From contig JAUNHC010000026.1 in assembly GCA_030524175.1 (NCBI GenBank), positions 1-64,000 on the forward strand: 64,000 nt of DNA. Reading direction: 5' to 3'. This DNA is from Eubacteriales bacterium. Its GTDB lineage: Bacteria > Bacillota > Clostridia > Lachnospirales > Lachnospiraceae. The notes below the pieces were generated by a model that worked only from the letters and a program-made list of their open reading frames with translations, was not told where the DNA came from and searched no databases. Made by a program: the position numbers and the translations under genes. Below, in pieces: positions 1-64,000 of the stretch; position 1 is the stretch's first letter; every line of letters starts with the position of its first letter.

Positions 1-54
1 TCACGTACGGTTCTTAGAGGGGAAAGCGGTAGTAATACCGCCGACCCACTCGAT
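1..54 (+). mobile_element. Group II intron, 3' end (domain V remnant and domain VI)
   Basis: The window opens in the 3' half of a group II intron domain V (TCACGTACGGTTC, the usual end of the catalytic hairpin). Domain VI follows: GAG-GGG at about 18-23 can pair with CCC and CTC at 45-51, leaving A48 bulged as the expected branch-point adenosine, seven nucleotides from a 3' end in AT at 54. An inner stem pairs GCGGTA with TACCGC. The intron interrupts the coding sequence that continues at 55, so the preceding exon and the intron-encoded reverse transcriptase should lie to the left of the window. The exact 3' splice site is inferred from the AY-ending rule, not shown. Confidence 0.8.
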
Positions 55-531
55 GCAATCTATATCACAGAAGGTGGTTTAAAAGGAAGCATTGCCCACT
101 ACTTTTCGGGTGAGACTTTTTTATGTGCTGCCGGGATTACCCAGTATAAGAACATCCCGGCGATCCTGCAGGAATTAAAGCGGCGAAATCTGAAACACGT
201 AAATGAAGCGTATGACATGGACAAACTAATGCATACAGAAGTAAAACCCATAGAATGCCGTAATTGTGAATACAAGACAGATTGTCAAGCCTTTCGTCAA
301 TATATGACGTTTCCGGAGGATATGCAGAAAAGTATGCTCCAGATGACCTGTCCCCGCAAGGCACAAAAGCGGGAAATTATTCAAAAGGGCTGTACCCATG
401 TCTATGAGATCTGTCAAAGGCTCAATCTAACTTACACACGTTGTGTCTGGAATATGGATGAAGGCGGAGAATGGAAAGGACAGATAAAAGGAATTGACGA
501 CTATCTGTTTGAACAAAAACAAAATATATAA
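55..531 (+). CDS. DUF3854 (toprim-like) protein, C-terminal exon, partial
   Basis: The reading frame is open from the intron edge to TAA at 529-531. Its start (AIYITEGGLKG, then an AYDMD motif about 50 residues on) matches the toprim-like fold of DUF3854 proteins, which are found in replication and mobilisation regions of Gram-positive mobile elements. In toprim folds the first Glu-Gly and the later DxD-like segment bind metal. The C-terminal part is Cys-rich (CRNCEYKTDCQAF), which may be a small zinc site. The N-terminal half lies upstream of the group II intron and is outside the window. Function in the element (primase- or nickase-like) is inferred from the family only. Confidence 0.65.
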   Translation, partial: AIYITEGGLKGSIAHYFSGETFLCAAGITQYKNIPAILQELKRRNLKHVNEAYDMDKLMHTEVKPIECRNCEYKTDCQAFRQYMTFPEDMQKSMLQMTCPRKAQKREIIQKGCTHVYEICQRLNLTYTRCVWNMDEGGEWKGQIKGIDDYLFEQKQNI

Positions 532-535
532 TATA

Positions 536-562
536 TGGCCGGGCAGTTTGTCTGGCCATTTT
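536..562 (+). terminator. Weak intrinsic terminator-like hairpin
   Basis: TGGCCGGGCA at 536-545 pairs with TGTCTGGCCA at 549-558 (ten pairs, two of them G-T) and is followed by only four T residues. It lies between the DUF3854 exon and the sortase gene, so it may reduce rather than abolish read-through. Confidence 0.45.
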
Positions 563-576
563 GAAAGGAGCAAGTG

Positions 577-1371
577 ATGAAAAAAAATGTACTGTACCTA
601 ATACTGGTTTTGGTGCTTTTGCTGTCCGCAGTCGGTCTGCTTTTTGCACTCTGCAGCCTGTACGACACAAAAAAGGAATACCAAAAAGGGGAGGACACTT
701 ACCAGCATATTCAGGATGACTATGTAAAGATACCTGAAGATGAACCTGAGGATAATCTGAAACCTCCAGCCGGAGAAAAAGAAACTCCACGTCTTAGCAT
801 TAATTTTGAGGGGCTTCGGTCAATGAATCCGGATATTATAGGATGGATTGACATTCCGGGTGCAGGTATCAGCTATCCACTGGTGCAAGGTGATGACAAT
901 AGTTATTATCTCACGCATATGAGTAGTGGGGAATATGGAATTCATGGCAGCATCTTTATGGATGTCCATAATAAACCAGATTTTTCTGATGGCAATACTA
1001 TCATATATGGCCATAACATGAAAGATGGCACCATGTTTGCTGCTCTTGCTGCTTATCAAGACGTTGCCCTTTATAGTCAGTACCGGTATTTTTATATCTA
1101 TCTTCCGGGATACACGTTGGAGTACCAAATATTTTCCTGTTATTCCGGGCGGATTGGAGGCAGTGGGTACACCTATGCGTTCGAGCAGGAAGCAATCTTC
1201 AAGGATTTTCTTGAAAATATCAAGTCTTATGGGGCATATGAAACTAATGTAAATGTGGAAACTACAGATCGGATTGTGACGTTATCAACCTGTGTGAATA
1301 CAGACAGGAATTACCGGTATCTGATTCATGGCAAAGAAATACACAAAATGGAGGAAGAAAAACATGATTGA
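577..1371 (+). CDS. srtB: Class B sortase
   Basis: Membrane-anchored cysteine transpeptidase that covalently attaches surface proteins to the cell wall. One N-terminal membrane helix (about residues 4-25) is followed by a linker and the sortase barrel. The catalytic triad is visible: His about 146 in IIYGHNMKDG, Cys about 239 in the TLSTC motif, and Arg about 247 in NYRYLIHG. Length (264 aa) is normal for class B. ATG at 577 is preferred over GTG at 574 because AAAGGAG at 564-570 is then six bases away. Class B sortases of such elements recognise NPxTG-like signals. The probable substrate is the large VaFE-repeat protein at 47648-51307, which ends in an NPVKTGD signal. Confidence 0.9.
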   Translation: MKKNVLYLILVLVLLLSAVGLLFALCSLYDTKKEYQKGEDTYQHIQDDYVKIPEDEPEDNLKPPAGEKETPRLSINFEGLRSMNPDIIGWIDIPGAGISYPLVQGDDNSYYLTHMSSGEYGIHGSIFMDVHNKPDFSDGNTIIYGHNMKDGTMFAALAAYQDVALYSQYRYFYIYLPGYTLEYQIFSCYSGRIGGSGYTYAFEQEAIFKDFLENIKSYGAYETNVNVETTDRIVTLSTCVNTDRNYRYLIHGKEIHKMEEEKHD

Positions 1372-1777
1372 TTTTGAATATGCAAAATGTATCGCTGAAT
1401 TACTAACAGACGAAACCTTGACAGAAGATATATTCTGTCTACGGATGCAGGCCATACAGCGGCTTCGTGCGATTACAGCCCAATTTGAGAAAGAAGGATT
1501 CTTGGAAGAACTGGTGGAACAGGTGTTTAAAAAGAAAGCTGCATTTCTCATGGAGGCGACCTCTAAAACACAGATAGAAAAAATTATGAAACCGAGCACA
1601 CCGCATTATTCCTGTGGAAATTTCTATCCGGGAAGCTGCTATCATGTGGAGGAAGAGGAACTACTTATTTGGTCACGAACTTCCATGCTTGGACCGATGA
1701 TCCCATCTGCCCAGAAACGGTTTGAAGAGTTGTTTGAAAAATATTGCTGCAAGGAAGATACAGACCTGGCTGCTTAG
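1364..1777 (+). CDS. Conserved hypothetical protein (137 aa)
   Basis: Not recognised as a named family. The protein is soluble, mainly helical and acidic at its start, with a Cys-containing central stretch (SCGNFYPGSCYHV). ATG 1364 overlaps the sortase stop by eight bases and has GGAGG at 1350-1354, so the gene is translationally coupled to the sortase. Its placement between sortase and the PAPS-reductase-like gene suggests one operon running from about 577 to 3096. No function is proposed. Confidence 0.7.
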   Translation: MIDFEYAKCIAELLTDETLTEDIFCLRMQAIQRLRAITAQFEKEGFLEELVEQVFKKKAAFLMEATSKTQIEKIMKPSTPHYSCGNFYPGSCYHVEEEELLIWSRTSMLGPMIPSAQKRFEELFEKYCCKEDTDLAA

Positions 1778-1810
1778 GAATGGGGAATAGGATGATAGGG
1801 AGGAAATAAC

Positions 1811-2875
1811 ATGTATATCCAAAATAAAGATCTCAAATATCAGGAATGGGCCTATGCCCAGCGGAAATATCTGCCCTATGAGGAAAAGGTCAAACTGGCT
1901 ATCCGGAGGATTAAGGAATGGGACGAATACTGGGGCGGGATGGTTTATGTCAGCTTCAGCGGTGGATTGGATTCTACCGTACTTCTGGCATTGGTACGCA
2001 TGACACTTGGTAAAAAGATACCGGCTGTGTTTTGTAATTCGGGATTAGAATATCCCGAAATCGTATCATTTGCGAGAAAGGCAGAGCAGCATGGCGACTT
2101 TGAAGAGATACGGCCGGAGAAGAATTTCCGTCAGGTCATTCTGGAAGAAGGGTATCCGGTCATCAGCAAAGAAAATGCCGGGAAAATGCGCAAACTCAGG
2201 CATGGCAATCTTTCACCCCGCTATCGGAATTATTTGTTGAATGGTGATGAAAGGGGAAAGTTTGGAATGCTTCCGAAGAAATGGCAGAAGTATATCAATG
2301 CACCATTTGAAATTTCAGAAAAATGCTGCGATATTATGAAGAAAAAGCCTTTTCTAAAATATGTGAAGCGGACTGGACGTTATCCTTTCATGAGGATTTC
2401 TCAGGATGAATCCTTTCGGAGAGCACACCAATATTCCAAAACTGGCTGCAATGTATACGACGGCTCTACAATTAAGAGTCAGCCGTTAGGTCCGTGGACA
2501 AAGCAGGATGTTATGAGGTTCGCCTATGAACATCTGGGTGAAAAGATTGTTTTACCAGATGGGAGTTCTTACATCTTTGATATTTGCAGTGTATATGGGA
2601 CGATACATAAGGATACTCAGGGAATCTTTCATTTGACAGGGGAACAGCGCACCGGATGTATGTATTGTGCATTTGGGGTCACAGAAGAACCGGAACCAAA
2701 CCGTTTTCAGCGGATGCAGTCTGCATATCCCAAAAGATATGATTTATGCATGAAACCAACGGAGGTTGGGGGACTGGGAATGAAACGAGTGCTGCAGTAT
2801 ATGGATGTCCCCTGCGAAACATGGGAATCTGTTGGTCAGATGTCCCTGAATTTTGAAGATGAAAAAGTAGCATAA
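1811..2875 (+). CDS. Phosphoadenosine phosphosulfate reductase-family protein
   Basis: Adenine nucleotide alpha-hydrolase fold with a clear PP-loop (SGGLDST at about residues 50-56) and the downstream VFCNSGLEYPE segment that typifies PAPS-reductase-like enzymes. A second conserved block (EKCCDIMKKKP) and a C-terminal Cys pair (GCMYCAFG) could bind a metal or an Fe-S cluster. At 354 aa it is longer than classic CysH. Family members on plasmids, phages and ICEs are usually not sulfate-assimilation enzymes, and none of the other genes of that pathway are nearby. Related proteins include IbrA and DndC-type sulfur-transfer or AMP-forming enzymes. The substrate here is unknown. RBS GGGAGGAAATAAC precedes ATG 1811. 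Confidence 0.8.
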   Translation: MYIQNKDLKYQEWAYAQRKYLPYEEKVKLAIRRIKEWDEYWGGMVYVSFSGGLDSTVLLALVRMTLGKKIPAVFCNSGLEYPEIVSFARKAEQHGDFEEIRPEKNFRQVILEEGYPVISKENAGKMRKLRHGNLSPRYRNYLLNGDERGKFGMLPKKWQKYINAPFEISEKCCDIMKKKPFLKYVKRTGRYPFMRISQDESFRRAHQYSKTGCNVYDGSTIKSQPLGPWTKQDVMRFAYEHLGEKIVLPDGSSYIFDICSVYGTIHKDTQGIFHLTGEQRTGCMYCAFGVTEEPEPNRFQRMQSAYPKRYDLCMKPTEVGGLGMKRVLQYMDVPCETWESVGQMSLNFEDEKVA

Positions 2876-2886
2876 AGGAGAAAGAA

Positions 2887-3096
2887 ATGACAATACGGGA
2901 AGCTGGTAAAGGAATTGTAACAGCTGGCGGGGGATATTATCTCATTGGCTATGTGGATGAAGACGGCGATGATGCAGAGACTTGTTTTTATGCTTACGAT
3001 ATAAAAGAGCTTCATGAATTATACCGTGATTTCTGTAAAGAAAATGGGATAAAACAGAATACCGTCCGATACATTACACACGATTGGAAAGGATAG
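2887..3096 (+). CDS. Small conserved hypothetical protein (69 aa)
   Basis: An acidic 69-residue protein starting at ATG 2887 behind AAAGGAG, eleven bases after the PAPS-reductase-like stop, and ending just before a strong terminator. It is therefore the last gene of the sortase operon. No known domain was recognised. It contains a Gly-rich start (TAGGGYYLIGYVDEDGDD) suggestive of a small beta fold. It may act with the upstream PP-loop protein, but this is only an inference from position. Confidence 0.6.
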   Translation: MTIREAGKGIVTAGGGYYLIGYVDEDGDDAETCFYAYDIKELHELYRDFCKENGIKQNTVRYITHDWKG

Positions 3097-3102
3097 TATG
3101 CG

Positions 3103-3131
3103 GGCACCGGCAAAATTGCTGGTGCCTTTTT
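3103..3131 (+). terminator. Intrinsic terminator of the sortase operon
   Basis: GGCACCGGCAA pairs with TTGCTGGTGCC (one G-T pair, two-base loop), followed by five T residues at 3127-3131. Confidence 0.9.
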
Positions 3132-3140
3132 CAAAATGTT

Positions 3141-3182
3141 TTGCGTTTCACGTATACATCACGTATGTAATAAGTATAAAAC
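3141..3182 (+). promoter_or_regulatory. parMR promoter overlapped by 11-bp repeats
   Basis: TTGCGT (3141-3146) lies 17 bases before TATGTA (3164-3169), a plausible sigma-A promoter. Three 11-bp units follow one another exactly: ACGTATACATC (3150), ACGTATGTAAT (3161) and AAGTATAAAAC (3172). In type II partition systems ParR binds 11-bp iterons around the par promoter and represses it, so these repeats may be an operator and a centromere half-site. The third unit is the weakest match. Confidence 0.5.
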
Positions 3183-3203
3183 AAACACAAAGGAGTAGAT
3201 TTT

Positions 3204-4142
3204 ATGATTAAAAGAGTAAGGATCGCAATAGACCACGGAAACCGGAATATGAAAACCATAAACCATGTATTTACCACGGGCATTGAAAGTAATGATTTAA
3301 AGCCAGGAAGGGGAATCCCCTATCTTGCATACAAAGGTAAGTATTATACGCTTTCCACCCGCAGGATGCCCTATCAAAGGGACAAGACACAAGACTTCCG
3401 GTATTTTTCACTGACACTTATTGCGATTGCGAAAGAGCTTGAAGATAATCCACAGATTAAGGAAGGGGATATTGTTCAGGTGCAGCTGCCGATTGGACTG
3501 CCACCCAAGCATTTTGCGGAATTGTATGAACACTATGAACAATACTTTAAGGGGGATACCGGTATTATGCATTTTGCCTATAGCGGGAGAGATTATGATA
3601 TTTCAATCACAGATGTTATGGCGTTCCCTCAGAATTATGCAGCACTGATGTACTACGTGGAAAATGCCAGTGAAATCCCTAAACTTGTTGGTGTGGATAT
3701 TGGAGGGTTTACAACGGATTACCTGATGCTCCGTCATGGAAATCTGGATATGAGCTGTTGTGATTCCCTTGAGAATGGTATTATCAACCTTTATAATTCG
3801 GTGTCGTCCAAGATACGTGCAGAGTATGACATGCTTTTGGAAGAGGAGGATATTGATAGTATCATAAGGGGGAAGATACAGTATTATGATGACAGAGTGG
3901 TCGTAGCCGTAAAGCAGCAAGTTCAGGATTTTGTGACTGATCTGCTGTCTTCTCTGCGTGAAAGAGGGATTGATACCAAAAGCACCTATATGGTATTCAT
4001 TGGCGGCGGAGCCATGCTCTTAAAAGATTACATCATTGCGTCTGGGAAGTTGTCTAAATATCGTTTTATTGAAGACCTTTCTGCAAATGCCAAAGGCAAT
4101 GACCTTTTGTATCAGTTACAGGAGCGTGAGGCGCATGACTGA
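3204..4142 (+). CDS. parM: ParM/StbA-family actin-like segregation ATPase
   Basis: Actin-like ATPase that forms filaments to push plasmid copies apart. The phosphate-1 motif is at the start (IAIDHGNRNMK). The phosphate-2/core motif VGVDIGGFTTDYLML lies near the middle, and the adenosine motif FIGGGAMLL is near the C terminus. Length (312 aa) fits ParM/Alp7A. ATG 3204 has AAAGGAG nine bases upstream. The stop overlaps the start of the small downstream gene by eight bases, as expected for a ParM-ParR pair. Its presence suggests the element replicates, at least transiently, as a plasmid-like circle. Confidence 0.85.
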   Translation: MIKRVRIAIDHGNRNMKTINHVFTTGIESNDLKPGRGIPYLAYKGKYYTLSTRRMPYQRDKTQDFRYFSLTLIAIAKELEDNPQIKEGDIVQVQLPIGLPPKHFAELYEHYEQYFKGDTGIMHFAYSGRDYDISITDVMAFPQNYAALMYYVENASEIPKLVGVDIGGFTTDYLMLRHGNLDMSCCDSLENGIINLYNSVSSKIRAEYDMLLEEEDIDSIIRGKIQYYDDRVVVAVKQQVQDFVTDLLSSLRERGIDTKSTYMVFIGGGAMLLKDYIIASGKLSKYRFIEDLSANAKGNDLLYQLQEREAHD

Positions 4143-4506
4143 GAAAAAATACCCGTTTAAATTTACCATTGAATTCAATAAAAATATTCCACAGCATATA
4201 CAAGCGGTAGAAATCCTGAACAGTCTCCCACGCCGAGAAAAGGCAGAATACCTTGCAAAAGCCATCCTCTGTTATGAAGGGAAACTTGAACAGGGAGACA
4301 ATTTGGTAGATGCGGATATCCTGAAGCATATGATCCGTCAGATCATATCTGAGGAGTTTGAACCACTCTCACAAAATGAAGAAATAAAAACTGTCAACTC
4401 AGAGCCGGTGATTGATGTATCCGATAAAACAGATATAGATGGCCGGAATCCCGATTTTCTAAAAAATCTCACACGCAGCATGGCAGCATTTCGAGGTCAA
4501 ATCTAA
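4135..4506 (+). CDS. Probable ParR-like centromere-binding adaptor
   Basis: A 123-aa charged protein encoded directly after, and overlapping, the ParM gene. The N-terminal part (PFKFTIEFNKNIPQHIQAVEILNSLPRR, in pieces) resembles a short beta strand followed by helices, as in ribbon-helix-helix ParR proteins. The rest is acidic and probably flexible, suited to contacting filaments. Assignment rests on gene order, size and the 11-bp repeats on both sides of the operon, since sequence similarity of ParR proteins is usually very low. Start ATG 4135 is chosen because it is coupled to the ParM stop. Confidence 0.6.
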   Translation: MTEKKYPFKFTIEFNKNIPQHIQAVEILNSLPRREKAEYLAKAILCYEGKLEQGDNLVDADILKHMIRQIISEEFEPLSQNEEIKTVNSEPVIDVSDKTDIDGRNPDFLKNLTRSMAAFRGQI

Positions 4507-4509
4507 AAA

Positions 4510-4534
4510 AGCAGGGGGTAACTCCTGCTCTTTT
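4510..4534 (+). terminator. Intrinsic terminator after parMR
   Basis: AGCAGG and CCTGCT flank an eight-base loop and are followed by CTTTT. An A-run on the left side could allow it to work on the minus strand as well. Confidence 0.75.
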
Positions 4535-4572
4535 CTATACATTCCATATATACGCTGCTTTTGGTTAAACCT

Positions 4573-4616
4573 ACAGAAATCCCACAGACTTCTCACAGAT
4601 AACTCACAGATTCGTA
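4573..4616 (+). repeat. Four phased 11-bp direct repeats (candidate centromere)
   Basis: ACAGA recurs at 4573, 4584, 4595 and 4606, exactly 11 bases apart; the first three units share ACAGANNNCYC and the fourth is degenerate. Eleven-base phasing is the hallmark of ParR-binding centromeres such as parC of plasmid R1. The array lies downstream of parMR and before the XRE gene. Alternative readings are replication iterons or an operator for the XRE regulator. Confidence 0.6.
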
Positions 4617-4648
4617 TTGTATACTTCTAATAAAAGATGATGTAAAGG

Positions 4649-4987
4649 TTATTCTGGATTTTTTGGATACAGGCCTTTTCGCAGACCTTCAATTACTTTT
4701 ACAGCTACAGCTAAATCTTCTTCTGTAAAATAGGATAATTCTTGATTGATAACGGCAAGAAGTGTACTTTTTTTGCTCTCAGAATCTTCTGCATGAAAAA
4801 TGTCTTGAAGGTTCATATAATCAATGATTGTACATAAGGTATCAAAACGTGGATTTGCATCGTAATTTTCAATATCTGCCACTGTACGGAGGGCAAGTCC
4901 CATTTCATGGGCAAGTTCTGATTGCGTTAACCCCATTTGTATACGCCCTGCTTTGACCAAATCCCCTAATGTTTTTATGTAATTCAT
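4649..4987 (-). CDS. XRE-family transcriptional regulator
   Basis: A 112-aa protein with an N-terminal Cro/CI-type helix-turn-helix at about residues 6-60 (MGLTQSELAHEMGLALRTVADIEN). The C-terminal tail is helical, of unknown role. Start ATG 4987 is chosen over GTG 4996 because GAGGTG then lies at a good distance. It faces the sigma-like and Orf8-like genes divergently, the same arrangement as orf9-orf7-orf8 of Tn916, where the repressor controls excision and transfer functions. A role as element repressor is inferred from this layout. Confidence 0.8.
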   Translation of the reverse strand: MNYIKTLGDLVKAGRIQMGLTQSELAHEMGLALRTVADIENYDANPRFDTLCTIIDYMNLQDIFHAEDSESKKSTLLAVINQELSYFTEEDLAVAVKVIEGLRKGLYPKNPE

Positions 4988-5353
4988 CCTTTTCACCTCA
5001 CTTGATACCTATATTTTAACGTAAAATCTGCATATGATAAACGCGCTATAATACGCATACATAAGTAATATAATACTTGTTACGGTTTTGTTCAAAGAAG
5101 GGAATATTTAACTTGACGAAATCACTTCAGTTAAAGGGGAACATCCTCCCATTAAAAAAACCTTAGGCAAGAAAGCGTGGTATCAGGCTCTTTTATATGC
5201 ACTATATGCAATACAAAAATTAATTTTTTACTCACAAACTACCGAATCGGTTCTAAACTGGTTCGGTTTTTTTGTGTCGAAAATTGCAAATCATTGTCGT
5301 TCGCCACCTCCAGAATTTCGTAACTCGTTAATCGAAATTCGGAGGATAAAATA
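4988..5353. promoter_or_regulatory. Divergent intergenic region with internal terminator
   Basis: No gene is visible in these 366 bases between the XRE gene and the sigma-like gene. TATAAT occurs at 5047-5052 and 5069-5074 but without convincing -35 boxes. A sequence near 5052-5075 (ACGCATACATAAGTAATATAA) resembles the repeats upstream of parM. A strong plus-strand terminator hairpin sits at 5242-5273, upstream of the sigma-like gene, so a short leader or small RNA from this region is possible. Confidence 0.4.
5242..5273 (+). terminator. Terminator or attenuator upstream of the sigma-like gene
   Basis: CCGAATCGGTT pairs with AACTGGTTCGG (two G-T pairs, CTA loop) and is followed by seven T residues. 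It is not preceded by a protein gene on this strand, so it ends a leader transcript or small RNA, or attenuates the downstream gene. Confidence 0.8.
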
Positions 5354-5794
5354 GTGAAAAATAAAGATACCTATGCGAAAAAGATTCAAAATACATTTAC
5401 AGCTTACGTGGTACTCTCAGTAGAAGGCAGACGAAAGAAATATCTGGCAAAGAGAAACCGGGTAGAGATCATGGAGGAGTATCTGGAGGAAGATTCCATA
5501 ACAGAGCCGTCCGTCCATTTTGAGGAGTTCTATGATAAGTACATAAAGGAAGATATTTTAGAAAAGGAAAGCCAGGGAACCTATCTTCCGTGGGATGAAC
5601 TCTCAGACCGCAACCTTGTTGCTGCAATCCGTCTTCTAAAGCAGGGCGAGCGGGAACTGCTCTTCCAGCATATTTTTGAGGAGAAGACTTTTGATGAGAT
5701 CAGCAGGGAAACTGGTGAGGCCAGAAACAAGGTGGAGAACCGATATTACTATGCGGTAAAGAAAATACGCAGTTGGATGGGAGGAATACAGTAA
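5354..5794 (+). CDS. Sigma-70-like regulator (Tn916 Orf7-like)
   Basis: A 146-aa protein whose C-terminal third looks like sigma region 4: acidic helix, LLKQGERELLFQHIFEEKTFDEISRETG, then a recognition helix ending in a basic YYYAVKKIRSW segment. No complete region 2 is visible. GTG 5354 is used because GGAGG lies eight bases upstream. The stop overlaps the next start as TAATG. In Tn916 the equivalent pair lies just upstream of xis and int. Here a large cargo island follows instead. It probably activates transfer or excision genes. Confidence 0.75.
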   Translation: MKNKDTYAKKIQNTFTAYVVLSVEGRRKKYLAKRNRVEIMEEYLEEDSITEPSVHFEEFYDKYIKEDILEKESQGTYLPWDELSDRNLVAAIRLLKQGERELLFQHIFEEKTFDEISRETGEARNKVENRYYYAVKKIRSWMGGIQ

Positions 5795-5982
5795 TGGACT
5801 TTGAAATTTTGTTACAACAGGCAAAGGATGGAAGCCAGAGCGCAGTGCTGGAGATTGTGGAGATGTATAAGCCGTTGCTGATTAAAAATGCCATTGTAGA
5901 TGGTATATTTGATGAAGATTTGTATCAGGAACTGGTAAAGGTTCTGCTTTTGTGCATCAAACGATATAAGGTAATTGAGTAA
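5794..5982 (+). CDS. Helix-turn-helix protein (Tn916 Orf8-like)
   Basis: A 62-aa protein matching the small HTH_16/Orf8 family: FEILLQQAKDGSQSAVLEIVEMYKPLL and a conserved acidic DLYQEL segment. Start ATG 5794 is preferred because it overlaps the previous stop and GGGAGG precedes it. The family always accompanies the sigma-like gene in Tn916-type regulatory units and is thought to take part in their regulation. Nothing in the sequence reveals its DNA target. Confidence 0.75.
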   Translation: MDFEILLQQAKDGSQSAVLEIVEMYKPLLIKNAIVDGIFDEDLYQELVKVLLLCIKRYKVIE

Positions 5983-5992
5983 CATATACGTG

Positions 5993-6014
5993 TCCGGCGG
6001 TTTTATCCGCCGGA
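5993..6014 (+). terminator. Perfect hairpin after the Orf8-like gene
   Basis: TCCGGCGG and CCGCCGGA form an eight-base-pair stem with a six-base loop. There is no T-run, so it may stabilise the mRNA end rather than terminate by itself. Confidence 0.45.
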
Positions 6015-6102
6015 TACAGCGTAAATTTAATACACAGAGGTGTAATGAATTAGTTTCTGTGGGAAAAATATACTAGCATTTTAATGATACATTTCGGATG
6101 GC

Positions 6103-6131
6103 TTGTCATAGTAAGATAGCAATGTTATACT
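6103..6131 (+). promoter_or_regulatory. Promoter of two-component module 1
   Basis: TTGTCA (6103-6108) and TATACT (6126-6131) are separated by exactly 17 bases, about 40 bases before the response-regulator start. It is a near-consensus sigma-A promoter. Confidence 0.7.
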
Positions 6132-6173
6132 TTTAGAAAAATATTATGCCGCTTGGAAAGGGGAAAATAGAGA

Positions 6174-6860
6174 TTGAGAATTTTAATTGTTGAGGATGAC
6201 GCAGGGTTGTCCAGAGGCATTACTTTTACCTTGGAGAGGGAGGGGTATCAGGTGGAATGCTGTTCTGGTTATGAGCAGGGGCTTGAAAAGGTTCAAAAGT
6301 CACCACCGGAGCTAATCCTTTTGGACTGGAACCTTCCTGATGGAGATGGATTAGAACTATGTAAGAAAATCAGGGATTTTTCCCATGTGCCAATTTTGAT
6401 GATAACTGCAAGAGATATGGAAATGGATGAGGTGATGTGTCTGGAATGCGGAGCCGATGATTATATAGCCAAGCCATTTTCTTTAGCAGTACTAAAAGCC
6501 AGAGTTTCGGCCCTTTCCAGACGTTATAATCTAGGAACAGGGACTGGTGGGATACTGGTATCCGGAGATATTCACATAGATGGAGCGGGGATGAAGGCAT
6601 ACAAAGGGGATAGAGCACTGGAGCTTAGTTTGACAGAATTTCGCTTGCTGAAATATTTTTTAGAAAATAAAAACCAGGTATTGCTGAAAGAACAAATCTT
6701 GGAATATGTGTGGGATATGGGCGGCACTTTTGTGGAGGAAAATACCTTAACTGTAAATATTGGCCGTTTGCGCCGAAAGCTGAGAGCAGATTCCTCCAGT
6801 CCTGTATATATTAAAACCATTCATGGCATGGGATATTTGTGGGAGGAACGCCATGACTGA
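6174..6860 (+). CDS. OmpR/PhoB-family response regulator, module 1
   Basis: Receiver domain (residues 1-118) with acidic pocket VEDD, phosphoacceptor Asp51 in LLDWNLPDGDG and the conserved Lys in IAKPF. It is joined to a C-terminal winged helix (about 128-226) ending in IKTIHGMGYLW. The start is TTG 6174, eleven bases after an AAAGGGG site; no nearby ATG keeps the receiver complete. The gene overlaps the sensor kinase by eight bases. The likely regulon includes the two operons that share TGACA-N4-TGTCA sites at 7831 and 12506. Family members next to ABC transporters respond to bacitracin or lantibiotic-type peptides. Confidence 0.9.
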   Translation: MRILIVEDDAGLSRGITFTLEREGYQVECCSGYEQGLEKVQKSPPELILLDWNLPDGDGLELCKKIRDFSHVPILMITARDMEMDEVMCLECGADDYIAKPFSLAVLKARVSALSRRYNLGTGTGGILVSGDIHIDGAGMKAYKGDRALELSLTEFRLLKYFLENKNQVLLKEQILEYVWDMGGTFVEENTLTVNIGRLRRKLRADSSSPVYIKTIHGMGYLWEERHD

Positions 6861-7800
6861 AAACTGGGTGGTGGGTTTGAGCATAGGAATCGCAGTTGTC
6901 TGTGTACTGGCTTCAGCAGGAACAGCGATTTATTATATCTGCTCTATTAAGAAAATGGAAAAGATTCTTGATCATTTTCAAAAAAATAAAGCACAGAATC
7001 TGCCGATTACAAAAGAAACAAGAGAGTCTAAGCTGGTAAGCCGTTTGGACAGACTGTTAGGGACTGTTTCGAGGAATCAGGAGCGGGCTTTAGAAGAAAG
7101 AGACCAGGTAGCCAGTCTGGTTTCAGATTTGTCGCATCAGTTAAAAACTCCTTTATCTAATGTTCTTATGTACACGGAACTATTGGGTGAAGAGGGTTTA
7201 AGTCCGCAGGAAAAACAGGAGTTTCTCAGGGAAACTCGTATACAGACGGAAAAAATGCAATGGCTGATGAAAACTCTGATGAAGGCATCCAGACTGGAAC
7301 AGGGAATTGTGTCATTTCCTGTGAACTGCACAGGAATCCGGAAAACGGTTGCTATGGCGGTGGGAGGCATATATGCCAAGGCTAGTGAAAAGAAAATCGC
7401 CGTAGAAACCAGCGGATTTCAGGAGCACATGCTGTATCACAATCCCAAATGGACAGCAGAAGCTTTGGGTAATATACTGGAAAATTCGGTGAAGTATTCA
7501 CCCGAAGGTTCTGTGATTACCATTGGGTTGTATCCTATGGAATTTTATTCACGTATTGATATTCAGGACCAGGGATTAGGAATAGCCGAGAAAGAATATA
7601 ATAACATTTTCAAAAGGTTTTACAGAGGAAAGCAGGTGGAGCAACAGGAGGGAAGCGGATTAGGACTTTATCTGGCTCAACTTATATTAAATCAGGAAAA
7701 AGGGTATATTACCGTGACCTCCAATCCGAGAAACGGAAGCTGCTTCCATGTATATCTGCTGAACGAGGTCAGCGCCCAAAAAACGATTATGCGGCAGTGA
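6853..7800 (+). CDS. Membrane sensor histidine kinase, module 1
   Basis: A 315-aa kinase with only one evident membrane helix (about residues 6-28) and no extracellular sensor domain. The phosphoacceptor is His95 in SDLSHQLKTPLSN. The ATPase domain has the N box (NILENSVKYS), G1 (DQGLGIAE) and G2 (GSGLGLYLAQ). Such small kinases usually sense through a partner ABC permease rather than directly, which fits the transporter genes further down. ATG 6853 overlaps the regulator stop (ATGACTGA). Confidence 0.88.
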   Translation: MTENWVVGLSIGIAVVCVLASAGTAIYYICSIKKMEKILDHFQKNKAQNLPITKETRESKLVSRLDRLLGTVSRNQERALEERDQVASLVSDLSHQLKTPLSNVLMYTELLGEEGLSPQEKQEFLRETRIQTEKMQWLMKTLMKASRLEQGIVSFPVNCTGIRKTVAMAVGGIYAKASEKKIAVETSGFQEHMLYHNPKWTAEALGNILENSVKYSPEGSVITIGLYPMEFYSRIDIQDQGLGIAEKEYNNIFKRFYRGKQVEQQEGSGLGLYLAQLILNQEKGYITVTSNPRNGSCFHVYLLNEVSAQKTIMRQ

Positions 7801-7829
7801 GTCCATAAGAATGGATTCACTGCCTTTTT
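7793..7829 (+). terminator. Intrinsic terminator overlapping the kinase stop
   Basis: GGCAGTGAGTCCAT pairs with ATGGATTCACTGCC (one G-T pair, four-base loop), followed by TTTTT. A diverged copy occurs at 12454-12491. Confidence 0.9.
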
Positions 7830-7830
7830 G

Positions 7831-7893
7831 TGACAATATTGTCATAACTTTTTCTTTATATGTCAGTATATTGTCAGCTTTTTATGATAGTAT
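7831..7893 (+). promoter_or_regulatory. Operator and promoter, copy 1 (TGACA-N4-TGTCA)
   Basis: A perfect 14-base palindrome TGACAATATTGTCA (7831-7844) is followed by TGTCAGTATATTGTCAG (7861-7877) and a -10-like TATGAT at 7883. The same pattern with the same spacing lies before the ABC transporter at 12506-12568. These are the best candidates for binding sites of the module 1 response regulator. The inference is from repetition and position. Confidence 0.6.
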
Positions 7894-7935
7894 TGGAGGA
7901 ATTACAATGTCGAACAGGCAGAAGGAGTTAATACT

Positions 7936-8427
7936 ATGAAGAAGGCTTTAGTAGTAATAGATATTCAAAATGATATAACAAAAAATTATAAGGAGATTAT
8001 TGACAACATAAATGCGTCTATTGATTGGGCGGTGAACCATAATATTTGTGTTGTTTACATTAGACATGAGAATTTATCGGCCGGCACCAGGACTTTTAAG
8101 CCGAATACACATGGGGCTGAATTAGCTCCGGATCTAAAAATAGTTTCAAATAATATTTTCACAAAATCCAAAGGAAATGCATTAACCAGTGAAAAGTTTA
8201 GGGAGTTTATAGAGCAAAATGAGATATCGGATTTCTATATTGCAGGGGCAGATGCAGTGGCCTGTGTAAAATCAACTTGTTATAACCTGAGAAAAGCAAA
8301 TTACGATGTAAGTGTATTATCAGACTGTGTTACAAGCTATGATAAAAGAAAGATTGACGAAATGCTGCATTATTATGAAAGCAAAGGCTGCAAACTAATC
8401 AGTCTGCATGAGTTATTGAATTCATAA
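7936..8427 (+). CDS. Isochorismatase-family cysteine hydrolase
   Basis: A 163-aa alpha/beta hydrolase with the family triad visible: Asp in VVIDIQND, Lys in FTKSKGNA and Cys in ADAVACVKSTCYN. Relatives hydrolyse nicotinamide, pyrazinamide, ureidoacrylate or other amides. The substrate here is not evident. It is the first gene of a six-gene cassette whose members are small-molecule enzymes and an efflux pump. ATG 7936 lies after an AAGGAG-like site. A second, different member of this family occurs at 60918-61370. Confidence 0.85.
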   Translation: MKKALVVIDIQNDITKNYKEIIDNINASIDWAVNHNICVVYIRHENLSAGTRTFKPNTHGAELAPDLKIVSNNIFTKSKGNALTSEKFREFIEQNEISDFYIAGADAVACVKSTCYNLRKANYDVSVLSDCVTSYDKRKIDEMLHYYESKGCKLISLHELLNS

Positions 8428-8474
8428 TTCAGCAAAAGTATATAAATTTAATGAATTGGGGGGAGAATCCATTT

Positions 8475-9062
8475 ATGGTGAAAAACGTAAAGCTGCAGGC
8501 AGTTCTTAAACTGATAATAGGAGGCATTCTGCTGTTAAGTGCGGCTTGGGGATATTTGCCAATACCAAACCATATGAATGAATATACATTTTTGAGCAAC
8601 ATATTTGAAGGATTGGTACTCCTCTATTCTGGTTTACTGTTAATAAGCAAACGGAAACATACTCCAACTATTATTGATTTATGCTTGGTTATTCTAGCGT
8701 TCATCATGTTAGGTATCTGTGTAACCAACAATAGAATATTTGGATTTCAGGGAGCTTTTCTGTTTTTGCACGTGCTAAACCCAATATTAATTTTGCTGCA
8801 TTGGATATTTGTGACAGAAAAAGGAAAGATAGAAAAAGCAAAACATTTTTTTGCAGTATTTGTGCTGCCAGGATTGTATATGATATTTTTGTTTATATAT
8901 GGTTCTGTGACAGGTAATTATATTTATCCTATTTTTGATGTCAAGGTAGTAGGCTTATATAATGTAGCTATGCTTGTATTAATGATAGGATTAATTTTTG
9001 GGGGATTATCGTATCTCCTGTACTTTATTGATAAGAAAGTTGGTAACAGAAATAGTTATTAA
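8475..9062 (+). CDS. Polytopic membrane protein, possibly Pr6Pr/FAR-17a-like
   Basis: About 195 aa with six hydrophobic helices. The conserved-looking segments HVLNPILILLHWIFV and IYPIFDV resemble the Pr6Pr/FAR-17a (androgen-induced gene 1) membrane family. Start ATG 8475 is chosen because GGGGGGAG lies nine bases upstream, whereas ATG 8451 has no ribosome site. Role unknown; its position in the cassette suggests transport or membrane-linked chemistry. Confidence 0.55.
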   Translation: MVKNVKLQAVLKLIIGGILLLSAAWGYLPIPNHMNEYTFLSNIFEGLVLLYSGLLLISKRKHTPTIIDLCLVILAFIMLGICVTNNRIFGFQGAFLFLHVLNPILILLHWIFVTEKGKIEKAKHFFAVFVLPGLYMIFLFIYGSVTGNYIYPIFDVKVVGLYNVAMLVLMIGLIFGGLSYLLYFIDKKVGNRNSY

Positions 9063-9124
9063 ATTAATAAACTGGAAAAAATCAAATATAAAAGTAAAAA
9101 TACATAATAATGGAGGATATATTT

Positions 9125-9760
9125 ATGCTTACAATTTACGTTTACGTTCTTGACACTGCAGCCGACTGGGAGCTGGGACATATTACTTCTGAACTTAATT
9201 CCGGACGGTTTTTTAAAAAAGATGTTCAGCCTATTTCGCTTAGAACAGTCAGTTATTCTAAGGAACCAATTAAGACAATGGGTGGGTTGACAGTGATGCC
9301 TGATTGTTTCATTGATGATATTGTTGTGAATGAAAAAAGTGTGTTATTGCTGCCAGGCGCTGATACATGGAATGACGCAAAGCATGATGCTATTATTAAA
9401 AAAGCAGAAGAACTTCTCTTAGCAGGTGCAACAGTATGTGCAATCTGTGGAGCGACTGCTGCGTTAGCCAATGCCGGCCTGTTGGATAAACGTCCGCATA
9501 CGAGCAATGGCATAGGCTTCCTTGATATGGTATCTCCTTGCTATAAGGGGCAAAGCTTTTATATAGATAAGCCATCGGTAGCAGACAACAACCTCATTAC
9601 GGCAGGTTCTACCGGAGCTTTATTATGGGCAAAACAAATTATCGGGCATCTAAATGTTTTTCAACCTGATACCTTAGAACATTGGTATGAGTATTTTAAC
9701 ACAGGTGAACCGAAACATTTTTTTGCACTTATGCAGTCGCTGCCATCTAACAATGAATAA
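9125..9760 (+). CDS. DJ-1/PfpI-family protein
   Basis: A 211-aa protein of the class I glutamine-amidotransferase-like superfamily. The nucleophile elbow is VCAICGATAALANAGLLD, preceded by VLLLPGADTW, as in bacterial DJ-1/PfpI proteins (proteases, glyoxalase-like or chaperone-like enzymes). GGAGG at 9112-9116 sets ATG 9125 as the start. The stop overlaps the start of the MFS gene, showing coupling. No specific substrate can be read from the sequence. Confidence 0.8.
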   Translation: MLTIYVYVLDTAADWELGHITSELNSGRFFKKDVQPISLRTVSYSKEPIKTMGGLTVMPDCFIDDIVVNEKSVLLLPGADTWNDAKHDAIIKKAEELLLAGATVCAICGATAALANAGLLDKRPHTSNGIGFLDMVSPCYKGQSFYIDKPSVADNNLITAGSTGALLWAKQIIGHLNVFQPDTLEHWYEYFNTGEPKHFFALMQSLPSNNE

Positions 9761-11033
9761 TAGTTTTAAAAAATATATTGTATTTTGGCTTAGTCAGGCT
9801 CTGTCCCAGCTTGGCAGCTCTATGACCGGTTTTACATTAATTTTGTGGATGTATGAGAAAAATGGTTCAGCTATGACGGTTTCTCTCATGTCTTTTTTTA
9901 ACTATATTCCGTATATTATGGCAAGTTTGTTTGCTGGCTCCTTTGTAGACAGCCATAATAAAAAGAAAATCATGCTGGTATCGGATAGCATTGCAGCGCT
10001 TTGTTCGGCAATTGTCTTTGTGCTTAGTGTGAGGGGAGAACTTCAAATATGGAATATTTATTTGGTGAATTTTATTAGCGGATTTATGAATGCGTTTCAA
10101 GGACCGGCGTCAGCAGTTGCAATTGGTAAAATAGTGCCAAAGGATAAAATAAAACAGGTAAGCGGAATGAACTCATTTTCAGGTAATCTGGTGACAGTTA
10201 TATCTCCTGTATTAGCTGCTTCATTATTTGCATTTGGTGGGTTACCTCTTATAATCATAGTTGATTTGGCAAGTTTTGGTTTTGCCTTTCTGGTGTTGGC
10301 ATTTGTGCTGAAAATCCCAGAGGAAAAAAGACTTAAAAACGAAAAGAATTCTGTGTTTACTGGGACAAGGGAAGGGCTGGCTTATTTAAGTAGTCATCAG
10401 GGTATTTTTATGATTATTCTTACCATGGCGCTCTTGAATTTTTTGTCAAGATTAACTTATGAAAATATTTTATCACCTATGATATTGGCAAGAAGCGGAA
10501 ATAACCATGAGGTACTTGGCATGGTTAATGCAGCAATGGGGGTCGGGGGAATTATAGGCGGTATTATTGTCTCGTCAGGCAAAATAAAAGGAAACAGTGT
10601 AAAGATGATTTATGTCTCCGCTATGCTTTCATTTTTGTTAGGCGATGTTATGATGGGGGCAGGCAGGACTGCAATTGTCTGGTCTTTTGCATCGGTAGCG
10701 GCCAGTTTGCCAATAGCCTTTATTAATGCCGGACAGATGGATCTGCTATATCGGAACGTACCTGGAGAGATGCAGGGGAGGATTTTTGCAGTGAGAAATG
10801 CTTTACAATTCAGTACAATTCCCATAGGAATTCTGTCAGGCGGATTTCTGGCCGATTATGTGTTTGAACCATTGATGCAAACAGATACAATACCAGTAAA
10901 AGCGCTTCAGCAGATAGTTGGAACAGGGGCAGGCAGCGGCATGGCGGTAATGTTTCTATGTACAGGAGTGACGGGGGCAGTGTTTAGCGTGATTTCATAT
11001 CGGAATAAGTCCATACGCAGTTTAAGGTTATAG
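9753..11033 (+). CDS. MFS efflux transporter (macrolide-efflux-like)
   Basis: A 426-aa protein with about twelve membrane helices and the N-terminal pattern FWLSQALSQLGSSMTGF, typical of the Mef-like subgroup of MFS drug exporters. The cytoplasmic loop motif after helix 2 is DSHNKKKIM. ATG 9753 overlaps the DJ-1 stop by eight bases. In this cassette it is the obvious exporter. The substrate could be the compound handled by the neighbouring hydrolase or deaminase. Activity against macrolides is not implied by the sequence. Confidence 0.82.
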   Translation: MNNSFKKYIVFWLSQALSQLGSSMTGFTLILWMYEKNGSAMTVSLMSFFNYIPYIMASLFAGSFVDSHNKKKIMLVSDSIAALCSAIVFVLSVRGELQIWNIYLVNFISGFMNAFQGPASAVAIGKIVPKDKIKQVSGMNSFSGNLVTVISPVLAASLFAFGGLPLIIIVDLASFGFAFLVLAFVLKIPEEKRLKNEKNSVFTGTREGLAYLSSHQGIFMIILTMALLNFLSRLTYENILSPMILARSGNNHEVLGMVNAAMGVGGIIGGIIVSSGKIKGNSVKMIYVSAMLSFLLGDVMMGAGRTAIVWSFASVAASLPIAFINAGQMDLLYRNVPGEMQGRIFAVRNALQFSTIPIGILSGGFLADYVFEPLMQTDTIPVKALQQIVGTGAGSGMAVMFLCTGVTGAVFSVISYRNKSIRSLRL

Positions 11034-11070
11034 TGTAAAGAAATTGGTTTTTATAGTGGGAGATAATATT

Positions 11071-11439
11071 GTGGAAATAAAAAAAATTGATTATGATTTT
11101 TCAGTATGTAAAGTTGCGGATTATTCGCTGGTAAAATTAGATTCAGAATATAGCTTTATCGGAAAGACAGATAATGAAAATTCGTTGGTATGCATAACAG
11201 AAGATGTGCCTTCCAATGTAACCGACAGAGATGACGGTTGGAAAGCGTTTCGTATTCAAGGGAGTTTGGACTTTTCACTGATAGGGATACTGTATAAGAT
11301 TTCGGGGATTTTAGCCGAAAATGAGATAGGAATTTTTGCAATTTCAACTTTTAATACCGACTACGTGGTGACGAAAAAAGAGCATTACCAGAGAGCGTTA
11401 AATGCCCTTGAGCGTGGTGGATATAAGATTGAAAAATAA
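11071..11439 (+). CDS. ACT-domain protein
   Basis: A 122-aa protein whose C-terminal half (FRIQGSLDFSLIGILYKISGILAENEIGIFAISTFNTDYVV, in segments) has the beta-alpha-beta pattern of small-ligand-binding ACT domains of the CASTOR/ACT_7 type. GTG 11071 is chosen because GTGGGAG lies eight bases upstream. In bacteria such free-standing ACT proteins bind amino acids or similar small molecules. It could be a ligand sensor for the cassette. Confidence 0.7.
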   Translation: MEIKKIDYDFSVCKVADYSLVKLDSEYSFIGKTDNENSLVCITEDVPSNVTDRDDGWKAFRIQGSLDFSLIGILYKISGILAENEIGIFAISTFNTDYVVTKKEHYQRALNALERGGYKIEK

Positions 11440-11490
11440 ATAAAACTCCAATAAAGTAACAGGCTGCATTTTTAAGAGAGGAAGTATTGA

Positions 11491-12432
11491 ATGAATGAAT
11501 TTATAAATGCTTTAGAACAGGGGAACTTAGAGAAAGTAAAGTTGTGTCCAAAAGCGGATTTGCATAATCACTTTGTATTAGGCGGAAGCAGACGCTATTT
11601 AAAACAACTCACAGGCGTGGATATACTGCCTGTTAAAACCCCGCTCTCTTCTATGGACGAAATGCATACCTGGAACCGCACTTATATGGAAGAGCTATTT
11701 AATGAAACAGAAATGCGAAAAGCATTGATTCGTGCAACCTTTAAGCAGGCAAAAGAGGACGGCGTCACATTGCTGGAAATTGGAGAGGATGTCTGGGGGC
11801 TTGGAGAATTTTTTCATAATGATATTCAAGAACTGGTGGAAGCATTTACGACAGCACAAAAAGAATTTGCACCGAATACAGAACTGCGTCTGCAAATTGG
11901 TTTATCAAGACATTGTCCCATAGATTACTTAGAGGACTGCCTGTCTTATTTTTGGGGGAATAAAGCTTTTTATTCTATTGATTTATATGGAGATGAGTTA
12001 GCACAGCCCATTGGTAATTTTAAGGGCATTTACCGCAGGGCAAAAAGTGAGGGGCTGCGATTAAAAGCACATGTTGGAGAATGGGGAACTGCCGAAGATG
12101 TGAGAATTGCAGTAGAGGAACTGGAACTTGACGAGGTTCAGCATGGAATTGCGGCAGCCTATGATGAAGGTGTGATTCGTTTTCTTGCTGATAATCGTAT
12201 TCGCCTCAATATTACCCCAACCAGTAACATACTTTTGGGAAGAGTGAGTTCTATGGCAAACCATCCGATTGGCCGGCTTTATCGGAGCGGTGTTGATGTT
12301 ACAATTAATTCCGATGATATTTTGATTTTTGACTCTGATGTATCCAAAGAATATATACGCCTATATAATGCGGGATGTTTGTCAGCACAGGAATTAAACA
12401 ACATTCGATGCAGTGGTTTGGAGAGTAGATAG
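11491..12432 (+). CDS. Adenosine deaminase-family hydrolase
   Basis: A 313-aa TIM-barrel amidohydrolase with the metal and catalytic motifs of adenosine deaminases in order: ADLHNHF (HxH), KAHVGEWG, VQHGI and NSDDILIFDSDV. It would deaminate adenosine, adenine or a related nucleoside. Most of the barrel is present, so it looks intact, although the C terminus is short compared with housekeeping Add. As the last gene of the inserted cassette, followed by a terminator, it may act on a nucleoside-like inhibitor. That is speculation from context. Confidence 0.85.
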   Translation: MNEFINALEQGNLEKVKLCPKADLHNHFVLGGSRRYLKQLTGVDILPVKTPLSSMDEMHTWNRTYMEELFNETEMRKALIRATFKQAKEDGVTLLEIGEDVWGLGEFFHNDIQELVEAFTTAQKEFAPNTELRLQIGLSRHCPIDYLEDCLSYFWGNKAFYSIDLYGDELAQPIGNFKGIYRRAKSEGLRLKAHVGEWGTAEDVRIAVEELELDEVQHGIAAAYDEGVIRFLADNRIRLNITPTSNILLGRVSSMANHPIGRLYRSGVDVTINSDDILIFDSDVSKEYIRLYNAGCLSAQELNNIRCSGLESR

Positions 12433-12453
12433 GAAAAGATATGAATCAGAATC

Positions 12454-12491
12454 TGACAGTGCTCCATAAGAAATGGATCACTGTCTTTTTT
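12454..12491 (+). terminator. Intrinsic terminator of the cassette (copy 2)
   Basis: GACAGTGCTCCAT pairs with ATGGATCACTGTC, with one mismatch, followed by TTTTTT. Its sequence and its AAGAA loop echo the terminator at 7793-7829. Confidence 0.88.
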
Positions 12492-12505
12492 AATTATATC
12501 GCTAA

Positions 12506-12568
12506 TGACAATTATGTCATAATTTTTTGTTCCTGTGTCAGTATGCTGTCAGATTTTTGCGATAATAT
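12506..12568 (+). promoter_or_regulatory. Operator and promoter, copy 2, before ABC transporter 1
   Basis: TGACAATTATGTCA (12506-12519), then TGTCAGTATGCTGTCAG (12536-12552) and an AT-rich -10 region (GATAATAT, 12561-12568). It aligns with the region at 7831-7893 and is the expected target of the module 1 regulator for inducing the ABC transporter. Confidence 0.6.
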
Positions 12569-12610
12569 AAAAGTATGAAAATACCACAAAGGATTTGAAG
12601 GAGGCTGTTT

Positions 12611-13282
12611 ATGGAAATTTTAAGGACAATAGATTTAAAAAAATACTACGGTTCCGGCGCCAATCTGGTGAAAGCACTGGATGGGGTCAATCTTACAATA
12701 AAAGAGGGCGAATTCGCAGCAGTGGTAGGAACTTCCGGTTCCGGCAAGAGTACCCTTCTTCATATGCTGGGAGGTTTGGATTATGCTACTTCCGGAAGTG
12801 TGACCGTAGCAGGAAAAGAGATTTTTAAACTGAATGAAACAGATCTAACGATTTTCCGCAGACGGAATATTGGTTTTATATTCCAGAACTATAATCTGGT
12901 TCCTGTCCTCAATGTATATGAAAATATTGTCCTGCCCATTGAACTGGATGGAGAGAAGCCAGATAAGGAGTTTATTTTGGATGTTATGGGAATGCTGGGG
13001 CTGATGGAGAAAAAAGACAGCCTTCCAAACCAGCTTTCCGGGGGACAGCAGCAAAGAGTGGCTATCGCAAGAGCACTTGCCAGCAAACCTGCTATTATTC
13101 TTGCGGATGAACCTACGGGAAATCTTGATTCCAAGACCACACAGGAAGTTCTGGGGCTTTTAAAGCTTACCGGGGACCAGTTCAATCAGACCATCGTAAT
13201 GATTACCCATAACGAGACACTTGCTCAGTTATGCGACAGGATCATTCGTATTGAAGATGGCAAAATTGTAGGAAACCAGTAA
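12611..13282 (+). CDS. ABC transporter ATP-binding protein, module 1 (BceA/MacB type)
   Basis: A 223-aa ATPase with Walker [10 protein letters not shown] (residues 40-48), Q-loop FQNYNLVPV, signature LSGGQQQR, Walker [13 protein letters not shown] and the switch His in MITHNE. It belongs to the MacB/LolD/BceA branch that partners FtsX-like permeases. The start has AAGGAGG seven bases upstream. The permease follows eleven bases later. Together with the kinase and regulator at 6174-7800 it forms a typical antimicrobial-peptide sensing and resistance module. Confidence 0.92.
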
Positions 13283-13293
13283 GGAGGCGCACT

Positions 13294-15918
13294 ATGAGAA
13301 ATAATAACCGGAAAGTGGTCACGAAACTATCCAATGAAAATCTTAAAAGCAATCGGATGAGAAATATTTTTGCAGTTGGGGCTATTGCACTTACTTGCAT
13401 TCTTTTTACTGTCCTGGCTTCAATCGGTGTGGGAATGATGCAGGTTTCCCAAGAACAGACGATGAGAGAAGTAGGCGGCAAATTTCATGCAAGTCTTGAA
13501 AGTGTTACAAAAGAAGAGATGGAACAGATTACTGCAGATACCAGAGTAAGAGAATGTTCCTGGAATATCTATGTAGGGCAGGCGGAAAATATACTAAAAC
13601 GAAGCGGTGAGCTTCGTTATACTTCTGCCCAAAAAGAGTTGGAAAATTCATTTATCTCTCTGGAGGAAGGTAAAATGCCGGAGGCAGAGGATGACATCAT
13701 TGCAGACACTTTTATACTGGATGAACTGAAGCTTCCCCATAAACTGGGGGTGAAGGTTCCTCTGACATTTCAATTTCAGGGAGAAGAAATAGAAAAGACA
13801 TTTACCGTTTGTGGCTGGTATGAAGGAGACGGTGTAAGCCACGCTTCACAGCTCTATATATCAGAGGACTACTGGAAGAAGCTGAAAGGGGACAGGACAG
13901 ACGGTGATTTTAAGGAATGGGCGGGAAAACATCCCGATGACAGCAGCGTAGGATTGTATGCAGTTGGATTATTTTTTGACAGCACAAAAAATATGGAAAA
14001 TACCATGCAGTCTATCATAAAGGATGCAGGTTATGAACCTGATAAACAGGTGGAATACAGTGTAAACTGGGCCTATGTTCAGAACCGTGCAGAAAAGATG
14101 GAACCGGGGACCTTGTTATTGATGACTGGGGTTTTAGTGGTGATTATCCTGACCGGATATTTGATTATTTTTAACATCTTTCAAATATCCATTTTGCAGG
14201 ATATTCGGTTTTATGCTCTTTTAAAGACCATCGGAACCACAAAAAAACAGATAAAACGCCTGATTCGCAGACAGGCATTTATATTATCCATGGCAGGTAT
14301 TCCTGTTGGGCTGATAGCCGGTTATGGAATCAGTAAAGTGCTGTTTCCGGCAGCCTTAAGTATGCTGGATTTAAAGGATATGAAAATAACTCTCCGCTTC
14401 CATCCCGCTATTGTCTTTTTTGCGGCAGGATTCAGCCTGCTTACCGTAGCAGTAAGCTGCCGAAGGCCAGGGAAGATTGCGGGCAGCGTATCTCCTGTGG
14501 AGGCAACTCGTTATACAGAGGGAAACAAAAAAAGTAAGAAAACTAAAAAAAATGAAAATGGCGCCAGAATTCACGCCATGGCATTGTCCAATTTGGGGAG
14601 AAATAAGAAAAAAACAGTATTTGCCATCTTGTCCATGAGCCTGAGTGTGATTCTTCTATGTATCGTTTTGACAGCAATGGGAAGTTTTCAGCTGGACACA
14701 TATCTTAAATCACGCCTTATTGGAGATGTGACAGCAGCAACTATTAATTATACATCTTCTTCCCGCAGCTCTGATTTTAACGTGGACGCAGAATATCTGG
14801 AGATGCTGGATGACCAGCCGGGTATTCTCTCCAGAAGTGAAATGTGGTCAAACGGAGGACTCGACTGTATATATCTGGGGGAAAAGGAACAGAAAAAATA
14901 TCGGGAGCTTGATGTCAAAGGGCTGCTTCGCAAGGGAAACGCTGTCGAAACCGCTGTTTTGAAGGAACGTCTGGATGCAGGACTTTTGCCGGGAAACAGA
15001 TATGCTTATGATGAAACTTTGCTTATGGACTTGAAGGTTCTCAAAGGGAAACTGGACATGGAGAAATTTAGGCAGGGAGGTTATGTTTTGGTTACCGCTT
15101 TTCTGGGTGACGAAACAAAAAACATATATGAACCGGGAGATAAAGTAACGCTGGGATTCATTACTGAAAATTCTTTTATGAGAGAAATAAAAAACAAAGA
15201 GGGAGAGCCCATAGACATTCTCTATGAAAATCAGATAAAGCAGGAGTATGAGGTGATGGCAGTGGTCGATATCCCCTCCTCTATGGATAAACGGATATAT
15301 AATGTCAATGGGGTAGATTTCGTACTTCCGCTGGAGGATATGAAAAAAAATACACTCAACCCTACCTGCTTCGCTGTATCCTATGAGCTTGAGGAAGATG
15401 CAGTCAAAAATTTCGAGGCTGCCGCAAAGGATTATACGGAAAATGAAAATCCTTACATGGGCTATTTGTCAAAAAGGCAGCTGAAAGAGGAATTTTCAGG
15501 GTTGCTGGGTGGTATATCGGCACTGGGAATTGCCATGAGCGGAGTGATTGCCTTTATTGGTATTTTGAATTTTATTAATTCCACCATTACAGGAATATTT
15601 TCCAGAAAACAGGAGTTTGCAGTTTTATGCAGCATTGGGATGACTAAGAACCAGCTGAAAAAAATGCTTTTGGAGGAAGGATTGTATTATGTCCTGATTG
15701 CCTCTGGTATCAGCATCGTCTTGGGGAGCGCACTGTCATGGGCCGTTCTGCGTGCATTGAACCAGATTATAATGTTTTTTGATTACCGGTATAACCCATG
15801 GGCCTTTTTGATTATGATTCCGATTTTTACGGCTGTATCCTGCATAGTGCCCGTTGTAGGATTCAACCGTGCTAGCAGAGAAAGCATAGTGGAACGTTTG
15901 CGGGACTCACAGTCTTAA
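13294..15918 (+). CDS. FtsX-like ABC transporter permease, module 1
   Basis: An 874-aa permease with a first membrane helix near residues 23-46, a large extracellular segment, and a first FtsX block of three helices at about 275-400. A helix near 450 follows, then a second extracellular region and a second FtsX block at about 745-865. This duplicated FtsX layout is that of MacB/LolC-type and large clostridial peptide transporters. Classic BceB is shorter. It likely protects envelope targets from, or senses, cationic or lipid II-binding peptides. Confidence 0.87.
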   Translation: MRNNNRKVVTKLSNENLKSNRMRNIFAVGAIALTCILFTVLASIGVGMMQVSQEQTMREVGGKFHASLESVTKEEMEQITADTRVRECSWNIYVGQAENILKRSGELRYTSAQKELENSFISLEEGKMPEAEDDIIADTFILDELKLPHKLGVKVPLTFQFQGEEIEKTFTVCGWYEGDGVSHASQLYISEDYWKKLKGDRTDGDFKEWAGKHPDDSSVGLYAVGLFFDSTKNMENTMQSIIKDAGYEPDKQVEYSVNWAYVQNRAEKMEPGTLLLMTGVLVVIILTGYLIIFNIFQISILQDIRFYALLKTIGTTKKQIKRLIRRQAFILSMAGIPVGLIAGYGISKVLFPAALSMLDLKDMKITLRFHPAIVFFAAGFSLLTVAVSCRRPGKIAGSVSPVEATRYTEGNKKSKKTKKNENGARIHAMALSNLGRNKKKTVFAILSMSLSVILLCIVLTAMGSFQLDTYLKSRLIGDVTAATINYTSSSRSSDFNVDAEYLEMLDDQPGILSRSEMWSNGGLDCIYLGEKEQKKYRELDVKGLLRKGNAVETAVLKERLDAGLLPGNRYAYDETLLMDLKVLKGKLDMEKFRQGGYVLVTAFLGDETKNIYEPGDKVTLGFITENSFMREIKNKEGEPIDILYENQIKQEYEVMAVVDIPSSMDKRIYNVNGVDFVLPLEDMKKNTLNPTCFAVSYELEEDAVKNFEAAAKDYTENENPYMGYLSKRQLKEEFSGLLGGISALGIAMSGVIAFIGILNFINSTITGIFSRKQEFAVLCSIGMTKNQLKKMLLEEGLYYVLIASGISIVLGSALSWAVLRALNQIIMFFDYRYNPWAFLIMIPIFTAVSCIVPVVGFNRASRESIVERLRDSQS

Positions 15919-15947
15919 ACGAAAAGAGACAGGGATGAGGAAAACAA

Positions 15948-17022
15948 ATGAAAGAAGTATTAATTGTTGAGAATGATGTTGCCTTGAATAAAAAACTCAC
16001 CCGCATACTGGCAGCTGAGGGGTACAAAATTGTTTCCAGTTTCACAATCAGAGAAACACAGCCTTATTTTAAGGCAGATGCAATTCATTTGGTGATTTTA
16101 AACATCGATCTACCAGATGGTTCTGGCTATGAAATGTTTCTTGACAGCAGCATCAGTATACGGGAGGCAATCGAGAAGATAGATACAGTCTATAGCGGAA
16201 CAAAGGAATTGGCAGGAAGAGGGGGCGGTTATGCATTTAACGAATTGTTTGCCCGGCAGATATTATGGAATCAGCAGTCGGAAAGCCAATTGGAAAATGC
16301 GATTACGAACCATGAATTTAAAATCTATTTACAGGCACAGTATAATCTACAGGACGAGACTGTGACGTCAGCAGAAGCGTTAGTCCGCTGGGAGAAGAAC
16401 GGAAATCTTATTTATCCAAAGGACTTCATTTCCGTTTTAGAACAGAAAGATTTGATTATCAAACTGGATTTTTATGTGTTTGAACAAGTATGCAGCACTC
16501 TTAGAAACTGGATAAATGAAGGAATTTCCCCGATAGAAATAGCTGTAAACTTTTCCCGCAGACATTTGGATAAGCCTGACTTTATCCGGAAACTTTGTAA
16601 ACTTGCGGATCATTACGAAATTCCACATCGGTTCCTGGTTGTAGAGTGGACAGAAACGGCTATAGCGGAAAATGAGGAAGCTATTGATGCATATGGTTGA
16701 AGAACTCCATAAAAATGGCTTTTTGGTAGCCATGGATGATTTTGGCACAGGTTATTCCTCTTTAAGTATGCTAAAGAATTTGCCAGTAGATATATTAAAA
16801 ATAGACCGCAGTTTTTTTTATAATATTCGATATAGGGATCGGGTAAGAATATTGATTACTAACATAATGAACCTGGCTGAAAAGTTAGAAATGATTACAG
16901 TGGCAGAAGGCGTGGAGGAGAAGAGGCATGTTGATTTCTTACGGCAAGCCGGCTGTGATAAAGTTCAGGGATACTATTTTGCTCATCCTGTTCCTGCTGA
17001 ATTATTTTGGCGTGAAAGGTAG
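15948..17022 (+). pseudogene. Receiver/GGDEF-remnant/EAL chimera, frameshifted
   Basis: Residues 1-60 copy the receiver start of the regulator at 17189, but the phosphoacceptor position reads LNID instead of LDIN (Asp52 to Asn) and the acidic pocket reads VEND. This runs directly into what looks like the tail of a GGDEF domain (REAIEKIDTVYSGTKELAG) and then a full EAL domain (AEALVRWEKNG). At about 16686 one extra base shifts the frame: the first frame stops at 16700, and the EAL continues from about 16687 in the next frame (MDDFGTGYSSLSM, KIDRSFF, AEGVEE) to 17022. EAL domains hydrolyse c-di-GMP. Here the product is probably inactive unless frameshifting restores it. Confidence 0.8.
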
Positions 17023-17029
17023 GCGGCTA

Positions 17030-17130
17030 TATGGGAAAGTAATAATTTTATTTTTAAATAATGAGGAGATAGATGTGGTTAAACAGCGAGTCAGACTGTA
17101 TATATCTGGAGGGACTAAAGGCAATTAAGG
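17030..17130 (+). repeat. Remnant copy of the winged-helix gene start
   Basis: About 37 bases from 17034 are nearly identical to 22512-22549, the region around the start of the winged-helix gene at 22521 (shared core AAATAATGAGGAGAT preceded by TAATTTTATTTTT). Here the start codon is GTA instead of GTG and the match ends after some 15 codons. A short tail (SDCIYLEGLKAIKERLE, then TAA) follows. Together with the intact copy it brackets module 2 as a direct repeat. Confidence 0.65.
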
Positions 17131-17188
17131 AACGATTGGAGTAAACTATCTGTTAAATCAAATCAGAAAGTCAGAAGGAAATATATGC

Positions 17189-17881
17189 ATGAAAGAGATT
17201 TTAATTGTTGAGGACGATACGACCCTGAATAAAATGCTCTCAAATATATTGGCAGTTGAAGGATACAACGTGACATCCGCCTATACAGTGAAAGAAGTTC
17301 AGTATTGCTTCAGGTCAAATGCTTTCCAACTGGTGATTTTAGACATCAATTTGCCGGATGGTTCTGGTTTTGACGTTTGCAAAGAAATCAGAAAAAAATC
17401 ACAAACGGCTGTCATTTTCCTGACTGCTAACGATCTAGAACAGGATATGATCAAAGGCTATGAAGTGGGTGCTGCGGACTATATTACCAAACCATTCCCT
17501 AACCAGATTTTACGTCTTAAAGTAAAAGCCATTTTAGACATTTTGGAAAGGACAGAGACTGGCCCGCCTCACAAGGTATACGATGATGGACATCTAAAGA
17601 TTGACTTTTCTTCCATACAGGCATACCTGAACGGAAAAGAAATTGTATTTTCCCCGCTGGAATATCGGATGCTCCAAATCTTTATACAAAACAAAGGAAT
17701 TTTACTGACACGGCAAAAGTTGTTGGAACATCTATGGGACAGTCAGGAAAATTATGTGGATGAACATACATTGACAGCGACAGTCAGCCGTGTCCGTGGC
17801 AAAATAGAGCAAGACGGGAGTAAATATATTCAAACCGTTTACGGCATGGGTTATATGTTTACAGGCGGGGGTATGAAATGA
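17189..17881 (+). CDS. OmpR/PhoB-family response regulator, module 2
   Basis: A 230-aa regulator with pocket VEDD, phosphoacceptor Asp52 in LDINLPDGSG, Lys in YITKPF and a complete C-terminal winged helix ending IQTVYGMGYMF. Start ATG 17189 follows AGAAGGA. The stop overlaps the kinase start as ATGA. It is a diverged relative of the regulator at 6174 and the likely parent of the receiver fragment at 15948. Target sites were not identified with confidence. A TGACATTCTCATGACC stretch at about 18936 upstream of the module 2 transporter is a candidate. Confidence 0.9.
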   Translation: MKEILIVEDDTTLNKMLSNILAVEGYNVTSAYTVKEVQYCFRSNAFQLVILDINLPDGSGFDVCKEIRKKSQTAVIFLTANDLEQDMIKGYEVGAADYITKPFPNQILRLKVKAILDILERTETGPPHKVYDDGHLKIDFSSIQAYLNGKEIVFSPLEYRMLQIFIQNKGILLTRQKLLEHLWDSQENYVDEHTLTATVSRVRGKIEQDGSKYIQTVYGMGYMFTGGGMK

Positions 17882-18909
17882 GAAAAGCCGGGTTATCAAT
17901 AAAAAAGATTTACTATCTGACAGGCGCCGGAGTACTGGTTACAACAATCATGCTTTGTGCTGTCATCGTTCTCCTATTCCATAGTGTAAAAGATATTTTA
18001 ATCTGCTTATTCACTGTGGCAGCTCTATCTGTATGGGGATTCTTTTTAGTCATGGCTTTACAAAACCGGATATCCCAATTTACAGATCATGTATGCCAGA
18101 CTATAAGCGTTATGATGCAGGGAAATAATAATTTAGAAGAAATTTTCGATGAAGACACTCTTTTGAACCGAATCAGCTACCAGCTATATCGGCTGTACCA
18201 GATGCTGTTGGCAAATAAAAGTGCCATTGAGGAGCAGAGGGCCGATTTGCAGGGGATGATTTCAGATATATCTCACCAGCTCAAGACACCGGCCACAAAT
18301 CTGAAAATGGCTGCCTCTACTCTTTTGGAGCAGGAGCTCCCGCGCAATCTGCAGACAGAATATCTGGATTCCATGAATACTCAGCTTGATAAGCTGGAAT
18401 TTCTTATGAATGCTATGGTAAAGTCCTCCCGTTTGGAGACAGGCGTCATTGCGCTTGAAAAGCAGCAGGCTCCGGTTTATGAAACACTGGCAACAGCTCT
18501 GGGCGGCATATTTCTGAAGGCCGAGGAAAAAAAATTAAAGGTCACAGTAGACTGTTCTGACACTTTGACCGTTCCACATGATTCTAAATGGACAGCGGAG
18601 GCCCTGTTTAATATTCTGGAAAATGCCGTAAAATATACCTCGGTGGGAGGCACCATTGGGATAACAGTTGTCCGTTGGGAGGCTTACACAAAAATTGATA
18701 TTACAGATACAGGACGGGGGATACCGGAGTGCCGTCATGGGGCAATTTTTAAACGGTTTTACCGGGAACCGGAAGTTCATAATACGGAGGGTATTGGTAT
18801 CGGCCTGTATCTTGCCAGAGAAATCATTTCCAAACAAGGCGGCTACATTAAAGTTACCTCTGCCGCAGGAAGCGGTGCAACATTTTCTGTATTCTTACCA
18901 AACGGATAA
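17878..18909 (+). CDS. Membrane sensor histidine kinase, module 2
   Basis: A 343-aa kinase with two N-terminal membrane helices (about residues 11-32 and 38-58) separated by a very short loop, the layout of intramembrane-sensing (BceS-like) kinases. The phosphoacceptor is His133 in SDISHQLKTPATN. The ATPase motifs are NILENAVKYT, DTGRGIPE and GIGIGLYLARE. The first Gly-X-Gly of the G2 box reads GIGIG, a mild variant. It sits between its regulator and the ABC genes, so sensing through the FtsX permease is likely. Confidence 0.9.
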   Translation: MRKAGLSIKKIYYLTGAGVLVTTIMLCAVIVLLFHSVKDILICLFTVAALSVWGFFLVMALQNRISQFTDHVCQTISVMMQGNNNLEEIFDEDTLLNRISYQLYRLYQMLLANKSAIEEQRADLQGMISDISHQLKTPATNLKMAASTLLEQELPRNLQTEYLDSMNTQLDKLEFLMNAMVKSSRLETGVIALEKQQAPVYETLATALGGIFLKAEEKKLKVTVDCSDTLTVPHDSKWTAEALFNILENAVKYTSVGGTIGITVVRWEAYTKIDITDTGRGIPECRHGAIFKRFYREPEVHNTEGIGIGLYLAREIISKQGGYIKVTSAAGSGATFSVFLPNG

Positions 18910-18994
18910 GACAAAAAATCTTCAAATGGTGACATTCTCATGACCTTTGTATTTTATCATAAGAAATAAAATAAGAAAGGTGGTATCTCATTCC

Positions 18995-19660
18995 ATGCCA
19001 ATATTGAAAACGATTGATTTGAAAAAATATTACAAGCAGGGAGAGAATATAACAAAGGCACTTGATGGTGTATGCCTTGAAATCGAAAAAGGTGAGTTTG
19101 TTGTAGTCGTCGGCACCTCCGGCTCTGGTAAATCTACGCTTCTCCATATGATAGGGGGGCTGGATAATCCGACATCCGGTAAGGTTATTGTAAATGGGAA
19201 TGATATCTCAGAAAAAAATGAGGAGCAGCTTACGATATTCCGCCGTCGTCATATCGGCTTTGTGTTCCAGAATTATAATCTGGTTCCTGTTCTGAATGTC
19301 TATGAAAATATTGTGCTTCCTGTAGAACTGAATGGAGACAAAGCAGATAAAACGCTGCTGAATGAAATAGTAGGAATATTAGGATTGAAAGACAAACTGG
19401 ATAACCTGCCCAGTAATCTTTCGGGCGGCCAGCAGCAGCGTGTCGCCATTGCCCGCGCTTTGATCACAAAACCGGAGATCATCCTGGCGGATGAACCAAC
19501 AGGAAATCTGGACAGCCATACAAGTATGGATGTTCTCTCCCTTCTGAAAATGACCAGTATGCGATTCCATCAGACTGTAGTAATGATCACCCACAACGAT
19601 GAAATCGCTCAGCTTGCAGACCGCATTGTGCGGATTGAAGACGGAAAAATCAAAGCATAA
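18995..19660 (+). CDS. ABC transporter ATP-binding protein, module 2
   Basis: A 221-aa MacB/BceA-type ATPase closely related to the one at 12611: Walker [41 protein letters not shown] and MITHND. ATG 18995 is chosen over upstream in-frame codons because AAGGTGG lies eleven bases before it and the protein then aligns from its first residue with the module 1 ATPase. The permease begins twelve bases after the stop behind GGGGGAAGG. Confidence 0.92.
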
Positions 19661-19672
19661 GGGGGAAGGAAA

Positions 19673-22291
19673 ATGTTATTTGATAATGATACAAAAGCTG
19701 TGATAAAGTTGCTTTCAAAACGCAGTTTTCGTAAAAGCAGAACACGTAATATTGCGGCGATTCTGGCAATTGCAATGACCGCCTTTTTGTTTACTTCCAT
19801 AATCTCTCTTGCCTTCGGTGTACAGTCTTCCATAGTCCTGTCACTACAGATGGAAAAGGGCAGCAAAGCTGACGGAAGCGTAGGTTACATGACAAAGGAA
19901 CAGTTTAATAAGTTGAACAACAGCGATTTTGTAGAGCAGGCAGGATGCAGACAATTCATAGGTTATACTTCCAATTCACCGGGTCATGCGATTGAGATCA
20001 ATTATGCAGACAGCATTCAGCAGGAACTGACTTTTTCTACTCCCTCACATGGTAGGGCGCCGCAGGCCCCTAATGAGATTACTACAACCGACAGAGCGTT
20101 AAAGGCATTGGGAATAGAACCTGAAGTAGGGGCGAATGTGCCGGTTGAGTTTACTTTGCGCGGTCAGTCTTATCATTTTGACATGGTAGTTTCCGGTTGG
20201 TGGGAGTCTTCACAGCCAGGTATTAGCTTAATGATCGTTTCACAAAGTTTCATGGAAGAAAACGGTGCTGCTTTTCCAAATACCTATGCCTTTGATAAAG
20301 AAATATCCGGCACTTTTTTTTCCAATGTAATTCTAAAGAACAAAACAAATGTGCAGGGACAGCTTAAAGAGTTTGCCCGGTCAGCAGGAGGAAATCCTGT
20401 CGATATGACAGCGGATAACTATGTCCAGTGTACAGATGACAGCGTTGCAAAAGTGTTCATGCAGCCATCTGTGGCTGCAGTGGTCATTGGCTTTATCATT
20501 CTGTTTATTCTTTGCGGATACCTGCTCATATACAATATTTTTGACATTTCAGTGAAACAGGATGTACGGCAGTTCGGCCTTCTGAGAACAATCGGTACAA
20601 CTACAAGGCAAATTAAAAAGGTGGTCAAAAGGCAGGCAGTTACTTTGACCCTCATTGGATTGCCCATCGGTCTGGTAACCGGATTAGGGGTGGGATATGT
20701 TCTTCTGCCGTTTGTAGTAAAATCTGTAAATAATAACAGTGCAGCAGTACAGTTTTCGGTATCTCCGCTTATTTTTGCGGCGGCGGCCCTGTTTACTATT
20801 GTTACCGTTATCATAAGCACCAGAAAACCTGTGAAAAAAGCCACTAAAGTTTCGCCTTTAGAAGCAGTCCAGTACACAGGGTCAAATATAGTAAGTAAAA
20901 AGAAGAAAAAACGTCAAAACGGCGCGAAGCTGCCGTACATGGCATTTTCAAATGTTGGAAGAAACAGACGGCGCTCCGCTTTTATCATCCTTTCCATGCT
21001 GTTATGTATCGTGTTGTTTAATTCCGTAATCATTATTACTCAGAGCCTTGATGTAGAAAAAGGTATCCGCCGGACTACAAAAACAGATTTTCTGGTTTAT
21101 AATTCCGCCTGTGCAAACAGGGTAACAGGCTTTTCCAGCCGAAATGACGCATTGAACGCCTCTGCTATAGAGCAGATAAAAGAACAAACCGGTATTACAA
21201 ATGAGAGATATCTCTATCGCAATACGATTGAAGATACAGATGTAACCGTAGATTATGGATTCAAAGATTTGCAGGCGGAAAGGCATCAAGAGATTAACGG
21301 ACGAAATATGGTGGATTATGGAAACGGCTCCAGCGTCTGGGTGCCAACGGACAATGACCAGCGTTTTTTTGGAAATGTATTTGGAGCGTCTGAGGAATTT
21401 TTTGATGATCTGGTAATTTACGAAGGGGAAACAGCTCCTGGGGTTTTAAAACAAAAACTGGACAGTGGAGAGTATATTATTGTCGGTACACCGATAAACA
21501 GGCTGACAGGTGAACCGATAACAGGCCAGCCTTTTTATGACCAGCTGAGGACAGGGGACAAAGTAACCTTTTACAAAGGCAATGAACCCTATCAGACTTT
21601 TACTGTTCTTGCCATGGCCTGCCTTGTAAATACAGAAATAGAAATAGACCAGTGGACCAACTCGGTAACGAAAATTGGCGGTGACGCACCGCTTCTGTAT
21701 CTGCCGGAAAACATATTTACTAAAATTTATGAGGAACCTGTCCTTCTGAATTATGGCTTTGATGCAGAGGGGACAAAGGAACAGATGACCCAATTTCTGG
21801 ATAACCTTACTGCACAGGATCCAACTACTGCCTATACATCAAGTGAATTAATCGCCAGCCGGCTTCAGACGACCTGCAATATTATTTTTATGGTGGGAGG
21901 TATGATTGCATGTATCTTTGCACTGGCCGGACTAATTAACTTTACTAATATGATGATTACGAACATTGTGACAAGACAGCAGGAATTTGCAACTATGCAG
22001 AGCATCGGAATGACAGGGAGACAGCTTCGGCAGATGATGATATGGGAAGGGCTTTATTATGCATTGGGAGCAGGTACTTTTGGCTGCGGTATAGCTGCAC
22101 TTATCGGTCTGACAGTTCTTAGAAGTGCTCTAAACTCTTCCTCCATGTGGTATTTTACACTGCACTTTACAATGATACCGGGTTTACTGATAGCAGGTCT
22201 GTACTTCATCATGGCAATGATTATACCTGTAATTGCACTGAAGGCGTTTCATAAAGGCAGCGTGGTAGACAGGCTGCGAAAATCTGAGTGA
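19673..22291 (+). CDS. FtsX-like ABC transporter permease, module 2
   Basis: An 872-aa permease with the same architecture as the module 1 permease: N-terminal helix (about 25-48), extracellular region, first FtsX block (about 265-390), helix near 440, second extracellular region and C-terminal FtsX block (about 740-862). Sequence identity to the other permease is only moderate, so this is an old duplication or independent acquisition rather than a recent copy. Its extracellular domains differ most, which suggests a different peptide specificity. Confidence 0.87.
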   Translation: MLFDNDTKAVIKLLSKRSFRKSRTRNIAAILAIAMTAFLFTSIISLAFGVQSSIVLSLQMEKGSKADGSVGYMTKEQFNKLNNSDFVEQAGCRQFIGYTSNSPGHAIEINYADSIQQELTFSTPSHGRAPQAPNEITTTDRALKALGIEPEVGANVPVEFTLRGQSYHFDMVVSGWWESSQPGISLMIVSQSFMEENGAAFPNTYAFDKEISGTFFSNVILKNKTNVQGQLKEFARSAGGNPVDMTADNYVQCTDDSVAKVFMQPSVAAVVIGFIILFILCGYLLIYNIFDISVKQDVRQFGLLRTIGTTTRQIKKVVKRQAVTLTLIGLPIGLVTGLGVGYVLLPFVVKSVNNNSAAVQFSVSPLIFAAAALFTIVTVIISTRKPVKKATKVSPLEAVQYTGSNIVSKKKKKRQNGAKLPYMAFSNVGRNRRRSAFIILSMLLCIVLFNSVIIITQSLDVEKGIRRTTKTDFLVYNSACANRVTGFSSRNDALNASAIEQIKEQTGITNERYLYRNTIEDTDVTVDYGFKDLQAERHQEINGRNMVDYGNGSSVWVPTDNDQRFFGNVFGASEEFFDDLVIYEGETAPGVLKQKLDSGEYIIVGTPINRLTGEPITGQPFYDQLRTGDKVTFYKGNEPYQTFTVLAMACLVNTEIEIDQWTNSVTKIGGDAPLLYLPENIFTKIYEEPVLLNYGFDAEGTKEQMTQFLDNLTAQDPTTAYTSSELIASRLQTTCNIIFMVGGMIACIFALAGLINFTNMMITNIVTRQQEFATMQSIGMTGRQLRQMMIWEGLYYALGAGTFGCGIAALIGLTVLRSALNSSSMWYFTLHFTMIPGLLIAGLYFIMAMIIPVIALKAFHKGSVVDRLRKSE

Positions 22292-22310
22292 CCAAATGTA
22301 TGAAGCATCT

Positions 22311-22350
22311 TTCACAATAATGGTACGTGATTCCACACCATTATTGTGAA
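22311..22350 (+). repeat. 14-bp perfect inverted repeat after module 2
   Basis: TTCACAATAATGGT and ACCATTATTGTGAA flank a twelve-base loop. It lies 20 bases after the permease stop and lacks a T-run on either side. It could be an mRNA-end hairpin, a protein-binding site or a miniature-element end. The remaining bases to 22520 show no gene. Confidence 0.6.
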
Positions 22351-22520
22351 TATAGGGATGTTTCCAACGTTGGTTATAGATGCTCAATACCTCTTAGGAC
22401 AATCTGTCAAGACAGAGGAATTAGTTGTAGCGGGAAACCGACAATAGTTGAACTGTGACTGACCGCTTGTTTACCAACAATTATTCTCGAATATAAAAAG
22501 GTGGGTGGATAAATGGGAAA

Positions 22521-22934
22521 GTGATAATTTTATTTTTAAATAATGAGGAGATGCAAGTCGTTGATAAAATCATGGAGGCAATAGACAGAGAATTTCAAAT
22601 GACAGTTATACCTAATATGTCAGCTTTATCTTTTTCTGATTTAACCATTAATTCGTTACAATGTAAGGTTTTTAGAAATGAAATAGAAATAGAACTGACG
22701 AACTTAGAATTTTCTGCCCTACTCTATCTTGCACAACAGCCTGGCAGAGTATTTACCAAGGAACAAATTTATCAGCATTTGTATCCAGATGAACTAACAG
22801 GGGAAATTAATAATATCATCTACTGCCTCATTCGGAGTCTGCGAAAGAAACTGGAGCCGGATCCGCGGCATCCCAAATACATTCATATGGTGAGAGGAGT
22901 CGGATATAAATTTGAACCACTCTCGGAGGAGTAA
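22521..22934 (+). CDS. Winged-helix transcriptional regulator without receiver
   Basis: A 137-aa protein. Residues about 40-135 form an OmpR-type winged helix (ELTNLEFSALLYLAQQPGRVFTKEQIYQHLY, in part, and HMVRGVGYKFEP). The first 35 residues are too short for a receiver, so it is phosphorylation-independent or a natural truncation. GTG 22521 is the likely start; the codons before it include stops. The start region is duplicated at 17030. It precedes the resolvase and may control it. Confidence 0.7.
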   Translation: MIILFLNNEEMQVVDKIMEAIDREFQMTVIPNMSALSFSDLTINSLQCKVFRNEIEIELTNLEFSALLYLAQQPGRVFTKEQIYQHLYPDELTGEINNIIYCLIRSLRKKLEPDPRHPKYIHMVRGVGYKFEPLSEE

Positions 22935-22954
22935 CATCCTCTGGGAGCTTTTTT
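22920..22954 (+). terminator. Intrinsic terminator of the winged-helix gene
   Basis: CTCTCGGAGGA pairs with TCCTCTGGGAG (two G-T pairs), then CTTTTTT. The stem includes the stop codon region. Confidence 0.85.
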
Positions 22955-22995
22955 GCGCTTTTTCTCTAAAATCTGTATCTATCTATATATACCAA

Positions 22996-23007
22996 AAAGT
23001 ATACTTT
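22996..23007. promoter_or_regulatory. 12-bp palindrome upstream of the resolvase
   Basis: AAAGTATACTTT is a perfect palindrome in the non-coding stretch 22955-23119 just before a serine recombinase gene. Resolvase sites are usually imperfect inverted repeats in this position, so it may be part of a res site or an autoregulatory operator. Evidence is limited to symmetry and location. Confidence 0.35.
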
Positions 23008-23119
23008 CTGGGCATTAGAAAAAAGCACTGTTATTTTATCCCGAAATGTCCGGTGGAAAACTTTTGGTATATCCCATTCAAAATGTGGACAATTTGGTAC
23101 GATTAAGGGAGGAATGTGA

Positions 23120-23779
23120 ATGAGCTTCTATGGATATCACAGGACAAGTTCCAGAGAACAGCATTTAGACCGGGGGTTGATTGAGATTCGACAATATTGT
23201 GAGGAGCATCAATTGCCGCTCACGAATATTTTTACAGATCAGCAGACCGGAAAGAATTTTAACCGGCCCCGCTATACTGTTTTGGTGGAGGATGTACTCC
23301 GCCCAGATGATGTTTTGATTGTTACAGAACTGGACCGGCTCGGCAGAAATAAGAACGATATTCTAAAGCAGCTGCAACGTTTAAGGGATATGGAAGTGCG
23401 GGTCATGGTCTTGGAATTGCCGACAACACTGATGGATATTTCCAAAATGGAAAATACCTTAGCAAAACTTATGTTGGAAACAATCAATAATATGATGATT
23501 GAGCTATATGCATCTATGGCACAGGCAGAAATGGAGAAGAAAGAGAAGCGCCAGCGGGAAGGCATTGAAGCAAAAAGGCTGCGTGGGGAATGGGAGGACT
23601 ATGGCAGGCCGGCAGCTATTGATACCGAGACATTCAATCAACAATTTGCAAGGGTAATTAGAAAAGAGATTGGTCCTACGGCACTGCGGAGGGAACTGAA
23701 CCTTTCCCACACTACATTCTACCGATATAGGGATGAATACTACAAAACACATCCTAAAATTCCAGAATCAGCAAAATAA
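23120..23779 (+). CDS. Serine recombinase, resolvase/invertase family
   Basis: A 219-aa small serine recombinase. The catalytic Ser10 lies in YGYHRTSSREQ, and the conserved ELDRLGRN motif is near residue 75. The E-helix is rich in Met and Glu (about 115-150). A C-terminal HTH domain ends in LNLSHTTFYRYRDEYY. Length is that of resolvases, not of large integrases. AAGGGAGGA precedes ATG 23120. It may resolve dimers of the element or be a remnant of the transposon that delivered the cargo island. Confidence 0.9.
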   Translation: MSFYGYHRTSSREQHLDRGLIEIRQYCEEHQLPLTNIFTDQQTGKNFNRPRYTVLVEDVLRPDDVLIVTELDRLGRNKNDILKQLQRLRDMEVRVMVLELPTTLMDISKMENTLAKLMLETINNMMIELYASMAQAEMEKKEKRQREGIEAKRLRGEWEDYGRPAAIDTETFNQQFARVIRKEIGPTALRRELNLSHTTFYRYRDEYYKTHPKIPESAK

Positions 23780-23832
23780 GAGAATTCTATTTGATATATA
23801 GAAGAAATTATTTTGATGAGGAGGCTTTTTAT

Positions 23833-24060
23833 ATGAGAGATACAAGAAAAGGAATTTTGATTTATGACACTGCAAACAAAGGGTTCGATATCCGCTTTGG
23901 CTTGGAAGAATACTATGGCCGGCTACACTGTGGAGAGTGTTTTGAGGTTCAGGTAAAGGGAAAATGGGTTCCTGTCCGTATAGAGCTAAACTTTCCGGAC
24001 AAATGGTATCTGGTCGGCTTGCCCCACGTAGATTTGAATGGGCTGCAGGTTAGAATTTAG
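23833..24060 (+). CDS. DUF5348-family protein
   Basis: A 75-aa protein with the pattern LHCGECFEVQVKGKWVPVRIE and KWYLVGL, as seen in the small DUF5348 proteins that accompany recombinase genes of mobile elements. GAGGAGG ten bases upstream fixes ATG 23833. Function unknown. Confidence 0.65.
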   Translation: MRDTRKGILIYDTANKGFDIRFGLEEYYGRLHCGECFEVQVKGKWVPVRIELNFPDKWYLVGLPHVDLNGLQVRI

Positions 24061-24071
24061 GAGGATTTTTA

Positions 24072-24380
24072 ATGGATGCAATACATAAAGAAAATTATTT
24101 AAAACCTATCGTACCAAGAGTGGCGGATATTGGTATCATGTTGGAATGTCTGCATGAGGTATATGAATCTGAAGAGAATTTATTGCTGGCAGGCAAACCC
24201 TTACGTTCCACCATGGCCTATCCATTTATAAAAATGATAGAATCCCAGTGTAAAGGGCTTTCAGTAAAGGATATTCACCGGCTACTGTGGAATATTTACC
24301 TGACAGGAATAGAAAAATCTGCATTTATTAGAACATCAAAAGTTCAACTGTCGGACTACGAGAAAGGAGCTGGTATATAA
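24072..24380 (+). CDS. Conserved hypothetical protein next to recombinases
   Basis: A 102-aa mostly helical protein, not recognised. TAGGAGG precedes ATG 24072 and its stop overlaps the next start as TAATG, so it is coupled to the tyrosine-recombinase-like gene. The tandem of resolvase, DUF5348, this protein and the recombinase-like gene looks like one transcription unit. Confidence 0.55.
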   Translation: MDAIHKENYLKPIVPRVADIGIMLECLHEVYESEENLLLAGKPLRSTMAYPFIKMIESQCKGLSVKDIHRLLWNIYLTGIEKSAFIRTSKVQLSDYEKGAGI

Positions 24381-25204
24381 TGCTTATATCTAGAATCAGA
24401 AATTCTCACAAAAACGATGGCTATGTAATCATAGTGGAACTTGGTGACTACCCAAAGAGGATATTCCATTGTAAATCAAAAAACGATATTGTTATCCGCC
24501 TGAAGAGAATACAGCTATTACAGTATAGATTACGTTGTTTGGCCAGAGAGTTTAAGAATATACGAGAATGGTTCCCAGAACAAGAGTCTGCTTCTGCCGA
24601 AAAGATGATCCACTTTTTATTTCAGTATGATAAAGTTAACATAGAAGAAACAGTACGAGATCTTCTGAATGTGGCAAAATCCGGAGATTGGGATAGATTC
24701 TATTCACGGTACTTTTCACAACTTGAATGGTTAGGAAGTGCATCAAGGGAAGAAACGGAAAGACAACTTGAACAACTATATTTCACAAAGCATTATAAAA
24801 AGGCAATACAAGATTTAACTAAAAAGCGTAATCTGGAAGCAGTAATCTTCCTGCGTCTGCTTATGGAGACTGGAATCCGTCCCCGGGATGTATATCAGAT
24901 GGATTCTTCCTGCATTTAAGGTAATCGGGTGAGAGTGAGATCCACTAAAATGGCAAGTCAAAATTATTACCAGCGTTTAAATAGCAGCCTGCCAAGAATA
25001 TCAAAATCAACATTACATATTGCTGATGTTCTTGAAAAAGCGCAGGGAAAGTGGTTTACAAAGCCATATGATTATTATGTATATATAATCCATAAAACAT
25101 GGAATCAATCAAACTTTACCCTTCATATGTTAAGGAGGTATCGGGTAGAGTGTGACAAGAAGGCATTAAGGGAGTGGTACGATTTACAGCAAGACAATAG
25201 ATAA
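24380..25204 (+). pseudogene. Tyrosine-recombinase-like gene with an in-frame TAA
   Basis: Two open stretches lie in the same frame: 24380-24919 and 24929-25204. The first ends in FLRLLMETGIRPRDVYQMD, resembling the Arg-I box of tyrosine recombinases. The second contains FTLHMLRRYRVE, resembling box II (HxLRR). They are separated only by TAA at 24917-24919, which replaces one codon in an otherwise continuous sequence (DSSCI-stop-GNRVRVRSTK). The expected second His and nucleophilic Tyr of box II are not clear, so the protein was probably degenerate even before the stop. Readthrough or reinitiation at GTG 24929 cannot be excluded. Confidence 0.6.
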
Positions 25205-25245
25205 GGCATATATATTTTTATTCAATGTTATATAGAGCGTCAGCA

Positions 25246-25272
25246 AGAGTCATCTGTGGATGGCTCTTTTTT
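25246..25272 (+). terminator. Intrinsic terminator after the recombinase-like gene
   Basis: AGAGTCATC pairs with GATGGCTCT across a TGTG loop, followed by TTTTTT. Confidence 0.85.
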
Positions 25273-25375
25273 AGCTTACTTTAATATTGTAAAGTGAGCA
25301 TAACAATATTTACAGGAGTCAGACATGTGTGCTATTCTTAGAATAAAATCCTAGCTCAAGAAGGGAGTAGTGCTT

Positions 25376-25912
25376 ATGAGTAGGAAAAACTATAAAATGA
25401 TTGATGGCAAGTTACTGCGGACGGATAAACAGTTCCGCCATCTGAAACAAAGCCAGAAAGAAAAAATTAATGAGTGGCTTTATCAGGAATATCGGAATCT
25501 TTGGTTAGAGCAGAATCGTCAGCCTTCCTCTAACAGGAATAGGGATATTCTGGCTGCTGTTATGGGAAAAATTTCGGAAGCGGATATCTGGATACCAGAA
25601 CACGAAGTGTTAAAGTATTTGCAGGGAAAGAAAAATCGTTATCGGAAACGTATGGAGAAAGAATTACTGAAGAACGAAATGGACGAAGATATGACAGAGA
25701 ACCAGTTGCCAGTGGAAACGATTAGAGGGGCTGTTGCAGGCGATCAGGATGCAGTGCAGAAGGTGATTGACCATTATTCTGATTATATTGATGATCTTTG
25801 TACCATTAAGGAAGCTCAGGAGAACGGTGCCATTAAGAAGATTATAGATAAAGATATGCGGCAGGCAGTAATTTTGAAATTGATTGAGTCACTGCCAGAA
25901 TTTAAGCTTTAA
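25376..25912 (+). CDS. Helix-turn-helix protein common in Firmicutes ICEs
   Basis: A 178-aa protein with a basic N-terminal half (KLLRTDKQFRHLKQSQKEKI, WLYQEYRNLW) and a C-terminal Orf8-like HTH segment (AVAGDQDAVQKVIDHYSDYI and DMRQAVILKLIESLPEF). AAGGGAG eight bases upstream selects ATG 25376. Such proteins sit beside integrase or excision genes of conjugative transposons, which fits the recombinase genes to its left. The C-terminal domain is similar in plan to the protein at 5794. Confidence 0.7.
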   Translation: MSRKNYKMIDGKLLRTDKQFRHLKQSQKEKINEWLYQEYRNLWLEQNRQPSSNRNRDILAAVMGKISEADIWIPEHEVLKYLQGKKNRYRKRMEKELLKNEMDEDMTENQLPVETIRGAVAGDQDAVQKVIDHYSDYIDDLCTIKEAQENGAIKKIIDKDMRQAVILKLIESLPEFKL

Positions 25913-25950
25913 AAAGTCATGACCGTCTGATAACAAACGGTCATGACTTT
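25913..25950. terminator. Bidirectional terminator (14-bp perfect stem)
   Basis: AAAGTCATGACCGT and ACGGTCATGACTTT form a perfect stem. On the plus strand it ends the HTH gene. On the minus strand it is followed by a TTTTT run and ends the 39-aa peptide gene at 25972-26091. Confidence 0.88.
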
Positions 25951-25971
25951 GTTGAGAAAACTGGGGTTTTA

Positions 25972-26091
25972 TTACTTCTTTTCTTCGTCTTTTTCTTTTT
26001 TCTTGTTTTTGCTCCACCAAGTGCCAGCCACTGAACATCCACCACCGCAAATAAGTACGACGATTAAAATATATAGCCATAAATTATCCAT
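25972..26091 (-). CDS. 39-aa membrane peptide
   Basis: A short reading frame with a clear ribosome site (AAGGAG, nine bases before ATG 26091) and a strong terminator just after its stop. The peptide has one hydrophobic helix (WLYILIVVLICGGGCSVAG) and a highly charged tail (SKNKKKEKDEEKK). This layout resembles small membrane toxins or regulators of membrane complexes, but no antisense RNA promoter was identified nearby. A real gene is likely; function unknown. Confidence 0.6.
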   Translation of the reverse strand: MDNLWLYILIVVLICGGGCSVAGTWWSKNKKKEKDEEKK

Positions 26092-26444
26092 TCCGTTGTT
26101 CTCCTTCCCATCAGAATATAAGCGCTCTTCCACAAATTCTAGCTAATTAATTATAACACAGAAAGTGTCAGATAAATATTTTTATTTGCAGAATATACAG
26201 TCAACATATATATAATGTAAGTTCCGACAGTTTTTATAGGTTTGACGCTCCTTTTAAATATAAAAGAAACTACTTAAAATGAGGGGGTTCTAAGTCCTTG
26301 TACTTATTTAATCCTATTGTTTCAAAAGATTAATTAGCAAGGTTTCTATCTTTCCATTTCACAAGCTGGCCATAGACATTTTGTTTCAGATACATAAGGC
26401 AAGTTCCTGTTTTAACTATTATTCTTAATATAACAAACTTTCAC
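26092..26444. other. AT-rich non-coding region
   Basis: This stretch of about 350 bases separates the plus-strand cargo/recombinase part from the minus-strand ICE backbone. It is strongly A+T rich. No coding sequence, clear terminator or convincing attachment-site repeat was found by eye. It could hold a junction of the inserted island. Confidence 0.4.
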
Positions 26445-26810
26445 TTAATCATATAGTAGCAATTTTTCGTTTGAAAAGATTCTGAGTTCGTTCTCCGTAC
26501 ATTTCCTTATTTCCGCTGGTGACATAATCACAAGATCCAGAGAGAGATCCCTCAGCCGTTTTGTGCAGCCATAAAGTTCAGAAAAATTTTCCTCCAGCTT
26601 TACGATGATATTAGGATCTGATGGAGGTTTAAAGCAGCAATAGATATCCGGTGTTTCATTTTCAGTTTCCTTGTCTTCACCATCCCGGATCTGCAAAACA
26701 ATTCCATAGAGTCCGCCATAATCGCTCTCAGGTAGAGCTGCTATCCATTGGCCAATCCGGTATATCTCATTACCGTAGGCAAAAGTCATGCCACGTTTCC
26801 GAAGCAGCAT
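26445..26810 (-). CDS. Conserved hypothetical ICE protein
   Basis: A 121-aa acidic protein with a pattern I recognise only as typical of conjugative-element proteins of this group (IGQWIAALPESDYGGLYGIV, DKETENETPDIYCCF, LDLVIMSP). No catalytic motif is evident. ATG 26810 is chosen because GAGGGGAG precedes it and it begins directly after the NADAR stop (TAGTATG), indicating coupling. Confidence 0.65.
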   Translation of the reverse strand: MLLRKRGMTFAYGNEIYRIGQWIAALPESDYGGLYGIVLQIRDGEDKETENETPDIYCCFKPPSDPNIIVKLEENFSELYGCTKRLRDLSLDLVIMSPAEIRKCTENELRIFSNEKLLLYD

Positions 26811-26811
26811 A

Positions 26812-27318
26812 CTAACATCTCCCCTCAACCATCATAATCATTTTGGAAAAATCCATTTGATTCAGGCGTAATTTTTCCCTGATATCCATAAGGATAATCC
26901 CCAAATGGTTTTCTCCGAAACCATCTACGCATCCCCAATACCGGTCACCCCAGGTATTCCCTTCTACCAGCGGGGCATTGCCTGTTTCCAGCAGTGCCTG
27001 CATTAGGTCAGGATGTTGACTAAATTTGGCGAAACATATTTCATACATGTACCGCATTTTAACTTGATTCCAGTCTGGACGCAGGGTTACTTTACTTCCA
27101 AGCCGCTTTGCTTCGGCGGGATTTGTTAGATATGCAAAATAAAATTGTTGCTGCTCTCGGACAAAAATAGTTTTTTGCGCCTGAAAAGCTGCTTCATTAT
27201 TTGCATATCTGTGATTTTGATACAAAATAGGCGCATGATAAAAGTTGCTGAGAAACGCATATTTTCCACGAAATGCAAGAATTTGTGGAGATATATAGAC
27301 TTTATTGGTATTTAACAT
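26812..27318 (-). CDS. NADAR-family (YbiA/DUF1768) ADP-ribosyl glycohydrolase-like protein
   Basis: A 168-aa protein with the NADAR pattern: FRGKYAFLSNFYHAPI, NNEAAFQAQKT, WGDRYWGC and GENHLGIILMDIREKL. Family members act on N-glycosidic bonds of ADP-ribosylated or riboflavin-pathway intermediates, and some are antitoxins that remove ADP-ribose from DNA. Start ATG 27318 follows AGAGGG. The gene lies near an NAD-dependent ligase in the same direction, suggesting a link to NAD or ADP-ribose chemistry of DNA. No ADP-ribosyltransferase partner was seen in the window. Confidence 0.8.
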   Translation of the reverse strand: MLNTNKVYISPQILAFRGKYAFLSNFYHAPILYQNHRYANNEAAFQAQKTIFVREQQQFYFAYLTNPAEAKRLGSKVTLRPDWNQVKMRYMYEICFAKFSQHPDLMQALLETGNAPLVEGNTWGDRYWGCVDGFGENHLGIILMDIREKLRLNQMDFSKMIMMVEGRC

Positions 27319-27410
27319 AATAATCCCTCTTTTCATAATAGGAAAAGAAGCGGTTTGCAAAAACCGCCTCTACCCTCGTGTAGTCCTTCTAAATTTTATA
27401 GTTTACTTTG

Positions 27411-28163
27411 TTATATAGCCTTTTTATCAGATATGGAGGTAACGCCACCATGCCCTTTGCCGCTCCAATGCTGTGAAAATATCTGCATCAATTCCATAAG
27501 CTTTTCAGAATTAGAATGAAACTGAGAATCAAAACTCTGTCTTATGTCATAATTGAGGTATAGTAAGCTGAATATAGCATCCCATAGGTCCTTCATCATT
27601 ATTTCACTGAATTCTTTCTCTGCCTTCTGTAAAATTGGCGTGAGTTTTGATATCATCTGGCTCCATTCAACAAAAAAAGTGTCCTCCAGCGAGATTCCAA
27701 ATCTATACAGCCATTCTCGGGCAGTATGTGTTTCTGTATCATCGCCGCATTCTGGATTGACGTATAGATATTCAATCTTGTGCTTCCTGCCATCGAATTC
27801 CTCTGGATTTAGATTTAACATTCTTCCGATGGGAAACATGGCGCAGACAGCGGGTTTACTATCATGAACGGAACATTTATTGTCCTTTAATAAAACACAC
27901 TGCTGCAAAAGCCCTACAGTTTTTAATCTTACGATAGGAAGTCGAGATTCACTGCCTATGTAGGCAAGGCCATAATTTTTAACAGCTTCTACAGGGGTAA
28001 GTCCCTGGCTTTTAGAAATATTAAAAATATCTTTTGCTGTTATCAGAATTGCTTCTTTATTTCGATTAAAGCAGCATTCCCCGCATTGGGTGCAGTGAAA
28101 CTTAAATGGCTCGTCTACTCCGATTCTCATTTTCAAATATTCATCCATCTCTTTTTTATTCAT
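27411..28163 (-). CDS. YkgJ-family cysteine-cluster protein
   Basis: A 250-aa protein with an N-terminal cluster of conserved cysteines (FHCTQCGECCFNR, then QQCVLLKDNKCSVHDSKPAVC in pieces) typical of YkgJ/DUF3109-like proteins that bind zinc or iron-sulfur. The C-terminal half is helical and unassigned. ATG 28163 is preferred, seven bases after AAGGAG. It lies between NADAR and ligA in what appears to be one operon. Function unknown. Confidence 0.75.
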   Translation of the reverse strand: MNKKEMDEYLKMRIGVDEPFKFHCTQCGECCFNRNKEAILITAKDIFNISKSQGLTPVEAVKNYGLAYIGSESRLPIVRLKTVGLLQQCVLLKDNKCSVHDSKPAVCAMFPIGRMLNLNPEEFDGRKHKIEYLYVNPECGDDTETHTAREWLYRFGISLEDTFFVEWSQMISKLTPILQKAEKEFSEIMMKDLWDAIFSLLYLNYDIRQSFDSQFHSNSEKLMELMQIFSQHWSGKGHGGVTSISDKKAI

Positions 28164-28203
28164 AATCATGCTCCTTGTATGTAAGTCGATTTTAATAGGA
28201 AAA

Positions 28204-30231
<2,028 letters not shown>

Positions 30232-30300
30232 TTAGCTCTTCCTATGTATTAACAGTAAATTTATTTAGCAGTTCGTGCATATGCAGACGGCCAATTTGTT

Positions 30301-31182
30301 TTAAGGTATCACAAGCCGCCCTTGTTTCCGATCGTAATAATAAGCATGGTCAGATAGGATCTCTTCAGGCCTTACATTGGTTCTGTTCACAAACTGTATA
30401 GTTACATCTAACTCTTCCTTTGACATACCAATAAGTTCCGGATAAATAATGGTTTCGTGTATGCTGCTTGGAGCTACAAAGTAATTCATTTGTAAGAAGT
30501 CGCCGATGTCTTTCAATACCTGTTCGTAAAGAATAGACGTTGCTCCCCAATGCAATTCCTTATTGGAAAGCACATAAGCCGGATCCAGATCATACTCATC
30601 CTCTATGTCGGGAGAACTTTCCCGTATGATAGATGACATTGGCTCCAGCGTTGGCGGGAAGATGCGAAGTCCGTTCTTGATTGCACATGCGTGAAGGGGT
30701 GCAGTATCCTTCTGCCAATGCCTTAGATGCAAATTGTGAATAGGAAGACTTGCTACCCCGGATAAAGACACATTAAAAACCACACTATACACAATAGACA
30801 AGTCAAAAAAAGGCAGATGTGGCATGTCAGCCAGCCGCTCTGCATTCTTTTTTGCATTTACCAGTTTAAAGATAATGCGATCTTTTATTTGATTGAAATC
30901 GGATAAGTCGTCAGTCATTCGTTTTGCATTCACCTGTAACTGTTCGGGCAAATTAACAATCTCCTTGACTATTTGAGACAATTCCATTCCATCAAGAAAA
31001 GCCTGATAGTAGCCTTCCAAAGAAACAGTGCCTGTACTTTTACTTTGGGGAGTCTTAAATTCAAGTCCACTTCTAAGGACTCCATTATTCCCAGATGACT
31101 GGGTGATGGCAATAGTTGTGTGCGAATCAAGCTTTTCTGTCACTTTCTGCAGTAATTCTTCTTGAAATTCCTTGTAATTCAT
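30301..31182 (-). CDS. DUF5688-family protein
   Basis: A 293-aa protein with features of the DUF5688 family of clostridial mobile elements: an N-terminal helical region, YYQAFLDGMELSQIVKEIV, and a C-terminal part with SNKELHWGATSILYE. ATG 31182 is set by AAGGAG upstream. It is the first gene after the regulated leader at 31262-31469, so it heads the ligA/YkgJ/NADAR operon. Function unknown. Confidence 0.7.
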   Translation of the reverse strand: MNYKEFQEELLQKVTEKLDSHTTIAITQSSGNNGVLRSGLEFKTPQSKSTGTVSLEGYYQAFLDGMELSQIVKEIVNLPEQLQVNAKRMTDDLSDFNQIKDRIIFKLVNAKKNAERLADMPHLPFFDLSIVYSVVFNVSLSGVASLPIHNLHLRHWQKDTAPLHACAIKNGLRIFPPTLEPMSSIIRESSPDIEDEYDLDPAYVLSNKELHWGATSILYEQVLKDIGDFLQMNYFVAPSSIHETIIYPELIGMSKEELDVTIQFVNRTNVRPEEILSDHAYYYDRKQGRLVIP

Positions 31183-31261
31183 ACATTTTCTCCTTTCCGT
31201 AATAAGGTTTTTTCCGTGGTCCTGTAGGATTTTCCTTTCCTCCTTTCCTGATTTTAGGCAT

Positions 31262-31311
31262 AAAAAAACAGAGGATGATCCTTTCAGAAACTGAAAAACC
31301 ATTCCCTGTTG
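31262..31311 (-). terminator. Second terminator hairpin in the DUF5688 leader
   Basis: On the minus strand AACAGGGA can pair with TCCTCTGTT (one bulge) around an inner TTTCAGAAACTGAAA hairpin, followed by seven T residues. It lies between the promoter at 31441-31469 and the first gene, so it acts as an attenuator, not a gene end. Confidence 0.6.
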
Positions 31312-31333
31312 TGTACTTGCGTGAGCGCAAATG

Positions 31334-31377
31334 AAAAAGCCAGTGGCGGCCCTGAGGGGCACAATAATCCACTGGCT
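31334..31377 (-). terminator. First terminator hairpin in the DUF5688 leader
   Basis: On the minus strand AGCCAGTGG pairs with CCACTGGCT and is followed by TTTTT. It lies immediately after the conserved box at 31381-31399. Confidence 0.8.
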
Positions 31378-31380
31378 ATA

Positions 31381-31399
31381 CAAACCTAAACAACATGTG
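31381..31399 (-). promoter_or_regulatory. Conserved leader box, copy A
   Basis: On the minus strand this reads CACATGTTGTTTAGGTTTG and matches 17 of 19 bases of copy B at 43597-43615. In both leaders it sits downstream of a small hairpin and just before an intrinsic terminator, as an antiterminator or attenuator element would. Confidence 0.65.
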
Positions 31400-31440
31400 A
31401 AATCCAACAGGATTAACCACAAAATAAATAATACATATTT

Positions 31441-31469
31441 AATATAGCACAATATATAGAACCACACAA
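31441..31469 (-). promoter_or_regulatory. Promoter of the DUF5688-ligA-NADAR operon
   Basis: TTGTGT and TATATT separated by 17 bases on the minus strand. The spacer (CTATATATTGTGC) resembles that of the promoter at 43680-43708. The transcript would have a leader of about 250 bases with two terminators. Confidence 0.6.
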
Positions 31470-31523
31470 CAAATAATTGCTATATATTGTATTTCAAATC
31501 TAACTATGTAGTCCTTCAATTTG

Positions 31524-31907
31524 TTAATGCTCAAAGGCACGATTCTGCTGGACTTTATATCGTTCTTCACAAGAGTCCTCTTCAGGGAATCTGTTATTTT
31601 TATCCGGAATTATAATTCTAAGGACATCCCGTCCAGTCTCTCGGTACTTTTTCAGCTGAATAGGACAATCCTCATATATCCCTGATACTAACTGATCGGG
31701 ATGAAAACGCTCGCCATTTTGGACACGGCTTCCCATCGTGTTTAAAAGATAGCCGATATGTTCCGGTGGAAGATTTAACACCACTTGAAAATCCAAATGT
31801 CCATAAGCATTCATACCATGCGTATGTGTATTGATAATCCCACCCGGGCCAACAGCATCGATAATATAGTGTATAATCCAAGTTATAGGTTCTTTATTTT
31901 TCATCAT
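31524..31907 (-). CDS. DUF4262-like protein
   Basis: A 127-aa protein with THTHGMNAYGHLDFQVVLNL followed by PPEHIGYLLNTMG and RIIIPDKNNRFPEE, a pattern I associate with the DUF4262 group of small proteins on conjugative elements. GAAGGGAG precedes the paired ATG codons at 31907. Conserved His residues (THTHG) could bind metal. Function unknown. Confidence 0.6.
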   Translation of the reverse strand: MMKNKEPITWIIHYIIDAVGPGGIINTHTHGMNAYGHLDFQVVLNLPPEHIGYLLNTMGSRVQNGERFHPDQLVSGIYEDCPIQLKKYRETGRDVLRIIIPDKNNRFPEEDSCEERYKVQQNRAFEH

Positions 31908-31933
31908 TTTTGTTCTCCCTTCATTGTTAAGCG

Positions 31934-32647
31934 TTAACCAATATCCTTCAGAAGCACTGGACTGCTGTCTGCTTCAGGATGCTCCAGCTTGGTGGAGGGA
32001 TCGAATCGTTTGCCATCCTGAATTCCTTTTGAGACAAAGTGTCTGGTTTCCCCAGAATAATCCATATCACCAAACTGCTTGCCCTTTTTCATGTGTTTGA
32101 TGTTGTCCAAGACCGCCTTGGGAGTTTGGAGTACCAATCCCCACTCCTGATTGTGTTCGGTTTCCTGTCTTTTAAAAGCCTCTTCCAATCCAATACAGAA
32201 ACCGTCTCCATAGGCGTTGGTAATTTTCCGAAGTTCTGAATTGCTATAGGAACCCTGATACTTTTGGCGGATTGCCTTACACTCGGAAACCACACATTCA
32301 TATGCATACCGAAAGATCCGGACACAGATTTCAAAATCCTCTTCCAGCCCAACAAATCCGATTGTGACTTTTTTCTCATATTTGTAGTGGTTGCGGAAAG
32401 ACTTGCAGCAGTAATGAGAAGCAATCACAGCGGCGAGCCGGGTGGTCCAGCTATTTGTGAGTTTAGTACATGTGATGTCAACGGTTTTTCGGATTACTTC
32501 TTCAGCTTTTATCTTTGCCACATCATCTGGGCGCAGTTTATGCAACGCCATAAGCTCCCTTGCTTTTAAGAGTGCAGCTTTGGCCTCGTGTTCATTGGGA
32601 CTGTCAGCCAGCGCCAGCAGTTTTGCAATTTTTTCTTTTATATCCAT
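31934..32647 (-). CDS. DUF2786-domain protein
   Basis: A 237-aa protein whose N-terminal 45 residues (IKEKIAKLLALADSP, NEHEAKAALLKARELMALHKL) form the DUF2786 helical hairpin, followed by an alpha/beta region. Family members occur on phages and ICEs. No enzymatic motif was recognised. It belongs to the run of tightly spaced minus-strand genes from about 36.5 to 31.5 kb. Confidence 0.75.
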   Translation of the reverse strand: MDIKEKIAKLLALADSPNEHEAKAALLKARELMALHKLRPDDVAKIKAEEVIRKTVDITCTKLTNSWTTRLAAVIASHYCCKSFRNHYKYEKKVTIGFVGLEEDFEICVRIFRYAYECVVSECKAIRQKYQGSYSNSELRKITNAYGDGFCIGLEEAFKRQETEHNQEWGLVLQTPKAVLDNIKHMKKGKQFGDMDYSGETRHFVSKGIQDGKRFDPSTKLEHPEADSSPVLLKDIG

Positions 32648-32693
32648 ATCTTGAAGTTTTTCCTTTCTTTTACAGGGCTGTATTCTAAAACAG

Positions 32694-33272
32694 TCACACT
32701 TTCAATGGATTTTCAAAAGCATGGATACGGATGTTCTGTTCATCTAGTAACATATCCAATGCATCCAGAGAATTGGCATCATACCCAAGCTTGCGAAAAT
32801 AATTTATAAGTTCCTGCTCCGATTCAAAAAGTGCCCAGTCCGCTAAAACTTCTGTCACTTTCTTTCCTAAAGGCGTTATTTCGTCTTCTCCATTGATCTG
32901 GATGAGGTATCTTTCAGGAAAATAGCGTCCATTAATATCTGTATTAAAATAAATTCCTTCTCCTGGCTCTATGCTTTTGCATACAAATGACACATCATAG
33001 TGTTCTGAAATAGCACGATAAGCGTCATAGAGAGGCCACCATGCGGCACTTATGTCTAAAAGGATTCCGTCATCATTTCGTTCCATGTAAGTGACTATCC
33101 CACGCAGACATATTCCGGAGGTTAAAATTCCTTTATATTGAAACAGACAGCCAATCCAAGAATTGGACGGATCTCTATCAAGTGATGAGTAAATATCTTC
33201 CCATAGGTCCTGTAATCCCTTCGGATTCTTATCGGAATAGAAATAGACATCATCACTGCATATATTTGCCAT
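32694..33272 (-). CDS. Hypothetical ICE protein (192 aa)
   Basis: A 192-aa acidic protein beginning MANICSDDVYFYS, a start resembling the ferredoxin-like (Api92/DUF1281-type) proteins of plasmids and phages, though the similarity is weak. TAATG overlap with the upstream stop shows coupling to the 33272-33829 gene. No catalytic motif was recognised. Confidence 0.5.
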   Translation of the reverse strand: MANICSDDVYFYSDKNPKGLQDLWEDIYSSLDRDPSNSWIGCLFQYKGILTSGICLRGIVTYMERNDDGILLDISAAWWPLYDAYRAISEHYDVSFVCKSIEPGEGIYFNTDINGRYFPERYLIQINGEDEITPLGKKVTEVLADWALFESEQELINYFRKLGYDANSLDALDMLLDEQNIRIHAFENPLKV

Positions 33273-33829
33273 TACTCTTGCACCTCCAAATCAATTGATT
33301 CCCCATATCCGGGAACAGTAAGCGAATATTCACAAGGAGTGAGGGATGTGTCTCTCGAATATACCTCATAAACAGCATCACATTGTTCAGTATCTGCATA
33401 ATTTTTATACAATTCTACAATCTCCAGTTCTACGTCTCTGTTAGAAGAGTAGGCAGCGCTGATAATTCCATCATGGATAATTACAACAATGTGTGTGTGT
33501 TTCGACTGCTTTACCAGTGCAATTCCACCCATTTTCATTTGCTGCTCCATTTTATCAATTACTGCATCCATCGTATCGTTAAAGGCTACATTACAGTCCT
33601 GTATATCCTGATAATAGGAATACGCCTGTTCAAGAAGCTCCTTTTGCTCCTCCATATTATGTGCCGGCAGATTACAAAGTCCGGTACCATCGGCATACCG
33701 TTCCTTATAACGATTTACAAAATCAAGTTCAAAATCCATCTTTTGACAAATGGCATGTGCTTTTTCTAATTCAGCATGTTTCAAGGCAATCTCGATTGTC
33801 TGTCCTTTGTACATTCGGTGTATTAACAT
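33272..33829 (-). CDS. Hypothetical ICE protein (185 aa)
   Basis: A 185-aa acidic protein with a central coiled-coil-prone stretch and a C-terminal beta-rich segment. GGAGGA five bases before ATG 33829 supports this start, which makes the gene overlap its upstream neighbour by 59 bases. No family was recognised. Confidence 0.5.
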   Translation of the reverse strand: MLIHRMYKGQTIEIALKHAELEKAHAICQKMDFELDFVNRYKERYADGTGLCNLPAHNMEEQKELLEQAYSYYQDIQDCNVAFNDTMDAVIDKMEQQMKMGGIALVKQSKHTHIVVIIHDGIISAAYSSNRDVELEIVELYKNYADTEQCDAVYEVYSRDTSLTPCEYSLTVPGYGESIDLEVQE

Positions 33830-34367
33830 TATTTTCCTCCAATTCTGTTTGGTTGGAATAGACCAGAAGTTTTCCCTGCAAATCTATGGGATGATCTACC
33901 CAAGTGTCATTTATATAAATCTGTTGTGTCAGCGTATTATAGATTACCGGCTCTTCTTCTAAATTAAATAAGTCAGCGACCAGACAGGTCTGAAGATTGA
34001 TGTAAGGCCAGAGCGCAAGCTCAAGTTTCTCTCGCAGCTGAAGCGCCAGCTGGTACAGTTTTTCTATATCATAGGTCTTATAAACTACTCTGCCCATCTC
34101 TTTTAAAAGTCCGGATTCAACAATAGCCTTATTCATCGCATCCACCTGTTTTTCTAGTGAAATATCAGGATTGAGTATCAGGCCACGTAAAGTAATCTCG
34201 TGTATATACGCAGTAGCAGTCTGACTAATCTGCCGCAGCAAATCGTCATAAGCCCGCTTATAGATGGTTTTTAATAACTGGCGGTCTATTGCTTCCCGGT
34301 TCTTTTTTAAGATAGAGAGCAGCTTTTGCAGGCTGCTCCCATATTCTTCAATCTTATTCAAGCGCAC
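33771..34367 (-). CDS. Hypothetical ICE protein (198 aa)
   Basis: A 198-aa mostly helical protein (KLLSILKKNREAIDRQLLKT, IEKLYQLALQLREKLELALW). Its 3' end overlaps the next gene by 59 bases and its start overlaps the previous stop by ten bases. This indicates a compact, coupled operon. No family was recognised. Confidence 0.5.
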   Translation of the reverse strand: MRLNKIEEYGSSLQKLLSILKKNREAIDRQLLKTIYKRAYDDLLRQISQTATAYIHEITLRGLILNPDISLEKQVDAMNKAIVESGLLKEMGRVVYKTYDIEKLYQLALQLREKLELALWPYINLQTCLVADLFNLEEEPVIYNTLTQQIYINDTWVDHPIDLQGKLLVYSNQTELEENNVNTPNVQRTDNRDCLETC

Positions 34368-34606
34368 ATCACCTCTGTATTCGGGTTAAATATATAATTT
34401 AGTTCATATACCGTGTTGCGGGTTTCAAAAAGTATGCCCTCTGTGGATACTTCCCAGATATGCACTACAGGTGTTGTGGTGATCGTATGACTGCCATAGC
34501 ATATCCATGCCCGTTCGCCTACTCTAAGCGGAAGGGACAGTGTACCAGTCAAAATCTGTTTTTTCTTTTTCCGTTCTGATAGCTTTACAAGTTTTTCTTC
34601 TTTCAT
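34358..34606 (-). CDS. Small conserved ICE protein (82 aa)
   Basis: A small protein with a basic N-terminal stretch (LSERKKKKQ) and a beta-rich rest (RVGERAWICYGSHTITTTPV). The latter is a common pattern in small ICE proteins located near methyltransferase genes. It overlaps neighbours on both sides. Function unknown. Confidence 0.55.
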   Translation of the reverse strand: MKEEKLVKLSERKKKKQILTGTLSLPLRVGERAWICYGSHTITTTPVVHIWEVSTEGILFETRNTVYELNYIFNPNTEVMCA

Positions 34607-34860
34607 CTGATATCCACTCCTTTCTTTAACAACGGAGATGTTTCCATGAGCCTTTTACATTCGTCAGGATAGCGGTCCAGTGCCTGATTGCAGGACAGTC
34701 CCTTCACATAATAGGTCTGATAAATCGGACAGCCTTGGGAACAATGGAACTGGTTTTTAGAGGGACAAAATGCATCCCGCTTGGCTGCAATATCTTCGGA
34801 TACGTGAAGATTGAACACACGATTTGAAAATGCAATTATTGATTCTTTCTTCTGAGTCAT
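34603..34860 (-). CDS. Small cysteine-containing ICE protein (85 aa)
   Basis: An 85-aa protein with several Cys residues (FHCSQGCPIY, GLSCNQALDRYPDECKRL), possibly a small metal-binding fold. The stop and the next start overlap by four bases (ATGA). Function unknown. Confidence 0.55.
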   Translation of the reverse strand: MTQKKESIIAFSNRVFNLHVSEDIAAKRDAFCPSKNQFHCSQGCPIYQTYYVKGLSCNQALDRYPDECKRLMETSPLLKKGVDIR

Positions 34861-34876
34861 TATTTTTATCCTCCTT

Positions 34877-35932
34877 TTATGCTACAGCGTAGTTCAGCCG
34901 GTAGCAGCCACGAGACACCGGGATATATTCCTCTGGGTGTTCGTAGATAGTGGCTCTTATGCGCTCCTGATGGTGCATGTTTTTTTGTGCTTTTGGGTGG
35001 CTTTTCAGACATTCATATAGATCTGCCAGATTGGCAGTGCCACCTAAGCCTTCTAAGGTCATTCGGATTAAATGATGCCAGGTCAAGGACTCTATATCCA
35101 CATGGTTCACCGAAAAACAGTTGTCCGATTTCCAGCTGAAGGGAACCATGAGGGCATCTTGCTTATGATAAATCAGTATATATTCAGTTACGATAGGGAT
35201 AAAAGGCTTTCTGTATGTCCGATTATTGGAAACACAGTTGAACTGTCCTTTTACGAGGAAAGACTCAAAGCTGCCCATCCGCATCATGTCATGCTGGATA
35301 CTGTAGAACTTCCCGTTGGTCCGGATATCTCCGACTAATATAGCCAGGCGTCCATCTTTTTTGAGAGCAAAAAACAGTTTCCGAATACAGTAATTTAATT
35401 TTTCCAGAAAGTCTTCATAATTCTCGCATCGGGACAGATCATCCGGATGAGGTTTCCCCCACATGTTACCGCTATATTTGATGATGTCATGATAGGGCGG
35501 ATGAAAGAAAATCAAATCCGCCGAATCGTCAACTTCATTTTTTAGAGCGTTCCAGTTGCCTCGGCCTGCTACAGGCTTTGGATTTAAGTCATATAAAAGT
35601 GACCGGACCTGAAAGCGGTCTGCAGCAGCCTTGGATGTGCCAGAGCCGCTCATAGGGTCCAGCAATGTAAATGTGCTCGTGTCTTTTCCGTAATAGTGTT
35701 TGGTATCCAGTATATATTTTAGAATTGCCGAAACAACCTCTGGGGAACAGTTGCCCCGCCAGTGGTTGTCACCGCCTTGTCCTCGGTCTGGGAAAGCCAA
35801 AAAAGATGTCAGCTCCTTACCTACTCTTTTCCTTAAGCCCTCAGTGCCAAGTGTTTCTACAATACTTTTCCATTCTGGACCAAATTCCTGTTGTAACAGA
35901 GCAGCAGCCTTTTGAATCTGTAACTCATTCAT
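34877..35932 (-). CDS. DNA adenine/cytosine-N methyltransferase-like protein
   Basis: A 351-aa protein with the AdoMet-binding motif I DPMSGSGTS (residues 92-100) and a catalytic motif IV that reads HPPY (144-147) instead of the usual DPPY or NPPY. The C-terminal third is helical (WHHLIRMTLEGLGG). No restriction endonuclease is nearby, so it is an orphan. Such enzymes on ICEs may protect incoming DNA from host restriction. The His in motif IV could alter specificity or activity. It overlaps the sigma-like gene by four bases. Confidence 0.8.
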   Translation of the reverse strand: MNELQIQKAAALLQQEFGPEWKSIVETLGTEGLRKRVGKELTSFLAFPDRGQGGDNHWRGNCSPEVVSAILKYILDTKHYYGKDTSTFTLLDPMSGSGTSKAAADRFQVRSLLYDLNPKPVAGRGNWNALKNEVDDSADLIFFHPPYHDIIKYSGNMWGKPHPDDLSRCENYEDFLEKLNYCIRKLFFALKKDGRLAILVGDIRTNGKFYSIQHDMMRMGSFESFLVKGQFNCVSNNRTYRKPFIPIVTEYILIYHKQDALMVPFSWKSDNCFSVNHVDIESLTWHHLIRMTLEGLGGTANLADLYECLKSHPKAQKNMHHQERIRATIYEHPEEYIPVSRGCYRLNYAVA

Positions 35933-36486
35933 GCGGCACTGCCTCCCTTCGGAACAACATGAACAGTGAGAAGTCTTCTCCGAAATCTGGAAAACCGGTT
36001 TCGGACGCTATACACACTGATCTGGCAATGTTCTGCAATTTCCCTGTATGTATACCCATCTGCCTTCAAACGGACGGCTTCCCGTTCCTTAGGAGTCAGA
36101 TAAGTTAACAAATGCTGCAAGATTTCCTGATCATGCAGGTGTTCTTCAATAGACATCGTTCGCTGTGGCAGAAACTGGTTTAATTCTTCCATGGCATTTT
36201 CTTCATTGTATGTGGTGATGACAGCCTTTCTTTTTGAACGGTTCCGGTACTTGTATTCATCTACAAGTGCGCTGTGCATCTGGTTCCAGGCAATTGTTTT
36301 AAAACTGTATTCCTGAAGCTTAGGGTTCCCAAGGTATTCTTGCACTGCACATAAATATCCGAAAACAACAACATCATAAAAGTCATCTTCCGACAGCCGG
36401 TAATGGTTCAAAAACTTTTTAACATCATCATGGTGCTCACTTGCAAATTGCTGTTCAGCAATAGTCAATTTACTTATTTTCTTCAT
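35929..36486 (-). CDS. Sigma-70-family factor
   Basis: A 185-aa protein with a region-2-like segment (YLCAVQEYLGNPKLQEYSFKT, then AWNQMHSALVDEYKYRNR) and a clear region 4 (LTPKEREAVRLKADGYTYREIAEHCQISVYSVRNRFSR, in segments). It could direct RNA polymerase to element promoters. It is translationally coupled to the methyltransferase. Other sigma-like genes occur at 5354 and 45789. Confidence 0.8.
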   Translation of the reverse strand: MKKISKLTIAEQQFASEHHDDVKKFLNHYRLSEDDFYDVVVFGYLCAVQEYLGNPKLQEYSFKTIAWNQMHSALVDEYKYRNRSKRKAVITTYNEENAMEELNQFLPQRTMSIEEHLHDQEILQHLLTYLTPKEREAVRLKADGYTYREIAEHCQISVYSVRNRFSRFRRRLLTVHVVPKGGSAA

Positions 36487-36559
36487 AAAAGAATCACGTC
36501 CTTTCTTTAGTTAAGGCATAATCCACTAGGAATAGCGCCATCTTTTCATATCGTAATTT

Positions 36560-37075
36560 TTACAGTGTTTTTGCTGTGATTAAAGCTGCTATGATTCTGG
36601 CACAAAGTCTTGCTTCCTCGGTCACCTCTTTTTGTCCATTGCAAAATAAAAGCAATGCTAAGGATTGTCGAGAGAAATCAGAGGTTTGCAGTGGGATCAA
36701 AGTATCTACAGGGAATTTTGCAGAATCTGTTGCATAAACAGGACTGTCAAAAATCACCGGTTGCCGGGAGCGTATATGTTCCGCTAACTGGGCGGATACT
36801 GCGACACCCTCTGCAAGATGAATCCCTTTTGCGGCAATCACATATTCTTCCGAGCAGATAGCCGCACTGCAGCGAATCACAGAATAAAAAATTTCTAAAT
36901 ATTTCTTCATATCTGGGTCCTTGACTTGAGTGGTGTACTTAGAAAGCAGAATCCCACTATCCGTTGGACGTATTTCCAATGGATCTCCATCTGAAAGGTT
37001 CATAGTCTTTCTGATTTCCACCGGAATGATTAAACGTCCTTGAGGGTCGATATACCGTATCATTGCTGGTCTCAT
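36560..37075 (-). CDS. AbrB/SpoVT-like regulator with sensory domain
   Basis: A 171-aa protein with an N-terminal SpoVT-AbrB swapped-hairpin DNA-binding domain (IRYIDPQGRLIIPVEIRKTM, LSDGDPLEI) and a C-terminal GAF-like domain (about 60-171), the layout of SpoVT. GGAGGA seven bases before ATG 37075 sets the start. It probably regulates element genes in response to growth state. Confidence 0.8.
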   Translation of the reverse strand: MRPAMIRYIDPQGRLIIPVEIRKTMNLSDGDPLEIRPTDSGILLSKYTTQVKDPDMKKYLEIFYSVIRCSAAICSEEYVIAAKGIHLAEGVAVSAQLAEHIRSRQPVIFDSPVYATDSAKFPVDTLIPLQTSDFSRQSLALLLFCNGQKEVTEEARLCARIIAALITAKTL

Positions 37076-37131
37076 AGGTGTTTCCTCCTTTAACGGCAGA
37101 AGGAAGCGTAAACGCTCCCTCCTGAAATTGA

Positions 37132-37815
37132 TTATGCTGCATGTCCATTTGGATAGGACTCTTGTGGTTCCTGTCGTCTTTGCTCCAGTGATGCCTGTAA
37201 CATGCGTTTGCCATTGGTAATCAGAGATGGGGAAATGATAGCCTCCCACATATGAATATACTGAACAATACGGTTCAATAACACGAACATATCTGCATCT
37301 AAAAGGCCAATGACCACCTTCGATTGGAGCTTGAAACTTCCTTTCTGCATAAATGTTCCACCATTTTTGTTTTTTACCTTAATTCCTTTCCCATTTTGCA
37401 CGTCAATACACCACGGATTTTTTCTGGGTGTCCCATCATAACCATGCGTATTACGTGTAATAAACACCCGATATGCATCTGAATAACCATTTTTATCTGG
37501 TGTGCCATATATTTTATCTCCTTTGTATTCAAATATCGGAAATCCGGCGTAAAGCCGAGAAAAAATAAACTCTATAACATCAGGAGATAAATTGGCTTTG
37601 ACTTTAATATTATTTTGGCCTGTACCCTTTGAGTAATCCATTAATACTAAGCCTATTAGAGAATTTATTTTTCTGTCGTTTTCTGTGTACTCACCATTTG
37701 CATGCAGCTGTGCGTAGTTATAAACGGATGCAACACGCAGTTTGTCATAGAAAGCAATCAGGTGTTCAGTGGTCTTTAAGACACATATCTGGTTTGATAT
37801 ATAGGGTTCATTCAT
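37132..37815 (-). CDS. Conserved hypothetical ICE protein (227 aa)
   Basis: A 227-aa soluble protein of a kind common next to VWA/MoxR pairs in clostridial ICEs. It has FSRLYAGFPIFEYKGDKIYG, NTHGYDGTPRKNPW and a C-terminal Gln/Arg-rich tail. No named domain was recognised. It lies 22 bases after the VWA gene and is probably co-transcribed with it. Confidence 0.55.
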   Translation of the reverse strand: MNEPYISNQICVLKTTEHLIAFYDKLRVASVYNYAQLHANGEYTENDRKINSLIGLVLMDYSKGTGQNNIKVKANLSPDVIEFIFSRLYAGFPIFEYKGDKIYGTPDKNGYSDAYRVFITRNTHGYDGTPRKNPWCIDVQNGKGIKVKNKNGGTFMQKGSFKLQSKVVIGLLDADMFVLLNRIVQYIHMWEAIISPSLITNGKRMLQASLEQRRQEPQESYPNGHAA

Positions 37816-37837
37816 GTAATTATTTCCCTTCTTTCTG

Positions 37838-39910
37838 TCAGTTTATGAATTGCGAAATTAATGCGGGCAACAGCTTTGGCAGCCTGTTCAAATCTGTGAT
37901 ATCCAAGAATCCATCTTGATAAATCCGCTTGATGCGTTCCTTGTCAGAGCCAATGGCTGCCGCAAAAAGGATGATACCTTTATTGCGGTATTCCTGTTTA
38001 ATCGCACGCAGGTCAGCTTCAGCCGCTGTGCCGCCATAGCCTTCACCGTTTGGCTGTCCGTCTGAAATCAGAATTAGAAGCTTTGTCTCCTCTGGTCTTT
38101 CCATTAAGTGTTCCGCCACGAAGCGAAGTGCAGCACCGTCACGGTTGCATCCCCGTGCACACATATCCATCAGACGGTAGCAATCCTGATTATCAAGAGA
38201 ATCAAATTCTGCATAAGAATACAGTTCTACTGCTGATTGTTCCGTGTGTCCATAAATCGTTACTGGTATTTGCAGGCTTTTGCAGAAATCATATAAAATA
38301 ATTGCTGCCTGCTGAGCCATAGTAATACGGGATGCACTGGACATTGAGCCACTTTCATCTATCAGAAGTGCCACTGCCAATTCCGGATTTTCACCGGGAA
38401 GACGCATCCGGGAAAAATATGCTCCGTCATCCTGACAGAGGTAACGGGGTTCAAACCGCCGCCCATAAGGTAAATGGGTCAGCTTTTCTCCATTTCTCTG
38501 CTTTTCAAGGACTTCCTGCACACTTTTCTGCAGCCGTTTAGAGATTGTCAGTAATGGTGCTTTTATCCTGTCATAGGCATCCTTTAGGTGCTGCTCGACA
38601 TGAGAAATCCGGTTGACATACAGATGGATTCCTTTATGGGCATCTCCGTAATACAGTTCCTTTGCCTGTTGCTGCAGCTCCTCTGAAAGTTCTTCTTCAT
38701 AGGCTATATTTACCTTGTCTGTCGCAATTTGGGTTAAAGCATCCAAAATGTCGTTGACACTTTCTTCGTAGCCGGAACCCTTATAATCAAAGTTATAAGT
38801 AACTCCGGGATTGGTCCCACCAGCGATCTGCGAAGTCTTTTGCAGAGCAATTCGTCCAGATTCCTCTTTGAGGACCTTTTCTGCTTCTTTCTTTCCTGCT
38901 GAAATGCTGCTGGCACTTAGCTTGCCGGTGCGCTTTAATTTTGGTTTTCCAGTTCCATTTGGAAGGGGGGCGCCGCCAGCAACTTGTTTGCCCAAGGTTT
39001 CTTCCAGCTTTTTACCATGTGCCTGTACCTCTTCTGGTGTCTTGGCTTTTTCAGCTTCCTCTACCAAGGGTTTGATATAGGGCCATAGAATAATAAGAAT
39101 TTCATTGACGGCTTTGAATCGTTCTCTTGGGTCTGGTTCGTACATAGCATCATCCAGAAACGGGATGCAGGTATCTAAACAATCCAGATATTCGCCCTGA
39201 TAGCCCGTTACATTATTGAGTTCTCCTGCTTTGCAGTATTGGATGATGAGATTTGCCATAATGGAAAAACTCTGATAATTATTATCAATTTGTTTCTGAA
39301 TGGAGGGAATCTGTTCTGCAAACCGTTCATTGTTTAAATGAATTCCAAGCCGAAAGTTTCCGGGAAACATCTGGCACATACGAGCCTCAATGTAAATATC
39401 TTCCTCGATATTCATTATGGTAGCAGCACATTTTGCAAGTGTCCTGCATACGGCTGTATTTTTGCCGGTCATAGCATCTATGATTTCTTTTAAATTATAT
39501 TGATTCTGGATTGCAGTGGCAGAAGGGGCAGAAGGATAAAAACTTCCGTTTTCCATAGAACGTATATAGAGACGCAGAGCAGTAAAATCTGTAAATAACA
39601 GATGTCCACACTCATGTCCAGTGAGTCCCGTCAGGCTGTAAGATTTTAAGAGCCTGGTCGGAAAGCTTGCAGTAATAGGATTTGCGGCATTTTCATGGAT
39701 GGTCTGATTGTCCGTGTAAGCAACATCTGCATGATCGGATTCATCCCATTCCATAATAACCTGGATCCCACTGTGGTATCGTTTAGCGGCTGTTTCCGCC
39801 ATCCCACTTTGATAATCTGCATAAGCACTGGAAGTAAATAGCTCCTGATCCGTAATCTTGTCACGCTCTTCCAGAATCCGTTTTTTTAATAATCGGTAAT
39901 CAGCGTGCAT
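37838..39910 (-). CDS. VWA-domain protein with HExxH motif (CobT-like)
   Basis: A 690-aa protein. Near the N terminus GHECGHLLF (His99 to His103) is an HExxH metallopeptidase-like motif. A long helical middle with a low-complexity basic stretch follows (about 320-350). The C terminus is a von Willebrand factor A domain with the MIDAS signature DESGSMS at about 518-524 and ISDGQPNGEG. The plan recalls cobaltochelatase CobT and other VWA partners of MoxR ATPases. Its neighbour at 40178 is such an ATPase, so the two probably form a chaperone or remodelling machine. No cobalamin genes are near, so metal chelation is unlikely. Confidence 0.8.
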   Translation of the reverse strand: MHADYRLLKKRILEERDKITDQELFTSSAYADYQSGMAETAAKRYHSGIQVIMEWDESDHADVAYTDNQTIHENAANPITASFPTRLLKSYSLTGLTGHECGHLLFTDFTALRLYIRSMENGSFYPSAPSATAIQNQYNLKEIIDAMTGKNTAVCRTLAKCAATIMNIEEDIYIEARMCQMFPGNFRLGIHLNNERFAEQIPSIQKQIDNNYQSFSIMANLIIQYCKAGELNNVTGYQGEYLDCLDTCIPFLDDAMYEPDPRERFKAVNEILIILWPYIKPLVEEAEKAKTPEEVQAHGKKLEETLGKQVAGGAPLPNGTGKPKLKRTGKLSASSISAGKKEAEKVLKEESGRIALQKTSQIAGGTNPGVTYNFDYKGSGYEESVNDILDALTQIATDKVNIAYEEELSEELQQQAKELYYGDAHKGIHLYVNRISHVEQHLKDAYDRIKAPLLTISKRLQKSVQEVLEKQRNGEKLTHLPYGRRFEPRYLCQDDGAYFSRMRLPGENPELAVALLIDESGSMSSASRITMAQQAAIILYDFCKSLQIPVTIYGHTEQSAVELYSYAEFDSLDNQDCYRLMDMCARGCNRDGAALRFVAEHLMERPEETKLLILISDGQPNGEGYGGTAAEADLRAIKQEYRNKGIILFAAAIGSDKERIKRIYQDGFLDITDLNRLPKLLPALISQFIN

Positions 39911-39928
39911 ATATTGATTGTCCTTTCT

Positions 39929-40171
39929 TTATATAATTGTCGTTGTTAACAGCTTTTCCATAGATACTCCAAAGTAGGCAGCGACCTGATAGACCGCATA
40001 GGCAGTCGGGGCTGCCCGGCAGGACTCATAATTATTGATTGCATAGGGAGATAATCTTAAAACCCTTGCAAGAGTCCGTTGTGATAATGGCCGTTTCTGT
40101 GAGTTCCGAAGATAAGCAAGGTTCTTCGCAAAATTTAGACGCATATCATACTCTGTAATTTCCATATACAT
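39929..40171 (-). CDS. XRE-family regulator (80 aa)
   Basis: A single Cro/CI-type helix-turn-helix (LAYLRNSQKRPLSQRTLARVL, YAINNYESCRAAPTAYAVYQ). It is placed between the MoxR-like ATPase and the VWA gene with six and eighteen bases of spacing, so it is co-transcribed and may autoregulate the operon. Confidence 0.8.
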   Translation of the reverse strand: MYMEITEYDMRLNFAKNLAYLRNSQKRPLSQRTLARVLRLSPYAINNYESCRAAPTAYAVYQVAAYFGVSMEKLLTTTII

Positions 40172-40177
40172 CCCCCT

Positions 40178-41989
40178 TTACGCAGCAAGAAGTGTATCCA
40201 GACATCGAGACTGGATTTCCTCCCGGCATTTGCTATCCGAAGATGCAGAGGACAGAACCGTAAATTTTGCTGCTTCGGAAATGTCATTGGTAATCATATA
40301 GGACTGCACCCAGGTAATAAGCTCCCTGACGCCGCAGCATCCATCCCGGATTGACGCTTCCTGACAGTATTCATTAATAGATTTTACAATCCTTGCCATA
40401 GTTTTGATGGCAGAAGTATCCTTGCACCCGGTAATTCCCTGCACCCGTTTCACTAAAGTCGGTTCATCCGGTTCCTCCAGATCTACGATCAGGTTCATAC
40501 GTGAGATAACGGACTGATTCATTGCGCGGCATCCGGCATAGTCTACGTTTGTCGTAATGACAATGACGGCATCTGGGTGCCGCTCTACGATTTCACCGGT
40601 AGGCAGTGTAATGGATTTGCATTGATCAAGAAGACCATTTAACCCCACAAGTACAGCAGGATTGGCAATAACGGTGGGTTCCTGCAACTCTAAAAGATAT
40701 CCATAACGGAATGCCTCTACGAGAGGAGTATCTGTAAACTCAAATTCTTTGGATGAGTTCTGACTTTCTACCTCTAGTCGTGTCTGTTCTGCTACTGCAT
40801 GGATGAGTGCATTCAGGACCGCATTTTCATCAACGTCCTCATTATATTGCTGCGTCAGCATATAATAAGCACTTGCAGGATCCATCTGAATATCCATATA
40901 AGTTGGAAACTGTATCACTTTTTGAGTTTCTTTCTTATTCATTTTCGGAAGGATTTGACCGATTAAGTCAAAAACCTCTGTCCCTGCTGAACAAGTATAA
41001 AAGCGGTAAGGCAGATGAAAGGCAGCTGCCATCGCCATTGCACCTTCCGTCTTGCCGGTCCCAGCATTGCCCCTCAGCATAAAATTACGCATGGCCCGGG
41101 CAGTACCGGTGGTTAGCTTGGCATGCTTGCAAAGTGCCTTAATCTCCGGCGGTATGATATACCAATCCGGAAGTACCGGTACAGTAGCTTCCTCTTCAGG
41201 GGACAGCACCCGCTGTTCATCCAAAACATACTGATGTTCAAATTGGCTGTGTAAAATCATTGGAGCTTTTTTTCCGTTTACATAGTCTGCTTTTACAATT
41301 TCAAAGTCCCCGTAGAGGACATTGGTAGCCAACAGGGTTCCTTTTGTAATGTCCATTGGACGGATTGCAGGAATAATACCTCCGGCAGTTATTTTTGCGT
41401 GTATACCAGCGTCACCAAGATTATTTGCATTCTTGACACGGCGGTACAGATTATCACATAAAAGTGCAGCGGCTTTAAGGCTTTCCTCCTTATTAAGGTA
41501 GCCATTTGTTGCATGCACTTTTAATTTCTGATAAGCTCCGTTGAATTCTGAATCTGCCATAGCGGTGGGGAGGAGTGCGAAAAAAATCGCTGTTCCGTTG
41601 TTCCCGTTTTCTGAATAGTTATAGCCTGACGGTTTTGCGGTAGGTACGATAGGATCTGTATAGCACCCTGCTTTGAAAGTGCCCCGGTTGCGGTTGAATA
41701 CAACTACATGCATTTCACCGGACAGGCTTGGATATTCTGCAATCGTAAAATCGTTACCCTGACTTCCAATAGCACCACGATGTCTTTGACCAGATGGTGT
41801 AATGCCAAGTTCCAGATTCATATAAGTCAGGATGGCCCGTATTGCAATCGGGTGTACCGTTGCCACTTTCATTGGTCCTGCATTGTATATCGAAATAGCA
41901 TCTGTTCGCTTTAATTCTTTGCTGTCAAATTGATCAAAGGGGGCTGGCTGCTTTCGGTGCCAGCTCCAGTCATCAAATAATTCACTCAT
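40178..41989 (-). CDS. MoxR-like AAA+ ATPase
   Basis: A 603-aa protein. The N-terminal 280 residues have no recognised domain. The AAA+ core has Walker A GNAGTGKTE at about residue 306, a Walker B-like acidic stretch (LLELQEPTVIANPAVLVGLN, part), sensor 1 (VIVITTNVDYAG) and an arginine-finger region (QSVISRMNLIVDLEEP). MoxR-family ATPases work with VWA proteins to mature or remodel client complexes. Here the VWA partner is encoded just downstream. The large N-terminal extension is unusual and may bind DNA or a client. Confidence 0.82.
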   Translation of the reverse strand: MSELFDDWSWHRKQPAPFDQFDSKELKRTDAISIYNAGPMKVATVHPIAIRAILTYMNLELGITPSGQRHRGAIGSQGNDFTIAEYPSLSGEMHVVVFNRNRGTFKAGCYTDPIVPTAKPSGYNYSENGNNGTAIFFALLPTAMADSEFNGAYQKLKVHATNGYLNKEESLKAAALLCDNLYRRVKNANNLGDAGIHAKITAGGIIPAIRPMDITKGTLLATNVLYGDFEIVKADYVNGKKAPMILHSQFEHQYVLDEQRVLSPEEEATVPVLPDWYIIPPEIKALCKHAKLTTGTARAMRNFMLRGNAGTGKTEGAMAMAAAFHLPYRFYTCSAGTEVFDLIGQILPKMNKKETQKVIQFPTYMDIQMDPASAYYMLTQQYNEDVDENAVLNALIHAVAEQTRLEVESQNSSKEFEFTDTPLVEAFRYGYLLELQEPTVIANPAVLVGLNGLLDQCKSITLPTGEIVERHPDAVIVITTNVDYAGCRAMNQSVISRMNLIVDLEEPDEPTLVKRVQGITGCKDTSAIKTMARIVKSINEYCQEASIRDGCCGVRELITWVQSYMITNDISEAAKFTVLSSASSDSKCREEIQSRCLDTLLAA

Positions 41990-42004
41990 TTTGTCACATC
42001 CTTT

Positions 42005-42778
42005 CTAGTTTCCCCAAGATATCTGCAGTGCAGTATCCGTAATTTCCGCCTTCAGTTCATTGTCTGCAAAGATAGATACCAGTTCTTCCCAGTAGTTCTT
42101 CCCGGGAAAGTTCTGGAAGGTATCTTTAACAACAGGTTTTTCATTCTCTACAATGATAATCTCTCCGCCTTCATTAATAGACAGCGTGGAATACCCTCTG
42201 GCATTCAGGTCCGTGATTAAATGACTTAATACGTTTGCACCGATAAGCTCATACCAGGAACTGCAGTCTACGACTGGCGGCTCTGGAGCGGGCGTTTCGT
42301 CAGGTGATTGTCCTGTCTGGGAGAGCGGTTGAATCCGCATCATTTTTAGACGCAGGGAGCCATAGGCATCTATGTTGATTTCAGCATGGGTAAATTCCCC
42401 GGCATGTGTGACACAGATGCGGACGGCCTTTCCATTCAGTAAGCGTTCCGTGCTTGGCCGTTTTTCCCAGTCCCAAGTAGCGTCCGGATAGGCTGAGCGC
42501 AGCTTATCTGTAACCCGGTGGCTGAGCTGGCACAACAGTGCCGAGCGGATATCATCGAAAGGCGGTTTATCAGGAGACTTCGCCCGTCTTATTCTTTTGG
42601 TACATCTGGGCAGTTTCGGTAACTGAATTCTGGGGGCAAGTGCAAGAAAAACCGTGCCAATTAGCCCGAAGGCAATAATCCCCAAAAACAGATTCCTGTT
42701 CTGATCAGGCACAAATAAAGCCATTACCAGTAAAACTGCAGTTACAATTTTAAAAAATAGCATTCCTTTGGATTTCAT
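42005..42778 (-). CDS. Membrane-anchored hypothetical protein
   Basis: A 257-aa protein with two N-terminal membrane helices (about 8-28 and 31-51), then a cytoplasmic part of about 200 residues with a Pro-rich linker (SPDETPAPEPPV). ATG 42778 is preferred, downstream of AAAGGAC. It lies between SSB and the MoxR-like ATPase and might link that system to the membrane. Not a recognised family. Confidence 0.6.
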   Translation of the reverse strand: MKSKGMLFFKIVTAVLLVMALFVPDQNRNLFLGIIAFGLIGTVFLALAPRIQLPKLPRCTKRIRRAKSPDKPPFDDIRSALLCQLSHRVTDKLRSAYPDATWDWEKRPSTERLLNGKAVRICVTHAGEFTHAEINIDAYGSLRLKMMRIQPLSQTGQSPDETPAPEPPVVDCSSWYELIGANVLSHLITDLNARGYSTLSINEGGEIIIVENEKPVVKDTFQNFPGKNYWEELVSIFADNELKAEITDTALQISWGN

Positions 42779-42855
42779 CTGTTTGTCCTTTCTTAAAAAA
42801 AAGAGGAGTTGCTGAGAATCATATATTCTCTTGCAATTCCTCTGTGTGATAATCA

Positions 42856-43497
42856 TTAGTTACTGAATGGTAATGGTTCCTGCGGCACGTTGGAAAAACC
42901 ATTTGCAGCGCCCTGAGTATATGGGGTTCCGGCTGGTGGCTGAGACTGCTGGTAGGCAGCTTGTTGTTGATATCCGCCTGCCGGAGGCTGCTGTTGGTAA
43001 TTTTGTGGAGGTGCCTGATATTGCTGATAATTCTGTTGTGGTGGAGCCGCATTTTGTGCCGGCGGATAATTTTGCGCTGGTGGTGTACCCTGAGCTGCCT
43101 GTCCCTGTAGATTCCCCGAAGCTGTCTGCCCGGTCTGTTCCTCCTTTTGTTTATTTTGCGGCGTATATGACCAATCATAAACACTGACTTCCAAACTGCG
43201 GTCATGAATCTGTTCGTTTGGGTTTTCCCTGCTTGTCCGCATATATTCTTTGGAATCAAAGTTACCTATGATAGTGATCACACTGCCCTTTTTAACTTTC
43301 GCATTAATGAGCCTTTCAGCTGAATTTCCGTAAAAAAAACAGGAAAAACACAGGGTGTGTTCGGACTCTTTGCTAAAGCCTTTGTTCTGAATGAAATTCA
43401 GCCGCACATACTTAGCTCCTGTCTCCTGATTGACAGTTAGTTCAGGATCCTTTGCGGCCCGCCCTTCAAATGTGATGGATGTTAACATGTTACTCAT
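42856..43497 (-). CDS. ssb: Single-stranded DNA-binding protein
   Basis: A 213-aa protein with an N-terminal OB fold (SITFEGRAAKDPELTVNQE, AKYVRLNFIQNKGF, ITIIGNFDSKEYM). It is followed by a long Gln/Pro/Asn/Tyr-rich tail (about 112-200) and a conserved-looking end PQEPLPFSN, related to the DDDLPF tip that recruits partner proteins. ICE-encoded SSBs protect transferred single strands. AAAGGAG lies nine bases before ATG 43497. It is the first gene of the operon after the leader at 43548-43708. Confidence 0.88.
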   Translation of the reverse strand: MSNMLTSITFEGRAAKDPELTVNQETGAKYVRLNFIQNKGFSKESEHTLCFSCFFYGNSAERLINAKVKKGSVITIIGNFDSKEYMRTSRENPNEQIHDRSLEVSVYDWSYTPQNKQKEEQTGQTASGNLQGQAAQGTPPAQNYPPAQNAAPPQQNYQQYQAPPQNYQQQPPAGGYQQQAAYQQSQPPAGTPYTQGAANGFSNVPQEPLPFSN

Positions 43498-43547
43498 TTG
43501 TTGTTCTCCTTTCTGCCTTCTGGCAATAAAATATGGTTTTGGGTAAT

Positions 43548-43590
43548 AAAAAAAGTGCCATATATGCGCAAATAGGCATAATATGACACT
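43548..43590 (-). terminator. Attenuator-type terminator in the ssb leader
   Basis: On the minus strand AGTGTCATAT plus ATGC pair with GCAT plus ATATGGCACT (one bulged T, one G-T pair), followed by seven T residues. It lies between the promoter and the ssb start, so it can only act on the leader. Confidence 0.8.
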
Positions 43591-43596
43591 AATTTC

Positions 43597-43615
43597 CAAA
43601 CTTAAACAGCATGTG
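43597..43615 (-). promoter_or_regulatory. Conserved leader box, copy B
   Basis: On the minus strand CACATGCTGTTTAAGTTTG, 17 of 19 bases identical to copy A at 31381-31399. Upstream are two small hairpins (TCTGG/CCAGA and CCC/GGG). Confidence 0.65.
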
Positions 43616-43679
43616 CTTCTTCTGGAAGAATGGTCCAGACTCCCCATCGGGATAAACACAAAAACTTAAATACAATCAT

Positions 43680-43708
43680 ATATTAACACAAGATATAGTG
43701 ATAGTCAA
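43680..43708 (-). promoter_or_regulatory. Promoter of the ssb operon
   Basis: TTGACT and TAATAT with a 17-base spacer on the minus strand, a near-consensus sigma-A promoter about 183 bases before the ssb start. Confidence 0.75.
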
Positions 43709-43824
43709 ACAAAACACTCTATATATAGAATATGGAGAGACATAAATTATCAGCCCCATAGATTGCCTAAAATAAACTATTTGTGGTATACTTTAGATAA
43801 GTGAAAGAAGAAAGGGGGATGACA

Positions 43825-44166
43825 ATGAATCAGGAACAGGTAAAGGAAGCAGTTTTACGTTTGGCAGAGGAACTAAAAGATTTGTATAAGGATAAGCTAA
43901 AAGCGGTGATTTTGTATGGATCTGTAGCGAGAGGAACCGCTCAGGAAGAATCAGATATTGATATATTGGTGTTGGTGGATGCCACACAGGAGGAATTGCG
44001 GAACTATGCTGATGCATTAAGTGATATTTCAACAGATTTTGCTTTGGAGTTTTTGAAAGTGTTTTCTATTATTGATGTCAGTTTCCAAGAATTCTCAAAG
44101 TGGAAGGATGTATCCCCATTTTATAAAAATGTTACCAGAGATGGGGTGATGCTTTATGCAGCCTAG
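43825..44166 (+). CDS. mntA: MNT-type nucleotidyltransferase antitoxin
   Basis: A 113-aa minimal nucleotidyltransferase with GSVARG (residues 32-37) and the catalytic SDID acidic pair (Asp44, Asp46). In HEPN/MNT systems this enzyme transfers AMP to the HEPN toxin and silences it. ATG 43825 is chosen, six bases after AAAGGGGG plus spacer. The stop overlaps the HEPN gene by eleven bases. The pair is transcribed toward the converging conjugation operon. Confidence 0.85.
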   Translation: MNQEQVKEAVLRLAEELKDLYKDKLKAVILYGSVARGTAQEESDIDILVLVDATQEELRNYADALSDISTDFALEFLKVFSIIDVSFQEFSKWKDVSPFYKNVTRDGVMLYAA

Positions 44167-44560
44167 CAGCTGGGATTTATCCGTGTACCGGATACAACGG
44201 GCAGAAGAGGATTTAAGGGCAGCGCAGCTAAATCTGAAAAGCAGTCTTTATAAAGCGGCTGTAAACCGATCTTACTACTCCATATTTCATGCTATACGGT
44301 CCGTAAATGTACTGGATGACTTTGATGCATCTAAACATTCTTCTGTTATTGCCCATTTTAATCAATATCATGTCCACACTGGTGATTTTGAGAAGGGAAC
44401 ATACAAAATTATTGATTCAGCATACCGAATCCGGGAAAAATGCGATTATTCAGATTTTTTTGTAGTTTCAAGAGAAGAGGCGGAAGAACAGATTCGGAAA
44501 GCAGAAATTTTCCTGCAAGAAGTTAAGGGCTATTTGGAACAAAAAAATATTGGACAGTAA
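44156..44560 (+). CDS. hepT: HEPN-domain toxin
   Basis: A 134-aa helical protein with the HEPN RNase-like motif R-x6-H (Arg38 to His45 in NRSYYSIFHAIRS). The tyrosines beside it fit the AMP-acceptor segment of such toxins. Overlap with the MNT gene is typical of this toxin-antitoxin type. It likely stabilises the element or guards against phage. Confidence 0.83.
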   Translation: MQPSSWDLSVYRIQRAEEDLRAAQLNLKSSLYKAAVNRSYYSIFHAIRSVNVLDDFDASKHSSVIAHFNQYHVHTGDFEKGTYKIIDSAYRIREKCDYSDFFVVSREEAEEQIRKAEIFLQEVKGYLEQKNIGQ

Positions 44561-44569
44561 TCAAAATGA

Positions 44570-44616
44570 GGGACCAGTGGCATTCTGCACTAGCGGAAAG
44601 CTATTGGTCCCTTGTT
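44570..44616 (+). terminator. Hairpin after the HEPN gene
   Basis: GGGACCA at 44570 pairs with TGGTCCC at 44605-44611 around an internal loop, followed by TTGTTTG. The arms are long but the T-run is poor. It may serve both converging operons. Confidence 0.6.
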
Positions 44617-44623
44617 TGTTATG

Positions 44624-45076
44624 TTAGGGACTATCAGAGGATTTGGCTGAAGCAACGGAAGTAATTTCCTCAGCCCCTAAAAAGGCATGAAAGGCGTTTG
44701 AAACGTCCGTTAAATTTTCTTTGCTATCAGGTATACGGAAATATAGCCTGTAATGATGCCCTTGCAGGATCTTGACGTTTTTATCCAGTGTAAACCGGTA
44801 TTCCCTGCCGTCTTCTGTAAGCAGTAATACCTGCACCGTTTTTTTGAACATAGCGGGTTCCCGCTTTTTGCACTGCCCCTCTATAGTGAGGTAACGATGG
44901 AACCGGATCATCTGATATAAACTGATAAAGCGTATCAGACTGCAAAGGCCGATAAGCAGGCTCAACAGAAGGAATACATGGTCATGGGATGAAATACTGT
45001 ACACACACCCAAGTAGTACACAAAAAAAGCCGATTGCACAGACGGCAACCAGCTTCATAAATAATGGTTTTGGCAT
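44624..45076 (-). CDS. Small membrane protein of the conjugation operon
   Basis: A 150-aa protein with two N-terminal membrane helices (about 8-28 and 33-53) and a soluble C-terminal part of beta type (VQVLLLTEDGREYRFTLD). It is the last gene of the conjugation operon. Not a recognised family. Confidence 0.6.
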   Translation of the reverse strand: MPKPLFMKLVAVCAIGFFCVLLGCVYSISSHDHVFLLLSLLIGLCSLIRFISLYQMIRFHRYLTIEGQCKKREPAMFKKTVQVLLLTEDGREYRFTLDKNVKILQGHHYRLYFRIPDSKENLTDVSNAFHAFLGAEEITSVASAKSSDSP

Positions 45077-45088
45077 AGAAGCTCCTTT

Positions 45089-45772
45089 CTAAAATTTATT
45101 AAACAAAATTTGTTTTTGAAGATACAGGTTTCCGATAGCCTGCAGCACAGGAAACTGGGTTTTGTGGATCTGGACCTGTTCTGCCAGTGTATCGCAGGTT
45201 TCCTCTGTGTTGTCGTAATACTTCTGCAAGGCTATACGGGGAGGAAGCTGGGACTGACAGTCTACATATTCCAGCAGCTCAGCGACAGAAAGTGAGAGTT
45301 CATGGGAAAGCCGCAGTATTAATGCCTCCAGTTTAGTATTCTCTGGTTTTTTCAGCCGCTTCTTAAACCCGGATAAAGGGAGTGTCCCGTTCGTATAAAG
45401 CTGAATACAGGTAAACAACCGGAGAAACAAGGAATCCTTTACGGGTTCAAGGTAAAGACCGCCCAACAGACGATACAGCGCATCCACGCCAGTCAGACCG
45501 GCACCTTTAGTAATCAGTTCCCGCATCAGAAGACGGCGCAGGAAGTATTCAAAAGAGCCGGCGGATTGGATTCCTTTCGCTTCAAGTCCCTCCTGATAAA
45601 AATGCTTCAGCTCTTCCAAATTTAAAATCTGAAAAGCAAGAGAAGACCATAAGATCAATTCCTCCGGAACCAGACCATATTCCTGTTTTCCTATTAGAAC
45701 CATTGGGTAACTGGTGCGGTCCTCTCTTTTTTTGAGGATAAGATGTCCAACGGCAGTATAAAGTGTCAGCAT
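45089..45772 (-). CDS. Conserved hypothetical ICE protein (227 aa)
   Basis: A 227-aa helical protein (VPEELILWSSLAFQILNLEELK, FLRRLLMRELITKGAG) of a type common in clostridial ICEs downstream of sigma-like genes. The start at ATG 45772 is favoured by CAGGAG nine bases upstream. Function unknown. Confidence 0.6.
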   Translation of the reverse strand: MLTLYTAVGHLILKKREDRTSYPMVLIGKQEYGLVPEELILWSSLAFQILNLEELKHFYQEGLEAKGIQSAGSFEYFLRRLLMRELITKGAGLTGVDALYRLLGGLYLEPVKDSLFLRLFTCIQLYTNGTLPLSGFKKRLKKPENTKLEALILRLSHELSLSVAELLEYVDCQSQLPPRIALQKYYDNTEETCDTLAEQVQIHKTQFPVLQAIGNLYLQKQILFNKF

Positions 45773-45788
45773 ATAATATCTCCTGTCC

Positions 45789-46367
45789 CTATGATAATAA
45801 GTCATATAGTTTCTGTTCTGCCCGCAGCTTTTTAGCTGCATGGCTCATCCATGCACGGATGGAATTAGAGCTTGCCCCAAAATGACTGGAGAGCTCTGCA
45901 CTACTGAATCCTTGAACTTTCCAGATCAGACAGCTAATCCCTTTCTGTACGACCCCACTGCACTGCTGTTGCCGTTCTTTCAAATAATCCATTGTTTCAG
46001 AAGCACAAAGCAACTGGTAGGCGGTATCCTCTTCAAGATTGGCAGCGAGAAAGTCTTTCATGGTGCTGTCTTCAGATATCGGTTCATCCAAAGACCGGTG
46101 ATGCTGTTGGTTTGCAGTACGGCAGTAATCTGTCAGTGCATTCCGGATGCTGCTAATGGCATAAGGTGCAAAGGGACGGTCCTTATCGTAAGAAAGTGCC
46201 GCCTTACATAGTGCCAGGCACCCGGTTTGGTAAAGATCCCCCCATTCCATATCAGGGTTAGAATGATTGAAGCTGATATATTTGGTAATTACTTTGCCAA
46301 CCAGTTCCATATGTTTTTCTACTAGTTTTTGCTGCGCCAGAGTCAGGCGACTTTCTTCCTTTACCAT
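45789..46367 (-). CDS. Sigma-70-family factor
   Basis: A 192-aa protein with a region-2 core (VITKYISFNHSNPDMEWGDL, YQTGCLALCKAALSYDKD, FAPYAISSIRNALTDYCR) and a region-4-like end (GFSSAELSSHFGASSNSIRAW). It may drive other promoters of the element. It is the third sigma-like protein in the window. Confidence 0.78.
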   Translation of the reverse strand: MVKEESRLTLAQQKLVEKHMELVGKVITKYISFNHSNPDMEWGDLYQTGCLALCKAALSYDKDRPFAPYAISSIRNALTDYCRTANQQHHRSLDEPISEDSTMKDFLAANLEEDTAYQLLCASETMDYLKERQQQCSGVVQKGISCLIWKVQGFSSAELSSHFGASSNSIRAWMSHAAKKLRAEQKLYDLLS

Positions 46368-46382
46368 ACGTTCACCACCCTT

Positions 46383-46796
46383 TTACGCTGCACAGCTTCG
46401 CCGTTTGTTATTTTCAATTACCTTCCGGGATTCCAGAATTACCTGTTCACATAAGTAGTCACTGAAAAGGGCAATGTGTGCTTGTCTCAAAGGAATCCCT
46501 AGTTTATCAGCTATCCAGCGGTAAGCCTGATCTCTGGTGAAGATTCCGCTTCTCCAAATCTGATCAAAGACCTGATGAGCCAATATCCGCTTTTTTCGGA
46601 GTGGTCCATCGGCAAGTGTTCCCATAGGGATCTTACTGCCCGGGAAGACATTGACATAAGCATCACAGGCAGGATAATGGCTGCAGGCGTAGACATAACC
46701 TTTCCGGTTTGGGTCATGATATATTTCGGAAGCAGGCCTAAGTACGGCGGGGCGTCCACAGTAGCTGCATTTTAGTTGTTGTTTTTTTTGCTTCAT
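46383..46796 (-). CDS. DUF3268-like zinc-finger protein
   Basis: A 137-aa protein with an N-terminal zinc-binding module (CSYCGRPAVLR then ACSHYPACDAYVNV) and a helical C-terminal part. The pattern is that of DUF3268 family proteins on mobile elements. Start ATG 46796 follows GAGGTG. DNA or RNA binding is likely but untested. Confidence 0.7.
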   Translation of the reverse strand: MKQKKQQLKCSYCGRPAVLRPASEIYHDPNRKGYVYACSHYPACDAYVNVFPGSKIPMGTLADGPLRKKRILAHQVFDQIWRSGIFTRDQAYRWIADKLGIPLRQAHIALFSDYLCEQVILESRKVIENNKRRSCAA

Positions 46797-46925
46797 ATAT
46801 AAGGTCACCTCTTTTTTAAAATGTACGGTAGTTGTACTTATATTGTAAAAAAGCAGGTGATGAATTGGTATAGGTCAAGAACCAAAGCTGTTTCGGATTT
46901 TACGCAGAATGGTGACAATCACCAT

Positions 46926-47189
46926 TTATTCGTAAAACAGCGCACGTATCAAAGGAAAATAGCCCTGATCTACAAAACGGTTATAATTTACCGGCGTGAA
47001 GATAAAATGGGCTAAAAAGCAGCGAGCCAGAAAAATCGCCACCAATACTGTGCATATCTTATGGAGCAGGTTTATCCGGGGTTTTTCTTTTTTTAGAACT
47101 CCAAAGCTGTACAAAAGCAGAAAGATAACCGGTATAAAAATTAGATTTTGGAATCCCGTATCAATCCATTGAATAATAGTCGTAAGCAT
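46926..47189 (-). CDS. Small membrane protein (87 aa)
   Basis: Two hydrophobic helices (about 12-30 and 44-62) with a basic loop between. AAGGAGG seven bases before ATG 47189 supports the start. It lies in the conjugation operon and could be an accessory channel subunit. Confidence 0.6.
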   Translation of the reverse strand: MLTTIIQWIDTGFQNLIFIPVIFLLLYSFGVLKKEKPRINLLHKICTVLVAIFLARCFLAHFIFTPVNYNRFVDQGYFPLIRALFYE

Positions 47190-47245
47190 AATGGCACCTC
47201 CTTGCCTTTTTATATGGATACGCAAAAACAGGGGAAAGCGCAAAA

Positions 47246-47599
47246 CTACCAGTCGTAACATTGCTCGGTCAGTTTATTACGCAGGAACTTTACCGGACAT
47301 TGATTCGCTGGAATTTCCTGTTTTCTTAGATAGTTTTCATATAAGGAACAAAATTGGGTGCTTGACAGGGAAAGCAGGCATTCTTCCGGATCGGGATGGG
47401 CGGAAAAAAGAATTGCTGCATCTGTGGCCGGGATTATAACCGGGACACCCGCCTCATCTAATATGAAAAGGAAATCCGGACATTCACATGCTGGTGTATA
47501 TTTACAGTTTTTGCAGAATACATAGCAGCATATATGCCAGTTGCTGCCGCAAAGGGAGAAAAACTGGCCAATCAGTTTTGGGTCTGAGTATAAAATCAT
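47246..47599 (-). CDS. Cysteine-rich conserved ICE protein (117 aa)
   Basis: A 117-aa protein with a Cys-rich N-terminal half (FFSLCGSNWHICCYVFCKNC, then CECPDFLFI), probably metal binding. Start ATG 47599 after AGGTGG. Homologous-looking proteins are widespread in clostridial conjugative elements, always near the adhesin and VirB4 genes. Function unknown. Confidence 0.6.
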   Translation of the reverse strand: MILYSDPKLIGQFFSLCGSNWHICCYVFCKNCKYTPACECPDFLFILDEAGVPVIIPATDAAILFSAHPDPEECLLSLSSTQFCSLYENYLRKQEIPANQCPVKFLRNKLTEQCYDW

Positions 47600-47615
47600 A
47601 AATTCACCACCTAAG

Positions 47616-47640
47616 ATGGCCCGGACATATGCCGGGCCAT
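47616..47640 (-). terminator. Hairpin after the adhesin gene
   Basis: ATGGCCCGG and CCGGGCCAT form a perfect nine-base-pair stem just downstream of the adhesin stop. No T-run is present, so it may act as an mRNA-stabilising or processing site. Confidence 0.5.
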
Positions 47641-47647
47641 ACATACA

Positions 47648-50600
47648 TTATTTGTCTTGATTCTTTTTGCGGTTGTAGATCAGATAACCACAGGTGCTGA
47701 TAAGAAGGATTCCAGATACAATCGCAATGACCACATAAATTGTGGTATTGGTGTCGTCACCTGTCTTTACCGGGTTAGATACCGTTGGTGTTTCGCTTGG
47801 AGTTTTCTCTTTTGGGAGTTCTGTAAGCTTCACCGTCTGTCCCTGATCTGTAATATCTTCGTGGGAAGCCAGTTCCATTTCAGCATCACCGGCAACAAAG
47901 TATAGTTTTTCAAATACAACAATATCATGTCCGGCTAAGGTGCTTCCATCAAAATTAAAGGTAAGTTCTATACTGCCTTCAGATTTATCTGGTTTAAATT
48001 CTGCCTCCGCAGTTACCTGTTTGCCACCAATCAATAGCTCTTTTTGGGTTTCTTTGTCCATCAGAACGCCTTTGATACGATAGGTATGTTTACCATCTGC
48101 AATAAGATTCTTGTAAGTGACAGTATCCACAATCGTAACCTTTTTATCTGCCAGCGCTTCCTGATCGCCATCTTTCCCGTCTTTGGCTTTCGTGCCTATG
48201 GTTGGGAAAAACACAGACTGTGCCTGATCCTCAATATCTGCATGGACAGCCACTTCTTTTTGATCTGCACGAAGCGATTCAAATGCAACCACAGTTTTAC
48301 CTTCTAACAAACTTCCGTCAAAAGTAAAGGCAAGTTCTATGCTGCCGGCGGCTTCTTTAGGTGTGAATTCTGTCTCAGCTGTCACAGCCTTACCATCCAC
48401 CTCCAGTGCTTTTTCCGTCTCCTTGTCCATCAGGGTGCCGGTTAAGTGGTATGTTCTTCCATCTGCAATCAGATTCTTATATTCCACCACATCAACAATC
48501 GTTACTTCCTTATCGGGGGCGGCATGCTGGGTACCGGTTTTTTGATCAGCAGCAGTCGTAGAAAGTTCAGGGAAAAATATGGTCTGCCCGATATCCTCCA
48601 AATCTGCGTGGGCTGCCACTTCCTTATCTTTATGGGTTACAGACTCAAATACGACTATTGTTCTGCCCTGCAGTGCAGAGCCATCGAATGTGAAGGAAAT
48701 GTCTATGGTTCCGGACGCTTCTTTTGGAGTAAATTTCACTGTTGATGTAACCGGCTTACCATCTACATCCAAAGGCTTTCCCGTTTCCTTATCCATTAAT
48801 GTGCCAGCAATTTTGAAAGTTTCTCCGGGGACAAGATTTTTGTAGGTCACGGTATCTATCAGTTCTACTTTTTTATCTGCACAGGAGATACTGCTGTCTG
48901 TGTCCGAGTCTTTTGCGGATGTCCGGATTTCCGGAAAATATATGGTCTGGTCTTCATCCATAATATCTGCGTGAACTGCGAGTTTTAAGTCATCCTGATA
49001 TAGGTCCTCAAATACTACGACTGTTTTACCCGCCAGTGAAGTTGCATTAAACGTAAATTTCACTTTAGCGGATCCAGTGGACTTTTTTGCCTTAAAAGTT
49101 ATTTCAGCAGTAACTGGCTTGTCGTTTACAAGGACCGGTTTGCCCGTTTCCCTATCCATAAGTGTTCCAACCAATTTATATTCCGTCCCTTTTTTGAGGC
49201 CTTCATATTCTACGGTATCTACCAGTGTAATGGATTCTTCGGGTTTTGCCATATGGGAGCCGCTCTCTTCATCAAGGGCTGTGGTAGCAATTGTAATCTG
49301 ATCATTGGTAAGAGTACCAAGGTCAATGACCACGGAGTCCTTATAAACAGCAGCTTCAAATTTCAGTAAATTCATTCCTTCATTTGCTTTACACTTTTGT
49401 TCCTCGATTATGTAAGTATCATAAATCAAAGCACCTTTGGAATCATCTGCCTTGGATGTGCCGAACCAGATTCCATCCTCAGAAGTCTCACCTCGGTTCG
49501 TATTTGATGTATGCTTATTCCATTTAGAAGCTGTACTGGCGTAACCATTTTTGTCCGTAACGATGACATGGCTTTCTTTTGTTGTTTTTGACGTTATGGA
49601 AAAAGGTACGTTGGACAAGCGGTTCAAATCACCGTCCGACACCTTGACAAATTCTAAATCTCCCCGGATTACTTGGTTGGAAATAGAAGAATCCTCTGCT
49701 GTTAATTCTACAATTTTTCCATCTTCCGTAATATCAAATGCATGAGAAATAATGCCCTGATTCAGATAGCCTTCCGGCGCTTTGATTTCATCTACGCGGT
49801 AATGACCAAATGGCAGAGCATCCTTAGCAGTTGCTGCAATTCCAGAGTCATCCGTTGTAAGAGTCATAACAACCTGATCTTTGGTATAGCTTTTGCCATC
49901 AACCAGAACGGGATTATTGTTTAACGTAGTAATGCTGAATTCTGCGCCTTTCAGTGTTGCACCACCTTGGGCCTGTGCCTCCGTTGTTTCGATATCCCGC
50001 TTCTGAATTTTTACACCGCCTCTATAAATTTGTTCCTCCACTTCGGAAGCGTTGTACACCGATATAGTTTCCTGATCACCATTTCCAGAAATTTTTTGTA
50101 CAGTCACACCTTCCGATGCAAAGTATCCAGTGGGAGCCTTGGTTTCCTGAATGGTTACGGTACCCAGTGGCAGGGTTGGCGTCTTTTTGTCGCTTGCATA
50201 GAAAAAGTCATCACCAGATACCAGATACGCCTTTGAAAAATGGATCTTTCCAGAAGCATCCGTGCGGAAAACCCAAGTGCGAAGCGGTGTTTCACCGGCA
50301 GCGGCGGGATCCGTATCCAATTGGCTTGCATAAAATTTCATGGTAAATTCAGCATGTTCCAAAGATGCTGCACCTTGTGGCGTATTGCCCTTAGTTTCAG
50401 AGTCCAGTTTCTGCAGCACAAGATCTATCGGATTATTTCGTGGCACTTCTGTTACTTCCAGTGTAGTACCGGTTTCACTTTTGACGAACACGTCAAAGCT
50501 GTTCACATCTACAATAAAACCCGGGCTTGCCTTTAACTCCCGGACGGTATAGGTGATGTCTGCTTCCAGTTCTTTGGATTTTGCATAGCCATTTTTATCA

Positions 50601-51307
50601 GTTGTCAGTGTTTCCAGTAACTGTTCCCCCTTATAAATGCCATATTGTGCTCCTTTTAGGCTATAGTTCCCATTTCCGTCTGTAACAGAAGCATTGGCGG
50701 AAGACTTTCTGAGTTCAATCCAGCCATAGGGTTTTTGGTACCAGCTTCCTGCAATGGTCTGATCTCCATTTCCGGGAATGATGAACGCACGAAAATTTTC
50801 GGGAGGGGCAGGCAGTGCATTGATGGCATTCGTGACTTCCAGTGCTTTGTCAATATAGTTCTGGGGAGCACCATAAAAAGCACCGCTGTCGGCAGTATAA
50901 CCGGCATAAATATAGGCCACTACCAAATGCCCGATGACATAGGCATCATCCTCCGCCCAACCGCCAAGGTACGGGGATTGTATGCTTTTTTCATACCCAT
51001 ATCCGCCGGGCAGATAATAGAGTGCTTTTCTTACAGGAGAATCTTTTGCCAATAAGTCATAGTCATAGGTCCCGGCGGAAGGAGTGGTTTTTAAGGGTTC
51101 TACGCAATACGCGCGGTTTTCACCATCGAACGTCATCCGCGTCGTAAAATAGTCCCCGTATGGAATGGTCTCACCAGAGTTAAAGGTGAGTGTTCCATCG
51201 GCGGCAAATACCGCCGTACCATTTACAAGAATGGAACTGAGGGTAATGAGGGCTGCCAGAAAAAAGGAAATCAGCCGCTTTTTATAAGGTTTCACTTGTT
51301 TCATCAT
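47648..51307 (-). CDS. VaFE-repeat surface adhesin with thioester domain and sortase signal
   Basis: A 1219-aa secreted protein. The signal peptide covers about residues 1-35. A thioester-type domain with Cys68 in YCVEP follows (about 40-215), which in relatives forms a covalent bond to host or partner-cell surfaces. SpaA/Cna-B-like modules span about 215-690 and four VaFE repeats of about 120 residues span about 690-1160. The C terminus has a sorting signal, NPVKTGD at 1178, then a membrane helix and a basic tail. GGAGG before ATG 51307 sets the start. It probably promotes mating-pair contact and is likely anchored by the class B sortase at 577-1371. Confidence 0.88.
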   Translation of the reverse strand: MMKQVKPYKKRLISFFLAALITLSSILVNGTAVFAADGTLTFNSGETIPYGDYFTTRMTFDGENRAYCVEPLKTTPSAGTYDYDLLAKDSPVRKALYYLPGGYGYEKSIQSPYLGGWAEDDAYVIGHLVVAYIYAGYTADSGAFYGAPQNYIDKALEVTNAINALPAPPENFRAFIIPGNGDQTIAGSWYQKPYGWIELRKSSANASVTDGNGNYSLKGAQYGIYKGEQLLETLTTDKNGYAKSKELEADITYTVRELKASPGFIVDVNSFDVFVKSETGTTLEVTEVPRNNPIDLVLQKLDSETKGNTPQGAASLEHAEFTMKFYASQLDTDPAAAGETPLRTWVFRTDASGKIHFSKAYLVSGDDFFYASDKKTPTLPLGTVTIQETKAPTGYFASEGVTVQKISGNGDQETISVYNASEVEEQIYRGGVKIQKRDIETTEAQAQGGATLKGAEFSITTLNNNPVLVDGKSYTKDQVVMTLTTDDSGIAATAKDALPFGHYRVDEIKAPEGYLNQGIISHAFDITEDGKIVELTAEDSSISNQVIRGDLEFVKVSDGDLNRLSNVPFSITSKTTKESHVIVTDKNGYASTASKWNKHTSNTNRGETSEDGIWFGTSKADDSKGALIYDTYIIEEQKCKANEGMNLLKFEAAVYKDSVVIDLGTLTNDQITIATTALDEESGSHMAKPEESITLVDTVEYEGLKKGTEYKLVGTLMDRETGKPVLVNDKPVTAEITFKAKKSTGSAKVKFTFNATSLAGKTVVVFEDLYQDDLKLAVHADIMDEDQTIYFPEIRTSAKDSDTDSSISCADKKVELIDTVTYKNLVPGETFKIAGTLMDKETGKPLDVDGKPVTSTVKFTPKEASGTIDISFTFDGSALQGRTIVVFESVTHKDKEVAAHADLEDIGQTIFFPELSTTAADQKTGTQHAAPDKEVTIVDVVEYKNLIADGRTYHLTGTLMDKETEKALEVDGKAVTAETEFTPKEAAGSIELAFTFDGSLLEGKTVVAFESLRADQKEVAVHADIEDQAQSVFFPTIGTKAKDGKDGDQEALADKKVTIVDTVTYKNLIADGKHTYRIKGVLMDKETQKELLIGGKQVTAEAEFKPDKSEGSIELTFNFDGSTLAGHDIVVFEKLYFVAGDAEMELASHEDITDQGQTVKLTELPKEKTPSETPTVSNPVKTGDDTNTTIYVVIAIVSGILLISTCGYLIYNRKKNQDK
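47830..49300 (-). repeat. Four tandem VaFE repeats
   Basis: Repeat units start near 49293, 48940, 48568 and 48213, with a period of about 360 bases (120 residues). Each has the pattern VTYKNL or VEYxxL, GTLMDKET and HADI/HEDI. The repeats are similar enough to recombine, so unit number may vary between strains. Confidence 0.8.
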
Positions 51308-51355
51308 AATTTTCCTCCTACTTGAATTTTGGTTTTGTGCAATTTTCTGCACAGG

Positions 51356-54300
51356 TTACACGGCAAGCTTCTTTTTCCGCTCTACAATTTCCAGCAATTC
51401 CTGGCGGTCAGTCGTAATCAGCTCTTTTTCGAGGGCTGAGGCTTTAAATTCAACCGTGATGTTGTTGTTATTCGTGGAAATCAAGCCGTTGCCACGCTGG
51501 AAATGGGTAATATTCATCACCTCCGTTTCGCTTAGATGCAGGATGGACTGTACCCGCTGTGCCTCTTCATCTTCCAGATTGAGGATGATTTTTGTTTTTG
51601 AGTTATTAATGATCCCTTTCCCATACTTGCCGTCCTCAAGAGAAAAAAAGTCATTGATATCCTGTGTCGCAAATACTGCTGAGCCACCATACCCTCTGAT
51701 AATCTTGGCAATCTCTAAAACGAACTCTGCAGCCAGCCGGTTGCTGGAAGAACCGATGAGCTGCCATACCTCGTCCACATAGATGGCTTTTTCCTGTGTC
51801 CGATTTTCTTTGGCTTTATCCCACACGTAATCAAGTGCCACGAACATACCTACCGTCAGGAGGTCGCTCGAACCGGTCAATTCCGAAATATCAAGGACCG
51901 TGTATTTATTAGACAAATCCACATTAGTCTGCTGATTGAAGGAAGCAGCAGAACCATGAACCAGGCGGTTTAGGATATGGGCAAGGCGTTTGGTGTCCTC
52001 ACTTTTAATCAGGATGTTATACACATCCTCTAAAATCGGCATCTCTCTATATTGCTCCGGTCTTTGTGGATCAATTAAAGACTCATTTTTATGAGTAATT
52101 CCTTTTTCGGCATAGGTGCGGATTAAAACTTCATCCAGCAGCTGTTTTTCCTCATGTGATATGTCAGGTATCAGTAAAGAGAAAAAAATATGCAGCTTCT
52201 GGATTTTTGTAGCCAAGGCCGATGCATCCATAGTGGGACCATCCAACAGTTCATTTACGGAATTATCCGTTTTGCGGATCTCCATGATATTGATGCAGTG
52301 CGGGCTGGCAGGGGATATCTGGATAAATTCACCCCCGATGTTTTTACAGGCACGGTAAAATTCATGCCCTTTCAGAGGGGCAATAATAAATACCTGAATG
52401 TTCTTGCGGCGCATCCGAAGTGCCATTGTCTGCAATGTAAAAGTCTTGCCTGCCCCAGAACATCCGCAGATACAGATATTTGCATTCTTGTACTGGCGGC
52501 TGTCGAAGATATCTGTAATTACGAGGGAATTATTATATTTATTCACCCCTAACAAAATACCGTTGTCATCACAGACGGAATAGGATACGAATGGATAACA
52601 GCTGGCAGCACCGCTTGTGAGGACATTTCGTTTAGAAAGTTCAAAGAGCTTCTTGTCCAGGGATGCCAGAGGAAGGGTGGATAAAAAACCACGTTCCTGT
52701 AAAAAAACGCAGGAATGAAGATTCATATCCTGCGAAATCAATAACTTTTTCATTTCCTGAAGGCGCCATTCCAGTTCTTCACGGGAACTGGCTGTGATTG
52801 TAATTAACAGGTTGAGATAGTAAAAATCCTCATTGTTAGCCAGTCCCTGTTTCAGGTAATATCCGGCCCGGATAGCAGAGTCAAGGTCATCGAAGTCAGA
52901 GTTGGTGTCCGATGCATCCTTGAGTTTGGAGCGGTTGATGCGAATCTGCTGACCGAGCCGCTGTTGAATCTTATCCTTTGGCTGACGCTGCAGATAAATA
53001 TCTATATCAATTCCTTCGCCTGCATTTACAAGTAAAGAAAGCCATCCTGCTACGACCTTACTCTTATAGCCATTGGACGGAACGAGCAGGTATGAGTGAT
53101 AAAGTCCATTTATCTTGACGTAGCTGGAGTGTGAAAAATCCACTTCCTCCGGAGCAATAAAGGAAGCCGGCGGTATATGGTCTAACTCATCCAGACGACC
53201 TTGTTCTACATAGCCAGCCAGAACTTGATTAATCCGATCCGGCAGCGGTACATCCACGCAGCTGTTTCGATTTAATAGTGCATAAAGCACATCCGTTGCG
53301 AATGCATTTTCATTTTCGTGTTCTATCACCTCATTTCCACATTGGTACAGATAGGTTTTTGTAGTCTGAGCTGCAGTCTCCAGCTCTGCAATGATTTCTT
53401 TCTCCTCTGTTTTACGGTTGGCATTAAAAGGCTCGTATTCAAACACCAAAAAGAATCGGCGGGATACGGCTTCTTTAGAGCCAAGAGTTTTAACAAAGGA
53501 GATATAATCCCTCTGCAATGCTTTACAATTTTCATTGACCTCTTCCTCCAGTTCCTTTTCAGACTGCGCAATATGACGGTTAATATCTGCCTTTTTGGAG
53601 ATCATTTTAATCTGGAGTTTCACAGGACTGATTTTTAAATAGGACATAAAGCTATAGATAATGCCCCGTTGTTCTCTGGCGCTGCGAAGCAAAAAATTGA
53701 TAGGCTCAATCTCCAGAATTTTAACGTAACGATGATCTTTCGTAAAAATAATGCCATGTTCAATCCGCTCCACGGGTAGATAGTCCTCCAGTATAAGTTT
53801 TCTGCGCTTTTTTCTGGATTTGGAAGAGTCCTTTTTAGTAGATTTCTTCTCAGGCTTAGGGCTTGCAGATGAGGAAGTCCTTTTGCTATCCGCCCGGCGT
53901 GCCTTTTTTGCTTCTAGTTTATCCGCTCTTTTCTTCAGCTTCTCCTGAGAACGATGTTGCTTTTTCTCAAGCTTCAGATTATAGATATCATCCTTTGCCT
54001 GCCGCCGTATGCCTTTCTTCGTGGAAAGGTCATGTTCCCGGATTTTCTTTTTTTTTAGAAAGTCTGGTTCCGGCTTGGGAGGTGGGTCTTTCTTCTCCCG
54101 TAGCGGTTTGCTTTTATGCTCTTTATTGCGTGGAGAACCATGTTTTTTAGCGGGTGCCGGGAAAAAATCACTCCGGTATATTTTGCGCCGGCTGAATAGG
54201 AATCGAATGGCATTTAGCAAAAAAGCACTTAAACTTTCTCCGGCAATCCCGATTAAGGCCAGCAGACCACAGGGTAATCCTGTAAAGCAGTAAATGATGA

Positions 54301-54472
54301 TTCGCATAGTCAGGGATGTAGAAATGTGAAAAACCGGAATGCCTATGCCAAGCAATAGAATTCCGGCTTCAATGGCATTTCGGATGTCCAGAGAGCCACC
54401 CATGATTTTCCACTTTTCTATAAAGTTGGGTGGCAGGAAGTGGACGTTTGACTGTTCCTCTTGATTGCTCAT
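51356..54472 (-). CDS. PrgI/VirB3-VirB4 fusion, conjugation ATPase
   Basis: A 1038-aa protein. Residues about 8-95 are a PrgI-like (VirB3-type) domain with two membrane helices. A very basic, Lys/Ser-rich linker follows (about 105-225), and then a VirB4 ATPase. Walker A is GCSGAGKT at about 672 and Walker B is AIYVDEVW at about 896, with the downstream FATQDINDF motif of the VirB4/TraC family. It powers substrate transfer and pilus or channel assembly at the inner membrane. The fusion fits the VirB4 group of clostridial ICEs. The linker is unusually long and charged. Confidence 0.9.
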   Translation of the reverse strand: MSNQEEQSNVHFLPPNFIEKWKIMGGSLDIRNAIEAGILLLGIGIPVFHISTSLTMRIIIYCFTGLPCGLLALIGIAGESLSAFLLNAIRFLFSRRKIYRSDFFPAPAKKHGSPRNKEHKSKPLREKKDPPPKPEPDFLKKKKIREHDLSTKKGIRRQAKDDIYNLKLEKKQHRSQEKLKKRADKLEAKKARRADSKRTSSSASPKPEKKSTKKDSSKSRKKRRKLILEDYLPVERIEHGIIFTKDHRYVKILEIEPINFLLRSAREQRGIIYSFMSYLKISPVKLQIKMISKKADINRHIAQSEKELEEEVNENCKALQRDYISFVKTLGSKEAVSRRFFLVFEYEPFNANRKTEEKEIIAELETAAQTTKTYLYQCGNEVIEHENENAFATDVLYALLNRNSCVDVPLPDRINQVLAGYVEQGRLDELDHIPPASFIAPEEVDFSHSSYVKINGLYHSYLLVPSNGYKSKVVAGWLSLLVNAGEGIDIDIYLQRQPKDKIQQRLGQQIRINRSKLKDASDTNSDFDDLDSAIRAGYYLKQGLANNEDFYYLNLLITITASSREELEWRLQEMKKLLISQDMNLHSCVFLQERGFLSTLPLASLDKKLFELSKRNVLTSGAASCYPFVSYSVCDDNGILLGVNKYNNSLVITDIFDSRQYKNANICICGCSGAGKTFTLQTMALRMRRKNIQVFIIAPLKGHEFYRACKNIGGEFIQISPASPHCINIMEIRKTDNSVNELLDGPTMDASALATKIQKLHIFFSLLIPDISHEEKQLLDEVLIRTYAEKGITHKNESLIDPQRPEQYREMPILEDVYNILIKSEDTKRLAHILNRLVHGSAASFNQQTNVDLSNKYTVLDISELTGSSDLLTVGMFVALDYVWDKAKENRTQEKAIYVDEVWQLIGSSSNRLAAEFVLEIAKIIRGYGGSAVFATQDINDFFSLEDGKYGKGIINNSKTKIILNLEDEEAQRVQSILHLSETEVMNITHFQRGNGLISTNNNNITVEFKASALEKELITTDRQELLEIVERKKKLAV

Positions 54473-54478
54473 AATGTG

Positions 54479-55042
54479 TTAGTCCTCCTTTTCTGGGGCT
54501 TTTGGGGCCACCGTTGTATCTGGATAGCCGCCTTCTGGCAGCTCTTCAACTTCCGAGGCAGATACTTCCGGGAGTTTCTCATCCCTTATCTTTTCGTAGG
54601 TAATAGTATCCTCTGAAAGCAAAAGCTTTTCCTCTCCAAACAAAAAGCGTCCATTTCGGTCACAATAAACGGGCAGAAATGTTTCATCGGACAGTTCAAA
54701 TATCAGCTTCACCTCATTTGCACTCGGATAGGTTGTCTGTTCGCTTAGAAAGGTAACGCTTGTTATATCGGAATTACCGGCAGATTGAAGATATTCAGGA
54801 AACAGAGACTGCAATTCCGTAATCTTGGCCTCTGCCATAAAATCTTTTAAATCCTCAAATCTTTGAAAAGTTATATCAGATTTCTTTTCCGGTAAAACAT
54901 CCGGCCTTTCCGTCAGGGTACTATCCGTTTGGACCTTTTTAGAAGAATGGTCTTCTTTTTTCAAAAACAAAGGCAGGACAATGCCTATAAAAATCAAGGC
55001 TGCAAATAAAATCACAGCCATTATCAATTTCTTTTTATCCAT
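54479..55042 (-). CDS. Membrane-anchored transfer protein (187 aa)
   Basis: A 187-aa protein with an N-terminal membrane helix (about 5-26) and an extracellular domain of mixed fold (TELQSLFPEYLQSAGNSDIT, VKLIFELSDETFLPVYC) ending in an acidic Pro-rich tail. It sits between VirB4 and the wall hydrolase, where ICEs usually encode a small channel or lipoprotein-like component. Family name not certain. Confidence 0.6.
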   Translation of the reverse strand: MDKKKLIMAVILFAALIFIGIVLPLFLKKEDHSSKKVQTDSTLTERPDVLPEKKSDITFQRFEDLKDFMAEAKITELQSLFPEYLQSAGNSDITSVTFLSEQTTYPSANEVKLIFELSDETFLPVYCDRNGRFLFGEEKLLLSEDTITYEKIRDEKLPEVSASEVEELPEGGYPDTTVAPKAPEKED

Positions 55043-55053
55043 GATACGCTCCT

Positions 55054-56865
55054 TTATTTACTGTCGAAAATCCAGTAGGCCCTGGCTGTACTGTGAATTT
55101 CGCTCATCATATCAAACTCTCGGTTTATGTAATTCTTAGAGTTGCTGTCATTAGGGTCATTTACCAATACCTTTCCTGAAGCAGTAATCCCACGTAAAAC
55201 AATAAAATGCCCGCCGGATGTAAACAGTCCAGGACTTTGTGAGGAGATTACAGGATGCCCTGTGGAGAGAGCCTGTAACACTTCATTGGCATCATTGGTC
55301 TGCCGGACACTGCCACATCCAAAATGGGCAGCTGCCGCTTCAAAATAGGACCAATAAGTTCCCGCCCCTGGCATATAGTAGGAATTTCCGCACCATGCGA
55401 CTGCATCCACCGGTGTAATCGTTGTCCCCGTCAGATAGCTGGCAATCATCGCAAAGCTGGTGGGACCGCATCCGCTGGAGGCAATGGAACCTCCGCCATA
55501 AGGGATGTCACTGTAATCTGTCTGTAGGTAATGGGGAATCTGCATTCCGTTTGCTGGGTAGGTTCCACTGCCTCCGCTGGTTATGACATAATAGCGAAGC
55601 ACGTGGTCCACATATTCTTTATCTCCATAGACAGAGTAATGCCAGTTTGGACGTGCACACATCATATCAGAAAATGCAATGGCGTTTTCCTTTGTGTAGC
55701 CTCCATCCCGCTCAATAGCCCAGTCAATGTAACCAGAACCATAATTGTACCCCTGAAGGGCCAGCTTGATGCGGTCCAGATCCGTAGGGCCGGTGCATCC
55801 AGCTTTATCCAGTGCATACTTTAGTTCCTGAATCCCGCACTCAATGCTGTATTCCGGGTCTGTAATGCCGTTTGGAACATGGGGATAACGAGTGTTAAAT
55901 GCTCCTTCCGCTGCTTGCATGACATCCGGGACAAGCCCGCCGGATTCCTGCATCATGACTGCGAGAATGAGCTCTACATATTGTTCCATTCCATAACGGG
56001 CAGCAAGGCGTTCTACGATAGGACGGTAAGCAAGCACAGCATCTGATACATTGGCTGTGGCTATGCCATCACTATTCGTTCCGCCTAAAAACAAAGTCAG
56101 ATTTTCGGCGTAATCTGCCGCAAATTCTTTCTGCTTGTCCGTCAGCTCAAACACATGATCTGCAAAATAGCTGTCCCCCTGATATTTCACGGTAAATATA
56201 TGTTCCGTTACTGTAACGGTTTGAGTGACCGGCTCAGTGCTTCCTTCGGCTCCTGATTCTATCTCCGCTTCACCCGGCTGCACGGTTACTTCTACAGTAT
56301 GGGTTTCCGTACGCTCTCCATAGGTGAAAAGTTCTTCCTTATGTGACCGGATGATTCGTTTCAATTCCCCAATATTGATTTCCTTCCAATTATTCTTGCT
56401 GGCACAGAACTGGGAAATGAGCTGATTAGCATTAATAGAAATGGAATAAGCATAAGGGTCATTAATACTTCCTGTATGTCCCTCCGGAAGGCTGTTAATC
56501 GCTGCATTTATCTGAGACAGCAAGTCATCATGGCTTTCTGTCAGCACTTCCACAATGGCAGTACGGGCTTCCTGAATATTGCTGCTGATGGTTCCATTAT
56601 TATTCCAGACATCGGAAGCTTCAGCCAGATTCCCAAATATCAGAGAAGGAAGCATTAATAGAAAGATGACTGGCATCAACAGGATTACGCTGAGAACCAG
56701 TGCGGCTTTTTTAATCTTGCTGCGGTTATCCCATGCGATGCTGGCAAATGCGCCAACAGGACCTCCGGCAGCAAATGATTTAGCCCCTTTTAGCAAGGAG
56801 GAGGAAATGCTGGCCATGGTCGTACCGGTATGTAATGTCTCTTGGAGATCATTTTGCTGACTCAT
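55054..56865 (-). CDS. Bifunctional cell-wall hydrolase (lysozyme-like plus C39-like peptidase)
   Basis: A 603-aa VirB1-type protein. One membrane helix lies at about 53-75. A lysozyme-like domain at about 285-410 has its catalytic Glu in MMQESGG, and a C-terminal C39-like cysteine peptidase spans about 440-600 (Cys about 464 in SSGCGPTSFAM, His about 552 in GGHFIVL, Asn in VNDPND). It locally opens peptidoglycan so the conjugation channel can pass. Most ICE counterparts carry an NlpC/P60 peptidase. The C39-like domain here is a less common combination. Confidence 0.85.
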   Translation of the reverse strand: MSQQNDLQETLHTGTTMASISSSLLKGAKSFAAGGPVGAFASIAWDNRSKIKKAALVLSVILLMPVIFLLMLPSLIFGNLAEASDVWNNNGTISSNIQEARTAIVEVLTESHDDLLSQINAAINSLPEGHTGSINDPYAYSISINANQLISQFCASKNNWKEINIGELKRIIRSHKEELFTYGERTETHTVEVTVQPGEAEIESGAEGSTEPVTQTVTVTEHIFTVKYQGDSYFADHVFELTDKQKEFAADYAENLTLFLGGTNSDGIATANVSDAVLAYRPIVERLAARYGMEQYVELILAVMMQESGGLVPDVMQAAEGAFNTRYPHVPNGITDPEYSIECGIQELKYALDKAGCTGPTDLDRIKLALQGYNYGSGYIDWAIERDGGYTKENAIAFSDMMCARPNWHYSVYGDKEYVDHVLRYYVITSGGSGTYPANGMQIPHYLQTDYSDIPYGGGSIASSGCGPTSFAMIASYLTGTTITPVDAVAWCGNSYYMPGAGTYWSYFEAAAAHFGCGSVRQTNDANEVLQALSTGHPVISSQSPGLFTSGGHFIVLRGITASGKVLVNDPNDSNSKNYINREFDMMSEIHSTARAYWIFDSK

Positions 56866-56868
56866 GCA

Positions 56869-57822
56869 CTACACCCGATCTTTCCGCTGCGGTGTAGGAG
56901 GAAGTTTTTGCACAATAGACTGATGATAAGCAATCTTTCCATCTTCCGCTTCATAAGGCTTTCGCTCTACAGCATTCTGGGCATATTGCTTATACCATGT
57001 GGCGCCATCGGCAGAAGTGACTGTTTCGTAATCCCCGCTGCTTGGCTTCATGTACTGGTCTGCATGGTACATGGCAAAGTCCCGGTTTCCATCCGCTGTC
57101 TGTTCGGTTCCGGTCATCTTACCGCCGCCGATTTCCATATTGGTGTAAGATGGAATTTTCGGACTGCCATCTGTGTTGGATGTCCCATTGCTATTCTCCG
57201 AGGTAAGTCCCATATAAGAAGTAAATGCTTTTGCAGCTTCATCCCCTTGAATAGAACCCACCTGTTTATAGTCTCCCTTGGCAATATTTCCAATGACTTG
57301 ATTGGCAAAGTTTCCACCTTTATTTAATGAAGATTCATAAACAGAGCCGCCTAAACCGCCACTGGAATAGCCTGTCGCATGATTGACGGCGCTGCGTTCG
57401 ACTTGACGCCCTACAGAGCCAGCCAGCCCACCGGAGAGAAAATCCCCGCCTACTGCAGCAGAACCAGGAGTGGATGCAGAAGGACCGGAACCGCCACGGT
57501 GAAATCCTCCACCTCCACGAAGGGCACCGGAGAGTCCACGGCCGGCAATCATCAGCTCTGCGAGCATATTCCCCCCTGTATTACCGACATTGATACCGAG
57601 AGTTGCCAGAAAGGAATCAATCTTCTGACTTACTTTCAGGAATGCAATAGCACACAGGAACCAGATGAACACATTCCCGGTGACAACCTCCTTCCCTTGG
57701 GATGCTACAGCTTCTTCCACCTGTGCATCCGTGATAGTTTCTGCAAATACGGTTATAGAGCTAAACATTAAAGAGCAGAAAAGCACTATAACCAGAATTG
57801 CGTATTTTTGTTTTCGTTTCAT
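56869..57822 (-). CDS. Secreted or membrane transfer protein, glycine-rich
   Basis: A 317-aa protein with a signal peptide (about 1-30), one or two further hydrophobic segments (about 50-75) and a long Gly/Ser-rich soluble tail. It immediately follows the VirB6-like gene and may be the detached C-terminal part of a TrbL/VirB6 protein. AAGGAGG before ATG 57822 sets the start. Confidence 0.6.
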   Translation of the reverse strand: MKRKQKYAILVIVLFCSLMFSSITVFAETITDAQVEEAVASQGKEVVTGNVFIWFLCAIAFLKVSQKIDSFLATLGINVGNTGGNMLAELMIAGRGLSGALRGGGGFHRGGSGPSASTPGSAAVGGDFLSGGLAGSVGRQVERSAVNHATGYSSGGLGGSVYESSLNKGGNFANQVIGNIAKGDYKQVGSIQGDEAAKAFTSYMGLTSENSNGTSNTDGSPKIPSYTNMEIGGGKMTGTEQTADGNRDFAMYHADQYMKPSSGDYETVTSADGATWYKQYAQNAVERKPYEAEDGKIAYHQSIVQKLPPTPQRKDRV

Positions 57823-57835
57823 TTTGACCTCCTTC

Positions 57836-58546
57836 CTATAATGAGAGCGGATTGGAGATAAAAGCCCCCACCATACTTGTGAAAAGGCGCAGGCACCACG
57901 CATTCATCAGCAGCAAAAAGAACTGTCCACCCAGCATCCGGCACCAAGATTTAAAGATGTTCCCGGTTGTCTGGCTGGAACCGGTGGCAAATGCAACAGG
58001 TGCAGTATAGATGAGTACGCCTAAAAGGATATAGCGTTCTGCAGCCTCAAATAGCAGCTTGATATAATTCCAAGCCAGAATAAGGACTAAGATTAAGGCA
58101 ATCAGAGCAATGGCCCCGTTGGCACACACCCCCAAGATTACCGTAACCACAGAGTTAAAGTCTGCGAACTGGATAGGAGGAAGCTCTTCCGTCAATATCC
58201 AGTTGTATGGTGTACCGGCAATCCCAAGGAGCAGATCTACGATATCCTTGGCATAAAATACCAGAAAGATGAAAATGAAACTCCTGAGGGACAATTTAAT
58301 AGGATCCTCTGCTTCAATACCTGCGCCCATAAAGTAGTTTTTAAAAAGCTGCCATACCCAGTTCAGCATGATCAGCCCGATAGCCAGTGCCACAAAAATT
58401 TGGTACAGCGTCTCAGCTGCGGGAAAGTAGCGGAGAAAAGTATCCATAGAACATCCCAGTGCGCCGAGTGTTGAGGTCGTAATCAGATCAAGAATATTCA
58501 TCACCTGTTCGGCAATCCATTCTACGATTCCATCGAGTATACCCAT
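57836..58546 (-). CDS. VirB6/TrbL-like polytopic channel protein
   Basis: A 236-aa protein with about six membrane helices (for example FVALAIGLIMLNWVWQLFKN and IALIALILVLILAWNYIKLL), the profile of VirB6/TrbL inner-membrane channel components in Gram-positive ICEs. It lies between the pilin-like gene and the Gly-rich protein. Confidence 0.75.
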   Translation of the reverse strand: MGILDGIVEWIAEQVMNILDLITTSTLGALGCSMDTFLRYFPAAETLYQIFVALAIGLIMLNWVWQLFKNYFMGAGIEAEDPIKLSLRSFIFIFLVFYAKDIVDLLLGIAGTPYNWILTEELPPIQFADFNSVVTVILGVCANGAIALIALILVLILAWNYIKLLFEAAERYILLGVLIYTAPVAFATGSSQTTGNIFKSWCRMLGGQFFLLLMNAWCLRLFTSMVGAFISNPLSL

Positions 58547-58567
58547 GTTGCTTCCCCCTTTCCGTAC

Positions 58568-58945
58568 CTATCCATTCCACTGCCCGCCGGCAAAGAAGGG
58601 AGTGATGTAAGCCATAATGAAGCCTAATCCGTTTAAGATGGCCCAAGTAATGATGATACGCTTCAGCCAGGCACGGGATTCATCCACGGTCTTGCCGCTC
58701 TTGGAAAAGTTCATGAGAAGAAGGGCAACCGATGCAGTGACTACGGCCGCAATGGTAGAAATCAGGACAATCTGATTGTAGACATCCTTCATAATTTCGG
58801 TTGCTTTGTCCCATACCGTTGCTGCAAACACAGGTTGTACGCTTCCAAGTAAAAGCGTAGTAAAAAGAAATGCGGTATACAGCATACGGCCTGCATTAAT
58901 ACGGTGTTTTATGGGAGAAAGCGAGGGCTTTATATTTGGTTTCAC
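58568..58945 (-). CDS. VirB2/TrbC-like pilin subunit
   Basis: A 125-aa protein with an N-terminal signal peptide (cleavage predicted after VFA near residue 43) and two hydrophobic helices, typical of VirB2/TrbC pilins. GTG 58945 is the start, set by AAGGAGG nine bases upstream. It is the first gene of the conjugation operon, downstream of three terminator hairpins. Confidence 0.75.
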   Translation of the reverse strand: MKPNIKPSLSPIKHRINAGRMLYTAFLFTTLLLGSVQPVFAATVWDKATEIMKDVYNQIVLISTIAAVVTASVALLLMNFSKSGKTVDESRAWLKRIIITWAILNGLGFIMAYITPFFAGGQWNG

Positions 58946-58960
58946 GTAAAGTACCTCCTT

Positions 58961-58990
58961 AAAAGCCGGGGCAGGAAATAAAGCCCCGGC
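58961..58990 (-). terminator. Leader terminator 3 of the conjugation operon
   Basis: On the minus strand GCCGGGGC pairs with GCCCCGGC and is followed by TTTT, just upstream of the ribosome site of the pilin gene. Confidence 0.75.
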
Positions 58991-59041
58991 ATTGCTTATA
59001 GTTTCCGAGCCTCTTGATATGTGCCAAACGTCCTGCACAAT

Positions 59042-59072
59042 AAAAAGACAGCCTGGTCAATCAGACTGTCTT
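59042..59072 (-). terminator. Leader terminator 2 of the conjugation operon
   Basis: On the minus strand AAAGACAGTCTGA pairs with CAGGCTGTCTTT and runs into TTTTTA. No gene ends here on this strand. Confidence 0.8.
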
Positions 59073-59114
59073 TCTGAAAAATATAAAGTTATACAGAAAC
59101 TTCACCTCCCGCAT

Positions 59115-59165
59115 CAAAAAATGCAGCATGTCCCGGAAACAGAGGCAATTTCCGGTATGCTGCAT
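59115..59165 (-). terminator. Leader terminator 1 of the conjugation operon
   Basis: On the minus strand ATGCAGCAT with inner CCGGAAA pairs with TTTCCGG and ATGCTGCAT, followed by TTTTTT. It is a strong hairpin about 30 bases after the predicted promoter. Confidence 0.85.
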
Positions 59166-59195
59166 CTTCGTCTGCATATAATTTTGACAATATCA

Positions 59196-59224
59196 ATTCT
59201 ATCATGAGGATTTTACCGGCTCAA
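59196..59224 (-). promoter_or_regulatory. Candidate promoter of the conjugation operon
   Basis: TTGAGC and TAGAAT with a 17-base spacer on the minus strand, directly upstream of the three-terminator leader. Confidence 0.5.
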
Positions 59225-59235
59225 TCGCAGAAACG

Positions 59236-59270
59236 TGCCAGTTTAAGACAAACACATGCCAACTTAATGA
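59236..59270. repeat. Two 21-bp-spaced direct repeats beside the tra promoter
   Basis: TGCCAGTTTAAGAC (59236-59249) and TGCCAACTTAATGA (59257-59270) repeat with a 21-base period, two helical turns, and lie just upstream of the -35 of the tra promoter. They could be sites for an activator or for the XRE protein encoded at 59398. Confidence 0.55.
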
Positions 59271-59397
59271 CCAACGCTTATAGAGTTGCAATGACAATTC
59301 TGACAGATACTGTATGAGGTAAAGAAAACAAAATATACTAAATAGAATAAACCAACACTAGAAGTATTATACGAGACAGACTTATGGGAGGTGCACA

Positions 59398-59718
59398 ATG
59401 AAGGGGATTGGGAAGAAGATACAGAAATATAGGGAAGCGGCTGGGCTTACACAGGAACAGCTTGCAGAGAAGGTAGATATCAGTACCAATTATATTGGTG
59501 CGATTGAACGGGAAGTGAAAACACCTACATTGTCACTTTTTGTAAAGATTCTGATTTGCTTGGGAGCAGAACCCAACGACATACTGGCTGAAGTTATCCC
59601 ATTGAAAACAAAGGAGCAGTGTTCTGACCTTGAGAAACGGATCAAGGCATTGCCAATCAGAAAACAGAAAAAAGTGCTTCGCATTTTTGAGGTTATCCTC
59701 GAGGAAGCAGAAAAATAA
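59398..59718 (+). CDS. XRE-family regulator
   Basis: A 106-aa protein with an N-terminal Cro/CI-type HTH (YREAAGLTQEQLAEKVDIST, YIGAIEREVKTPTLSLF) and a helical C-terminal tail. TGGGAGG precedes ATG 59398. It is divergent from the conjugation operon with shared upstream DNA holding the direct repeats, so it is a good candidate for the operon regulator. Confidence 0.82.
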   Translation: MKGIGKKIQKYREAAGLTQEQLAEKVDISTNYIGAIEREVKTPTLSLFVKILICLGAEPNDILAEVIPLKTKEQCSDLEKRIKALPIRKQKKVLRIFEVILEEAEK

Positions 59719-59880
59719 CAGGGCTGTCTGCATAAGTTGCAGGCAGCTTTATTAGAATTATGATAGGTAATATAATACTGGTAAAAATTAGAAATAAGCA
59801 ATATATGATGAAAAACTCTCTTAGATTTGATATAGTAACACTAATGGCGTTGGTATACTAAATCTAGGAGGAACATTTAT

Positions 59881-60594
59881 ATGAAGAAAAGATATGCTGG
59901 AATGGTTGGGGGAATTGCATTTTCATTAGGAATACTGCTTGGTTTGGCAGGTGGGAACCAAAGAGGCTGGCAGGAAGCAACGGCTAGAGGTTCATCAAAT
60001 CAGAGGACATGGGAACGCAAACAAGTATCGCCTGCAAAGAGCAAATTAAAGGATGTAAAAAAATGCTGGCTATGTGGAAATGATAATCGAAGTCTGATGG
60101 GGTATTTCCGAAAGTTTGATGGTTTGGGAATCATTTGTGTTAATAACTGGTATGTCTTGGATATGAGAATCCGGAATCAGGGTGATAACGGAGAATTCAC
60201 AGAGGGATCTGGCGGCACACATAGTGGATATACCAGTACCGGCGAGGGGGGATGTGTTTTTTCAACAGAGCAGATGTCTGATCGTGGATTATCAAGAACA
60301 AAAATCACATACGGTGAGGATGGTATATTTGATATCAAGAATGTGCAAAAGCATTTATGCCAGACATGTCTGGATAAGCTCATAGCGGCAATGGAGAGTT
60401 ATGGATATGAAAATGAAAAGGCTGCACCAAAGGATTTGTGTATCGTAGATTTTCAGACACTGGAACTATACTCCTTGCAGGAGCACAATATATCTCATTT
60501 TATAAGGGATTATTATGTACAAATGGATGTTGACGAGGAGGAAGCAACTGTGATGGCTGTTTATGCCCCTGTGTTGGAGAATGGGGAAAAGTAG
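59881..60594 (+). CDS. Membrane-anchored protein with CxxC motifs (237 aa)
   Basis: A 237-aa protein with one N-terminal membrane helix (about 6-24) and a soluble domain holding two Cys pairs (CWLCGND at about 62 and CQTCLDK at about 160), likely a metal or redox site. AGGAGG before ATG 59881. No named family recognised. It is one of three small plus-strand genes of unknown link to transfer. Confidence 0.6.
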   Translation: MKKRYAGMVGGIAFSLGILLGLAGGNQRGWQEATARGSSNQRTWERKQVSPAKSKLKDVKKCWLCGNDNRSLMGYFRKFDGLGIICVNNWYVLDMRIRNQGDNGEFTEGSGGTHSGYTSTGEGGCVFSTEQMSDRGLSRTKITYGEDGIFDIKNVQKHLCQTCLDKLIAAMESYGYENEKAAPKDLCIVDFQTLELYSLQEHNISHFIRDYYVQMDVDEEEATVMAVYAPVLENGEK

Positions 60595-60701
60595 CGGAAA
60601 CATCTGTTTTTGTTTCATTACCTATGGGAAAATGGTATAATTATTTATTATAGAAAACAATCTGTGTATTGGAAAATTAGAATTTGATGGAGAAAATGAA
60701 A

Positions 60702-60872
60702 ATGAAAAACAAATATCTGTGGTTGTGTTTTTTAAGTCTACTTCTATTATCAGGAACACTTTTGGTTGACCGCTTTATCGTACCTGTACCTGTTTGGTTG
60801 GCCGTTATCAATATAATTGTAGCCTTCTGCGTATTTGTTACATTTTTGATTATAAGCCATAGAAAAAAATGA
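60702..60872 (+). CDS. Small two-helix membrane protein (56 aa)
   Basis: Two hydrophobic helices separated by RFIVPVP and a basic end (SHRKK). GGAG at 60689-60692 supports ATG 60702; nearby ATGs at 60687 and 60696 are alternatives. Function unknown. Confidence 0.5.
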   Translation: MKNKYLWLCFLSLLLLSGTLLVDRFIVPVPVWLAVINIIVAFCVFVTFLIISHRKK

Positions 60873-60917
60873 ACCATTCGCAGACCAACAAATCGGTATT
60901 CGGCAGGGAGAAAAGAC

Positions 60918-61370
60918 ATGGCAAAAGCATTACTTGTAATTGATTTGCAAGAGGGTTACATAGAAAAATACCCATCTTTATTACTTGCTTGCGTAAATGA
61001 GAGGATTCAAAGGGCAACTGCTGACAAGGAGCTTATTGTATATGTAAAAAACACAAAAAGGCTTAGGAGTGGCAGAAAGACAAATGAGTTGGCTGAGAAT
61101 TTGAACATCTGCTCTGAATATATCATATGCAAAGAAACAGCCAGTGCTTTTTCTAATCCTGAGTTACAAGAAATTTTGAAGCAAAATCAGATTACAGAAA
61201 TTGAGATTGTGGGCATTGACGGCAATTCCTGTATAAAAAGTACCGCAATAGATTCCGTTCAAAATAGCTATAAAACGGTATTGCAGTATGAGTATATAGG
61301 GGTACAGAATGTCAAACGATTTGAAACGACAAAAGTATCACTTTTAGAGAAAGGAATTATTATAAAATAG
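60918..61370 (+). CDS. Isochorismatase-family cysteine hydrolase
   Basis: A 150-aa protein with Asp in LLVIDLQEGY, Lys in ICKETASAF and Cys in IDGNSCIKSTA, the family triad. It is shorter than and only distantly related to the one at 7936. Substrate unknown. It begins 45 bases after the small membrane protein, with GGGAG before ATG 60918. Confidence 0.8.
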   Translation: MAKALLVIDLQEGYIEKYPSLLLACVNERIQRATADKELIVYVKNTKRLRSGRKTNELAENLNICSEYIICKETASAFSNPELQEILKQNQITEIEIVGIDGNSCIKSTAIDSVQNSYKTVLQYEYIGVQNVKRFETTKVSLLEKGIIIK

Positions 61371-61548
61371 TCAAATTCCAGTTTGACGATGTGATTCGTT
61401 TGATTTACATATGATATCATCATTGACCAGCATAATTTTATGTAAAGACAGTCGTGTTACAATTTTAACATCAATATATAGCCTCAATATAAGTAAAAAA
61501 TAATAGGAATGTTGTTAGTATTGGTTAATTAGCAAGTAAAAGGGGGAC

Positions 61549-61577
61549 TTGATTTCTCTCATCCCCCGGTGTATAAT
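61549..61577 (+). promoter_or_regulatory. Promoter of the antisense RNA
   Basis: TTGATT and TATAAT with a 17-base spacer, directed toward the terminator at 61636-61678. No protein-coding sequence follows it. Confidence 0.75.
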
Positions 61578-61583
61578 CAAAAC

Positions 61584-61679
61584 AGAAAAGGTAATCAGAT
61601 GCAAGATCTGATGCCCTCAGTTGAGTAACTATTTAAGAAATAGCATCTACTTTGGACGGTGGGATGCTATTTCTTTTTG
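61584..61679 (+). ncRNA. Candidate antisense antitoxin RNA (about 95 nt)
   Basis: From the consensus promoter at 61549-61577 a transcript would end at a strong terminator (AGAAATAGCATC pairing with GATGCTATTTCT, then TTTTT, 61636-61678). Its 3' end overlaps the last codons of the small toxin gene on the opposite strand, the arrangement seen in txpA/RatA-type type I systems. Expression is not shown by sequence alone. Confidence 0.65.
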
Positions 61680-61753
61680 TTATGCCGATTATCTATGTAA
61701 GCCAGTGCCGTAAAAACAACGAGCAGTAGTGTTAATACTTCCATTGTATTCAT
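61667..61753 (-). CDS. Small hydrophobic type I toxin-like peptide (28 aa)
   Basis: A 28-aa peptide, one hydrophobic helix (MEVLTLLLVVFTALAYID) and a basic tail (NRHNKKK), closely fitting TxpA/holin-like type I toxins of Firmicutes. GAGGGTG lies six to seven bases before ATG 61753; an inner ATG at 61744 is an alternative. It has its own promoter at 61829-61857 and an antisense RNA on the other strand. Confidence 0.7.
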   Translation of the reverse strand: MNTMEVLTLLLVVFTALAYIDNRHNKKK

Positions 61754-61828
61754 GGGCATCACCCTCTTTCTAAAAACTAGAGGGCATAATCGAAATGCAT
61801 CCGTTCTTTCCCGCTTGATTATTTAATT

Positions 61829-61857
61829 AGTATAGCACAGCCTTTTTTGTACAGCAA
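61829..61857 (-). promoter_or_regulatory. Promoter of the toxin-like peptide
   Basis: TTGCTG and TATACT with a 17-base spacer on the minus strand, giving a toxin leader of about 70 bases. Confidence 0.65.
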
Positions 61858-61885
61858 TATGATAGAGGTCTTTTCAAACACCTTA

Positions 61886-61977
61886 CTGTCCACCTTATCT
61901 TGCTGATAACCCTTGAATATAAAGTGGTTCCAGAGTGTATAAGAATCAAAAACTGAGTATCTGCATAAGGTGGACAG
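61886..61977. repeat. 13-bp perfect inverted repeat with 66-bp spacer
   Basis: CTGTCCACCTTAT at 61886-61898 and ATAAGGTGGACAG at 61965-61977 are perfect inverted copies. They lie just after the S1-domain gene and before the toxin promoter. No T-run. They may be the ends of a tiny element or a large RNA hairpin. Confidence 0.6.
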
Positions 61978-61981
61978 AAGA

Positions 61982-62899
61982 TTAAATTGACTGTTTTATG
62001 ATACGTGTGATAATGCCAACTGCCACGTTACGTTCCTCGTCTATATGCGTCACCACAAAAGAGACAAGATCTTTTTTTCCAACGGTTCGATTATCGTAGC
62101 AGGAATGGGCTATGGCATTCACACCGATGCTGAGCCGAACGAAGACCATACCCTTATGGATATCTTCCACTGTACCGGCATATTTCCCCTGCACCTTACA
62201 AAGCTGCATATTTGCAATGCTTGTATTGCCTTCTACACTTTTTACGTCTGCACGTACTGTGATATGTTCCGGATCTTCTGCATGTACTTCTAACACACGA
62301 ACCAGAATTTCATCCCCGACATGGAAGCGTTCAGTTGCATCCCCCAGCCAGTCAAAAGACAAGTCTCTTGCCGGTATAGATACCTCTACACCGAAAATCT
62401 CAGTACGCACCACTTTTTCAGCAACAGCAATGACTCTTGCCTGTACAATGCGGTCTGCATAAATCTTGGGTACACCGGAAGCGTTTTGATCCAAATAAAA
62501 AATCTGCCGTTTTTTCAGCATCGCATCTTTCCGGCTGGCAGCAATACTCCTGGTCTTGGAATCCAATCCCTTGATAATAAAATCAATGCTGCATCCCAGC
62601 ATTGTATTTACAACTTTATTCTGCCGGAGGGAAATCTCTCCATAATTGTGGGAGTCATCCTCAATAAGATTCAGCATCATTTCAGTGACAGGGATTACTA
62701 CCCGGAAATTCTTGTAATAAACAATCGCAATGGTAGCTCCACCTTCCAGACGTTCAATTCCGCCCAGAATTCCTGTTAGAATCCGTTTGGTGCGGTAGGC
62801 ATTGTTGATTTCATGCCAGATGACATCTTCTTTAGACTGCTGGGTTTCTATGCTGGAGTCTGCGTCCAGCGTTAAAATGTTATTTAATTCGTTTGGCAT
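61982..62899 (-). CDS. S1-domain RNA-binding-like protein
   Basis: A 305-aa protein whose C-terminal half contains two S1-like beta-barrel segments (FHVGDEILVRVLEV and YAGTVEDIHKGMVFVRLSIGVNAIA). The N-terminal half is of unknown fold. It follows the VirD4 gene by about 15 bases and is probably co-transcribed with it. Related proteins occur next to coupling proteins in clostridial ICEs. RNA binding is inferred. Confidence 0.65.
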   Translation of the reverse strand: MPNELNNILTLDADSSIETQQSKEDVIWHEINNAYRTKRILTGILGGIERLEGGATIAIVYYKNFRVVIPVTEMMLNLIEDDSHNYGEISLRQNKVVNTMLGCSIDFIIKGLDSKTRSIAASRKDAMLKKRQIFYLDQNASGVPKIYADRIVQARVIAVAEKVVRTEIFGVEVSIPARDLSFDWLGDATERFHVGDEILVRVLEVHAEDPEHITVRADVKSVEGNTSIANMQLCKVQGKYAGTVEDIHKGMVFVRLSIGVNAIAHSCYDNRTVGKKDLVSFVVTHIDEERNVAVGIITRIIKQSI

Positions 62900-62914
62900 A
62901 TTATGTGCTCCTTT

Positions 62915-64000
62915 CTAGGACATAATGGAATCTTTATCAAGCAGGACCATATAATCATCTTCATCTGGAAACTGCTCAGGAGATAGGTCTGATGGCTCTG
63001 CAGGCTGCTCTGGTGCGCCATTGTATGAACGGCTGGTAGTAGTATGGCGTTTTGTGTCTTCAGCTGTGGAGAATCCAGTGGTCTGTTTCTTCTTTCTGAC
63101 TGGGTTCCTGACTTTAGGGACTGTAGGGGTATAATCAAATTCAGCCATTTGTTCTTCACGCCAAGCCGGAATATGGTTAGATGCTTTACGCTTAACCAGT
63201 TTTTTTGCCTCCGGATGCAGCGAATAATCATATTTTTGTGCCTTGAGGACTTTTTGACCACGGAGGATAATCAGTTCCTCATCCAAGGGGAGGCGTAATA
63301 CTTCATCAGGTGTGAGAACGGCACGCTTCCCTATGGATTCTGTCTTCCGGTATTCTGGAGTATAATCCGACACACGCCAAGAATTTAGTTGCTTAGCTTC
63401 GCTGGAGACATTCACCGAGGCAATACCGGTACGGTCACTGATAAACTGTGCCGTAATGGGATCTGTACAGCCTAAAAAGACTGTGGAATCACAATTCCCT
63501 AGAATTTCCTGCCAGGCATTGAATGGATATCGGTTCTGCATCTGTGGCAAGTTCTGAAAAATGCAGCTGATACTGATGGCACGGCTACGGATAACCGAAA
63601 TTTTAGTTGGCAGATCTAAAATTGTACCACTCGCTGCCCCCAACTCGTCTGCCAGTATGTGTACCGGCACTGGAAGGGCACCACCTTCGCCATGTGTATC
63701 TGCATAACGAACGAGCTTAATGAAAATAAAACTTAAAAACAGGGACGACAGGAAGTCAAAGCTGTGATCCTGGTCACTGACAATACAGAAGTATGCACAT
63801 TTTTCCCGACCGGGTAGTGTTAAATCAATTTCGTCGTAGGCTGTAATCTGACGGATAATCTTATTTTGAAAAATCTGCAGCCGGGAACCCAATCCAATAA
63901 TGACGCCGCTCCGCACAGTTTCAGAGGCCTGTTTATAGATGCAGTAGGGAACTTTGGCCGGATGCGCAACCGGGAGCAGGTCAAATAGTGCATTTAGTTC
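62915..64000 (-). CDS. VirD4/TraG coupling protein, C-terminal part, partial
   Basis: Open from the window edge at 64000 to the stop at 62915 (361 codons). The Walker B and following region are visible (VHILADELGAA, CIFQNLPQMQNRY, TVFLGCTDPITAQFISDRTG), characteristic of TraG/VirD4 ATPases that recruit the relaxase-DNA complex to the channel. The Walker A motif would lie beyond the window. The C-terminal 130 residues are basic, low-complexity and probably flexible. Confidence 0.85.
   Translation of the reverse strand, partial: ELNALFDLLPVAHPAKVPYCIYKQASETVRSGVIIGLGSRLQIFQNKIIRQITAYDEIDLTLPGREKCAYFCIVSDQDHSFDFLSSLFLSFIFIKLVRYADTHGEGGALPVPVHILADELGAASGTILDLPTKISVIRSRAISISCIFQNLPQMQNRYPFNAWQEILGNCDSTVFLGCTDPITAQFISDRTGIASVNVSSEAKQLNSWRVSDYTPEYRKTESIGKRAVLTPDEVLRLPLDEELIILRGQKVLKAQKYDYSLHPEAKKLVKRKASNHIPAWREEQMAEFDYTPTVPKVRNPVRKKKQTTGFSTAEDTKRHTTTSRSYNGAPEQPAEPSDLSPEQFPDEDDYMVLLDKDSIMS

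Follow-up and report, generated by a model that had tools for sequence, protein, structure and literature searches.

Two leaders in the window and the genes behind them

The stretch of DNA analysed here (64,000 nucleotides, hereafter the window) carries two operons on its minus strand, each headed by a copy of the same leader; coordinates refer to this strand unless marked (+). Behind copy A lie genes for a DUF5688 protein (the first gene, 30301..31182; Pfam PF18941, 4.5e-80), NAD-dependent DNA ligase (ligA, 28204..30207; PF01653, 8.9e-48), a CxxCxxCC (YkgJ-type) protein (27411-28169; PF03692) and a NADAR protein (26812-27360; PF08719). The first gene behind copy B is ssb (42856..43497; PF00436, 1.6e-6), followed by a predicted terminator (42802..42843, -17.7 kcal/mol) and by gene 2 (42005..42778, 257 aa, P0001), which served as an independent bait in protein searches (see below). 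The longer frame of gene 2 (42005-42856) had no Pfam match.

Leader copy A and its promoter region occupy 31378-31490. The sequence, a motif search and the operator table place promoter A at 31441..31469, with the -35 element TTGTGT (31469-31464) separated by a 17-nt spacer from the -10 element TATATT (31446-31441). A near-palindromic operator, ACAATATATAG (31480..31490), lies upstream of the promoter and a second one, CTATATATTGT (31459-31449), inside the spacer. The RNA core (31378..31441, defined by the R1 match and the MFE fold) is composed of a 5' flank, a closing stem in which UGUG (31421-31418) pairs with CACA (31399-31396), and the inner hairpin AATCC(TGTT)GGATT (AATCC 31414-31410, GGATT 31405-31401). 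The conserved box, CACATGTTGTTTAGGTTTG (31381..31399), was recognised by its recurrence in the window and in the family. Two terminators with U-tracts are predicted after it, T1 (31338..31377, -21.9 kcal/mol) and T2 (31267..31310, -16.4 kcal/mol). The 17-spaced promoter, the AATCC/GGATT hairpin, the 19-nt box and the two terminators of the original prediction are thus all present in the sequence as claimed; the outer UGUG/CACA stem enclosing the hairpin and the second operator, upstream of the -35 (31490-31480), go beyond it.

Leader copy B with its promoter region spans 43594-43729 and is homologous to copy A. Promoter B (43680..43729; motif search, promoter scan and operator table) comprises an upstream operator, TCTATATATAG (43729-43719), the -35 element TTGACT (43708-43703), a spacer operator, CTATATCTTGT (43698-43688), and the -10 element TAATAT (43685-43680). 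Core B (43594..43680; R1 match and fold) is of a two-hairpin type, its box, CACATGCTGTTTAAGTTTG (43597..43615), differs from box A by two mismatches, and T1 is predicted at 43554..43590 (-15.5 kcal/mol). A nucleotidyltransferase-HEPN pair (PF01909, PF05168; 43801-44560 (+)) is encoded immediately upstream of promoter B in the opposite orientation; it is probably a HEPN-MNT toxin-antitoxin module inserted beside the promoter. Elsewhere in the window, a large surface protein bearing thioester and T-Q ester domains is encoded near the transfer genes (47648-51352), and two adjoining gene sets at 6174-22291 (+) correspond to one and the same group of genes in element stretch E4, so that a duplicated cassette seems to be present there.

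When the 19-nt box was searched in the window allowing up to three mismatches, one other site was found, that of copy B at 43615-43597 (expected number 0.02), and none of 100 shuffled windows contained two matches. In a blastn comparison within the window the two copies matched over the promoter and early leader with E of about 4e-4, the match ending before the box; a gapped local alignment covered the promoter and reached into T1. With at most one mismatch allowed, the spacer motif CTATATNTNGTGNTA of the promoter occurs in the window at A and B only (0.25 expected; at least two matches in 3 of 100 shuffles). The covariance model R1, built from 30 type-A cores, one of them core A itself (61.2 bits), detected core B with E = 1.8e-6 in 302 kb and with E = 3.6e-5 in the search of the window's own genome. 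Copies A and B are homologous members of one structured-RNA family, and the homology to the ssb leader asserted in the original prediction holds. The leader is common to the two copies, whereas their T1 stems are largely different.

Collection and distribution of the family

In total 46 distinct cores were collected with box patterns plus TTTGTG, and the conservation of these two elements in the set is therefore partly built in. The window's own genome has a third exact box on contig C31 and a divergent box on C92; these two contigs and that of the window (C19) hold three elements related to one another, in each of which an A-type leader is accompanied by one of the ssb type. On C92 the latter matched R1 weakly (E = 0.11) and was recognised by eye. 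Searching 299 family genomes for the box with at most one mismatch gave matches in nine, five of which hold leaders there (the window's own, G013, G028, G035 and G104), the matches in G096, G179, G200 and G260 being due to chance. G028, G035 and G104 resemble the window in having two copies on the same strand, separated by 11-14 kb. A scan of genome contigs for TTTGTG, gap and box yielded 39 stretches from Lachnospiraceae, Clostridia or genera usually placed there, two being labelled just 'Bacterium', and the gap lengths fell into two classes.

R1 matched 20 of 397 family genomes, the window's own included, and 19 of 334 genera. Of 391 genomes sampled at class level, two had matches: one is the window's own, and the other belongs to a different family and has two leader copies 14.4 kb apart. 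A class with three inner hairpins turned up among the new R1 matches. No viral contig contained an exact match to the gapped pattern; plasmids gave no match with copy B or a type-A query and one Subdoligranulum record with a three-hairpin query, and phages one matching record, described as unverified. The three-hairpin-type leaders concerned are L128, in the 247-kb Subdoligranulum plasmid record OY725878.1, and L129, in MT835653.1, a record labelled bacteriophage; both records are without annotation.

Elements carry two or three leaders, with ssb, ligA or DUF5688 among the first genes. Third copies without the CACA arm were seen in G028 (C12:205407-205467) and G035 (C1:1477277-1477337), in loci L075 and L076, about 10-13 kb beyond copy A; they keep the promoter, box core, T1 and T2. 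Locus L034 contains a decayed extra ssb-type leader with a broken box (5533-5616, minus strand), perhaps the relic of an insertion.

Against Rfam 15 (4227 families) there were no gathering-level matches in the window and 12 loci, and at the two leaders themselves sub-threshold matches alone, with E of 1 or more. In the literature no paper describing such a leader was found, as judged by title or abstract opening. The leader thus belongs to a family of structured leader RNAs of conjugative elements, chiefly those of Lachnospiraceae. The searches brought many further copies with box and hairpins, so that the first refuting outcome named in the original prediction, a lack of such copies, did not occur, and the comparison with Rfam agrees with its notion of an uncharacterised motif.

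Independent test with a protein bait

The circularity of RNA-based collection was avoided by using gene 2, the protein after ssb, as bait in a family sample of 397 genomes, equal in size to that searched with R1. The search found 24 places in 21 genomes. R1 matched at each of the 20 places with E <= 1e-25, at a distance of 0.66-1.2 kb upstream from the protein match, the weakest of these R1 matches having E = 0.071 in 88 kb; the four weak partial places had no upstream R1 match. None of the 20 leaders was in the R1 training set, which is of type A only. Not all 20 loci are independent, L138-L140 sharing the same leader and L146/L147 and L148/L150 being near-identical pairs.

Between leader and gene 2 an SSB-like frame was present in 19 of the 20 strong places, SSB-like meaning blastp E <= 2e-27 to four SSB yardsticks, of which the three scanned against Pfam match SSB (2.4e-18, 9.7e-6 and 5.7e-4, the last below the curated cut-off). 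The exception, L151, looks decayed, since it lacks an SSB frame and its box is damaged. The first scan placed a strong terminator (-16.7 to -39.3 kcal/mol) shortly before gene 2 at 18 of the 20 places. At L141 and L151 the terminator lies further upstream (-24.5 and -22.8 kcal/mol) and the protein match starts inside the gene; with both scans combined, a terminator is predicted before gene 2 in 20 of 20 loci. Gene 2 of L146/L147 has one in-frame TAA.

These linkages bear on the idea that the transcript ending at T1 serves as a free small RNA with a function in trans, the operon being reached by readthrough. A structured, terminator-ended RNA of roughly 100-140 nt with several copies per element would suit such a role. 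Yet a same-strand open frame follows in 36 of 39 copies, the other three lying near contig ends, and the frames behind leaders are mostly ligA, DUF5688 or ssb. In a set of 18 loci, 13 were recognised by the script and 12 of these have a frame (L096 and L100 doubtful); together with the SSB-like frames of the bait loci this makes a free small RNA improbable.

Promoter, operators and box

The copies are built alike, from a sigma-A-type promoter and a pair of CTATATATAG-like operators, the stem, the box and the terminator. The operators are near-palindromic and flank the -35. They are spaced 31-32 bp apart in 39 of the 44 copies in which both were found (46 examined; L094 and L105 dropped), which corresponds to about three helical turns and so fits one protein bound twice. 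The -35 reads TTGAC in 41 of 46 cores, and its distance from TTTGTG is 44-46 nt in all 46. The pairing of the operators points to a probable DNA-binding regulator that controls the promoter. A MazE/SpoVT-like protein and two sigma-like proteins (36560-37249, 35929-36486 and 45789-46367) recur in most related elements and are candidates for this operator-binding regulator.

The box core is usually TGTTTARGTTKG in the 46 pattern-collected cores, and TGTTAAGTTTG in the three-hairpin class. The box is more variable in the bait loci than in the pattern-collected set, further variants being TAGTTTATGTTTGG in L135 and TTGTCAAGTTTG in L146. A leader peptide starting in the box (ATG CTG TTT ...) was considered and rejected, as most single-hairpin copies read ACG there.

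Two other readings would place the function in the promoter DNA. In the Q mechanism a promoter-bound protein engages RNA polymerase paused just after initiation. A similar protein loading between -35 and -10 would account for the conserved motif inside the promoter spacer and the conserved first transcribed bases, but would leave unexplained the RNA stem, the box 3' of the stem and the presence of the same motif upstream of the -35; we rate it slightly below the free small RNA. The second reading is a single-stranded-DNA promoter of the Frpo/ssi kind, from which ssb-type genes would be expressed as soon as the element has been transferred. It would fit that one operator is nearly the inverted repeat of the other and that ssb, ligase and methylase genes are typical of early entry. 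Against this, the operator arms showed no cognate pairing beyond shuffles (complementarity 8.72 versus 8.66 out of 11 positions, 36 distinct pairs, fraction 0.31), the -35 would sit in the loop, and conservation reaches far into the transcribed leader, so that this reading is the least probable of all those weighed here.

RNA structure and covariation

In the folded leader a UGUG/CACA stem encloses between one and three inner hairpins. The MFE fold closes the outer stem in 42 of 45 cores (L075, which is without the 3' arm, was dropped from the set), the exceptions being L047 and L110, in both of which it is closed in a shifted register, and L067. Where CACA is replaced by UACA (L093) or CAUA (L103), the stem is kept through G-U pairs. 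The fifth stem pair is standard in all 19 multi-hairpin copies (CG 14, UA 4, UG 1) and in 12 of 26 single-hairpin copies; among the 45 copies together, 31 have it paired, as compared to 26.7 in shuffles (fraction 0.015). Positions 6 and 7 showed no excess pairing in the 45 cores (14 versus 16.8 and 10 versus 21.3 in shuffles). Taken one by one, single-hairpin cores fold weakly better than their shuffles (fractions 0.01-0.42), while for the eight cores of the three-hairpin class the fractions were 0.01 or less. L100, a member of that class, folds with two hairpins. The inner hairpin of L146/L147 contains a run of 8-10 C, whose length differs between the two genomes.

In alignment A3, 80.1% of the cells pair, a share that 3 of 500 shuffles reached (shuffles: 76.7%), and the pairs changed on both sides stayed within the shuffle range (91 of 500). 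Sliding A3 by -1 or +1 gave covariation values of 0.124 and 0.145, above that of the unslid alignment (0.115). The two-hairpin alignment has four pairs changed on both sides and the three-hairpin alignment, analysed with RNAalifold, one; MAFFT leaves the hairpins of the latter out of register. Two further structures were rejected: RNAalifold paired the box with the 5' flank in the two-hairpin class, but over 45 copies this was no better than shuffled, and a box-internal hairpin in the A1 and A6 folds was absent from the two-hairpin folds.

The stem topology can thus be regarded as established, while formal covariation is modest. As to stem covariation, the absence of which the original prediction named as refuting, the outcome is mixed: the topology is kept and covariation is moderate in the multi-hairpin classes; in the single-hairpin class it is weak. 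Its broader proposal, a shared cis-element that may be an uncharacterised RNA motif, is supported by the further copies, the conserved box, the stem topology and the lack of an Rfam match.

Terminators and their relation to the leader

All terminators were predicted from energy and U-tract; a consensus terminator scan misses long-loop terminators, and purpose-written scans were therefore used. In all 45 cores long enough to be judged (46 collected; L053 dropped as too short), a strong T1 begins 3-11 nt downstream of the box, and in 31 of them a second terminator follows within 200 nt. A simpler terminator test was positive for 44 of 45 cores, as compared to 45 of 1000 positions taken at random and none of 5 chance matches of the box. 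In 42 of 45 cores T1 follows the pattern GYCA...TGGC-U-tract. One of the terminator scans was noisy and served for coordinates only.

Both the near-fixed distance of T1 from the box and the conserved GYCA...TGGC base would be expected if a ligand or protein acting on the leader controlled T1 alone, as in a riboswitch or a RAT-like system, with no lasting change of the polymerase; because of the common base, a T1-specific action is possible. Neither the leader body nor the box paired preferentially with the cognate 3' arm of T1, and the box paired worse than shuffled; this comparison concerned T1 only, and the automatic choice of the 3' arm was visibly off for several rows, including L097, L099, L102, L105 and L110. 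Attenuation by base pairing was rejected for want of a cognate pairing signal, which also makes ordinary attenuation unlikely. Moreover, were T1 alone controlled, the second terminator of operon A and the post-ssb terminator of operon B would stay closed, and there is no Rfam match. Taking these points together, terminator-specific attenuation appears unlikely, and the 'two attenuators' of the original prediction are doubtful in so far as T1, the terminator compared, shows no cognate pairing to conserved leader parts over the family.

In a stricter scan, the 17.4 kb of element stretch E1 yielded four sense terminators, each of them at a leader or after ssb, and E2-E6 contained 7-12 sense and 1-9 antisense terminators each. 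Terminators in E1 being few, T2 and the post-ssb site are the chief grounds for processivity over long distances. Promoter-like sites in 25500-44000 numbered 49 versus 43.7 expected, and ordinary promoters elsewhere are possible.

Proposed mechanism

What has been computed is a family of leaders, its anatomy, its linkage to certain genes and the predicted terminators. The explanation that we favour, and consider fairly probable, is that the nascent leader renders RNA polymerase resistant to terminators. The genes lie behind T1, T2 or the post-ssb terminator, and the mapped promoters can thus reach them only if terminators are passed. Predicted downstream terminators that polymerase must pass are a feature of processive antitermination. 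Since there is no cognate pairing with T1 and the same leader stands before differing T1 stems, an effect on the polymerase is the simplest reading. Reaching the post-ssb terminator would require processivity over at least several hundred bases; antitermination and its processive nature are what we infer from this arrangement.

An operator-controlled sigma-A promoter would start the operon transcript of the integrative conjugative element, and the 5' end of this transcript would fold into the UGUG/CACA stem with one to three hairpins, the box lying just 3' of it. The nascent structure and the box would then most likely attach to RNA polymerase during elongation, either unaided or together with a factor from the host or the element. 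Polymerase so modified would pass T1, in operon A also T2, and the post-ssb terminator, at which polymerase entering without the leader would stop. The evidence fits such a cis-acting antitermination leader better than the common trans-acting regulator of the RNA that was originally proposed.

Antitermination of this kind would bear on how the long operons of conjugative elements are kept silent in the host and fully run when the element moves. A compact leader with natural one-to-three-hairpin variants, present in 20 of 397 family genomes, is suited to finding the RNA parts that override terminators, and the family marks operon heads in poorly annotated gut elements.

Comparison with known antitermination systems

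Few antitermination mechanisms have been described in Gram-positive bacteria, three according to PMC12691694. In function, conAn2 of pLS20, canT of Tn916 and the LoaP leaders come nearest to the leader described here. LoaP acts on the dfn and mln leaders, in which, as here, a small hairpin is followed by a terminator and which are common to two operons (PMC12691694). A dedicated NusG paralogue binding the leader hairpin could be imagined in our case too, the more so as the leader-bearing genome G013 has four NusG matches. G028 (100% complete) and G104 (96%), however, carry both A and B with a single NusG match each (two of the five genomes tested); a dedicated paralogue was not found in them and is therefore unlikely. 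The window's own genome (90.7% complete) is without any NusG match. The LoaP hairpin, as presented in PMC12691694, is of the UNCG type, which is absent from the MFE folds of our leaders, the inner loops being, for example, UGUU, GGAA, GUAA and GAUG. A LoaP-type mechanism is accordingly very improbable, only the single-stranded-DNA promoter ranking lower. As a gene expected in any case, nusG may fall into the missing part of the assembly of the window's genome.

The conAn system (protein ConAn1 and RNA conAn2) of pLS20 and its relatives has its RNA at the start of the conjugation operon (PMC8955417). According to the same source, it resembles our leader in that an RNA heads a Gram-positive conjugation operon with internal terminators to pass; it differs in that here there are two or three leaders per element, with ssb, ligA or DUF5688 as first genes. 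R1 found nothing significant in pLS20 1-49000 of 65774 (best E 0.42, minus strand; one direction of comparison). By analogy with ConAn1 and conAn2, the leader might be the loading site for a trans-acting protein encoded by the element, a sub-case of the antitermination proposed above in which the role of the RNA stays the same. Several small proteins and the two sigma-like proteins are conserved in these elements, and the box resembles a sequence-specific recognition site. No candidate protein emerged, though: six pLS20 operon-start proteins, presumably including ConAn1, had no credible match in 12 element stretches (best E 0.07). We hold this two-component form to be conceivable yet rather doubtful, ahead of terminator-specific attenuation. 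A thioester-domain protein, like the surface protein of the window, also occurs among the pLS20 proteins.

The canT element of Tn916 is a cis-acting antiterminator RNA of an integrative conjugative element that passes insulator terminators (PMC11658703), a likeness drawn by description only. It was assayed as a 452-bp Tn916 fragment, according to PMC11658703, whereas the leader core here measures about 60-110 nt, with the promoter directly before and T1 directly after it. The put sites of HK022 and the EAR RNAs of Bacillus, too, act in cis by antitermination through nascent RNA (PMC8955417, PMC11658703); they were set beside the leader by description only, and the leader gives no gathering-level Rfam match. 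Tentatively, and with less assurance than antitermination itself, we suggest that the family is a new modular class of cis-acting antiterminator RNAs, with a constant stem, 5' flank and box and an exchangeable one-, two- or three-hairpin core. Such RNAs would be unrelated to put, EAR, conAn2 and canT, would work without a dedicated NusG paralogue and, with several per element, would constitute an antitermination regulon.
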